This document shows, in pieces, positions 1 through 38,342 of a DNA stretch of 38,342 nucleotides (positions are counted from its first letter, which is position 1; each line of letters opens with the position of its first letter). The notes beneath the pieces are model-generated. The model was not told the origin of the DNA, did not search any database, and saw only the letters and a program-made list of their open reading frames with translations. The stretch is from NCBI RefSeq assembly GCF_030551255.1, contig NZ_CP130631.1, forward strand, positions 1 to 38,342, in the 5' to 3' direction. The position numbers were made by a program, and so were the translations under genes. Source of the stretch: Streptomyces sp. NL15-2K (GTDB lineage: Bacteria > Actinomycetota > Actinomycetes > Streptomycetales > Streptomycetaceae).

Positions 1-1
1 C

Positions 2-619
2 CCGGCCGCAGACGAGCCCACCGGGCCGGCCAGCCGATGGCTCACCCTGCCCGCATTGGACCGCCTCGTCTCCTACGACAGCCCCCGCCCCTGCGCCGTC
101 CCGTGCACGCCACCGCCGATCGCCTGGCGGCACCGCCCACCGCCCGCGCCTCTCACCGCGCCCACCGCGCAGCGCGTCGCTCACCGGCTGCACGCGGCGA
201 CCGCACATCCCCGCCTCGCCGCGGCAGTCGCCGCCGCGCTGTTCACCGGCGCCTCCCTCCAGCAACTCGCCACCGCCCGCCCCCGCGACTACGACGACGC
301 TGTGGCCACGCTCGCCCTGCACGACCGCGCCCGCTACACCGACGGCTGCGCCGCCCACCCCGTACCACCCTGGGCAGGCATCTTCCTGCGGGCTGCGGCC
401 TGCTTCACCCGACTCGTCTCCGGCGAAGACCAGGAACTGCTCGCCGCGCCAGGTGACCGTGCGCACCTGCTGGGCGTTGCGGAGACGGCCAGACTGCGCC
501 CGCCCCAGCCGCCCGCGGCCCGCCGCCAAGGCCCGGTCGGCCGTGTGGAGTGGGACTGGCGCGAGCGGCAGGAAGCTGAGAGGTACAAAGCGGTGCCGGC
601 CAGTCGCGTCAGGCCCTAA
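2..619 (+). CDS. Unknown protein, C-terminal part (5' end outside window)
   Basis: The reading frame is open from the first bases of the window, so only the C-terminal ~205 residues are seen. The middle is alanine-rich and helical, with phrases such as RVAHRLHAATAHPRLAAAV and FTGASLQQLATARPRDYDDA. The tail is charged and ends in a lysine/arginine-rich stretch. Third-position GC is very high, as expected of a real Streptomyces gene. I do not recognise the family and see no catalytic motif. It ends 41 bases before the convergent Tpg-like gene. The surrounding decayed DNA suggests it may itself be a remnant. Confidence 0.45.
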   Translation, partial: PAADEPTGPASRWLTLPALDRLVSYDSPRPCAVPCTPPPIAWRHRPPPAPLTAPTAQRVAHRLHAATAHPRLAAAVAAALFTGASLQQLATARPRDYDDAVATLALHDRARYTDGCAAHPVPPWAGIFLRAAACFTRLVSGEDQELLAAPGDRAHLLGVAETARLRPPQPPAARRQGPVGRVEWDWRERQEAERYKAVPASRVRP

Positions 620-660
620 CGATGCTGAACACCCTGACGCGTTCGCTCGACAGGGCAGAC

Positions 661-1218
661 TCAGCCGATCGAGAAGTCGGCGAACTCGACGTCGCTGAAA
701 GCTACGTGCAGACCGTGGGCCCGGCGGCCCCCTTCGCGAAAGTAGGCGTGCCCCAGCGCACGGGCGAGTATCACCGTCTGCCGCTGCTCGCCCGCGCCGG
801 CATCCCGAGCGGCGAACAGCTCCCGGGCCACCTCTCCCGGCAGGTCCTGGGTGATCCATCGCACCCGCGGATCGTCCGAAGACCCTGCTGGCGCGGCGAA
901 CCCGAATCGCGCCCTCGTGTGGAGGACGAACCCGTTAGCTTCGGCCTGTGCACGCCGACGGGCCCGTATTCGGGGCTGCCATCGGGCCAGGACCGCTTCC
1001 TCGATCGCCCGGACCTGCATCGGACCCGGCGGACGACGCGCTCCTGGCTTCTTCGTCACCCACCGCTGCACAGTGCGCTGCGACACCCCCAGCACGGCGG
1101 CGACCCTCCGGGTGGAACCCGGGTGCGCCGCTAGCAAAAATCGCAGGCGTGCCTCGGTGCTCGAAGGAACGGGGCGGGTGCGCAACGCGCGCTCCAATCC
1201 CTGCTCGATCTGTCCCAC
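661..1218 (-). CDS. tpg-like: Second terminal-protein (Tpg) homologue, orphan
   Basis: 185 residues, the same length as the Tpg at 19322-19879, and co-linear with it: an HTH-like block STRRVAAVLGVSQRTVQRWV, then ARFGFAAPAGSSDDPRVRW, then ALGHAYFREGGRRAHGL. Tpg proteins cap the 5' ends of linear Streptomyces replicons and prime end-patching synthesis; from memory, the priming residue in the S. coelicolor protein is Thr114. The other Tpg here reads GST-DD at that place, while this one reads GSS-DD, so a serine replaces the threonine. The GTG start has GGAG eight bases upstream. Tap genes normally precede tpg, but here an IS1182-type wreck lies upstream instead, so tap has been lost. It may be a relic of an older telomere or a still-working divergent cap. 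Confidence 0.82.
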   Translation of the reverse strand: MGQIEQGLERALRTRPVPSSTEARLRFLLAAHPGSTRRVAAVLGVSQRTVQRWVTKKPGARRPPGPMQVRAIEEAVLARWQPRIRARRRAQAEANGFVLHTRARFGFAAPAGSSDDPRVRWITQDLPGEVARELFAARDAGAGEQRQTVILARALGHAYFREGGRRAHGLHVAFSDVEFADFSIG

Positions 1219-1229
1219 GTCCGTCTCTC

Positions 1230-1981
1230 CAAGCGGCCAGCCGGCAGGGCCAGCACCCCGCAGTCCGTAGCCAGTTCTGCCAGGTCATCTGCACCCGCCT
1301 GCCGTGTCCATGGGCGAACTCGTTGACGGTGCCCTCTGCTTTGGAGCGGACCACGTAGCGGCCTTCCGGCCGGGCCTTTGCTGATCGGTGCGGACGCGTA
1401 CTTGCAGGTCGCGGAGTGCTCGCGGCGGGAAGCCCACGTTCCGGGCGCTTTCGCGGGAGGTTGTGCACCCGGTTCGGACCGGGCACGTGCGCGTTCACGT
1501 ACGAGCCCGGCGTCCTTGAGCCGCCTCGCCACACACCGGGCGTAGCCGGGGCCAGCGCGAGATCGAACAGGCCGTCGGCACCATCGCCCTGGGTGAGGCG
1601 CTCACGGAAGTCGGCCAGCACGCTGTGGTGGAAGCCGGGATCATCCAGCTCCATGGCCAGGGCGTATGTGGAGTCGATGCGGCAGCGGACCGCCTCGGCG
1701 GCCTGCCGGTCCGACAGGTCGAGCAGGAACTGCAGGACGCAGACGGTGGCCAGTTGGGTGGGGGAGAGGTCCGGGCGCCCGTCGCGCGGGTACCAGTCGG
1801 CGAAGTCCTCATCGCACCGCAGCCCGTCCAGCCGGTCCCTGACCCACATCGCCGTCGTGCCGCCCGGGTTGCTCGCCCGCGCGGTCTGCACGGTCAAAGA
1901 CGGGACTTGCTCACCGGAACGGGGGCGGAGGGACAACGGGTGCCTCGACAACTGCATTGGCCTTCGGAACAGCCTGAGCAT
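1230..1981 (-). pseudogene. Decayed IS1182-type transposase
   Basis: The 5' part (about 1981 down to 1550) reads as the N-terminus of an IS1182-family transposase, with DLSPTQLATVCVLQFLLDLS, RQAAEAVRCRID and FHHSVLADFRERLTQGDGAD. After that the frame changes and most of the catalytic core is missing. A later piece around 1300-1370 reads YVVRSKAEGTVNEFAHGHG, typical of the C-terminal part of this family. It is therefore internally deleted and frameshifted and cannot make an active enzyme. It sits exactly where a tap gene would be expected upstream of the Tpg-like gene at 661-1218, so this insertion probably cost the locus its tap. No terminal inverted repeats were identified. Confidence 0.6.
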
Positions 1982-2330
1982 GCCCGCTGATCAGGCTTCC
2001 GCACCGGGCAACTCCAAGATCCCCGGCAGAGTCAGGCCAAGGCACTCGATCAGGCGGCAGTGGGCAGCTGAGCGGCGGCGCAACCCGACGCCGGTCGGTG
2101 CGGTGACCGCGGCCACGGCGGGACGCCTGGGCCGACTCCGGCGACGGCAATCTGCGGCCTGGCCGCGCTGATCGCTCTGTTGTCCACCTGGGGCTCGGTG
2201 AGCCAGACACGGACCGAACCGCACATAGCCGAGCAGGCGCAGATCACCACCACTGATCACGCTACTCCCTCCAAGATCCACGTCCCCGGGCTGTCGGTCC
2301 GATCCTTCACCCGTTAGGCAGGATGGGCGC

Positions 2331-2393
2331 CATGACCGAGATTCGCACTCCCCGCCTCATCTTTCGTCGCTGGTATGACGACGACCTCGCCTG
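2331..2393 (+). pseudogene. GNAT acetyltransferase, N-terminal stub
   Basis: An ATG opens a frame reading MTEIRTPRLIFRRWYDDDLA followed at once by TGA. This is the characteristic opening of the RimJ/RimL type of GNAT N-acetyltransferase (TPRLxLRRW.D.DL), cut off after about 20 residues. The rest of the family's ~170 residues is absent. DNA of a different origin, an esterase remnant on the other strand, follows directly, so this is a recombination or deletion junction. Confidence 0.5.
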
Positions 2394-2535
2394 AATGTGA
2401 GGGGTCGAGAGCGACCACGGAGGTCGGGTTGTCCGGGAAGGCGGCGTCCACGTCGCGGCTGAACTTCCGCTGCAGGGCCGGGCGGATTGCCATGCCCGGT
2501 GTGCAGGTGACATAAGTGCGGGGCACCGGGCCCCA
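2394..2535 (-). pseudogene. Esterase/alpha-beta hydrolase C-terminal fragment
   Basis: On the minus strand the frame reads RTYVTCTPGMAIRPALQRKF followed by a region ending ALDPSHSG. This resembles the C-terminal segment of small alpha/beta-hydrolase esterases, where a conserved YV.C..D.A.P...Q block is followed by the catalytic-histidine region (here SHSG). The N-terminal two thirds, including any nucleophile elbow, is missing. Fragment only; the family call is from motif resemblance. Confidence 0.35.
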
Positions 2536-2895
2536 GCCGTCGCGGGTAGTGGCTCGTCACGCAGCCTGGGCCGGGGTTGCGGTCCGTTGACGTAGGTGAG
2601 TCAGCGGCGAACCTGGTCTTCGGCTCAGCACGGGCGTTGCACCAGCAGCGCCGCCATCACCCTGCCGACGCGGTTTCCGTGGCGTGTCGCGCGCGGAAGG
2701 AGTGCGCTGGACAGCCCAACCAGGAAGAGGCGGGTCAAGGGCGGTGGCCGCGTCGTAGACGTTGACGAGAGGCTGGACGGCGTCTGCATACGTGGTGAGC
2801 CGGAAGGCCGACTGGGATTTGCCCAGACCCAGAGGGTTGCCTTCGTGGATGCGGGCGGCGTCGCCTCTCTCCGCGTCAGGCGGCGCGGATCGCGG

Positions 2896-3480
2896 TCATC
2901 GATCAGTAGGAGCGTCGGCTGCGGCGACCGGCGAGATGATCACGAGCATCGCCCGGGCGGCGCCGGAGACGCTGCGCAGGACGTGCTCGTCGGCGGAGTC
3001 GAAGTCGATGGTGTCGCCGGCGCTCAGCGTCCACCGTTTCGTGCCGATGCTGAGCTCGACGGCTCCTTCCAGCATGAAGATGCACTCGGTGCCGGGGTGT
3101 GATGAAGGGGGCGTCTTCGTCCCAAGGGCAATGTCCACCAGGACGATCTGGACGATGCCTGGGTCGGCCTGGGTGAGCAGCGGCCGGTAGGCGACTCCCG
3201 CGGCGGGTGGGTGCGGGCGGGCGACGCTGTGCCGCACGGTGAGGGAACCGGGCTGGTGCTCACCCACGAGTTCGCCCAGTGTCACGTTGTACGCCTGCGT
3301 CAGTTGGAGGAGGACACCGAGCGAGGGAACGCGTTCCCCTCGCTCGATACGCGACAGGTGCGCGGGAGACACACCACTCGCCGTGGCGACAGTGGTCAGG
3401 CTTAGGCCGCGGTTCCGGCGGTGCTCCGCGATCGTCCGGGCGGCGAGCTCCTCCAGATCCTCCGCCTGCGCGTGCGACAT
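2896..3480 (-). CDS. XRE-family transcriptional regulator with cupin sensor domain
   Basis: 194 residues. The N-terminal ~70 form an XRE helix-turn-helix (LSLTTVATASGVSPAHLSRI followed by ERGERVPSL). The C-terminal half is a cupin beta-barrel (HPGTECIFMLEGAVELSIG, then LSAGDTIDFDSADEHVLRS), which in this family binds a small ligand. It is transcribed away from the MOSC-reductase-MFS-racemase genes. A palindrome TTGCC-TATT-GGCAA sits 34 bases upstream of its start and a mirror copy precedes the MFS gene, so it probably represses both itself and the catabolic genes until the substrate appears. The substrate is unknown. Family call secure; regulon inferred from the shared site. Confidence 0.9.
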   Translation of the reverse strand: MSHAQAEDLEELAARTIAEHRRNRGLSLTTVATASGVSPAHLSRIERGERVPSLGVLLQLTQAYNVTLGELVGEHQPGSLTVRHSVARPHPPAAGVAYRPLLTQADPGIVQIVLVDIALGTKTPPSSHPGTECIFMLEGAVELSIGTKRWTLSAGDTIDFDSADEHVLRSVSGAARAMLVIISPVAAADAPTDR

Positions 3481-3513
3481 CGATCTCCCTCAGACCTGGC
3501 TCGGATGGTAATG

Positions 3514-3527
3514 TTGCCTATTGGCAA
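3514..3527. promoter_or_regulatory. Probable operator 1 of the XRE-cupin regulator
   Basis: TTGCCTATTGGCAA has 5-base arms around a 4-base centre and lies in the 140-base divergent promoter region between the regulator and the MOSC gene. The same sequence in reverse complement occurs at 5201-5214 before the MFS gene. Two copies, both in control regions flanking the regulator's neighbours and nowhere else that I noticed, make it the best candidate for the regulator's binding site. Confidence 0.6.
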
Positions 3528-3620
3528 AAAAACATGGGGCAAGCCCATGATAGTGCGACCCAGCCGGGTGAACGCTGATACCTACCCGGCGGGCGCCCGG
3601 CAGCGGTAAGGATCATCGCG

Positions 3621-4190
3621 ATGGATACGACGACATGTGACGAGGTGGCCGACGAGCCGTGGCGCGGCGAAGTCCTGTCCATCTACGTTGCCGAGTACGC
3701 CGGAGTGGAGATGCACGCGCTGCCGGCGGCGCGTCTGGTGGCGGGCGTGGGCGTGGCCGACGACAGATACGCGCTCGGTCACGGTCACTACTCGTATATG
3801 TGGCACCCGGACCGTCAGCTCACGCTCATCTCGCAGGAGGTGATCGACGAGGTCTCGCGGGCCATCGGTGAGCCGGTGGACGGGATGGAGCTGCGTCGCA
3901 ACATCGTGACCCGTGGCGTCCCCCTCAACTCGCTGGTCGGGAGGTGCTTCGCAATCGGCGAGACGATCGTCTACGGAGGCCGGCTCAACGTGCCCTGCCG
4001 ATATCTCGAGCGTCTGATCGACAAGAAGGTGTTTGAGCCGCTTCTCGGCCGGTCAGGGCTCAACTGCCGGATTCTGCGCGGAGGTACCGTTCGTCCTGGG
4101 GACGTCGTGCGACCGCTTCGCCCAGGAGAGGACTCCACGATCGAGGCGCCCGCCACCGAGCCAGTAGAGATCGACGGGGCTTCCGAATGA
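3621..4190 (+). CDS. MOSC-domain protein, probable molybdenum-cofactor carrier/reductase subunit
   Basis: 189 residues making one MOSC domain, as in YiiM and the C-terminal domains of YcbX and mARC. Family features seen: LISQEVIDEVSRAIG, then LRRNIVTRGVPLNSLVGRCF with the conserved RN(I/L).T.G, and GLNCRILRGGTVRPGD. Cys126 in NVPCRYLE matches the cysteine that ligates molybdenum in YiiM and mARC. Such proteins reduce N-hydroxylated compounds when supplied with electrons. The next gene overlaps by 4 bases (ATGA) and encodes a flavin/2Fe-2S reductase, an obvious electron donor. Start chosen at an ATG preceded by AAGGA. The substrate cannot be told from sequence. Confidence 0.85.
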   Translation: MDTTTCDEVADEPWRGEVLSIYVAEYAGVEMHALPAARLVAGVGVADDRYALGHGHYSYMWHPDRQLTLISQEVIDEVSRAIGEPVDGMELRRNIVTRGVPLNSLVGRCFAIGETIVYGGRLNVPCRYLERLIDKKVFEPLLGRSGLNCRILRGGTVRPGDVVRPLRPGEDSTIEAPATEPVEIDGASE

Positions 4191-5131
4191 GCGTGCGCTT
4201 GTTGATGGCCGCTCGGCTTGAGGCGGATGCGTGGCCGGCGCGGGGGGTACGCGAACTCACCGTCGTTCCCGTCCACCGTGAGACGTTCCCGCGTTTCGTT
4301 CCCGGCGACCATGTCCACATCCAGCATGGGAACGGAACGAGGCGCGACTACTCGCTCATCGGACCCGCGGACGACCCCTCGTGCTACCGGATCGCCATCC
4401 GTAGGGACGATGACGGTCGCGGCGGTTCCGTCCTGTTCCACGAGGAACTAGAGGTCGGCGACCTGCTGTTCGTGTCCTACCCGCAAAGTGGTATGCGGAT
4501 CGACCGCACCGCATCGCACCACGTGTTCGTCGCCGGCGGGATCGGAGTGACCGCGATTCTGGGGCTGCTGGAGGGGCTGCCGCCTGGCGCGTCGAGCGAG
4601 ATCCGGTACTGCGTACGGCACCGTGAGCACGCCGCGTATCTCGATGTACTGCAAGCGTCGGGCGCCGAGGTCATCCTGCACGAGTCGGCCGCGGGTGGCC
4701 GGCTCGACGTGCCGGCACTGACAGCCGGGCTGGCTGACGACGCGACTGTGTACTGCTGCGGTCCCGAGGCCCTTATGGCCGAGATGGCCGAGGCGGCCAG
4801 CCGCCTCCATCCGGACCGAGTGCGCTGCGAGAGCTTCACGGGGCGGGTGAGTGCACCCGGTGACAGGCTCGGTGACTCGTTCGAAGCCCGGCTGATGCTG
4901 TCGGAGCAAGTGATCCATGTCGCGGAGGACGAGTCGCTGCTCCAGGCCATGTTGCGTGAGAACGTGCCCGTCGACTACTCGTGCGAGGGCGGCGCCTGCG
5001 GCAGCTGCGTGCTCGAAGTGGTCGACGGGGAGATCGAGCATCGCGACCTGTGCCTGAGTGACGAGGAGCGCGGGCAGTCCATGGCCGCCTGCGTATCGCG
5101 TGGGAAGGGTGCCATCTCGGTGCAGGCCTGA
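4187..5131 (+). CDS. Phthalate-dioxygenase-reductase-type (PDR/VanB) oxidoreductase, FMN and 2Fe-2S
   Basis: 314 residues in the usual PDR order. The flavin-binding barrel comes first (RRDYSLIGPADD), then the NAD-binding lobe (HVFVAGGIGVTAILGLLEGL and TVYCCGPEALM), then a C-terminal plant-type ferredoxin domain. The cluster cysteines are Cys266-x4-Cys271-x2-Cys274 (SCEGGACGSCVLEV) and Cys302. It moves electrons from NAD(P)H through flavin to the iron-sulfur centre. Usual partners are Rieske oxygenases, but none lies nearby. The translationally coupled MOSC protein is the likely acceptor, making a compact two-gene reductase. Confidence 0.9.
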   Translation: MSVRLLMAARLEADAWPARGVRELTVVPVHRETFPRFVPGDHVHIQHGNGTRRDYSLIGPADDPSCYRIAIRRDDDGRGGSVLFHEELEVGDLLFVSYPQSGMRIDRTASHHVFVAGGIGVTAILGLLEGLPPGASSEIRYCVRHREHAAYLDVLQASGAEVILHESAAGGRLDVPALTAGLADDATVYCCGPEALMAEMAEAASRLHPDRVRCESFTGRVSAPGDRLGDSFEARLMLSEQVIHVAEDESLLQAMLRENVPVDYSCEGGACGSCVLEVVDGEIEHRDLCLSDEERGQSMAACVSRGKGAISVQA

Positions 5132-5199
5132 CCCACGTGACATAAGTGTGTTACCAGGTCGCAATGCTACGCAATCGGGCAGCAACAACGAGCCCCTAA

Positions 5200-5215
5200 T
5201 TTGCCAATAGGCAAA
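5200..5215. promoter_or_regulatory. Probable operator 2 of the XRE-cupin regulator
   Basis: TTTGCCAATAGGCAAA is a palindrome with 6-base arms and the exact reverse complement, in its core, of the site at 3514-3527. It lies in the 126-base gap between the reductase gene and the MFS gene, 42 bases before the chosen MFS start. A TTG inside it could be misread as an upstream start for the MFS gene, but that would put the operator inside the coding region. Confidence 0.6.
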
Positions 5216-5257
5216 GCAGGGGCTTCATCCTCGACGAACCTCCCGATTGGACGCACG

Positions 5258-6559
5258 ATGACCGACACACTCCCGCCCCGGAGCAAGACCCGGGACCACT
5301 CACGAAGACTTCGGCGTACCGTCGCAGCCAGCACCGTCGGCAGCATCATCGAGTGGTACGACTTCATGTTGTACGGCACGGTCGCCGCACTGGTGTTCCC
5401 GACGCAGTTCTTCCCGTCGAGCGACCCGTTCGCCGCCACGATGCTCACCTTCTCGACCTTCTTCGTCGGCTTCGCGGCACGCCCGATCGGTGCGATCGTC
5501 TTCGGGCACCTCGGTGACCGGGCCGGGAGGAAGGCGGCTCTCATCAGCACGCTGGTGCTCATGGGGATCGGCACGGTCGGGGTCGGTCTCATCCCCGGCT
5601 ACGACTCGATCGGATTCTGGGCACCCGTCCTTCTCGTACTGATGAGAGCCCTGCAGGGCATCGGTATGGGCGGCGAGTGGGGCGGTGCGGTGCTCATGGC
5701 CGCTGAATCGGGTGACTCGCGACGGCGCGGCTTTCGCATCGGGTTTCCCCAAGCCTCGGCCATGTTCGGTGTCGCGATGGCCAACACGGTGGTGCTCGTG
5801 GTCGGAAACGTCGCGGGCGACGCGTTCGTCAGCTGGGCGTGGCGGCTGCCCTTCCTGGCCAGCATCGTGCTTGTCGTCCTCGGGTTCTGGATGCGGAAAG
5901 GGATCGTGGAGACAGCGGACTTCGCCGTCGTCAAGGAAGCCGGAACGGTCCACCGCGCCCCGGTGCTCAGCGCCTTGCGGTCGCATCCCTGGGAGATCAC
6001 GCTCGGTCTGTTCCTCAAGGTCGGCGAAATGGCCGCCGTGTTCGTCTTCATCACGTTCGTCTTCTCGTACGGCACCTCGGTGGGCAAGTTCGACCGCGAG
6101 CTGCTGCTTGCGCTTGTCGCCGGCGCGGCGATCATTTCCTCCCTCATCACGCCGCTCATGGGTGCGCTGGGCGACGCTTTCGGCCCCCGCCGGGTGTACC
6201 TGGTCGGCGCCGCGGGCATGGCCGTCATCTGCGTCGTCTACTTCGCGGCCATCAAGAGTGGGAACCCAGCCGCAGCGGCTCCGGTGATCCTGGTGTCTCT
6301 CGTGCCCTACGCGGCGATGTTCGCCAGCGAGGCTTCATTGATCACCGGACTGTTCCCTGCGCAGGTGCGTTACTCAGGTAGTTCCCTGGCCTTCAACCTC
6401 GCCGGGATCATCGGGGGCGGACCGGCGCCGCTCATCGCCACGGCGATTGCCGGCAGGTTCGACTCACCGTTCGCTTTGAGCGCCTACCTTCTGGTGACCG
6501 TGGGACTCGGCGTCACAGCGGTGATCTTGCTCGGCCGCAGGGAGGCCTCCCGTGTCTGA
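5258..6559 (+). CDS. MFS transporter, metabolite:H+ symporter (MHS) type
   Basis: 433 residues with about 12 hydrophobic segments. MHS signatures are clear: IIEWYDFMLYGTVAALVF in the first membrane helix, FGHLGDRAGRKAALI in the loop after helix 2 and RALQGIGMGGEWGGAVLMA in helix 4. These carriers bring in organic acids, betaines or similar solutes with protons. The ATG at 5258 is preferred to an upstream in-frame TTG because the latter lies in the operator palindrome. The next gene overlaps by 8 bases, so the carrier and the racemase-like enzyme are co-translated and probably handle the same compound. Confidence 0.9.
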   Translation: MTDTLPPRSKTRDHSRRLRRTVAASTVGSIIEWYDFMLYGTVAALVFPTQFFPSSDPFAATMLTFSTFFVGFAARPIGAIVFGHLGDRAGRKAALISTLVLMGIGTVGVGLIPGYDSIGFWAPVLLVLMRALQGIGMGGEWGGAVLMAAESGDSRRRGFRIGFPQASAMFGVAMANTVVLVVGNVAGDAFVSWAWRLPFLASIVLVVLGFWMRKGIVETADFAVVKEAGTVHRAPVLSALRSHPWEITLGLFLKVGEMAAVFVFITFVFSYGTSVGKFDRELLLALVAGAAIISSLITPLMGALGDAFGPRRVYLVGAAGMAVICVVYFAAIKSGNPAAAAPVILVSLVPYAAMFASEASLITGLFPAQVRYSGSSLAFNLAGIIGGGPAPLIATAIAGRFDSPFALSAYLLVTVGLGVTAVILLGRREASRV

Positions 6560-7265
6560 AAAGCGAAGCACCCCCGCCGAGGTGCTCGTCATCGCGCCGC
6601 GGGACGCGCCCTTCGTAGCGGGTTCAGCCGCTGACCCATCGGTTCACGAGGCCGCACTCGACGACATCGCAACTGCGGATCTGTTCGCCGACCTCGCCGA
6701 CTCGCAGCACCCGCTGCTGCACCGCACGCTCGATCGGCTTCCGGTTGCCGGCGAGTGCGAGCCGCTGCCCCAGGTCGTGGCACTGACCATCGGATACATG
6801 TCGCGCTACCAGAGCGAGCTCGCCGCCGCGAGTGAACCGGTGGTCGTGTCCTCGCCATTGCTGGCGGTGCCGACTCTTCTTGCGGCGATCGCCCCGGACC
6901 GTTCCATCCTGCTGGTATACGCCGACTCACGACTCGCTTCGGCTGCCGACGTGCCCGGCGTCGCCGAGGAGGATGCCGGCCGCCTTCTCGTTGCGGGGCT
7001 CGAGGGCCCCGGGCCGTTCCGCCGCGCCGTGATCGAACGAGCAGAGGCGTTCGACGACGCTGCCATCCTGAGGCAGATCGAGGGGGTCGTCGCCGAATTC
7101 ATGGCTTCGCATCGTGTTGGTGCGGTGGTGCTGGAATGCGGAGAAATGGCGAGCATCGCCAGCCGGTTGCGTGAGCGGATCACAGTGCCCGTGGTCGATT
7201 ACCATCTTGTCATCGACTTCTTCCGGAGAGCGAGCAGAAAGGGGCCATCGACCGACGTCGCCTGA
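6552..7265 (+). CDS. Aspartate/glutamate/hydantoin racemase superfamily protein
   Basis: 237 residues. The C-terminal signature VVLECGEMASIASRLRE followed by VPVVDYHLVIDFF is that of the Asp/Glu/hydantoin racemase and maleate isomerase superfamily, with Cys in LECGEM as one of the two usual catalytic cysteines. The matching N-terminal cysteine is not obvious: SSPLL appears where a cysteine is often found, so the reaction may not be racemisation. GTG start overlapping the MFS gene. As the last gene of the XRE-cupin-controlled set it is probably a catabolic enzyme for the imported compound. Confidence 0.75.
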   Translation: MSEKRSTPAEVLVIAPRDAPFVAGSAADPSVHEAALDDIATADLFADLADSQHPLLHRTLDRLPVAGECEPLPQVVALTIGYMSRYQSELAAASEPVVVSSPLLAVPTLLAAIAPDRSILLVYADSRLASAADVPGVAEEDAGRLLVAGLEGPGPFRRAVIERAEAFDDAAILRQIEGVVAEFMASHRVGAVVLECGEMASIASRLRERITVPVVDYHLVIDFFRRASRKGPSTDVA

Positions 7266-7354
7266 GTAGGTCCGGGGCGGTCAGGCTCACGGACCGGTGC
7301 CCGGCCCAGCTCTCCGCGTGGCCTGACTCGACGGTTTGGCAATCCACCGGCTTG

Positions 7355-7794
7355 TCACGGGGCCTTGGCCGGGTATTCGGTCCACTGCCGGATCGGCGAC
7401 TGTCGGATCTCCGACACCGTTCGCTCCTCCTCGACGGCCGGTTCGGCGCGGGCGTCTGCCGTGGCCCGGTGCTGGTAGTAGCCGGAGCGGGAGACGCCCA
7501 GGACCCGACAGATCCGCTTCACGCTGAAGGCGGCGCGGTTCTTGGAGACGAAGTCCCAGCGGCGGGGGCTCACTTCACCCACCGAGCGAAATAGGCGGCT
7601 GCCCGGCGCAGGATCTCACGCTCCAGCTGCCACTCCGTCTCCGCCAGTAGCCGGGCGTTCTGCGCCCGCAACCGGACCAGTTCCTCAGCCGGACTCCCGC
7701 CGGCCTCGCGGCGCTCGGTCAGTGCCTGGGACTCGTTTTCCTTGCGGACCCACGTCCTCAGCGACTCGTCGGTGATGCCGAGGTCCGCCGCGTA
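7355..7794 (-). mobile_element. IS3-type element, truncated orfA/orfB
   Basis: On the minus strand an OrfA-like segment reads DLGITDESLRTWVRKENES and LVRLRAQNARLLAETEWQLE, ending near 7570. The OrfB start follows in another frame (KNRAAFSVKRICRVLGVSRS), as in IS3-family programmed frameshift pairs. OrfB stops after about 60 residues near 7400, so the catalytic DDE domain is gone. The OrfA side is fused in frame to the HTH region of a TniA remnant (VLEAGRERT junction near 7795). The element therefore inserted into, or recombined with, an older tniA gene. Terminal repeats were not found. Confidence 0.6.
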
Positions 7795-8376
7795 TGTGCG
7801 CTCCCGCCCGGCCTCCAGCACCTCTCGAAGGGCGGCCACCACCCGCTCATCCGCACGCCCCAGGACGGACCGCGGCCGGATGGCCCGGTGGTCCACCAGC
7901 CCCCACACCCCTTCCCAGCGGTAACGGGCCCGCATCCGCCGCACTGTCACCGCGCTGGTCGACATCCCCGCCGCCGACAGCTCCGCCGCCTTCGCCTCCT
8001 CCCGCTGCGCCAGCGTCCGGTCTGCGGGTCATACTCCGCCCGCGGCGGACCTGCCGCACCGGACCCGCCCGGCCGCCCCGTCTCCACCTCCCGCACATGC
8101 CGCTCCCAGACAAGCGCCCGTTCCCGCACCGCCTCGGGCAAGGACTCCAGCCAGCCCAGCGGCGGCACCCCGGACACTCCCGGCGCATCCAGGACTTTGA
8201 ACCCCGCATCGGCGAACAGCAGCGACAGCAAAACCGGCCGCTACCTCACCGTCCTCGGCGACCAGCCGCACCTGACCGTCAGTAAGGGCCGCCACCGTCC
8301 AGGTACGTCCCCCCCAACCGCACCTGGCACCCCAGCTCCACCACCGGCCTGCCCGGCATCCCGCTGCCCGCCCTCA
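7795..8376 (-). pseudogene. Remnant of an older TniA/TnsB-like gene (N-terminal third)
   Basis: Pieces in several frames match the two TniA proteins at 10877-14979: TVAALTDGQVRLVAEDGE, LLSLLFADAGFKVLDAPG, ERALVWERHVREVETGRPGG, and TVRRMRARYRWEGVWGLV followed by GRADERVVAALREVLEAG. At least two frameshifts are visible (near 8310 and 8230), and the segment linking the first pieces to the HTH is disturbed. The start overlaps the preceding TnsA remnant by GTGA, the same coupling as in the intact set. Everything past the HTH was replaced by IS3-type sequence. Confidence 0.7.
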
Positions 8377-8680
8377 CTTTGCCGCCTGCGCCCACACCGG
8401 CATCCGCTCATGCATCGCCGCCCCCAGGTCCGCCGCCAGCCGTCCCGCCCATAGGGCATGGAACAGCGCGGGAAGCACTACCAGCGGATCCCCGATCCTG
8501 CGTACGCCCTCCCACAGCGGCGCGGGCTCGGCGAACGCCTCCTGCAGTGCCGCAGCCAGCAACTGACCACCGTGGTGCCGCGGGTGCCGGTATCCGGCCA
8601 GCCAGGTCATATTGCGCCGGTAGACCGAATCGACAGGCCCGAGCACCCAGTACCGCCAGCCCGCCGCCGTACAGATTTTG
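8374..8680 (-). pseudogene. Remnant of an older TnsA-like gene (C-terminal part)
   Basis: The frame MTWLAGYRHPRHH followed by VVLPALFHALWAGRLAADLG corresponds to VRWLAGYRHPRYRD and TLPVLYHALWSGRLTADLT in the TnsA-like protein at 14976-15815. A further piece in another frame (VLGARACRFGLP) matches AVLGAACAAVGFTYRR. Homology stops near 8675-8680, ten or so bases from the candidate transposon end at 8690, and the N-terminal half is nowhere to the right. The newer element therefore appears to have landed in this gene and replaced everything beyond it. Confidence 0.65.
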
Positions 8681-8689
8681 TGGCGTACC

Positions 8690-8722
8690 TGTCGTGCAGG
8701 CTAATTGATCTTGGTTGTGACC
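8690..8722 (+). repeat. Candidate transposon left end
   Basis: TGTCGTGCAGGCTAATTGAT and the bases just after it form a locally AT-rich stretch in GC-rich DNA. It starts with TGT, as Tn7/Tn5053-type ends do. It lies at the border where TnsA-remnant homology stops, and the intact tni genes follow to its right, with tniQ closest. A close relative is at 29246-29279 in the same orientation. The bases just outside are also similar (TGTGGCGTACC here, TGTGACGTACA there), which would fit a sequence-specific target. A short stretch to the right up to 8934 contains no gene. Confidence 0.55.
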
Positions 8723-8934
8723 TGCTGTTGCTCAGCTGTACTGAGTGGTACGTCTGTATTCCAGGGGAGGATTACGCCGGGCCGAGGCGTTGGCGATGGG
8801 CGATACGTGGGTTGAGCTGGCCGTGTTGCTCTGCGCAGTGAGCTGAGCGTCATGCCAGCTTTTGCGCAGTGTGGTCGGCGCGCCTGTAGGCAGGGGGAGT
8901 TGGCGGCTGTTCCCGGCTGGTGCAAGCGGGTTGT

Positions 8935-9846
8935 TCAGCGGGCGTACAGGCGTTGCCAGAGCAGGTCGTGGTCGGCGGGTGCGAGGCGGGGCAGCCGGAG
9001 GCGGTCGGCCAGGCGGTGGAGGAAGGCGGTCTGCTGCGCGCGTGTCAGGGGGTGCGAGGGCAGGCGGTCAAGGGCAGCGGCGAGGATGAGGGTCTCGGGG
9101 TGGATGACCAGGCTCCGGCAGGTCAGAGCTGGGGAGGCCGGGCCTGGAGGGATGTGGGGGTTGGCGTTGGTGAGGCGGTCAAGGCGTGTGAGCCACCGCT
9201 GGTGCAGGTGCTGTTGGTGGTCGTACCAGCGTGTCGTGATCGTCGATGCCCAGCTCAGGGAGGCCGTCGTCGCGCGGCGGGCTGTGGGGCGGGGCCGGGT
9301 GAGCTCGGGGACAGGGCGGATGTCGAGCGGGGCGGGCTGCCGGGAGTCGCTGGAAGCCTGCTGGTGGCGGGTGCAGATCATGATCCGGGGCGAGTTGGAC
9401 ACTGGGTGGATCCACGCGAGGGCGGCTTGGTGCGGGCTGCGGCGGATGGTGCAGGCGGTGCACGCCGGTAGCGGCTGCACGGCGGGCGGGACGGGCTGCC
9501 AGCGGGCGATGGCGGCGCGGGCCATGCCGATGGAGGCGGGTGGGGGCTGACGGGCCAGCGCGCGGGCGAGGTGTGCGGGCGGGATGCGGGTGAAGGCGGA
9601 CAGGCGGTGAGCGGCTTCGGCGCTGAGGTGGATGTCGGTGGCGGGCGGGGACGCGAAGGTACCGGTGGTGGCGATGTTCAGGCCGTCGAGGAGCTGGGCG
9701 GCGGTCAGTTGGTAGGTGCCTGCGAGGCGGGTGAGGTAGGAGGCTGCTGACTCGCGGGGCAGGGGCCTGGTCCGCAGGGCGCCGGGCTGGGACGGCCACA
9801 TCGTGCGTGCCCGCACCACAGGGCTGCTCCAGGCGTGCGCGGTCAC
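8935..9846 (-). CDS. tniQ: TniQ-family target-selection protein
   Basis: 303 residues. The N-terminus RTRPLPRESAASYLTRLAGT is the classical TniQ opening (P..E...S...R). A zinc-binding pattern follows with CTAC near residue 130 and CTRH near 160. TniQ/TnsD proteins bind the target DNA or a guide complex and recruit the TniB/TnsC ATPase. It is the last gene of the transposition operon: its GTG start overlaps the tniB stop by 4 bases. The nearest transposon end motif is about 210 bases beyond its stop, the usual place for this gene. It is shorter than TnsD of Tn7, as Tn5053-type TniQ proteins are. Confidence 0.85.
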   Translation of the reverse strand: MTAHAWSSPVVRARTMWPSQPGALRTRPLPRESAASYLTRLAGTYQLTAAQLLDGLNIATTGTFASPPATDIHLSAEAAHRLSAFTRIPPAHLARALARQPPPASIGMARAAIARWQPVPPAVQPLPACTACTIRRSPHQAALAWIHPVSNSPRIMICTRHQQASSDSRQPAPLDIRPVPELTRPRPTARRATTASLSWASTITTRWYDHQQHLHQRWLTRLDRLTNANPHIPPGPASPALTCRSLVIHPETLILAAALDRLPSHPLTRAQQTAFLHRLADRLRLPRLAPADHDLLWQRLYAR

Positions 9847-10880
9847 CGGCTGCTGGGTCGGGTGCGGCGGCTCGTCGGGGTTCGGGGCCGGTAGTGCTCC
9901 TCGGCGAGGTGGTCCAGCGCGATGGAGTCCAGCAGTGTCTTGGTGATGCGTTCTTGGCCGTCGAGGATGGCTTCGATGGCCGCCTGGCGGATGAGGCGGG
10001 AGAGGCTGCCGATGCGTCCAGCGGTCCGTTCGTGCAGGTAGGGGGCGAGCCTCGGCAGGCTGCCGGTGCGGTGGGCGTGCAGGTCGAGGGCCGCTTCCAG
10101 CGCGGCGATGAGTTCACGGAACGGCTCGCGTGATCCGGCGCGGGCGGGCAGTGCCCCGCAGTCGATGAGTGAGGCGCGTCCGGCCAGTTGCGCGCCGCGG
10201 ACCCCGCTGAAGACGGTGCTGGTGGTGACGTCGATGCCCGCGTACACGAACGTGGCGCCGACGCGCTCGGTGAGGTCCTTGAGCCAGTCGGCGGCCTCCG
10301 CTCCGCTGGAGCTGCGGGGGTTGAGCCGGTGGATCTCGTCGATCAGCACCAGTTTCACTCCGGCCGCGGTGTAGGTGTGGCAGACGGCGGTCGTGATCTG
10401 CGCGGTGGTCATGCGGGTGGTGACGGGGATACCGAGATAGCGGGCGAACTCGCAGGCCAGGGTCTTGGCGGTGGCGCCGGGCGGAACCAGCACATACGCC
10501 ACGGGCACGCTGGTGTCGCCCGGGGCGGCGCGGCGGGTGTGGGCCAGGTGGCAGGTCCGGCCGACCTCGAGCAGGGCGGTGGTCTTGCCGGTGGTGGCCG
10601 GCCCGGTGACGATCAGGGACGGTCGGGCGGTGACGCTCTGGCTGCGGCCGAGGATCATCAGCGTGCGCACGTTGCGCGAGAGGCTTTCGATGGCCGGGGT
10701 ACGCACGGTGACGAACTGCGAGTGGTAGGCCAGGCGTTCCTCCAACGAGCGTGCCGGCTGGCCCGGTTGCGGGGGAGCGGGCGGGGCGGTGTGGGCGAAC
10801 CGGGCGAACGCATCGAACGTGGTGACCGTCCCGGGGGAGGCATCCTCGGCGGCGGGCGTGGTGTGGGGGCTGGTGGTCAC
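9843..10880 (-). CDS. tniB: TniB/TnsC-type AAA+ ATPase, transposition regulator
   Basis: 345 residues. The Walker A motif GPATTGKTTALLE is near residue 92 and Walker B KLVLIDEIHRL near 185, followed by sensor-like segments and a C-terminal helical region (GRIGSLSRLIRQAAIEAIL). In Tn7-like and Tn5053-like systems this ATPase polymerises on DNA at the site marked by TniQ and activates the transposase. It is joined by 4-base GTGA overlaps to tniA upstream and tniQ downstream, so all three are translationally coupled. Motifs look intact. Confidence 0.9.
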   Translation of the reverse strand: MTTSPHTTPAAEDASPGTVTTFDAFARFAHTAPPAPPQPGQPARSLEERLAYHSQFVTVRTPAIESLSRNVRTLMILGRSQSVTARPSLIVTGPATTGKTTALLEVGRTCHLAHTRRAAPGDTSVPVAYVLVPPGATAKTLACEFARYLGIPVTTRMTTAQITTAVCHTYTAAGVKLVLIDEIHRLNPRSSSGAEAADWLKDLTERVGATFVYAGIDVTTSTVFSGVRGAQLAGRASLIDCGALPARAGSREPFRELIAALEAALDLHAHRTGSLPRLAPYLHERTAGRIGSLSRLIRQAAIEAILDGQERITKTLLDSIALDHLAEEHYRPRTPTSRRTRPSSR

Positions 10881-12976
10881 CAGTGCTCGGCCTCCTCAAA
10901 GGCGTCATACAGCGCGTAGCGGCCCACAGGCGGGGAGAGCTCCTCGCCCTCGGCGAGGTGCCCGTCAGCGTCAGGGGAGTGGGCTTCGAGAGCGTCGAGA
11001 CTGTCCTCGGCCCGTATGTCGTCATCTGCCGTCTGCACCGTGCTTGTCGCCGCCGCGTGGCGCGCCGCTGCTGCGGAGGGTGTGCCGGTGCCGGGCAGGG
11101 GGCGGGCCCGCCGCAGGACCTGGTCGGCTGCTTCGGCCAGGTCGGCCTCGTGCCGCTCGCGGTCTGCGCGCTGGTGGAGGGTGCCGCGGATGTGGCGCCA
11201 GGCGGTCTCGCTCATCGGGGCATGGACGTGGTCGCGGTGGATCCACGGGATCTCGTGCAGGCGTCCGTCGGGCAGGCGGATGTAGACCTGCCGCACGTCG
11301 TGCGGGTTGAGGTGGACCTCCCACTTGCCGCCGGGATGGGTGGGACAGAGCCGGCCGCGGTGCTCGTTCAGGATGGCGTGGTCGTAGGTGCGGTAGTTGA
11401 TACGGATGCCCCGGCCGGTGACGGGGTTGAAGCGCACGGGCAGCAGTTCCGTGTAGTCGGCCCCGGTCAGCGGCAGCGGCACGTACCCGGAGGTGCCCAG
11501 CAGTGCGCTCCACATCTCGTTCGGGGCCAGCGCCTTCTTCGGCAGGACCGGGTGGCGCAGCCCGTCGTGGGGGCGGTGCTGCCAGCACGCGGTGACCCAC
11601 TCATCCAGCAGCTCCTGCAGCTGAGCCACGGTGAAGTGCGCCTCGTCCTCCACCGCGTGACCGCGCTCGAGGACGTGGGAGCCGGTGTAACCGGCGACGT
11701 GCTGCGCGAACAGCGAGTTGATACTCCCGAACGTCCGCTCGACGGCACCCTTGGCGGCCGGCGAGCGCGGCGGGGCGGGCTGCACACTGACGCCCAGGGT
11801 CTCGCAGGCGGCCAGGAACGCGGCGGAGACGAACACCCGCCCACGGTCGATGATGATCGTCTCGGGCACCACCACCGGCCGCGCCGCTGCCTGCTCCAGG
11901 CGCGCATCGAGAGCGAGCAGCCGGTCGTAGGGGATGGCCGCATGGGCCAAGTGCAGATGTTCGGGCCAGCCGGGCCGCGCCGGGTGGGGCACGGCCATCT
12001 CCGCCAGCAGCAGGGCCGCGTCCACCGCCTGGGTGCTCTCCTCGCGCAGCACGGCCGCCACCACCGACCGCGTCGCCACATCCAGGGCGATGGTCAGCTC
12101 CGGGCGTACCGGGCGGCCGTCCTCGCCCACGGCCATCACATCCAGCCGGGTGGTGTCGACCTGCACCAGCTCGCCCGGCCGCAGCGCCATCGTCGGCGTG
12201 AACGGTCGCGTCGGCGTGGTGGTGGCGGTGCGGGCGGGGCGGCCGGGATGCTCCAGCGGGTCGGCCAGTACCCGCACCAGCCGGTTGAACGTCGACGGCG
12301 CAGGCAGCGCTACGGCGCCCGGCCCGTGGGTGTCGGCCAGGATCTGCCCGGTCAGCTGTCGCAGCCCCTTCAGCGTGCCCTTGGACCGGCCGCGCTGGCG
12401 GCGCAGCGCCTCCAGCACGGCGGCCACCACCCGCTCATCAGCTCGCCCCGTCGCACGGGCCGGCCTGTGGCGGGGGATCAGCCCCATCAGACCGTGGGCG
12501 CGGTAGCGGGCGCGCATGCGGCGCACGGTGGCCCGGCTGACCTTCGGCCAGCCCAGCCGGGCGAGTTCTTCGGCCTTGGCCTGCTCCCGCTCGGCCATCG
12601 ACGTGCGCTGCGGGTCGTACTCGGGCCGCGGCATCCCGCTGCTTGCCGGGCCGTCGGGCAGCCCGGTCTCGATCTCGCGGATGTGCCGCTGCCAGGCCAG
12701 GGCCCGCTCTCGCTCCCGCTCGGGCACCGTCTCCAGCAGCCCCCACGGCGGCACGGCGGCGGCCGGGGAGCCCGCCACGGTGAACGTGAGGTCGGCGAAG
12801 AGGAACGAGGCCAGCATCGACGCGGTCTGCCCCTGCTCGTCGACCAGCGTCACCGACGCCCCCATCAGGGCGACCACCTGCCAGGGCCGGCTCTGGAAAG
12901 TCACATACGCGCCCAGCTTCACCTGCCTGCTGCTGCCGGCGGCCACGGGGCGGCCCGGGCGGGCGGGCGCGCTCAC
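10877..12976 (-). CDS. tniA: TniA/TnsB-type DDE transposase, catalytically intact
   Basis: 699 residues from a GTG that overlaps the stop of the upstream paralogue (GTGA). Order of parts: a beta-rich N-terminal region, an HTH (VSRATVRRMRARYRAHGLMG), then an RNase-H-fold integrase core. Catalytic residues are Asp274 (LVQVDTTRLDV), Asp377 (IIIDRGRVF) and Glu413 (AKGAVERTFGSI), and a Mu-type C-terminal domain follows (HEIPWIHRDHV). It cuts and joins the 3' ends of the element. A longer N-terminal extension is possible in frame but would run through the upstream gene and has arginine/proline-rich shadow composition. It is downstream of a dead paralogue in the same operon. Confidence 0.9.
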   Translation of the reverse strand: MSAPARPGRPVAAGSSRQVKLGAYVTFQSRPWQVVALMGASVTLVDEQGQTASMLASFLFADLTFTVAGSPAAAVPPWGLLETVPERERERALAWQRHIREIETGLPDGPASSGMPRPEYDPQRTSMAEREQAKAEELARLGWPKVSRATVRRMRARYRAHGLMGLIPRHRPARATGRADERVVAAVLEALRRQRGRSKGTLKGLRQLTGQILADTHGPGAVALPAPSTFNRLVRVLADPLEHPGRPARTATTTPTRPFTPTMALRPGELVQVDTTRLDVMAVGEDGRPVRPELTIALDVATRSVVAAVLREESTQAVDAALLLAEMAVPHPARPGWPEHLHLAHAAIPYDRLLALDARLEQAAARPVVVPETIIIDRGRVFVSAAFLAACETLGVSVQPAPPRSPAAKGAVERTFGSINSLFAQHVAGYTGSHVLERGHAVEDEAHFTVAQLQELLDEWVTACWQHRPHDGLRHPVLPKKALAPNEMWSALLGTSGYVPLPLTGADYTELLPVRFNPVTGRGIRINYRTYDHAILNEHRGRLCPTHPGGKWEVHLNPHDVRQVYIRLPDGRLHEIPWIHRDHVHAPMSETAWRHIRGTLHQRADRERHEADLAEAADQVLRRARPLPGTGTPSAAAARHAAATSTVQTADDDIRAEDSLDALEAHSPDADGHLAEGEELSPPVGRYALYDAFEEAEHW

Positions 12977-14979
12977 CACTGCCCGGCCTCCGCCTGCGCG
13001 TCCCACACCGACCAGCCTGGCCCCTTCTCGCTTGCCCGGCGTCCCTGCACGGACACCTCCGCCACGCCCGGGCCCTCCGTCAAGGACCAAGCCTGCGTGG
13101 CCGCTTCGGTCTCTGCGCGCTGCTCGGCTGTGCCGGAGTCGTCGACCGGTGACGTCGGCTGGTTTCCGGGCCGGCGGGTGCGGGCGGTGACCGTCTGCGC
13201 GGTGCGCTGGTGCACGGTGGCGTCGAAGGGCCGCAGGCTGAGGGTGCTGTCCGTCCAGGCCAGCGGGTGCAGGTCTCCGTCGGGCAGCCGGATGTGCACC
13301 TGCCGCACGTCGTAGGGGTGGTGGTGCACCTCCCACCGGCCGTCGTCCGTGGTGGGGCAGGACCGCCCACGGTGCTCATCCAGACAGGTGGCGTCGTAGC
13401 GGCGCCGCCCCAGCCGGATGCCCGCCTCGGTGACCGCATGCCGCCCCGCGGGCAGCAGTTCGGCGAAGTGCCGGGCCCCCAGCGGCAGCGGCACCACTCC
13501 GGCGGCACCCAGCAGCACCTGCCACATCTCATCCGGGCTCAGCACCGCCCGGGGCATCAGCGGGTGCCGCAACGCCTCCTGGGGGCGGGTGTGCCACACG
13601 GCGGTGATCCACTCATCCAGCACATCCTGCAGGTGCAGCATGCTCAGCACGGCTTGCGGCGGCTGCCCCAGGCCGTCATCGCCGGGCCCGGCCGGCCGGG
13701 CGGCGGCGGCCACCCCGGCGGCATGCCGGGTGAACAGCCCGGCGAGCACCCGGACGGTTTCCGCAACCGCCCGGCCCCCCTGCCGCGCCGAGACGGCCTC
13801 CAGGCTGACACCGAGGCTTTCGCACACGCTGAGCAACCAGGACCCGGCGGCGGCTGTCGCCGGATCGAAGACCAGCGTCTCGGGGACGGCCACCGGCCGC
13901 ACCGCCGCCGCCTCCAGGCGCGCCTCCACACCCATCAGCCGCCCCGGAAGCGACTCGTGCGCTGTGCGCAGCATCTCCCGCCAGCCAGGACGCACGACGC
14001 GGGGCACGGCCATCTCGGCCAGCAGCACCGGCAACTGCAGGGGCACCGCCTGCCGGCCGTGCACCACGGCGGCCAGCACACAGCCCGTGGCCCCGTCCAC
14101 CGCCGCGGTCACCGACACCGCCACCGCACGGCCGTCCTCACCCACCACCGGCACACCCAGTGCAGCGGTGGCGACATGGACCCGCTCCGCAGGCCGCAAC
14201 GCAGGCGGCGCACCGCCCAGCCGGTACCGGCCGGTGGCGGTCCGCGCCGGGCTGCCCGGCGGCTCGGCCGGATCCGCCAGTGCCTTCACCAGCCGGTACA
14301 GCGACGCCTTCGCGGGCAGCTTCACCCGCCCCGGACCGTGCCGGTCCGCCACGATCTGTTCCGCCAGCTCGATGATCTGCTTCACCGTGGTCGCCTTGCG
14401 GCCGCGACACAGGCGCAGCGCCTCCAAAACGGCGGCCACCACCCGCTCGTCCGCGCGCCCCGTGCCTGACCGGCCGCGCAGGGACCGCCGGTCCACCAGA
14501 GCGAGCAGCCCCTGGCGGTGGTAGGCCAGCCGCATCCGCTGCACGGTCGCCCGGCTGACCCTCGTCCAGCCCAGCGCGGCCAACTCTGCCGCTTTGGCGT
14601 GCTCGCGCTCGGCGAGCGTGAACCGCTGCGGGTCGTACGCCTCCCGCACCTTGCCGCCGCTGCCCGGCCCGCCAGGCAGCCCGGTCTCGATCTCGCGGAT
14701 GTGCCGCTGCCACGCAAGAGCCTGCTCGCGGGCCGCCACCGGCAGCGCCGCCCACGTCTCGGCCGCCGGAAACTGAGGATCGGCCTGCCCGACGATCCTG
14801 AAGCCGCGAGCGGTCACCAGACGGGCTGCCAGCACACACCCCGTGGCCCCGTCATCGGCGGCCAGATACACCCGCCCGTCGACCAGACCGCTCACCTGCC
14901 AGGTGCGGCCCTCGAACTCGACCCGCGCACCCACCCCAACACCCCGCCCATCAGGGGCGGTTGATTCGTGCCTGCTCAA
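12973..14979 (-). CDS. TniA/TnsB paralogue lacking two catalytic residues
   Basis: 668 residues, co-linear with the active TniA at 10877-12976: same N-terminal region, same HTH (VSRATVQRMRLAYHRQGLLA), GRADERVVAAVLEALR, and the same Mu-type C-terminal part (DVRQVHIRLPDGDLHPLAW). In the integrase core the first Asp is Ala270 (VHVATAALGV against VQVDTTRLDV). The second Asp is kept (Asp372), and the Glu position holds Ala406 (GRAVAETV against KGAVERTF). It therefore should not cut or join DNA. Because the frame is intact and coupled at both sides (TTGA and GTGA overlaps), it is probably selected as a structural or end-binding partner. TTG start. Confidence 0.85.
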   Translation of the reverse strand: MSRHESTAPDGRGVGVGARVEFEGRTWQVSGLVDGRVYLAADDGATGCVLAARLVTARGFRIVGQADPQFPAAETWAALPVAAREQALAWQRHIREIETGLPGGPGSGGKVREAYDPQRFTLAEREHAKAAELAALGWTRVSRATVQRMRLAYHRQGLLALVDRRSLRGRSGTGRADERVVAAVLEALRLCRGRKATTVKQIIELAEQIVADRHGPGRVKLPAKASLYRLVKALADPAEPPGSPARTATGRYRLGGAPPALRPAERVHVATAALGVPVVGEDGRAVAVSVTAAVDGATGCVLAAVVHGRQAVPLQLPVLLAEMAVPRVVRPGWREMLRTAHESLPGRLMGVEARLEAAAVRPVAVPETLVFDPATAAAGSWLLSVCESLGVSLEAVSARQGGRAVAETVRVLAGLFTRHAAGVAAAARPAGPGDDGLGQPPQAVLSMLHLQDVLDEWITAVWHTRPQEALRHPLMPRAVLSPDEMWQVLLGAAGVVPLPLGARHFAELLPAGRHAVTEAGIRLGRRRYDATCLDEHRGRSCPTTDDGRWEVHHHPYDVRQVHIRLPDGDLHPLAWTDSTLSLRPFDATVHQRTAQTVTARTRRPGNQPTSPVDDSGTAEQRAETEAATQAWSLTEGPGVAEVSVQGRRASEKGPGWSVWDAQAEAGQW

Positions 14980-15815
14980 CGTGCCTGCTGCTCCCGCTCG
15001 CTGCCGTCCGCGGCCGGATCGGACGGGCCGGGGCAGACGAGGGTGTGCCCGCCCAGCGGCCGGGTCAGGTCCGCGGTCAACCGCCCGCTCCACAACGCGT
15101 GGTAGAGCACCGGCAGCGTGCTCAGGACCTCACCCGCCGCCGCGGCCCCCGCCATCAAAGCCCGCGGGGCGGCGAACGCCTCCAGCACCGCCTGTTCCAG
15201 CCCGCCCGCATCGCGGTAGCGGGGATGGCGGTAGCCGGCCAGCCACCGCACGTTCGCCGCCACCACCGCATCCGGCGCCAGCAGCCGCCGGTAGGTGAAC
15301 CCCACCGCCGCACACGCCGCCCCCAGCACCGCGGCCGCGCGCGCGGCACGATCCCCGGCGGGCCCGGTGCTCGCGGGACAGTCAGCCACGAGAGCACGCC
15401 CGTCGGCGTAGCGGGCGAACACCTGCGGCACCCACGTCAGCACGCGCCCGGTGCCGGGATCACGCCAGATCAGCCGCACCGGCCGCGCCGACAACCCCAC
15501 CACCTGCGGATCACGGTCCAAAATCATCAGCTGCATGCACATCGCCTGCGACCCGTGCGGTACGTGACCGCTGGTGGTGGCCGACCACCACCAGCCCGGT
15601 CCCCACCTGCGCCCGGGCACCACCGGGAAGGCCGCCACCGGCTGGAACTGCTCGAACCGAACGGCCGCGGCGGCCTCGACCCAGCGGCGTTGCACGAGAG
15701 TGCCGTCCCCCTCGGTGAACTCTGCCTCCACCGCACCCGGTTCCGGCACCCGGTAGGCACTGCCCGCGACGGCAGGTAAGCCGTCTTGGCTGCTGTCGAT
15801 GATCACGTGCTCCAC
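14976..15815 (-). CDS. tnsA-like: TnsA-like protein with degenerate nuclease site
   Basis: 279 residues. It sits in the tnsA position at the head of the transposition operon. Its middle follows the fold order of actinobacterial TnsA-like proteins (MLLD.DP.V.G...QP...TW), here ILDRDPQVVGLSARPVRLIW and TWVPQVFARYADGRALVADC. The Glu normally found in ESxLE is absent from the corresponding SGHVPHGSQAMCMQ. The Asp expected in the HxPDxF block is a glutamine in WVPQVF. No Lys follows in VADCPAS. The 5'-strand nuclease is probably inactive, which would leave transposition replicative or make this a purely structural subunit. The C-terminal half (WLAGYRHPRYRD) is shared with the remnant at 8374. GTG start; position uncertain by a few codons. 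Confidence 0.65.
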   Translation of the reverse strand: MEHVIIDSSQDGLPAVAGSAYRVPEPGAVEAEFTEGDGTLVQRRWVEAAAAVRFEQFQPVAAFPVVPGRRWGPGWWWSATTSGHVPHGSQAMCMQLMILDRDPQVVGLSARPVRLIWRDPGTGRVLTWVPQVFARYADGRALVADCPASTGPAGDRAARAAAVLGAACAAVGFTYRRLLAPDAVVAANVRWLAGYRHPRYRDAGGLEQAVLEAFAAPRALMAGAAAAGEVLSTLPVLYHALWSGRLTADLTRPLGGHTLVCPGPSDPAADGSEREQQAR

Positions 15816-15997
15816 ACAACGTCATACCGGCCATGGCGCGCAGGAGAACCGGCCAGTAACTCCAACTGCCTTGCCGCGAGAACCGGTTGTCCTGTGCGGG
15901 GGCCAGGATGCCGCCTGGGGCGCGCTGGTGTCAGTGCGCATCTCTGCACTTTCCCGTCCGGGCCGCCAGGTGAGCAGGCGCCGGATCGGCTGCGCCG

Positions 15998-16318
15998 CTA
16001 TCCCAGAGACGACAGCACCCATCCCGAGTCGTCTTCGCCGGAACCGAACCGGATCAGGGCGCCGGACGGCATCGCCGCACCGCGCGCGAGCGTGTCGACG
16101 AAGGCGTCTGCGAACGCGTTGACCTGCTCGCGCCCCGCACCCTGGTCGTCATCGCGGACACCGGAGTCGAGCCACAGGTGGTCGCGGTGCCCCGTGACCT
16201 TCAGCATGATCTTGAACGTTTCGTGGTGGTAGTGCGGATCGCTCACGGCGACGCCCACGACGGTGTCACCGCGCACCAGGTTGTCACCGACGCGTACCCA
16301 CACATCGCGTTTGGCCAC
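15998..16318 (-). CDS. Unknown small protein inside the transposition/telomere block
   Basis: 106 residues with an ATG start. It opens MAKRDVWVRVGDNLVRGDTV, followed by a strand-rich segment (FKIMLKVTGHRDHLWLDSGV) and a helix (VNAFADAFVDTLARG), a mixed alpha/beta look. Composition and codon use fit a real gene. No family recognised. It lies between the 407-residue unknown gene and the TnsA-like gene, all on the minus strand, so it may be an accessory transposition or telomere component, or cargo. Confidence 0.6.
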   Translation of the reverse strand: MAKRDVWVRVGDNLVRGDTVVGVAVSDPHYHHETFKIMLKVTGHRDHLWLDSGVRDDDQGAGREQVNAFADAFVDTLARGAAMPSGALIRFGSGEDDSGWVLSSLG

Positions 16319-16475
16319 TGCTCCCCACTTCCCCCGCCCGGCCGCATCAGCAGCCTGAGCGTAGCCGTCTCGGGCCCGCCTCTGGCTGAGCCGGAGAGTC
16401 GGCCCACCAAGGAAAGACTCAGTCTGCGGCTTTCATGCTGACCCTTTGCAGCCCGGGGCCTGGCGGCGGCCGGGG

Positions 16476-17699
16476 TCAGGAGTGGCGGAAGCCGCGGTCG
16501 GGGTCGCGGGCCTGACTGGGGCGGAAGGGCACGAACCAGTCCGCAGCGGCCAGGTTGGCAAGCCCGAGGGCCTGGTTGATGTCGTTGCCGCTGTCCTCGA
16601 TCCCGTCCAGGGACGCGTCGAACAGCATCAGTACGTCGTGGTCCTCGAACAGGACGGTCGAGCACCAGGCCCAGTCGAAGTCGCGCCGGTCTTCACCCAG
16701 ACCCTCCACTGTTTCCGCGACCAGGCGCGGCCGGTTCCGCGTCAGCGACTTGGCCCGGTCGATGCCCAGGTGCAGGGCCATCTCCTCGCCGGTGCACAGC
16801 GGGCGGACGGTGCCCGTCTCGGCGAGTTCGGCGGCCAGGTCGTCGAAACAGCGGGCCATTTGCCGCCGCCACTGCTGGTCCTGGTGAAAGGTGATCGGCG
16901 GCAGCGAGCCCAGGACACGGCCCTCGCCGCGCCCAGCAGGCGCATCCCCCACATCGGCGACGTCCTGCCAGATCTGCTCGGACAACTCCTCGAGCGCCAC
17001 CCGCAGCACCGCACCTGTCCGCGCGGTGAGCTCGTCCTCCTCGCCGTCCTCGTACCAGCCGTCGTCCTCGTCGTCGTCTTCGTCCCACGCCGCCGGCTGG
17101 CCGTGGCGAGCGAGGGAGCGCAGACGGCTGCGCACGCGCTGCGCGGCCTGTTCGGGAGCGGCCAGGGCATTGTCGATGATCTGCAGTTCGTCGGAGAACT
17201 CCTGGGCGCTCAGCAGCATGCCGGCCTCGGCGAGCAGAGCGGAACCCGCGTCCGTGCAGGCGTTCTTGGCGGGCAGGACCACGGCGAAGTAGTTGTCCGT
17301 CAGCCGGTCGATGACAGAGGCCACCACCCCCGCGACGACCACAGGGTCGGCGAAGGCTTCCTCCACGTGCAGCCGGTCGACGACGAGAACACTGGAGGCC
17401 GACTCGATGAACTCCTCGAACTCGTAGGTGAACCGGCCGTCCTCGTCCAGGAGCTGGGCGGCCACCAGGGCGGGGAAGGACTGCTCGTCTGCCATCCGCT
17501 CGCGCAGATTGTCGGACTTCCAGTACAGGCCCCTTACGGCCGTCAGGCTTCCCACCGGTGTGCCGGCCGCGGTGATGCGCACCTGCCACTCCTGCACTCC
17601 CTGCGCGGCAGGATCCAGCAACTGGTGGGTGTGGTGGAAGTCGAGCGCCAGCTGGGCAAGGTCCGCCCCCGCCGCCGCCGGACCCGGATGAGTACTCAA
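16476..17699 (-). CDS. Unknown 407-residue protein between tniQ2 and tnsA-like
   Basis: Start is a TTG with GGGAG four bases upstream. The N-terminal ~180 residues are alpha/beta with YKSDNLRERM-like and FEEFIESASSVLVVDRLHV segments. Near residues 200-225 is a very acidic linker (DEDDDEDDGWYEDGEEDEL). The C-terminal part holds EEMALHLGIDRAKSLTRNRP, which could be a small DNA-binding helix pair, and ends FVPFRPSQARDPDRGFRHS. I do not recognise the family. It is co-directional with tap, tpg and tniQ2 upstream and the tns genes downstream. It is a good candidate for a component specific to this system. Confidence 0.7.
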   Translation of the reverse strand: MSTHPGPAAAGADLAQLALDFHHTHQLLDPAAQGVQEWQVRITAAGTPVGSLTAVRGLYWKSDNLRERMADEQSFPALVAAQLLDEDGRFTYEFEEFIESASSVLVVDRLHVEEAFADPVVVAGVVASVIDRLTDNYFAVVLPAKNACTDAGSALLAEAGMLLSAQEFSDELQIIDNALAAPEQAAQRVRSRLRSLARHGQPAAWDEDDDEDDGWYEDGEEDELTARTGAVLRVALEELSEQIWQDVADVGDAPAGRGEGRVLGSLPPITFHQDQQWRRQMARCFDDLAAELAETGTVRPLCTGEEMALHLGIDRAKSLTRNRPRLVAETVEGLGEDRRDFDWAWCSTVLFEDHDVLMLFDASLDGIEDSGNDINQALGLANLAAADWFVPFRPSQARDPDRGFRHS

Positions 17700-17888
17700 C
17701 GTGCTCCCTCGGCGCCGGTCCCCGGGCCGCTGCCTACCTGCGGCCCCGCCTCAGCCTAGTGGCCACACGCAGCAGTCCTCCCGCAACATGGCATCACCCA
17801 TCCTCCCGGGGAGACCGGCCAGATCCTTTCTGCGGCCGGGGCTGCGGCGTACGGCGGCTGACACACACCACACCGGCCGCCGATCGCG

Positions 17889-19274
17889 TCACTCCTCATC
17901 CTGGCCCGCGGTGATGATCTCTGCCAGCTCATGAACGGGCAGGCGTGACCAGGCGGCCACCTCGTCCAGCGCCACCCCGGCGGCGACAGCCGCAGCGGCG
18001 GTGTCCACCAAGGCCTGGTCGATCAGGGCGGCACTGTGGCTGAGGTGCTCCAGCAGCGTGCGGGCCACCTCGGCAGTGGTGCCGCTGTGTACGCCCCGTA
18101 GCTGCTCCAGCTGCTCCCGCGCCTCGCCGATCATCTGCTGTATCTGGAAACGGTGTTCGGCGCTCACTGTGGCCCGCCACCGGGTGCCCGAGCCGCCCGA
18201 CTGCTGCTCGGCCGCCATCACGCGCAGCTGGCAGGCCATCGTGGCGGGCTGCTGTTCCCGCTGCAGCCGCCATGGATCGTCCCTCCACCCGGTCGGCCCG
18301 CCTTCACCGCGCCGCTGACGGATGACAGCGCCCATCCAGGTGAGCAGCGGCCCGCCGTAGTCCACCGCCGACAGCGGGCCCAGCCAGTTGCGTCCCACCC
18401 GCTCGCCCAGCCGGCGGCAGAACGCCCCGTCGGCGGGCAGCGGCCGCGGCCGCCCGGCGCCGCTGTCCCTCCACACCAGCTCGGCCATGGCCGGGTCCAG
18501 CAGCGCGTCGGCCACGGCCACCACCTCCGGGAAGGTGACCGGGTCCCGGCCCACGATCCGCCACCGCTGAAGATCCGTGCCCGCGTTGCCTCCAGCCACC
18601 CGGTGCAGCCTGTGCGGCCAGATCTCCTCCTGCTCCCAGTGCAGGGCCTCCTCCCACCACCGGGCCACGACCGCGTGCGCCAGGGCGAACACCTGACCGG
18701 GCTCCGCCGCGGCCCGCACCGCACGGCGTGCCACCCCCGTCCACTGCCGCTGCGCGACGACCACCTCCGGGACACCGCGCAGGTTGAGGTGTTCCAGCGG
18801 CTGGTCGGCGTCCGCGTCCAGCAGCCAGCGTCCGTGCCGGACACATACTCGCTGCCAGCGCGGCAGATACCGCACCGCCCGCAGTGCCTGCCCGGTGCGC
18901 CGCGCGGTGCACAACCGGCAGCCGAACGCTGCTTCTCCCGCCACCGTGCCCGCCGCCCGCCACCGCGCCTGCGCCAGGGCGGCCTCCCGCCCGGTACTGA
19001 TCTTGGGGTCGTCCACGGTGAAGGCGGGCAAAGCGCGCGCCAGCACCGCCGGTTCCACGCCGCACAGCTCGGCGAGCACACCCCGCCCGGCTTCGTTGAG
19101 CACGACCTCTGCGTCGGCTCGCACGCCGCCGTCGTGCGGGGTGGGGGAGTTGCGGCACGTCCATAGCCGCAGCACGCTGGCGGCCGCCAGACCGTAGCGG
19201 TCCGCAACCCGGTTGATCAGTGACGCGGTCAGCTCCCCGGCCAGCGGCACGGTCCGCAACACCCCTGCTGCCAC
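17889..19274 (-). CDS. Second TniQ/TnsD-like protein, coupled to tap-tpg
   Basis: 461 residues, GTG start with GGGGAG just upstream. It opens RTVPLAGELTASLINRVADR, the TniQ-type N-terminus, and has the zinc-binding pattern CRLCTARR near residue 132 and VCVRHGRWL near 160. A long helical C-terminal region follows (IQQMIGEAREQLEQLRGV). It is larger and more diverged than the TniQ at 8935, so it could be a dedicated target-recognition protein like TnsD. It starts 47 bases after the tpg stop on the same strand, so it is most likely co-transcribed with the telomere genes. Specific recognition of telomeric DNA or Tap/Tpg complexes is an inference. Confidence 0.72.
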   Translation of the reverse strand: MAAGVLRTVPLAGELTASLINRVADRYGLAAASVLRLWTCRNSPTPHDGGVRADAEVVLNEAGRGVLAELCGVEPAVLARALPAFTVDDPKISTGREAALAQARWRAAGTVAGEAAFGCRLCTARRTGQALRAVRYLPRWQRVCVRHGRWLLDADADQPLEHLNLRGVPEVVVAQRQWTGVARRAVRAAAEPGQVFALAHAVVARWWEEALHWEQEEIWPHRLHRVAGGNAGTDLQRWRIVGRDPVTFPEVVAVADALLDPAMAELVWRDSGAGRPRPLPADGAFCRRLGERVGRNWLGPLSAVDYGGPLLTWMGAVIRQRRGEGGPTGWRDDPWRLQREQQPATMACQLRVMAAEQQSGGSGTRWRATVSAEHRFQIQQMIGEAREQLEQLRGVHSGTTAEVARTLLEHLSHSAALIDQALVDTAAAAVAAGVALDEVAAWSRLPVHELAEIITAGQDEE

Positions 19275-19321
19275 AGCTCTCCCCGATGCCTGTCCTGATT
19301 CCTGTCCAGCGCCCTGACCGG

Positions 19322-19879
19322 CTACAGCTCGAACTCGAGGTCGAGGAGGTCGGTGAGTTCGACTTCGAGGCCCTGGGCGCGGCGGCCGTTGTCGCGGAAG
19401 TAGACCTCGCCCAGGGCCTCGGCGGCGATCTGGCGGAGCTCGTCCTCGGTGAGACCGGCCTCCTGGGCCTGGAAGAGACGGGCAGCGTGGCCGGGCGGCA
19501 GCGCGAGGGTGAGGTGACGCACGCGGGCGTCGTCGGTGCTGCCGGGGGCCGCGGTGTAGCCGAACCGGGCCTGGACATCGATCATGATGCCGCCGGTGGT
19601 GGCCGCGGCCTGCTTCGCCCTGGCCCTGACCTGTGGCTGCCAGCGCACGCGAACCTCACGTTGGAGGCGTTCGGCGAGCTCCGGCCGGGGCTTTTTGATC
19701 TGGTTCTTCACATACCGCTCGACGGTGCGCTGGCTGATGCCGAGCAGCTCGGCCACGCGCCGGGTACTGCGCTGATGCTGCCGGACCAGGTAACGCATCT
19801 GCGCCCCGGCCGACTTGGGGACAGGACGTGTGAACGCGCCCTGCACCGCCTTGTCGAGTTCGTCCCCGACCGTGACCAT
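19322..19879 (-). CDS. tpg: Telomere terminal protein Tpg
   Basis: 185 residues, the length of known Streptomyces Tpg. It has an HTH-like block (STRRVAELLGISQRTVERYV), then ARFGYTAAPGSTDDARVRH containing the likely deoxynucleotidylated threonine (Thr115 here; Thr114 in S. coelicolor, from memory), then AAEALGEVYFRDNGRRAQGL. Tpg is linked covalently to the 5' ends and primes filling of the terminal 3' overhang. ATG start with GGGAG ten bases upstream, 14 bases after the tap stop, so tap-tpg is the usual operon. The downstream neighbour is a TniQ-like gene, which is not usual. Confidence 0.93.
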   Translation of the reverse strand: MVTVGDELDKAVQGAFTRPVPKSAGAQMRYLVRQHQRSTRRVAELLGISQRTVERYVKNQIKKPRPELAERLQREVRVRWQPQVRARAKQAAATTGGIMIDVQARFGYTAAPGSTDDARVRHLTLALPPGHAARLFQAQEAGLTEDELRQIAAEALGEVYFRDNGRRAQGLEVELTDLLDLEFEL

Positions 19880-19893
19880 CGCCGTAACGCTCC

Positions 19894-22128
19894 CTATTCT
19901 CCGGTGTCCTTGGCGGTGACCTCGCCGGTCTTGATGTAGCGGGCGAGGTTGGCGGTCTTGCCGTCGGCGTCGAGCTGCTCGAGGACATCCGCACCCCACA
20001 GCACGCTCTGGGTGCCCTCGTGCTTGACCATCCCCGGCGACACCCCCAGCCGGAACGAGCCCGGCACGGTCTTGCCGTTGCTGTCGTAGGGCAGGACGTC
20101 CAGGGGGCTGGGGCCGTCGGATGCGTACACGGCGCAGTCGGACAGGACCGCGACCGGATACTGCCCCGTGGCAGCCGCCAGATGGAGCATCTTGCGGTGC
20201 ATGTTGATGCGGGCCCGGGAGATGACGGCGGCGCGGATGTCCGGCCGCCAGGTCGGACGGGCCAGTGCGGGCCAGGCCTGCCCCGGCTTCCAGCCGCCGC
20301 CGCGCGCTTTCTCCCGCAGCTTGCCGATGCCGCCCTTGACGGTCATCTTCACGGCGTCCACGACGATCGCCATTTCCTGGTCACGCTGCTTGTAGCCGTC
20401 CATCGCCGTCAGGAACTCGTGCGGGGGCAGCTTCTCCGCTACGCCCAGGTCCGCCATGGTGGCGACGTAGGCGTCGCGCAGCCGCTTGTACCAGCCGTCC
20501 AGGAACCGGCCGCTCTCGGGACGCACCCAGGCCTGAAGCGGCGCGACGTCGTAGCCGAGTTCGACGGCGTAGGCGACCGTCGGGGTGGCGTACCAGGCCG
20601 GACCCTCGGGCCGTTCACCGGTCGGCGTGAACGGGCTGGGCAGCAACTCGCCGTCGAGCTCGCGCCACTGCTTGCTGACCTGCACCCGGGCGAGGTCGAC
20701 GTGGGAGAGGTCGACCAGCCAGGAGCCGGGCACCGCCGCATCGAAGTCCGGCTGGGTGACATGCACGGGCGGCGAGGCCAGACCGACGACGGCGCCGTTG
20801 GCGGCCGCACCGAAGGCGAGGTTCACATCCAGGCCGACGAGGCAGCGCTTCATGCACTCGTCATCAGTCAGGTCCCGCGCCCAGTCGTAGGCCTCCTCGA
20901 ACAGCCTCTCGCCGGGCCCGCGCACGTGGAAGCGGGGCAGGTGGGCCAGGACGGGGTGTCCGTCGGTCGCCTCGCACGGCGCCGGGTCCATCGGCTTGGT
21001 TCCCAGCGATCCGGGCCGGTGCTCGGCGTGCCGCTTTCCGGTCTCGTCCGGCTCGCTCGCGCGGGTCGGCGGGCTGAGCGCGGTCATCAGCTGCAGCCCC
21101 GTCACAGCGGTGGAGCCGACCGGCGTCATCACCCGGGCCGCGTACACGCCTAGCACCCGGGCGAGCTCTGCGGGCTCCAACTGCGCGGCATGTCCCCAGG
21201 CGCGGTCGTCCAGGGCACGCCACGAGGGGATGCACAGCTGCACACACTGCCGACGGCTGCCCTGGGCGGGGCGGTAGATCCGCGCCCACGGCCCGAACCC
21301 GCGCTTGGTCAGCTGCCAGTCGGCGCGCTCAAGCTGCCTGATGACCTTGTGCCCCTCCGGGAGCCGCCCGGCGAGCCGCTCGGACTCCGACAGGGCAGCG
21401 GGCAGCCCGTAGCGTTCACACGCGGCCTCGGTGAGCACCAGCAGCGGGTCGGCGTCCTTGCCCGAACCGTGCAGCCTCTCCGCCCCTAGCTGCGCCTTGG
21501 CCAGTGTCCACTCCACCAGCGCGGGCAGTGACTTGGCGGGCACGTCCAGGATCAGACCGCCGATGCCGTAGCCGCTCACCCGCCGGTCGGAGTCGGCGTC
21601 GAGGACGAGCAGCGGGCCGTGCGCGTACGCACCCCCGGATACCGGGGTGGCCGCGGGGGCAGCTTTCTTCATGCCCGGGCGGCGCGAGGCGTGCGGCGTT
21701 TGGACGGCACGCGGACGCGCCACGGCCGCCGGTGCGGCAGCAGCCGCGGGGGGAGCGGACGGGGACTTGTCGGCCCCGGCCGTGGCCTCCGGTGCCCCGG
21801 CCGGGGGCTGAGCCTGCGCTGCGGACGCCTGCGTGGTGAGAGTCTGCGGCCTCGCGGTCTCCTCCTGCGGGGCACTGGCGTCCTCGGGGGCGGGGTAGAG
21901 CTGCGCGAGCTGCTTCAGCAGGCGCGCGTACGCCTCCCGCTCCGGCGGCCGGGGCTCAGCCTTGCCCGACTCCCAGCCGCCGACGGTCGCCCGCCGCACG
22001 CCCAGGGCGGCGGCCACCTCATCCAGGGTGAGCGCGTGAGCCTGGCGAAGCCGCCTGCGCTCCGCAGGTGGCGGCAGCGGGGACCGGGACGCGACCAGCG
22101 CGTCCACCGCATCGAACAACTCGGACAT
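19894..22128 (-). CDS. tap: Telomere-associated protein Tap
   Basis: 744 residues, close to the ~740 of S. coelicolor Tap. The N-terminus is an XRE-type helix-turn-helix (LTLDEVAAALGVRRATVGGW followed by ESGKAEPRPP). A low-complexity Ala/Pro linker follows (about residues 85-150), then a large conserved region beginning LLVLDADSDRRVSGYGIGGL. Tap binds folded telomeric 3' overhangs and brings Tpg to the end. ATG start with GGAGG six bases upstream. It is first in a minus-strand run continuing through tpg, tniQ2 and the transposition genes. Three 11-base phased repeats lie ~45 bases upstream and may be its own operator. Confidence 0.93.
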   Translation of the reverse strand: MSELFDAVDALVASRSPLPPPAERRRLRQAHALTLDEVAAALGVRRATVGGWESGKAEPRPPEREAYARLLKQLAQLYPAPEDASAPQEETARPQTLTTQASAAQAQPPAGAPEATAGADKSPSAPPAAAAAPAAVARPRAVQTPHASRRPGMKKAAPAATPVSGGAYAHGPLLVLDADSDRRVSGYGIGGLILDVPAKSLPALVEWTLAKAQLGAERLHGSGKDADPLLVLTEAACERYGLPAALSESERLAGRLPEGHKVIRQLERADWQLTKRGFGPWARIYRPAQGSRRQCVQLCIPSWRALDDRAWGHAAQLEPAELARVLGVYAARVMTPVGSTAVTGLQLMTALSPPTRASEPDETGKRHAEHRPGSLGTKPMDPAPCEATDGHPVLAHLPRFHVRGPGERLFEEAYDWARDLTDDECMKRCLVGLDVNLAFGAAANGAVVGLASPPVHVTQPDFDAAVPGSWLVDLSHVDLARVQVSKQWRELDGELLPSPFTPTGERPEGPAWYATPTVAYAVELGYDVAPLQAWVRPESGRFLDGWYKRLRDAYVATMADLGVAEKLPPHEFLTAMDGYKQRDQEMAIVVDAVKMTVKGGIGKLREKARGGGWKPGQAWPALARPTWRPDIRAAVISRARINMHRKMLHLAAATGQYPVAVLSDCAVYASDGPSPLDVLPYDSNGKTVPGSFRLGVSPGMVKHEGTQSVLWGADVLEQLDADGKTANLARYIKTGEVTAKDTGE

Positions 22129-22171
22129 GGGATACCTCCGCCCTTCAACCTACCCCACGAACCGCTCTGGC

Positions 22172-22204
22172 CGCGTACCTTTCGCGTACATTTCACGTAC
22201 GGAC
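22172..22204 (+). repeat. Three tandem 11-base repeats, CGCGTAC-type, in the tap/helicase promoter region
   Basis: CGCGTACCTTT, CGCGTACATTT and CACGTACGGAC follow one another without gaps between the divergent tap (start 22128) and helicase (start 22320) genes. The 11-base period puts each CGTAC on the same face of the helix. A bound regulator, possibly the HTH of Tap itself, is likely but unproven. Confidence 0.6.
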
Positions 22205-22319
22205 GGCGTGCGAATGGTAGGGTCCGCGAATCAAGGGAGGCTTTTCAACGACGGCCTCACAGCCGGTTCCGTCCCGGCTTCCCCCTGGCACCGCCCGCTT
22301 CGGATCGAGGAAGAGCTGC

Positions 22320-24755
22320 ATGACTGTGGTGGAACTGCCGCGCTTCGGCCGCCCCGAGCGCTCACGGCTCTTCCCCGACCAGGCCGAGGCAGTCAAGCGC
22401 CTGGTACGGCATCTGCGGCGCGCGGGCACCCGCGGGCTGTATGTGTCAGCGACGGGGACCGGCAAGACGCTGGTGTCGGTGCGGGTGACGGACGGGCTCG
22501 GTGCGCGGCTGGTGCTGTTCGTGGTGCCCACCCTGGACCTGGCGGCACAGACCGCACTGGCATGGCGCTGGGACGATCACCTGGAGCACATGGTGATCGT
22601 CTCCTCCCTGGACGCCGCCGGCCGGGAGGATCTGGTGGCCGCCCGCGTCATGTCGACCAGCGACCCCCACGCGCTGGGCGGGCTGATGTCGGTGGTGGGG
22701 GAGGGGGACGACCAGATCCCCGCGCTGACGGTGATCTGCACCTACGACTCTCTGGACAAGATCGAACAGACCCAGCGCACGGGGTACGCGGTGCCGCCGT
22801 TCGACCTGGCGGTCATGGACGAGGCACACCGGATCGCGGGCCGGGCCGACAAGAAGTGGGCCATCGCCAACGACGCCCAGCGCATCCGCGCTGACCGCCG
22901 CCTCTACATGACCGCCACCCCAAGGATCTTCGCCGCGCCGGAACTCGCCGAATCCGCCGACGTCACCCGCCCACGCCGCAGGCGCCAAAGTGAGACGGAC
23001 GTGGACGCGTTCGCCAACAGCATGGACAACGAGGCCGCCTACGGAAGGAAGGTCTTCGAGTACCCGCTCGCCCAAGCCGTCGAGGACGGTCGGGCGGCGG
23101 ACTACCGCATCGTGGTGCCCACCCTCACCGACGCCGACCTGCGCCGCCGCCTGAACCTCCCCACCCCAGCCACCCCCCCTGCGGATAACGGCGACGGCGA
23201 CCGGCCGGACAGTGCGCTGCGCACCACCGCCCTGCACCTGTCCGTCCTGCGCGCCATGACCGAGCACCGGCTGAAAAAGGTCCTGGTCTACTTCAACCTC
23301 GTCTCCGACGCCCGCCGCTTCGCCCGCGAACTGCCCCACACCCTGCTCCTGCTGGCCAGGACCGACCCCGGCCTCGTCCCGGACATCACCCCCGAGCTGT
23401 TCTTCGCCCACGGCGAGCACACCCCCGCCCAACGCGCCGACACCTTCGCGGCCTTCGCGGCCGCCGACTGCGCGATCCTGGCCAACTCCCGCCTGATCGC
23501 CGAGGGCGTCGACATCCCCAGCGTGGATGCCATCGTCTTCGCCGACCCCACCCGCAGCGTCATCCGCTGCGTCCAGGCCCTCGGCCGCGCCCTGCGCCTG
23601 GACGTGTCCGGCAAGACCGCGAGCCTCATCGTCCCCGTCTACGTCCCGCCCGGCGCCGACGGCGAGAACATCCTCGGCACCGCCTACGAGCCGGTGTGGG
23701 CGATCGCCTGCGCGCTGGCCAGCCACGACCACCGCATCCTCGAGCGCCTCCCGGACAAGGCCAACCGCCTGCCGAAGGAGACCAGCGACGTCATCCAGCG
23801 CCGCTGGCACTTCGACTTCACCGTCCACCCCGAACGCATCGCCCAAGCGATGGATCTGGCGTCCTTCGACCCCCGAGACCCGGCCGTCTCCCGCTCCCGC
23901 CGCCTGGGGCTGGCAGCCGCCCAGTCCTATCGCGACGAACACGGCCACCTCGACGTCCCCGCCGACTACACCGACCCCACCGGCTACCGGCTCGGCACCT
24001 TCATCACCACCATGCGCGACGCCCGGACCGCCGGCCGCCTCGAAGCCGACTGGACCGCTGAACTCGACGCTCTCGGCATGATCTGGGACAAGCACGACGC
24101 CGCCTGGCGCGCCCGCCTCGCCGCCGCCGCCGACTACCTGCGCACCCACGGCCACCTCGCCGCCCCCGCCACCACCCCCGTCGGCGCCTGGCTCGCCGAA
24201 CAACGCCACCTCGCCACCAAGAACACCCTCGATGCCGCACGCGCCGACGCCCTCACCGCCCTCGCCCCCGACTGGCGCCTCCCGCACGGCGCGGACTGGC
24301 ACCGCAAATACCACCTGCTGCGCACCCACCTCGCCTCCGGCGCCGACCCGGCCGCCCTCACCCGCGACACCCTCCTGGCAGGGGTGAAAATCGGCTCCTG
24401 GCTCCACCGCCAACTGACCACCTGGCTCGCCCTCCACCCCGGCCAGCAGCACCTCATGACCGCTCTCGGCCTCACCCCCGACACCAACCCCCTCGCCCCG
24501 GCCCGCCGCACCCGCCGCACCTTCGAACAGACCGTCCAGCTCCTGGAACTCTTCCTCCACCGCGAAGGCCGCGCCCCCACAGCCCGCGAGACCATCCGCG
24601 TCGACGGCGACACCGTCAAGATCGGCGCCTGGCTCGCCAAAGCCCGTACCAAACACCGCACCGGCCAGCTCCCCGGAGCCCACGCACGCCTGGTCGCCGC
24701 CCTCTTCGACGGGGACTGGACGGCCGAGGACGCCGTCCCGGCCGTCCTGGTGTAG
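22320..24755 (+). CDS. DEAD/DEAH-box helicase with helicase-associated (HA) repeats, subtelomeric type
   Basis: 811 residues. Helicase motifs in order: Q-like region RLFPDQAEAVKRLVRHL, Walker A SATGTGKT near residue 44, DEAH near 170, TATPRIF near 200, and a C-terminal RecA lobe with VLVYFNLVSDARRFA, LIAEGVDIPSVDAIVFADP and QALGRALR. Past residue ~530 come HA repeats of the form W...L..A..Y...HGHL..P (SYRDEHGHLDVPADYTDP and DYLRTHGHLAAPATTPVG). Helicases of this build are common near Streptomyces ends, and one family affects conjugal transfer. It is divergent from tap and shares its control region. A direct role in end processing or transfer is inferred from place only. Confidence 0.88.
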   Translation: MTVVELPRFGRPERSRLFPDQAEAVKRLVRHLRRAGTRGLYVSATGTGKTLVSVRVTDGLGARLVLFVVPTLDLAAQTALAWRWDDHLEHMVIVSSLDAAGREDLVAARVMSTSDPHALGGLMSVVGEGDDQIPALTVICTYDSLDKIEQTQRTGYAVPPFDLAVMDEAHRIAGRADKKWAIANDAQRIRADRRLYMTATPRIFAAPELAESADVTRPRRRRQSETDVDAFANSMDNEAAYGRKVFEYPLAQAVEDGRAADYRIVVPTLTDADLRRRLNLPTPATPPADNGDGDRPDSALRTTALHLSVLRAMTEHRLKKVLVYFNLVSDARRFARELPHTLLLLARTDPGLVPDITPELFFAHGEHTPAQRADTFAAFAAADCAILANSRLIAEGVDIPSVDAIVFADPTRSVIRCVQALGRALRLDVSGKTASLIVPVYVPPGADGENILGTAYEPVWAIACALASHDHRILERLPDKANRLPKETSDVIQRRWHFDFTVHPERIAQAMDLASFDPRDPAVSRSRRLGLAAAQSYRDEHGHLDVPADYTDPTGYRLGTFITTMRDARTAGRLEADWTAELDALGMIWDKHDAAWRARLAAAADYLRTHGHLAAPATTPVGAWLAEQRHLATKNTLDAARADALTALAPDWRLPHGADWHRKYHLLRTHLASGADPAALTRDTLLAGVKIGSWLHRQLTTWLALHPGQQHLMTALGLTPDTNPLAPARRTRRTFEQTVQLLELFLHREGRAPTARETIRVDGDTVKIGAWLAKARTKHRTGQLPGAHARLVAALFDGDWTAEDAVPAVLV

Positions 24756-25057
24756 GAGGCTTCACGGCTCGACTGCGGGAAGAGCAGTCAAGCCAAGAGG
24801 CGGCCGGTCAGGACCGGTTGGACCGACGGCGTCTCGTGCCTGGCGGACGGCCGCGGTACCTGGTGCGCCGGGCGGTTATCGACCGCAGCGGTCCGCAACA
24901 AGCCCGTCGTCCGCCGTACGAGCAGCACCCGGCGTGGGCCGACGTGGCAGAGTTCCCACAGACCCCCGTTTACGACCGCCGCGTCGCCGAGCGCGGCGAC
25001 GTCCCCGCCGGGCGACAGCGACAGCGGCCTTCGCTTGGCGCCGGGGCCGGCGCACGG
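24756..25057. other. Intergenic stretch after the helicase
   Basis: About 300 bases between the helicase stop and the convergent NIPSNAP stop. No convincing gene or repeat. A small near-palindrome (GACCGCAGCGGTC, about 24890) is the only structure noticed. Convergent genes need termination here, but no T-tailed hairpin was seen. Confidence 0.4.
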
Positions 25058-25345
25058 TCAGTAGTGCTGCTCGACCGTGCGGTCCTCGGTGTGCAGGAGG
25101 TAGTCGTCCGGGTCGAAGCCCGCCGCCTTGCGCTCGGGCGATGCCCAGTACTGAGCGTTGCGCTCCTCAAAGGTCCCGGGCCCCTTGTAGGAGATCAGCC
25201 ACACGAACTGGTTGCGTTCCCGGTCCACCCAGGCCCCGCCGATCTCGAAGCCCCACTTCCGCCGCAACGGCACGACGTCACTGCGCCACCGCTCAACCCA
25301 CTCGTCAAGCAGTCCGTCACGGACGGTGTAGGTACGCAACTGCAA
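25058..25345 (-). CDS. NIPSNAP-family protein
   Basis: 95 residues from a TTG start. The sequence QLRTYTVRDGLLDEWVERWR is the typical opening of NIPSNAP proteins (small dimeric alpha/beta-barrel), and VWLISYKGPGTFEERNAQYW followed by EDRTVEQHY completes the ferredoxin-like fold. A strong AAGGAGG at 25357-25363 lies 11 bases upstream of TTG (8 bases from an ATT just before), so the longer in-frame version up to 25498 is less likely. Function within the family is varied and mostly unknown. It follows the unknown gene at 25495 on the same strand by 150 bases. Confidence 0.8.
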   Translation of the reverse strand: MQLRTYTVRDGLLDEWVERWRSDVVPLRRKWGFEIGGAWVDRERNQFVWLISYKGPGTFEERNAQYWASPERKAAGFDPDDYLLHTEDRTVEQHY

Positions 25346-25494
25346 AATCTCGGGAGCCTCCTTCACACGCCGCGAAGGACGTCCCGTCCAGATCATCATC
25401 AACGCCCTTCGCGAAGCCCAAGGCTGACCCCGGCCGTGCTGCCGCACCCCGCGCGGACACCCGCGCGGGGATCCACGTCTGCGCCCGCCGCTCT

Positions 25495-26415
25495 TCATGC
25501 CAACGCGGCGCTGTTCAACCGGGCGACGGTCTCAAGACGGCGGTCGTCCAGAGTGCGGCCCCACTTCAGGTTCGAGTACCACACCGGCCGTCCCGTGGCC
25601 GGGTCCCGGAAGTCGATGGTGCAGCCGACCGAGGCGTGACTGTGATCGCACAGGCAGGTGCACACCTTGTTCTCGACCTGCCAGCCCAGTCCGCAGGGTC
25701 CGTCGGTCAGGAGCTGGATGAGGTCGGGGCAGGGCGGGCCATCCGTCGTCTCCAGGCGGATGCCTTTGCCGCTGGTCCAGGTATCGGTGCTGTTGACCGG
25801 CCCCGGGCCGGCGGTCACGCGGATACGGCGAAGCAGAGGCGACAGGAGCGCAGAGGGATCGCGTGGGCAGGCCGCGTGGGCGTCGTAGGCCGCCTGCTCG
25901 GCGGCTGTCCAGTGCGCTTGCCGCAGCAAGGGACCATAGGCCTCCTCGCGCCGGTCGGCGATCCGCTCCCACCAGCGCGGGTTGAACCCGGATAGGACAA
26001 TCGCCGCCGCCATGCCCGGCCGGTACAGGCGGATACCGCCCGCCTCTCGGGCACTGCGCAGCCCCGGCACACCGGCGACCCGGTCACGTGGGTCATCGCC
26101 CGCGTCCCCGCTGACCTTGGGATAGAGGAAGTCGATCCAGTGGCTGATGACGGACGGCTCGTCGACGAGCTGGAGGGTGAGCCGGTCCTCCTGCGGGCGG
26201 ACACGGACGATCCCCAGCGGATGCTCGCTCACACCGCCCATCGCACACACCCGTTGAAGGACAGCGGCCTCCAGCCGGGCCTGTTCGGTGTGGCGCGCGG
26301 CCGGAATGGACAGCGGGCGGCCGGGCCGGGGCAGCAGGGTGCACAGGGCCTGGTGGGATTCACCGGTGTTGCGCCGCCGGTCGGCGGTGAGAAGCAAGGC
26401 GGCCGGAGGGTTCAT
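25495..26415 (-). CDS. Unknown 306-residue protein
   Basis: Start chosen at the ATG giving MNPPAALLLTADRRRNTGES; the open frame runs upstream to 26670 but that part is arginine/proline-rich shadow sequence. Distinct segments include WIDFLYPKVSGDAGDDPRDR, LSGFNPRWWERIADRREEAY and a C-terminal cysteine cluster KVCTCLCDHSHASVGCTIDF, which could bind a metal. The tail DPATGRPVWYSNLKWGRT looks like a beta-strand domain. No family recognised. Same strand as the NIPSNAP gene. Codon use is normal for the host. Confidence 0.65.
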   Translation of the reverse strand: MNPPAALLLTADRRRNTGESHQALCTLLPRPGRPLSIPAARHTEQARLEAAVLQRVCAMGGVSEHPLGIVRVRPQEDRLTLQLVDEPSVISHWIDFLYPKVSGDAGDDPRDRVAGVPGLRSAREAGGIRLYRPGMAAAIVLSGFNPRWWERIADRREEAYGPLLRQAHWTAAEQAAYDAHAACPRDPSALLSPLLRRIRVTAGPGPVNSTDTWTSGKGIRLETTDGPPCPDLIQLLTDGPCGLGWQVENKVCTCLCDHSHASVGCTIDFRDPATGRPVWYSNLKWGRTLDDRRLETVARLNSAALA

Positions 26416-26649
26416 GAGGCGTTCTTCCGCGCGGGACCGGCCCCCGGCGGTGCGCGCTGTGTGAAAGAGACAGACGGTTGTGCGGGTCGGACGGTGAGGC
26501 TTCTGGCCGGTCCTCGGCGACGGAAGCTGTGGGGGCTTCGTCCGTCGCGCGGCCGGGCGCTCACGGGCCCGGCCCCATGGAAGCCGCCGGGTGCGGCCAC
26601 GGTCAAACAGGCGCGCCGCAATGGGATCGAGCACGGCATCTGGGGAGGA

Positions 26650-26796
26650 ATGACAGAACGCGAGAGACACAGCCTTCTACGACGATGGCCGACCCTGACG
26701 TCCTGGCAAGACCTGCTCGAAACCGCGCGAACGGAACACGAGCGGCACGGCAGACAGCACCCGGGCGGCGCCAGACGCCGACGTGAGACCGGCTGA
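26650..26796 (+). CDS. Possible 48-residue protein
   Basis: ATG preceded by GGGGAGGA, although the spacing is very tight. The product reads MTERERHSLLRRWPTLTSWQ and continues as an amphipathic helix (DLLETARTEHERHGRQ) before a basic tail. It is divergent from the unknown gene at 25495 and upstream of the HEPN gene. It could be a small regulator or chance; no family recognised. Confidence 0.25.
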   Translation: MTERERHSLLRRWPTLTSWQDLLETARTEHERHGRQHPGGARRRRETG

Positions 26797-26870
26797 GCCG
26801 TCCCGGCGCGGCGGCGCGAAGGCTCCGTCGCCCGCAGCACCGGCGCGAAGTTCTCGGCCGTCGTGAGGAC

Positions 26871-26901
26871 GCCTTGTGTCCCCCCACGGGGGACACAAGG
26901 C
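26871..26901. terminator. Long perfect hairpin, 14-base arms, CAC loop
   Basis: GCCTTGTGTCCCCC and GGGGGACACAAGGC flank a 3-base CAC loop: a perfect 31-base inverted repeat. It lies between the small ORF and the HEPN gene. It has no T-run, but many actinomycete terminators lack one. Alternatively it is an operator or attenuator for the HEPN gene ~130 bases downstream. Confidence 0.55.
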
Positions 26902-27030
26902 TGGGATATGTCGTGCTGGGCAGACAGAAATGTCAAGTAGAAGCGACTTTTGCGCTCACCTTGCACCGAGAGCACCGCGCTGCTGCAGCTACGGGTCTAG
27001 GGCTGGCGGAATGCGCTATTTTCGTGCCGC

Positions 27031-28416
27031 ATGGAAGACACCTCCCAACTGCGTCAGGCCGTCCTTACCTGGCTCGAGCAGGCACGCGATCTGCCCTCCA
27101 TACCCCAGGCCATCACCGATGTAGCACTGTCGACGCAGCCGGAGTTCGAAGCTGTGATCAACGCGGTGGTGAGTGCCGCGCCGAAATCCGAGCACCGCGA
27201 CCTGTACGGCAAGGGCGACGGTGACTGGCTGCCCCGATGGTCCACGCTCCTGGGAGGATCGAGACTGGGTGATGCGACCCGTCTAGTGGCCCAGGGGGCG
27301 ACGGTGCCGGTGGAAGACGTCGCGGACAGTTTCGTCGCCTTCTGCACGGCCCCCGCTCCGGCAGCGGAGGACTGGCTGCTCCTCACCGGTGACCTCCCTG
27401 TGGGGACACGGATCCCGCTGGGCCGCTACACCCTGCAGGCCTTCACCGCCGACGAACTGCGGCAGCTGGGCCCCATGCCTGCCCTCCAGGGCCTCCAGCC
27501 GGGCGGGCTCGACCTCGATCTCCTGGCGGGTGCCCCCTTTCTCCACGCCCCGAACCCCGAGCGCGCGCCGGACCGCAGGGACACGGGCTGGTTCGACTTC
27601 GCCGGTCCACGCCCGGAATCCCTGCACTGGAGGGCGCTGCTGCCGCTGATCCTGTGGAGTGAGGAACTGTTGCACGTCGACGCGGTGTTCGGCGTCGAGC
27701 GCGGCCGCTACTTCGACCTGAACCGAAACCAGGTGCCCACCACCATCCAGATCTACGAGGACCGTCACGGCATCCCAGAAGAAGTCGAAGTCCGCGAGAG
27801 CGGCAGCTTCTACGCCGCTCCAGCCGCTCTCCCGCGGCTGCAGGCCTTCTGCTCCGCCGTGACAGCGAAGATCGACGCAGTCATGAACGGCATCACCAGC
27901 GGCCGGAGCCTGCCCAAAAAGCGCGCTCGCCGCTTGGAGCGAGCCGCCCGACACCTGCTGCAGGCCTACCAGCGCACCTACAGAGATGACGGCGTGTGGG
28001 AGGAAGAAGCCGACGAGCGGCTTCTGGACTACGTCATCGCGCTGGAAGCCCTGATGGTCAGCCCCGACGACAAGCACGAGGGCATCAGCGAGAGGATCCG
28101 GACCCGGACGGCGGCCCTGTTCCCCAGCCCTGTGCGCGAGGGCGTCGAGAGCAGAGTGCAGAAGGCGTACAGCGCGCGCTCGAAGTACGTACACGGAGAC
28201 CTGCTCGCCGACCAGAAGGAGGCCGAACTGCGCGAGCTCAGGCTGCTCGTCCGGCAGGTCGTCCTCCGCTGGCTCATCCTCACCCCCTGCGACACTCAAG
28301 ACCTCGCACCTCGTCTCGACGCCGCAGCCCACTGCACCAGCTGCTCGCGCGCCATTGACGAACCTCTACGCGCCTTTTTCCAGGAGTCACCGCCACAGGA
28401 CGACATCCGGACCTGA
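27031..28416 (+). CDS. HEPN-domain protein (ApeA-like), candidate anti-phage RNase
   Basis: 461 residues. The N-terminal ~290 are an unassigned alpha/beta region (WFDFAGPRPESLHWRALLPL, SEELLHVDAVFGVERG). The C-terminal ~150 are helical with LLDYVIALEALMVSPDDKHE, RIRTRTAALF and then Arg383-SKYV-His388-G, the R-x4-H motif of HEPN ribonucleases. This layout matches ApeA-like HEPN proteins, some of which cleave RNA on phage infection and stop growth. The C-terminus has a CTSC pair (HCTSCSRAIDEP). It stands alone in cargo between the helicase and the second end motif. Family call good, defence role inferred. Confidence 0.75.
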   Translation: MEDTSQLRQAVLTWLEQARDLPSIPQAITDVALSTQPEFEAVINAVVSAAPKSEHRDLYGKGDGDWLPRWSTLLGGSRLGDATRLVAQGATVPVEDVADSFVAFCTAPAPAAEDWLLLTGDLPVGTRIPLGRYTLQAFTADELRQLGPMPALQGLQPGGLDLDLLAGAPFLHAPNPERAPDRRDTGWFDFAGPRPESLHWRALLPLILWSEELLHVDAVFGVERGRYFDLNRNQVPTTIQIYEDRHGIPEEVEVRESGSFYAAPAALPRLQAFCSAVTAKIDAVMNGITSGRSLPKKRARRLERAARHLLQAYQRTYRDDGVWEEEADERLLDYVIALEALMVSPDDKHEGISERIRTRTAALFPSPVREGVESRVQKAYSARSKYVHGDLLADQKEAELRELRLLVRQVVLRWLILTPCDTQDLAPRLDAAAHCTSCSRAIDEPLRAFFQESPPQDDIRT

Positions 28417-28527
28417 GCCCAGACCTGCGCCGTGATTGCCATCGCCGCCCACAGCCGAGATGCAGTCAGATCGGCTCCCGACCGCACCACCAAATCACCG
28501 CTGTCAAGCCAGGGATACGGTGGCCGG

Positions 28528-29136
28528 GTGAACGGATCGAACGCACCGGCCGGGTCAGTTGCGCCCACCTGGCGGCCCGATGTGCCGGGTGCCTTGCTGT
28601 CCCTTCTGGGAACCGATGAGAGGGCCGTCGCGTTTTTTGCCGGCGTCGCGGATCTCGACGCTACGGACCCGGACACTCACGAGTTGGAAGAGGGGGTCCG
28701 GCTTGCCTCCGGGGCCCGGCTGGAGCAGTTCGCGCGAGCCGGGTCGGGGGACGCGTTCTGATTCGTCGGCGAGGGCGGTGAGGAACGCCCAGTGGTGTAC
28801 GTGGGCCTTGACGGCGAGGCCGGCCTGCTCGCGCTCGGACTGCTGGAGTTGGTGCAGCTGTGTCTCGTGGCGCCGTGGTGGCGAGACGCTCCAGGCCGGA
28901 CGCCCGAAGAACTCCAGGCGGTCGCCGACGAGTACCGGGAGGACCTGCCTGACTTCGCACGGCGACAGGACCGTGCGGCCCAGGCGCTCGGTATCGACCC
29001 GGATGAACTGCCATCCGAGGCGACGGTCCTGGCCCGGCTCGTGGAGCGCTCCCGGGGACCGGTAGCAGCGGCTTGCCTCGTCGTCGGGTACGAGGGCGAT
29101 CCGCTCGACCCCCTCTTCAACGCCGCCCGCCCCTGA
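28528..29136 (+). pseudogene. Unknown gene with one in-frame stop (possibly SUKH-like)
   Basis: From a GTG at 28528 the frame reads LSLLGTDERAVAFFAGVADL to GSGDAF, then TGA at 28759-28761, then continues without shift as FVGEGGEERPVVYVGLDGEA to the end at 29136 (202 codons with the stop read through). The two halves fit one protein. A single G-to-A change of TGG would give GDAF-W-FVGEGG. The style (HELEEGVRLASG, VYVGLDGEAGLLALGL, LVAPWWRD) recalls SUKH/SMI1-type immunity proteins, but I am not sure. Either a recent nonsense mutation or a sequencing error. An initiation inside the second half (GTG at 28795) could give a 114-residue product. Confidence 0.6.
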
Positions 29137-29245
29137 TTGACCGGCCACCGGGCCCGGCAGGCCCCTGGCTGGTGCGGGTGTGGTCGACGCCCTTGAGCAC
29201 GGCGGCGCGCCAGACCCCGGTGGGTGATCTTCGCTGTGACGTACA

Positions 29246-29279
29246 TGTCGCGCGGGCTTATTGATCTTTTCGGCGACAG
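29246..29279 (+). repeat. Second candidate transposon end, same orientation as 8690
   Basis: TGTCGCGCGGGCTTATTGAT and the following CTTTTCGGCGACAG resemble the motif at 8690; over 31 aligned bases including 8 upstream, 26 match. It is also AT-rich against its surroundings. The bases before TGT (TGTGACGTACA) match those before the first copy. No transposase gene lies between here and the DNA end, so if this is an end the segment 29246-38342 would be moved in trans or be a worn copy. Confidence 0.5.
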
Positions 29280-29307
29280 CCCGCTGCGACGCTCGTAGGA
29301 TGCCTAA

Positions 29308-29598
29308 ATGCCCAAGCCGTTACGGATGAGCCGCTGCACGTGGGTTGCCGTGTGGGCGGTGCTGTGTGTGGCCGGCATCGCTGCCACCGCCGCACTGAAC
29401 GCCTTTCCGGCGCCTGACCCGCAGCCCGAGATGCCCGTCAGCGCCGAGTGCGCCGAGTACATCGCGGACATCGAGACGCAGCTGGCCAAGGCCAAGAGGG
29501 AAGGCAACGACGACGGCGTGCTGGCCTTCACTCGAACCCGGGTCGGCGCGGACGACTGCAGCGATGAAGTTCTCGACCACTTCAGCGGCGACCGGTGA
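29308..29598 (+). CDS. Small single-pass membrane or secreted protein
   Basis: 96 residues. A basic N-terminus (MPKPLRMSRCTW) precedes a hydrophobic helix (VAVWAVLCVAGIAATAAL), so it is a signal anchor or signal peptide. The outer part has an EIxTQLAKAKREG-like helix and two cysteines (AECAEY and DDCSDE) that could form a disulfide outside the cell. The gene starts 29 bases after the second end motif. The next gene overlaps it by 4 bases (GTGA). No family recognised. Confidence 0.55.
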   Translation: MPKPLRMSRCTWVAVWAVLCVAGIAATAALNAFPAPDPQPEMPVSAECAEYIADIETQLAKAKREGNDDGVLAFTRTRVGADDCSDEVLDHFSGDR

Positions 29599-29777
29599 GT
29601 CGCCGTACAGGGCTCGCCGTGAAAGCGGGGCTGATCTGCGCCGGTGCCGTGGCGATCATCGCCGTGAGCGCCGCGACGGCACCACAGCCGCAGCCCACTC
29701 CGCGGGTGTACTCCTCCTGCCGGGCGGCCGACACCAAGCCGATGCCTGTGGGCGACGACCCGTGCGACGGCCGTTGA
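29595..29777 (+). CDS. Small membrane-anchored protein coupled to the preceding gene
   Basis: 60 residues from a GTG that overlaps the previous stop. The N-terminus MSRRTGLAVKAGLICAGAVA is a signal anchor; the rest is a short Pro-rich outer segment with two cysteines (YSSCRAAD and DDPCDGR). It resembles the preceding protein in layout: basic start, one helix, outer pair of cysteines. The two probably act together at the membrane; function unknown. Confidence 0.5.
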   Translation: MSRRTGLAVKAGLICAGAVAIIAVSAATAPQPQPTPRVYSSCRAADTKPMPVGDDPCDGR

Positions 29778-30085
29778 AGAACCACTGAGTGACTGTCCCC
29801 CGCAGGACGGCGACTGAGGCCCCTGCCCGCCCGCGTCCCTCCTGGCCAGCGCCCGCAGCCGGGAGGCCACCAGCGCCGCCCCGGGCCCCCGAGCCAGAGC
29901 GCCGCCCGGGAACAGGCAGCGTGGGCGCGCCTCGCCGAAGTCGAGGCGGCGGGCGCGAAGGCTCAGCACAAGCAGGAGCCGGCCGAGCACAACGTGGCCC
30001 AGGCCCAGCGCCGAGAGCGCCAGGCCCAGGGTGGGCCGCACGCACCTTGGCCCGGGAGGGACCTCGTTGCCGTGCGGCAGCGTGG
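29778..30085. other. Intergenic, possible coding remnant
   Basis: About 300 bases between convergent small membrane-protein genes. One plus-strand frame reads AWARLAEVEAAGAKAQHKQE and AEHNVAQAQRRERQAQGGP, coiled-coil-like and coding in composition, but with no start and no stop-defined gene. Likely a worn fragment. No repeat seen. Confidence 0.3.
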
Positions 30086-30325
30086 TCAGCCGTTGCGGCG
30101 GCGCAGGGCACGGAGCCCGACGTCGTACGCCATCGTGCCGAGGGCGAGGACCACGAGCGGCCACACGAGCGGGGATGCCGCCGGGATGGCGCCGTGGACC
30201 AGGGCCGCGCCGACGCTGCCGGTGCTGAGCACCGCGGTGCAGGCCGGAATGCCCGGCAGGGCGATCCGCAACACCACCTCCCGGCGCCGGGCCGGGCGGG
30301 CTGCGACAGGGGCAGGGGCGCTCAT
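30086..30325 (-). CDS. Small two-helix membrane protein
   Basis: 79 residues beginning MSAPAPVAARPARRREVVLR, with two hydrophobic segments (IPACTAVLSTGSVGAALVHG and LVWPLVVLALGTMAYDVGL) and a basic C-terminus RALRRRNG. Its ATG overlaps the stop of the upstream 313-residue gene (ATGA), so the two are coupled. A similar pairing of a larger soluble protein with a small MSAP-starting membrane protein occurs at 33590-36048. Confidence 0.6.
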   Translation of the reverse strand: MSAPAPVAARPARRREVVLRIALPGIPACTAVLSTGSVGAALVHGAIPAASPLVWPLVVLALGTMAYDVGLRALRRRNG

Positions 30326-31263
30326 CGGCCGCTCACCGTGGCCGCCTCGGCCGCGGTAGAGCTGCCGGTGATGAGCCCAGCAAGCCGCCTCACCTTTCGG
30401 CGGACCTTCGCGCCCTGCCTCTCCGGCTCCGCAGCACCAGCGGCCATGGCCGCTTCGGCCCAGGTAGTGACCCCACGGGCGCCGAGAGCGAGAGTCACCG
30501 CTCGCTCGGCCGGGGAGAGGGCCTTCAGAATCTCGATCAGGCGCGAGTCCTCGAAGCCGGTCTCGAAGCCGGGGTCGACGGCGGCTTGTCCGCAGACCAG
30601 GTCGTACAGGGTCAGCCCGTCGCCGAGCGGGGTGTCGAGCAGCAGCAGCCGCGACTGGTTGACCTTGCGGCGCCAGACCGGGGTGAGTTGCCGGTGGATG
30701 ACACTGGCCTCTGACCTCAGCTTGTCCAACGCATCAGGGGTCAGGTGCCCTTGGTCGTAGAGAGAGTCCGCCCAGTCGCCGAGCAGGGCAGTGGAGACCG
30801 GCTCGTTCCATCCGCTCCACCTCCCCAGCACCTCCGATGTGAAGGAGTGAATCGTGGGTCCGTCGCCGGCGAGCGCGGCCTCGCGGGCGCTCAGCGCCTG
30901 GATCACCTCGGGGACCGGAATGTTCAGAGCCCGGAACCCGGACTCGATGGTCTGGTTGGCAGGGTGGTCGGCCTTGAGGACCGCCATACCGGTCGTGGTG
31001 GTGATCAGCGTGGGAGGGGCGACACGGTCGAACGGCTCCGGAAGGTCGAACGTGCCGTCCATGTCGAGGGCGATGCTCCCGTCCCCCCGGAGAGTCACGG
31101 TATCGCCGGCGCTCCCGCTCCATTGGGCCGGGAACAAGGCCATGACCGCCGCGCCGTTATTGGACTCGTAATTGAACTGGCTGATCCGCTCCGTCAGCTC
31201 GTTCTGCACGGAGCAGTCATCCTCGACCATGGTGTAACTGGGCGTCGGGTCCTCGGTGGCCAT
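30322..31263 (-). CDS. Unknown 313-residue protein with sigma-region-4-like C-terminal HTH
   Basis: ATG at 31263 with AAGGAGG five bases upstream (a longer frame to 31326 is rejected). The first ~240 residues are unassigned (RISQFNYESNNGAAVMALF, RGDGSIALDMDGTFDLPEP). Near the end is SRLIEILKALSPAERAVTLA followed by WAEAAMAAGAAEPERQGAKV and RRKVRRLA, which reads like the DNA-binding region 4 of a sigma factor. It could be a regulator that uses a sigma-type HTH. It is coupled to the small membrane protein, so membrane-linked control is possible. No secure family. Confidence 0.65.
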   Translation of the reverse strand: MATEDPTPSYTMVEDDCSVQNELTERISQFNYESNNGAAVMALFPAQWSGSAGDTVTLRGDGSIALDMDGTFDLPEPFDRVAPPTLITTTTGMAVLKADHPANQTIESGFRALNIPVPEVIQALSAREAALAGDGPTIHSFTSEVLGRWSGWNEPVSTALLGDWADSLYDQGHLTPDALDKLRSEASVIHRQLTPVWRRKVNQSRLLLLDTPLGDGLTLYDLVCGQAAVDPGFETGFEDSRLIEILKALSPAERAVTLALGARGVTTWAEAAMAAGAAEPERQGAKVRRKVRRLAGLITGSSTAAEAATVSGR

Positions 31264-31602
31264 GGGTGCCTCCTTGTCGTGGAAAATCCTTCTCCTCTCG
31301 GTCCCGGCACGGACCCGATCCGACAACGCACACCCCGAATCATCCTGTGATCCGCGTCACACCGCGTGGAGTCGGCCAGCCGGTCAGCAGGCAGCACAGC
31401 CGACAGGCATGAACGTCACCCAAAGCAGCCCCCACACGCCGCCCTCACGGGCGAGGCGGACGGCCCTCTACTCGTCGTAGGGCTCGTGGGCGGGCACCTG
31501 CCCGTCACTGCGCCGCTGCCGGTCACCGCTGAGCGCGACGATCCGGTGAACGGACACCGAGATGGCGTGGCAGGCGTGCTGCGGGGCCGGTTGAATGTCG
31601 TG
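31264..31602. other. Divergent control region
   Basis: About 340 bases between the minus-strand 313-residue gene and the plus-strand ankyrin gene. It contains the strong AAGGAGG of the former. No long repeat or additional gene was seen. Both promoters should lie here, but no clear -35/-10 pair could be picked. Confidence 0.4.
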
Positions 31603-31941
31603 GTGAGCGACTACTGGACCCCCGCGCATCAGGCGGTCGAGCAGGAGGACGCTGAAGCTCTGGCCCGGTTGCTGGCAACTGGGTCCGATCCCGACGAGGT
31701 CATCAGCAACATGACGCTGCTGACGCACGCGATCGACGCCGAGGGCGATGGGTCCCTGCAGAGCGGGCAGCCGTTGACTGTGCACACCACGGCCGTGTTG
31801 CTGGCCTTCGGGGCTGATCCGGAACTCGCAGACCCTGACGGCCGCACGCCCATGGACATGGCCAACCACTACGGCCACGACCTGGCGATGAAACTGCTGC
31901 AGACCCACATCAGCAGACGAGCCAGGACATGGTGCGCTTGA
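31603..31941 (+). CDS. Ankyrin-repeat protein
   Basis: 112 residues from GTG (MSDYWTPAHQAVEQEDAEAL). Two to three ankyrin repeats are visible: TPAHQAVEQEDAEALARLLA with GSDPDEV, then TLLTHAIDAEGDGSLQSG, then LLAFGADPELADPDGRTPMD with MANHYGHDLAMKLLQTH. Ankyrin proteins bind other proteins. Small stand-alone examples like this are common in Streptomyces arms without known partners. Alternative starts at a TTG (31591) or GTG (31600) are in frame. It interrupts the minus-strand gene order here. Confidence 0.7.
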   Translation: MSDYWTPAHQAVEQEDAEALARLLATGSDPDEVISNMTLLTHAIDAEGDGSLQSGQPLTVHTTAVLLAFGADPELADPDGRTPMDMANHYGHDLAMKLLQTHISRRARTWCA

Positions 31942-32015
31942 TGGTCCAGCGGCGGCGTCTGCTGCGATTGCCGGCACCTCCCCGGACGCCGACCAGAACC
32001 ACGCCTGCGTCAGGC

Positions 32016-32175
32016 TCAGCCCACGCGTGTGCGGCGGTGGACCAGATGCATGCCGAGAGTGAGCAAGAGCTGCAGCCCGGCCTGGTCGACCTGCTCCTGG
32101 ACAGTGGGCGCGCGGAAGAGATGGGCCAGTTGTCCAGCCTCCGCGGGCTGGCCGGCGACTGCCCGTCGCAGAACG
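32016..32175 (-). pseudogene. C-terminal remnant of a MerR-like gene
   Basis: The minus strand reads AEAGQLAHLFRAPTVQEQVD and LLLTLGMHLVHRR, nearly matching AEAGQLADLFREPSLQEQFD and LLFVLGMHLIHRR at the end of the protein at 36594-37529. Only the last ~50 residues survive and there is no start. It is evidence that the module containing that regulator was once present twice in this end segment. Confidence 0.6.
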
Positions 32176-32858
32176 TCAGCCGTCGGGCTCGCCCGCCGAC
32201 CGGGCGGCGGCAGCGAGTTCGGCGCGAAGGCTGCTCCGCCCTGCGCCGGTCGCGGCCCGCTGCAGCTCCTCCAGCTCGTCGTCGGTGAGGTCGTCGACCC
32301 AGGCCTGCGCCCGCCGCTGCTCGGCCTCGGCCTCGTTACGCAACTGCTGCTCGTACCAGTCGAGTTCGTCTCCGTCCCGGATCCAGTGGCGCACGGCCGC
32401 ATCCTGCTCGCGACGCGCTTCGGCCTCCTCGACGCCGCCGCACGGGTACATCAGCGAGGGCCGGGGCCGGGGTCCGGCCAGGATCCGTGCGCGGGCGGCG
32501 AGCAGCGCACGGCTGGTGTCCTCGCCGGCGCCGCACGCCGCGGCGAAGCCGACCAGCAGCTCCTCGCTGGGCAGCCGTTGCGACAGCGGGGGCGAAGTTC
32601 GGCATGGTGGGTCACGTACGGCCGGTCGGCCTGGCGCCAGGCAAGCCCGGTGACGTCGACCGCAAGGCCGCCGGGGTGCTCGACTTCCACGCTCGTCGCC
32701 AGTGCGCGGGCCGCGGGCAGGGCCGAAGCCGGCAACGGGGCCAGGGTGAACACCACGTGCGTGAGGGGCGGTCCGGGCGGCTGGCGGTCGAAGAGGTCCT
32801 CGTGGTGAGCAACGCAACCGCCCTGTGCGAGCGGTACTGCTCCCGGCGAGAGCGGCAC
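32176..32858 (-). pseudogene. Frameshifted unknown gene
   Basis: The 5' half reads LFDRQPPGPPLTHVVFTLAP and PGGLAVDVTGLAWRQADRPY. Near 32590, at a run of cytosines, the frame breaks and the sense continues as LPSEELLVGFAAACGAGEDT, YPCGGVEEAEARREQDAAVR and DLTDDELEELQRAATGAGRS. Restoring one base in the C-run joins the halves into one protein of about 225 residues. This may be a real mutation or a homopolymer sequencing error. The C-terminal helix is highly charged. Family not recognised. Confidence 0.5.
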
Positions 32859-32943
32859 CGGGTCTTCGCGGCTGTCAGGTCGCGGCCGACCAGGCCCGGG
32901 CCGACGCGACGATCGTGCCGGTCTGTCGGCGGCAGGCTGGCGG

Positions 32944-33342
32944 TTACTGGTCGGGGTGGACGGCTTGGACGCCGGTGCCGGCGTAGGCCTTGGGGGTGAG
33001 GGTGAGCAGGTGCCGTCCGGCGGGGTGGGCGGGGGAGGGGTGGGCGGTGTGGATGGCGTGGACGGCGGCCCAGGAGTGCCCGAAGCGCAGCAGCTCGGTG
33101 GCGGTGACCGCGGCGTCGGTGTCGAACGCTTCGATGCGGATGAACCGCAGCCCCTTGATGTAGCCGAGCAGGCCCGGCCGCTCTGCGTCGCCGGCCGTCA
33201 GCGACAACACTGGCGCATACAGATCCCCGAGTCCGCCGGACGCCTGGACGTAGAACGCGGCGACGGCCTCGTTGAACGGGTCCTTCGGGTCGTACAGCGC
33301 CGCGGCGGTCGTGTGGTCCAGGACGACCGCGATCCCCGCCAC
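32944..33342 (-). CDS. PIN-like protein, acidic site incomplete
   Basis: 132 residues, GTG start. The order of elements recalls PIN domains: an N-terminal strand with Asp (IAVVLDHTTAAALYD), a helix (DPFNEAVAAFYVQ), a central helix followed by WAAVHAIHTA and the final strands LLTLTPKAYAGTGVQAVHP, where active PIN nucleases read (T)x D. Only the first Asp is clear, so it may be inactive. An upstream minus-strand segment (EAEAKAKALLESLGATSHNP) looks like the end of a small protein and could be a broken antitoxin. Assignment tentative. Confidence 0.5.
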   Translation of the reverse strand: MAGIAVVLDHTTAAALYDPKDPFNEAVAAFYVQASGGLGDLYAPVLSLTAGDAERPGLLGYIKGLRFIRIEAFDTDAAVTATELLRFGHSWAAVHAIHTAHPSPAHPAGRHLLTLTPKAYAGTGVQAVHPDQ

Positions 33343-33589
33343 TCCGCGGCCGCCCGCGGGTTGTGCGAGGTCGCGCCCAGGCTTTCCAGCAGGGCCTTCG
33401 CCTTCGCCTCGGCCTCCGGGCTCGGCGCGCTCGACGCGCCTTCAGTACGCGGTTGGCACGCCAGATGTGCGCCTTATGGGCGCTTTACGGAAGGGGTGGA
33501 GTGCACCGTGGTCCGGAGCCGGGCCACCCCTCTCAGGCGGCAGTGGCCCGGCCGGACCGCTCGGGAGCCGGGCCGACATCCGGCAGCGA
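33343..33589 (-). other. Possible remnant of a small gene upstream of the PIN-like gene
   Basis: Two minus-strand frames give sensible pieces: KAHIWRANRVLKARRA and, after a frame change, EAEAKAKALLESLGATSHNP and RAAAEWRG, which runs into the PIN-like start. Together they look like a short helical protein with a frameshift. An antitoxin partner is one reading, but there is no intact frame. Confidence 0.25.
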
Positions 33590-33955
33590 TCAAGAAAGAG
33601 TGCGATCACCTCCCGCCCGGCTGCGCTGCTCCTGCGGGTCCATGTCCTGAGGGCTCCGCCGCCGTGAGTGCTTGCGGAGTTCAGCCCGGCGCTCGCGCTG
33701 TCTGGCCCGGCGCTCGAGGTAACGGATAAATGCGAGCAGCAGGTTCAGCTTGTGCTCGGACTCCTCAGGAATCACGATCTTGGCCAGGCCGAGAACGAGC
33801 GAAACCACGAGTGTGGCGCACACGGTCAGGACCACGGCCTTCCACGGAGCGTTGGCCAGCGTCAGAGCCGTGACGACCGCGCTGCCGCTGACCATGCTCA
33901 CGGCCGCCGGCCGGATCCCGCCGAAGCGGGGCTGCTGCGGGACGGGCGCGCTCAT
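33590..33955 (-). CDS. Small membrane protein with basic cytoplasmic tail
   Basis: 121 residues starting MSAPVPQQPRFGGIRPAAVS. Two hydrophobic helices follow (MVSGSAVVTALTLANAPW and AVVLTVCATLVVSLVLGLA), then a long strongly basic tail with YLERRARQRERRAELRKHSR. Its ATG overlaps the stop of the 698-residue gene (ATGA), so the two are made together. Same design as the pair at 30086-31263. The basic tail could contact nucleic acid or the partner. Function unknown. Confidence 0.65.
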   Translation of the reverse strand: MSAPVPQQPRFGGIRPAAVSMVSGSAVVTALTLANAPWKAVVLTVCATLVVSLVLGLAKIVIPEESEHKLNLLLAFIRYLERRARQRERRAELRKHSRRRSPQDMDPQEQRSRAGGDRTLS

Positions 33956-36048
33956 TCGCCCTCCTCCTCGTCCTCGTGGAGGAGGAAGGAGGCATGGGAC
34001 GGCCCGAACCGCAGGAGAATCTCCTCCACCTGTCGCAGCTGCGCGCGCAGGTCGTCGACCGTATCCCCGTGACCGAAAACCTCCGGGCCGCGGCTCTGGC
34101 GCATGCGGGCGAGCGTCCGCGCGGCCCCGCACGCGGAGGCGATGCTGCTCGAGAGGATCCGGCGCTGGCGCACGTCCTCCGCCTCCAGCTCCGGCGACTC
34201 GCCGTCGTTCTTGGCGATGGCGGCCAGGGCCCTGGCCGGGTCGGCGGCGTAGACCAGGTCCCACTCGTAGTCGATGATGACCTGTTCACGGGTCTTGTCG
34301 AGCACGGGGTCACCGTCGCGGACGGGCATGCCGTCGACCTCGCGGTCCTGAGTGTGGAACTGCTTGGGCAGGACGGCCGGGTCGGCGGCGACGTGGGCGC
34401 GGGCGATGGAGTGCAGCATCCGCAACCCTCCGGCGGTCTTCGACAGCACCTCCAGGAGGTTCACGGGCGTGGCCCGGAAGGGCGCGGTACGGCTGTCTCG
34501 GGTGGTGCCCTCCTTCGAGCCGCGGTCCCGGGTGATGTAGCCGTCGAGGATCGCGGCGGTCCCGCCCAGCACGGTCAGCTCCGCCACCGCGCCCGCCTCG
34601 CCGGCCAGGGCACGGTCGAGGACATCATCGAGGACCTTGGACGCCTCGCTGCCCTGGGTCAGGGCCCACGGCTGCTTCCACACCCGGTCGGTGATCGTGC
34701 CTCCATTGCCGAAGGCCCGCAACGGCTGCTCGATGCCGTCCTGGCTGCGGTAGGCGGACAGCGCCATGGGCGCCAGTCGCTCGCTGATGCGCTGCCGGTC
34801 GGCCTTGACCATCCCGAATTCCTGCTTGACCAGCCGGTTCATGGCGTAGGCACCCGGTCCGGCCAGCATCACGTGCTGATGGAGCGCGGCCGACCACAGC
34901 CGGTGCGCGGGAATCCCGAGCAGTTCGTGCATCTCCTGCGCGCCGACGGCGCCCGACAGCACGCGGTACACGGCCGGGCTGATCCGGTCCTCGCGCAGGG
35001 CGTGCCGGTAGACCCGCTGCATGCCCTGCGTGTTCTGCGCTCCCCGGGTCCAGGGGGTGACGCGGACGTGCAGATTGGCGAGCAGGTCGTCACGGGCCGC
35101 GACCAGGTCTGCCAGCGGCCCGCCGTCGTCGGCGCGCGCGCCGACGATGACGGTGGCGGGGAAGGCGATCGTGTGGCCCTCCCGCCGCGTCGCCTCCGTC
35201 ATCGTCGACGCCGCCAGGTGCTTGCGGGTACGCATCGTCAGCGCAGTCGCCCGCTGACGGGCCTGCCCCTGCTCCGCCCGGCTGCGTGCCCCGGGGTGGT
35301 CCAGCGAGCCGATGACGGAGGCGATGCATGCCGAGATCGCGGCGTCGATGTCGCCGCCGGTCCGCGCCAGCCACATGCTCATCAGCCGGCTGTTGCCGTC
35401 GCCCGTGACCAGGAAGGTGTCCTCGCTGCCATCGCCGTACACCACGCGCACCACGAACAGCGTCAGCGGCTCCTTTACCCCCTGCTGGAGCACGCTCTGG
35501 GTGTAGTCGTTCTCGCCCTTCTGGGCGTGAAACGTGTGGTACATGCTCTCGGCGACCGCCTGGGCCAGCGCCTTGCGGTCCCGCATGCGGACGGTGAAGA
35601 CCGCGACCGGCTTCCCGCTCGCCGGATCGATGAGCGTCTCGTACACAGTCGACAGGAACGTGGAGGGCACCACATCCATGGCCGTGCGCAACTGACCCGC
35701 CCACCTCTGGTTGATGATGTCCGGAAGGACATCCAGGTCGAGGTAGCGGGAGTGGGGCGCAGTCGCATACAGCGTGCCCCCGACGACCGGCTTGGCCGTC
35801 AGCAGACCGGACGGTGCAGCGGCCAGAAGCGCCTCCAGCCGCAGGGGGTCCACCACACCCGAGGTGACGACGTTCGCCGCCGCCTCATCTAGCGCAACGT
35901 CCGGGTTCGCGAGCAGCGCCTTGCGCGCCCTGCGCAGCCGGGTCACCGGCTGCGGGTCCGTCACCGCTTCCGGCCGGCGCAGCAGGGGCGGCAGCCCATC
36001 GTCGTGATCGAGCCCATCCAGGCCCGCGGAAAGGTCCGATGAAGTCAT
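33952..36048 (-). CDS. Unknown 698-residue protein
   Basis: ATG at 36048 is preceded by AGGAAGGGCAGG; an in-frame extension to 36174 looks non-coding. Segments seen: LRLEALLAAAPSGLLTAKPV, RYLDLDVLPDIINQRWAGQL, VFTVRMRDRKALAQAVAESM, DTFLVTGDGNSRLMSMWLAR, and a C-terminal acidic tail HASFLLHEDEEEGE. The GDGNSR patch in a strand-helix setting faintly resembles the ParB-like DG-x-R loop, but this is weak. It is coupled to a small membrane protein. Three GACCGAACA copies lie ~190-230 bases upstream of its start, so it is probably tightly regulated. No family recognised. Confidence 0.65.
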   Translation of the reverse strand: MTSSDLSAGLDGLDHDDGLPPLLRRPEAVTDPQPVTRLRRARKALLANPDVALDEAAANVVTSGVVDPLRLEALLAAAPSGLLTAKPVVGGTLYATAPHSRYLDLDVLPDIINQRWAGQLRTAMDVVPSTFLSTVYETLIDPASGKPVAVFTVRMRDRKALAQAVAESMYHTFHAQKGENDYTQSVLQQGVKEPLTLFVVRVVYGDGSEDTFLVTGDGNSRLMSMWLARTGGDIDAAISACIASVIGSLDHPGARSRAEQGQARQRATALTMRTRKHLAASTMTEATRREGHTIAFPATVIVGARADDGGPLADLVAARDDLLANLHVRVTPWTRGAQNTQGMQRVYRHALREDRISPAVYRVLSGAVGAQEMHELLGIPAHRLWSAALHQHVMLAGPGAYAMNRLVKQEFGMVKADRQRISERLAPMALSAYRSQDGIEQPLRAFGNGGTITDRVWKQPWALTQGSEASKVLDDVLDRALAGEAGAVAELTVLGGTAAILDGYITRDRGSKEGTTRDSRTAPFRATPVNLLEVLSKTAGGLRMLHSIARAHVAADPAVLPKQFHTQDREVDGMPVRDGDPVLDKTREQVIIDYEWDLVYAADPARALAAIAKNDGESPELEAEDVRQRRILSSSIASACGAARTLARMRQSRGPEVFGHGDTVDDLRAQLRQVEEILLRFGPSHASFLLHEDEEEGE

Positions 36049-36593
36049 AGTCCTGCCCTTCCTGGTACGTGCGCAGCAGGAGGGCATAGGCCACTGCTTC
36101 CACTGCGCGCCGTCCCCAGGGGGCCGACGTGCGCCGTCACGCTTCGTCAGACGGTTTCCATACCGCGTGAACACAACGTGCCGTCAGGCGTTCCACGGTA
36201 GGCAGGCGAGCTGCTGGTCAGATCGGTCCGATAAGACCGAACATTCCCCTCGACGGATGTTCGGTCTGCGAAGACCGAACACTCACGCCTGCTGGGGCCA
36301 GCCGCTCTGCATGGCAGGGTCAAGCCCTGCAACATGCCAATACCACCGTCTAGCCATGAGCGGGTGCGCCGCTGACAACGATTGCCAGCGGCGTACGATT
36401 TTACGCCCAACTCCCCCCGGCCTAGGGCGAAATCACGACTCGCGTCCCAGGAACTGCACTACGCCAATTACTGGACACGTGAAACCTGATCTGAACGCAG
36501 GCCGCGGAAGACAGGGCTCACGGCGGTGACCGGCCGCAGTTCTCCCGGCGCCTCCCACAGCGCGGCCCTGCGCGGCCTGCCCGCAGTCCGCCG
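36049..36593. other. AT-richer control region between the 698-residue gene and the MerR-like gene
   Basis: 545 bases with no gene. The middle (about 36170-36480) is noticeably less GC-rich than the rest of the window and holds the GACCGAACAT repeat set at 36234-36282. A direct ...AACGATTGCCAGC... and TTTTACGCCC region follows at 36370-36410. Likely promoter and regulator binding; an origin or partition site cannot be excluded. Confidence 0.4.
36234..36282. promoter_or_regulatory. AGACCGAACAT inverted repeat plus third copy
   Basis: AGACCGAACAT (36234-36244) and its exact reverse complement ATGTTCGGTCT (36257-36267) are separated by 12 bases, and a third copy AAGACCGAACA starts at 36271. A partial CGGTC precedes the first. 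Arrangement as forward-inverted-forward suggests a dimeric regulator site upstream of the 698-residue gene. The MerR-like protein encoded next door is the obvious candidate binder. Confidence 0.6.
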
Positions 36594-37529
36594 TCAGACC
36601 GGGATTGCAGTGCTGGGCCCCTGCCCCTGCCCCTGCGACTGGGGTCGGCGATGGATCAGATGCATGCCGAGGACGAACAGCAACTCGCGCCCGGCCTCGT
36701 CGAACTGCTCCTGGAGACTGGGTTCGCGGAAGAGGTCGGCCAACTGCCCAGCCTCGGCGGCGAGGCCTCCGCGCTCGGCAAGGTAGTCGGCCATGGAGGC
36801 ACGATAGACCGCCCGAGCCCGCTCCAGCAGCGCAGCGTCCACCTTCCCGTCCAGGGTGCGGCCTAGCGCGGCGCAGAACGCCTCGATGCGGGCCACGACC
36901 GTCTCGACCGTCATCGGTGTCTGCGCGGGCCCGAGCGCGCGGACGAGACCGCTGGCGGCGAACACGGTGTCCGGTTCCATGACGTCCCGCACGGCGTCCA
37001 GTAGTTCGGCCCGCCCACGCACCGTCAAGGCCTTGCCGTTGCCCAACTCGGTAGTGATCCGCACGAACCGGGCCTGCGCGGTCGGCGTGGCCAGCTGATG
37101 CCCGACCTGTTCCAGCAAGCCGAGGGCGCCGTCGCGGGCGACCTCCTGGTTGCGCCTGCCGCGCCCCACCCACGTCACCCAGGCACGCTGCGCCTGCCGC
37201 GTGGGCATGTAGCCGTCCCACCACAGCCACATGGCCAGCGGCACCTGCGCGAGCGAGCTCAGGTGTGTGACCTGCTGCCGTTTGTCCAGCAGGAGCAGCA
37301 GTAGCCGGCGCTGGTTGGCGCTGTGCTCGGCTTTGTCCGAACCCCGCCGCCGGGTACGCAGACGCGGCTGGTCCAGCAGCCCCTTGGCGATCCAGTCGTG
37401 GATCCGCCGTACGGTCATGTCCGGGTAGCCGGCCGCATGGGCATCTGCGACGAGGTCGTCGATGGTGCCGGGCCTGCTGATGCTCTCCCAGGTGTACACA
37501 GGGTGGAAATTACATCGTTCTCCCGCCAA
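36594..37529 (-). CDS. MerR-type HTH protein with helical C-terminal domain
   Basis: Up to 311 residues from TTG at 37529; a GTG at 37499 (VYTWESISRPG) is an alternative start and neither has a clear ribosome site. Residues ~25-60 give a winged HTH of MerR kind (DLVADAHAAGYPDMTVRRIH followed by DWIAKGLLDQPRLR). The remaining ~250 residues are helical and end QLADLFREPSLQEQFDEAGR and LFVLGMHLIHRR with a Gln/Gly-rich tail. Its C-terminus is duplicated as a remnant at 32016. Likely regulator of the downstream minus-strand genes through the GACCGAACAT sites; inferred from position. Confidence 0.7.
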   Translation of the reverse strand: MAGERCNFHPVYTWESISRPGTIDDLVADAHAAGYPDMTVRRIHDWIAKGLLDQPRLRTRRRGSDKAEHSANQRRLLLLLLDKRQQVTHLSSLAQVPLAMWLWWDGYMPTRQAQRAWVTWVGRGRRNQEVARDGALGLLEQVGHQLATPTAQARFVRITTELGNGKALTVRGRAELLDAVRDVMEPDTVFAASGLVRALGPAQTPMTVETVVARIEAFCAALGRTLDGKVDAALLERARAVYRASMADYLAERGGLAAEAGQLADLFREPSLQEQFDEAGRELLFVLGMHLIHRRPQSQGQGQGPSTAIPV

Positions 37530-37678
37530 CCGTGCCCCAGTTGAGAATGCAGCGCCCCCATCGGACTGCCACGATCAACACAGCAGCACAAACCACCCTG
37601 GCGAGCCGCCGCGCTGCAACAACCCACCCCGCGCACAGGGGCACCGCCGCGCCCTGTCTGAGAGAAAGGACCTCTACC

Positions 37679-37846
37679 GTGTCGAAGAAGAACCGCACCT
37701 CCTCGGCCATCCCGCCCCAGGGTGACGTGACACCCGCCCCGGCCTCGTGGCGGCGCCTCGTCTCCGTAGCACTCGTCACCGGAGCAGCCCGTCACATCGG
37801 CGCCCTTCTGGCCGGCCTCGCGGTGACCTGGTGGCAGCACGACTGA
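37679..37846 (+). CDS. Small membrane protein close to the telomere
   Basis: 55 residues from GTG preceded by GAAAGGA. MSKKNRTSSAIPPQGDVTPA leads to a hydrophobic segment (LVSVALVTGAARHIGALLAG) and the short end LAVTWWQHD. A longer in-frame ORF to 37532 is basic, proline-rich and unlikely. It is the last gene before the terminal palindromes. Function unknown. Confidence 0.45.
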   Translation: MSKKNRTSSAIPPQGDVTPAPASWRRLVSVALVTGAARHIGALLAGLAVTWWQHD

Positions 37847-37978
37847 CAACCTCGGCGACACACACGAAGAGAACCTCAACGCCTCTTCTACTGGCTTCGA
37901 CTGACATCACCTCATCCCGTCCGGACACACCACAGCCCGCCTACCGCGACCTCCGGGAAGAGGGCACCCACTCCTAAC

Positions 37979-38213
37979 CCGGATCCACCAAAAGTTCCCG
38001 AGCAAAGGAAACAGCCGACGAACCAGCTCGACCCCCGCCCCGCAGCCAGTCGCCCGCGAACGCGGGCCGGGTCCGGGAGCGCAGCGGACGGACCCCAAGC
38101 TCCCTCAAGGAGCGCAGCGACGAGGGAGCCACCGACTCGGAGCGGAAGCGGAGAGTCGGAAGGCACCAGCCCAATCTCCGGATCCAGCAAAAGTCCTGAC
38201 GGAAGGAAACAGG
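37979..38213 (+). repeat. Imperfect 36-base direct repeat in the telomere region (37979-38014 and 38178-38213)
   Basis: Both copies start CCGGATCCA, continue (c/g)CAAAAGT and end (A)AAGGAAACAG after a few differing bases. They are ~200 bases apart, flank the inner group of palindromes and are AT-richer than the palindromes. They may be protein-binding linkers or traces of an internal duplication of the telomere. Confidence 0.6.
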
Positions 38214-38342
38214 GCTCGGAGCGCAGCGCAGAGCCCAACTCCTCGCAACGCGAGGAGTCTGCCCGCGCAACGCGCGGGGCCTTCACTTCAACTCCCGCGC
38301 AACGCGCGGGAGTTCCCTCGGAGGCTGCGCAGCAGCCTCTTG
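38052..38342. repeat. Telomere: at least nine palindromes up to the DNA end
   Basis: From the end inward: 38321-38339 (8-base arms, loop GCA), 38290-38314 (11-base arms, loop AAC), 38262-38278 (7, AAC), 38238-38258 (9, AAC), 38212-38236 (6, inner GC-GCA-GC), 38132-38159 (7), 38099-38129 (8, inner GC-GCA-GC), 38069-38095 (7, inner GC-GCA-GC), 38052-38067 (7). Such packed palindromes fold the 3' overhang of Streptomyces ends for Tap/Tpg-primed filling. The first palindrome is 3 bases from the window end, so the terminus is probably complete or nearly so. The common CCCGCGGAGCGGG start of archetypal telomeres is absent. Confidence 0.85.

Follow-up and report, generated by a model that had tools for sequence, protein, structure and literature searches.

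Tn7-like transposition genes at the ends of a Streptomyces chromosome as the probable core of a telomeric transposon whose TnsA-like protein lacks its catalytic residues

Introduction

In Streptomyces sp. NL15-2K, genes for Tn7-like transposition and the telomere-capping genes tap and tpg run in one direction close to a replicon end. The locus raises the question of whether these genes belong to one mobile unit and, if so, how that unit moves. We analysed the whole 38,342-nucleotide contig that contains them (NZ_CP130631.1, contig C2; hereafter the window). It represents, in collapsed form, the terminal inverted repeat (TIR) of a 12.35-Mb linear chromosome (contig C1); BLAST matched C2:1-22.4k to both C1 ends. 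Elements of the telomeric transposon kind are already known; in the group to which the window's element belongs, one DNA-cutting enzyme is without its active site. This loss offers a possible explanation for the copying of ends between chromosome arms.

Results

The gene block

An earlier note on this DNA had described ten minus-strand genes in the order tap, tpg, tniQ2, two unknowns, tnsA-like, dead tniA, tniA, tniB and tniQ. This order was exact to the base, as were the reported spacings of 14 nt between tap and tpg and 47 nt between tpg and tniQ2. The 4-base overlap claimed for the five transposition genes is possible at all four of their junctions, a figure that depends on the chosen starts (TTG for dead tniA and GTG for tniA), in-frame starts being present upstream. 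The genes of the block and the DNA on its telomere side are as follows.

8935..9846, minus strand: tniQ, 303 aa (Pfam PF06527, E 3e-9)
9843..10880, minus strand: tniB, AAA+ ATPase, TnsC-like (Pfam PF05621, E 1.5e-15)
10877..12976, minus strand: tniA, TnsB-like DDE transposase; catalytic D-D-E intact, similar to solved TnsB chains
12973..14979, minus strand: dead tniA; first Asp changed to Ala, Glu lost, frame still open
14976..15815, minus strand: tnsA-like, without catalytic Glu and Asp (NF033179, 268 bits)
15998..16318, minus strand: 106-aa gene with no assigned function, kept in part of the same lineage
16476..17699, minus strand: 407-aa gene with no assigned function, widespread in Streptomyces
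17889..19274, minus strand: tniQ2 (Pfam TniQ, E 5e-6; 13-row alignment, 51-85% identity to the window)
19322..19879, minus strand: tpg, telomere terminal protein (NF047541, 291 bits)
19894..22128, minus strand: tap, telomere-associated protein (NF047542, 1085 bits)
22320..24755, plus strand: helicase with helicase-associated (HA) domains, a frequent neighbour at these telomeres
24756..38100: variable mosaic cargo, from helicase to telomere; absent from genome G096, with pieces that have separate relatives

Both the Tap and Tpg families scored above the curated cut-off, and tniQ2 is the probable target selector. Neither the cargo nor the 407-aa gene received a named function from PADLOC or PHROGs; in these searches the matches of the helicase to helicase families were distant, and those of 31366-31941 and 27031-28416 were weak. 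None of the ten genes was named as a resolvase by the family searches.

A single transposon end and a telomere bound the unit

Comparison with relatives placed the block inside a larger unit with the following boundaries.

1..8678: TIR flank common to both chromosome arms (C2 compared with the C1 ends)
7792..8678, minus strand: remnants of tnsA and tniA from an older telomeric element already resident here and interrupted by the insertion (tnsA 80% identical to the telomeric TnsA of G154; tniA 78-85%)
8679..38342: putative telomeric transposon, 29.66 kb, with its tip at 8679 and telomere at 38342
8679..8934, minus strand: transposon end region; tip ..GGTACGCCACA, reading TGT.. on the plus strand; kept in four genomes, with an abrupt break
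38120..38342, plus strand: telomere-like palindromic hairpins, which fold; the window's right end

Tip positions were assigned by hand. Homology to the relatives stops at 8678-8681, and the tip lies 11 bases from the start of the stretch covered by the earlier note. In the end region, TGCGCA/GAGCAACA motifs recur and are possible TniA sites, and the 257-nt transposon end had matches in 13 of 295 genomes. When both strands of the window were scanned with the 65-base and 32-base tip, no inverted second tip was found; a 34-bp direct copy of the tip is present at 29235. At the other boundary, the right end of the window matched the start of contig C16 of genome G138 (74% over 691 columns). Contig C16 begins CCCGCGGAGCGGGT, and the window's contig is about 13 nt short of that terminus. 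Moreover, C16 (34,923 b) spans the DNA from telomere to tip and ends on the tip. The window's telomere is non-archetypal and belongs to what we call type A. Two features of telomeric transposons, a single specific end and a telomere as the other boundary, are thus both present in the window. We conclude that the block very probably forms the core of a telomeric transposon. This Tn7-like unit, with one transposon end and the replicon telomere as its limits, would move by one-ended copying.

The TnsA-like protein and the dead TniA lack catalytic residues

The catalytic Glu and Asp were missing from 36 of 36 telomeric-lineage TnsA-like rows, two of which are partial (G056 covers only the Asp position and G283 only the Glu position), and were kept in 36 of 36 interior-type rows. 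The window's protein has G and Q at these positions. The TnsA set consisted of 65 rows from 63 stretches. Seven further stretches, with matches that were broken, short or under the threshold, were read by tblastn; five were dead and two active, in agreement with the main set. Four of the 74 stretches had no TnsA. A PDB sequence search with the TnsA alignment returned no TnsA, and a PDB fold search recovered the TnsA fold. In a tree that retained the Glu and Asp columns, 31 dead TnsA rows formed one clade with support of 100/100. Because the tested dead rows form a single clade, the active site was apparently lost in one ancestral event. The loss counts as one event and not 36, and several of the rows are copies inside one genome.

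D-D-E was present in every main TniA row and lost from the six dead-tniA rows. D1 and E were missing in all six of these copies, with a dN/dS of about 0.5. The dead TniA is a retained paralogue, predicted to be non-catalytic. An inactive TnsA in telomeric elements is possibly new: the portions available of the papers searched contained no report of one (PMC12669027, PMC13228271, PMC7205883, PMC8743542, PMC8188705, PMC11406308, PMC10293859 and PMC9045324; Hsieh et al. 2025 was not covered), and we make no claim that it is unpublished.

Copies in relatives share the unit up to the tip

Copies at several ends with different flanks were found in relatives; the window's own arms have one common flank. 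NBC_00984 and S. blattellae carry copies at two ends or on two contigs; these were 99.9-100% identical up to the tip and divergent beyond it. Contigs of G022 were 100% identical over 32,815 b and different afterwards, and those of G096 were 99.8% identical over 17.9 kb. Four plasmid ends of NBC_00984 were 99.9% identical over 9.2 kb and had three flanks, and two units of S. nigrescens SNP1 shared 26 kb at 99.98%. The window's element is inserted in the tnsA gene of the older element, the resident fragment ending 3 bases from the tip, and an insertion in NBC_01592 lies in the tniB of a resident element. Genes of a resident telomeric element were lacking at 10 of the 18 insertion flanks. One dead-TnsA copy (G165) is broken and some 360 kb away from a contig end. 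At the sequence level, these comparisons establish a unit at both chromosome ends with an exact tip, copies in relatives with differing flanks, and insertion into an older element of like kind.

Alternatively, bridging or fusion of two telomeres could let the same element move as a composite that uses two outer ends, a serious possibility to which we give somewhat less than an even chance. The abstract of Hsieh et al. 2025 reportedly points to this route, and in the S. nigrescens SNP1 record two units face each other head to head, with telomere sequence in the centre. However, neither the first nor the last 150 bases of this record look telomeric, its two tips are flanked by different sets of five bases, and asymmetry is seen at the central junction. 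The record resembles a linear plasmid whose telomeres were joined during assembly, and we set it aside as proof of a two-ended bridged form; this weakens the record and not the route.

Spread of the TIR by homologous recombination between arms would explain identical ends without transposition. Consistent with this explanation, the window's TIR reaches 8.7 kb beyond the tip, the two arms of NBC_00984 plasmid 2 share 16 kb or more of identical sequence that continues through the tip, and NBC_00257 has a recombination point inside tnsA. However, identity ends at the tip (0-2 bases) in G022, NBC_00984 plasmid 1 and SNP1, and reaches only 6-8 bases beyond it in G096. Because crossing-over has no reason to choose the tip, recombination is an unlikely source of these copies. 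In the window itself, the second arm was probably homogenised, since the TIR continues past the tip.

tap-tpg is an optional module that follows telomere type

In 80 named tniQ2 loci, tap-tpg adjoined tniQ2 in the same direction in 12, adjoined it in the opposite direction in 8, lay farther away in the same direction in 8, and was absent from the upstream DNA examined in 41; 11 loci were unassessable. Thus, the arrangement of the window occurred in 12 of 69 assessable loci. A fixed tap-tpg-tni operon was rejected because most relatives do not have this arrangement, and we regard tap-tpg as a module that the element can do without. Tap types and tni types reassort, and two Tap families that are about 51% identical occupy the same site between the helicase and tniQ2. 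Carriage of tap-tpg was also compared with telomere type, after dropping 3 of 30 telomere-motif rows as weak or deep matches (L221, L231 and L236) and merging duplicates from one genome or plasmid pair. The pair was carried in 6 of 6 cases with telomere types A or B and in 0 of 17 others, and telomere type tracked Tap type. Judging by this match, some ends may move together with their own caps.

The earlier note had proposed a mobile element at replicon ends that carries its own capping pair, with the pair and the tni genes acting together. The mobile element stands, with the telomere itself also carried as a boundary, and joint action holds at the level of the element, where tap-tpg follows telomere type; the fixed union of the two gene sets does not. 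The suggested survey of homologues divided similarly. Relatives of the tni genes frequently lack a nearby tap-tpg, which speaks against the proposal. In its favour, the window has no inverted second end, and 24 of 25 plasmid copies are no more than 20 kb from a record end, counting those of 55 matching records with query coverage of 90% or more (identity 55.5-78.3%) and setting aside 15 weaker listed and 15 unlisted matches.

The low frequency of the adjoining arrangement and the reassortment of types would also fit a Tn7-like island of the ordinary kind and a chromosomal tap-tpg pair that are independent of each other and are neighbours only through their shared telomere-proximal location. 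We consider this quite improbable. The mobile unit marked out by the identical copies extends from the tip to or towards the telomere and so includes everything between them, and neither the common site of the two Tap families nor the agreement of telomere and Tap types favours separate systems. Least probable, and rejected, is that C2 is an independent linear plasmid whose end is in common with the chromosome: it is a separate contig and the element's relatives do occur on plasmids, but it starts exactly where the two chromosome arms cease to match each other, includes, outside the element, 8.7 kb of arm DNA (1..8678), and has no inverted repeat between its first and last 3 kb. BLAST of contig C3 (11.6 kb) against the window and the C1 ends gave no match.

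Discussion

The most likely mode of movement of the telomeric transposon, we infer, is copy-and-paste telomere replacement. TniQ or TniQ2, with TniB, would select a subtelomeric target, and TniA would nick the 3' strand at the single end and join that strand to the target. Because the active site of the TnsA-like subunit has been lost, the 5' strand would be left uncut and the donor would retain its end. Replication would then copy the unit outward to its telomere, with loss of the distal DNA of the target arm. Elements with a telomere that the resident Tap and Tpg could not cap would bring a matching tap-tpg pair. The evidence consists of the end products of past events, and the copy mode rests on the residue loss, a result from a distant homologue and the identical copies at two ends. 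In that homologue, the V. cholerae system, mutation of the TnsA active site shifted the products to >95% cointegrates (PMC8188705). Within the copy-mode argument, another nuclease could also cut.

A TnsA with its fold but no active site in all telomeric-lineage copies examined predicts copy-mode movement, and this offers a testable mechanism for the frequent telomere replacement of Streptomyces and for the origin of TIRs. Tentatively, and at close to even chances, the telomeric transposons examined may descend from one cut-and-paste Tn7-like ancestor. Loss of TnsA activity would have made movement obligately copy-and-paste, so that any telomere could be replaced without destroying the donor's, and many TIRs would have been made in this way. 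The window's lineage would have added and kept the dead TniA, perhaps as a telomere-side stand-in, with the dead TnsA, for the second end.

The telomeric transposons of Hsieh et al. (Science 2025) reportedly have one specific transposon end and a telomere as the other boundary, on linear Streptomyces chromosomes and plasmids; this is the anatomy of the window's element. Those elements reportedly use two ends, with a bridged telomere between them, unlike the one-ended copying proposed here. Telomeric transposons are mentioned in one sentence of the available part of PMC12669027. Tn7-like transposons with TnsA and TnsB resemble the window's element in the TnsA-TniA-TniB-TniQ gene set and the TnsA fold. 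The window's element differs from them in the lost TnsA catalytic residues, the single end and the telomere as second boundary; of the features of cut-and-paste movement, an intact DDE transposase is present, and a catalytic TnsA and two inverted ends are absent.

Tn5053-type elements are a TnsA-less replicative family. The window's element is likewise effectively without a TnsA nuclease, so a copy mode is expected of both; it differs in retaining a TnsA-like protein and in having no named resolvase among its ten genes. The replicative mode of the Tn5053 type is described in PMC8188705 and PMC11406308. In Streptomyces, non-archetypal telomeres arrived with matching plasmid-borne tap-tpg during telomere replacement (Tidjani et al. 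2020, PMC7205883). Unlike our reading, the main text of that paper, as far as it was available, names no transposition. We interpret its CTTG loops as fitting our type B telomere, in which the loop is CAAG on the opposite strand of the fold.

Structure of the window and its relationship to the chromosome ends

An earlier note had described ten minus-strand genes in the order tap, tpg, tniQ2, two unknowns, tnsA-like, dead tniA, tniA, tniB and tniQ, and the gene order, 4-base overlaps and gaps that it claimed are exact in the window. Tap, Tpg, TnsA-like, TniQ and TniB families were identified in this block, and TniA resembles solved TnsB chains.

The Streptomyces sp. NL15-2K genome (G000) is 12.4 Mb in three contigs, and the 38,342-base window is the entire contig C2. 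The left end of chromosome contig C1, when reversed, matched C2 positions 1-22,021 at 98.6% identity, while its right end matched positions 1-22,477 at 98.0%. The two C1 ends were 96.9% identical to each other across the same stretch, and their match stopped at the inner point that corresponds to C2 position 1. Thus, C2 starts where the arms diverge and runs 15.9 kb past both C1 ends. From these alignments we read C2 as the collapsed terminal inverted repeat of the chromosome. The first and last 22 kb of C1 contained many indels relative to C2 that broke several block frames in C1. The right end of C2 folded into telomere-like hairpins and aligned at 74% with bases 15-697 of contig C16 of a second genome (G138), which starts about 13 nt farther out. 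Between the helicase and the telomere (24756-38000) lies mosaic cargo, each piece with relatives of its own. One of its genes (27031-28416) resembles plasmid genes annotated as HEPN, and another (31366-31941) encodes ankyrin repeats.

Element boundaries and copies at several ends

Homology past tniQ ended sharply: counted from the start of tniQ, G000, S. blattellae and two contigs of a fourth genome (G096) had about 1.17-1.18 kb in common and differed thereafter. The boundary at 8679, here called the tip, recurred elsewhere. The 34,923-base G138 contig C16 begins within the telomere and stops at the tip, and two S. blattellae contigs with putative telomeric outer ends were 100% identical over 32,815 bases up to the tip base and different beyond it. 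One 9.2-kb unit occupied four plasmid ends in Streptomyces sp. NBC_00984 at 99.9% identity with three different flanks, the flank on plasmid 2 being common to both arms. S. nigrescens SNP1 carried two 26-kb copies, 99.98% identical, that stop at the tip and have different flanks. These form an inverted repeat with the telomere sequence at its centre in a record labelled linear (NZ_AP026074.1, 924793-978604). Because the record's own ends were not telomere-like and the centre was messy, it is probably a rotated assembly in which the two telomeres of a linear plasmid were put together.

The window element cut tnsA of an older G154-type element, and a related unit in NBC_01592 lies inside a resident tniB. 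Eight of the 18 flanks examined lay inside, or no more than about 110 bases away from, tni genes or genes for helicases with helicase-associated domains, and ten contained neither; these rows are not independent. A second tip copy (29235-29268, minus strand; 29 of 34 bp identical) has the same orientation as the tip at 8679 and is not followed by a conserved end region. It may be left over from a previous telomeric insertion that lay on the telomere side. At locus L189 (NZ_CP108083.1, NBC_00257), identity to related units fell from 98-99% to about 82% near position 5478, inside tnsA, likely marking a recombination point that swapped the telomere sides of two elements.

The best 80 of 111 tniQ2 relatives came from Streptomyces, Kitasatospora, Wenjunlia and unclassified actinobacteria, and relatives, including more distant TniQ proteins, occurred in 72 of 295 genus genomes. 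On plasmids, tniQ2 was no more than 20 kb from the record end in 24 of 25 records (sequence identity 55.5 to 78.3%, with at least 90% of the protein aligned; some near-duplicates or from the same strain) versus 16% expected under uniform placement, SNP1 being the only exception.

Association of tap-tpg with telomere type

Among the best 80 of 111 loci, tap-tpg adjoined tniQ2 in the same direction in 12 (10 strains), was opposite in eight, and was co-directional but farther away in eight; no tap-tpg was found within the 3-10 kb upstream reach in 41, and 11 were not assessable. We also compared 23 genomes or strains in which a telomere motif lies close to the end, using our own hairpin-motif grouping. 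All six with type A or B telomeres (G000, G138; L201, L203, L270, G108) carried a co-directional tap-tpg pair flanked by the terminal helicase and the next TniQ gene, as against none of the 17 with other types within the 8-40 kb examined (Fisher p 1e-5, kinship ignored). In the G000 type, the terminal helicase is oriented opposite to tap-tpg. Two of the 17 had an opposite pair, one of them also a tpg remnant, and another (G165) had a lone tpg-like match. Since tniQ2 identities of 76-79% went together with only 51-52% for Tap and 47-53% for TniA, the modules reassort.

Other tpg genes were also present in G000. Outside the element, there is a second Tpg-like gene (661-1218, minus strand; 192 bits to NF047541), and no tap was found next to it. 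C1 contains an interior tap-tpg pair (3133263-3136026; Tap 70%) and, at 1835874-1842812, a tpg accompanied by a broken tap.

Loss of catalytic residues in the TnsA-like protein and the dead TniA

The predicted model of the TnsA-like protein (pLDDT 85) has a TnsA fold, and its family is still named an endonuclease subunit by NCBI, but the catalytic Glu and Asp read G,Q. In a 65-row set, 31 rows lacked the catalytic pair (among them G056, readable at the Asp position only) and 34 had it; seven further stretches agreed (G283 at the Glu position only), giving totals of 36 dead and 36 active. Forty stretches were picked by position and contig number among the matches listed, before residues were seen; the remainder were taken from the search with tniQ2 and from the genome that contains the window. 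The dead rows formed one clade (100/100 support), and we therefore conclude that one loss has been kept ever since. Within the 65 rows, dead copies lay 0-102 kb from a contig end and active copies 40 kb to 5.5 Mb, ranges that overlap, and G165 has a dead, broken copy about 360 kb from its contig end. The broken element relative there (C1:11619496-11657861), its tniA split by about 24 kb, is possibly a fossil of a former end. For the best 80 of 111 loci, G,Q was found in 66 of 68 TnsA rows, the exceptions being a broken row with Q and a second copy at L267 of the active interior type.

Five TnsA matches with identical scores in G000 C1 (2677202, 4954012, 6801973, 7714623 and 12178253) adjoin TniA-like frames interrupted by two TGA codons and are probably recent interior Tn7-like copies; the one read, at 2677202, is of the active type.

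Dead tniA was present in 12 of the best 80 of 111 loci, and the first Asp and the Glu were absent in all six copies examined. Its dN/dS was about 0.5, versus 0.3 for tniA, showing constraint without catalysis.

Proposed mechanism and comparison with known elements

When TnsA no longer cuts, Tn7-like elements move by forming cointegrates (PMC8188705; PMC11406308). In an element with a telomere on its far side, such a copy mode would spare the donor's end while also giving that end to the target arm. This fits the pattern in NBC_00984 and S. blattellae; we infer the path from a 3′ nick to telomere copying. A bridged-telomere route has reportedly been proposed by Hsieh et al. Telomeric transposons are a known kind of element, and the one in the window is a variant that has a type A telomere of its own, together with the tap-tpg pair that matches it and an added dead TniA.
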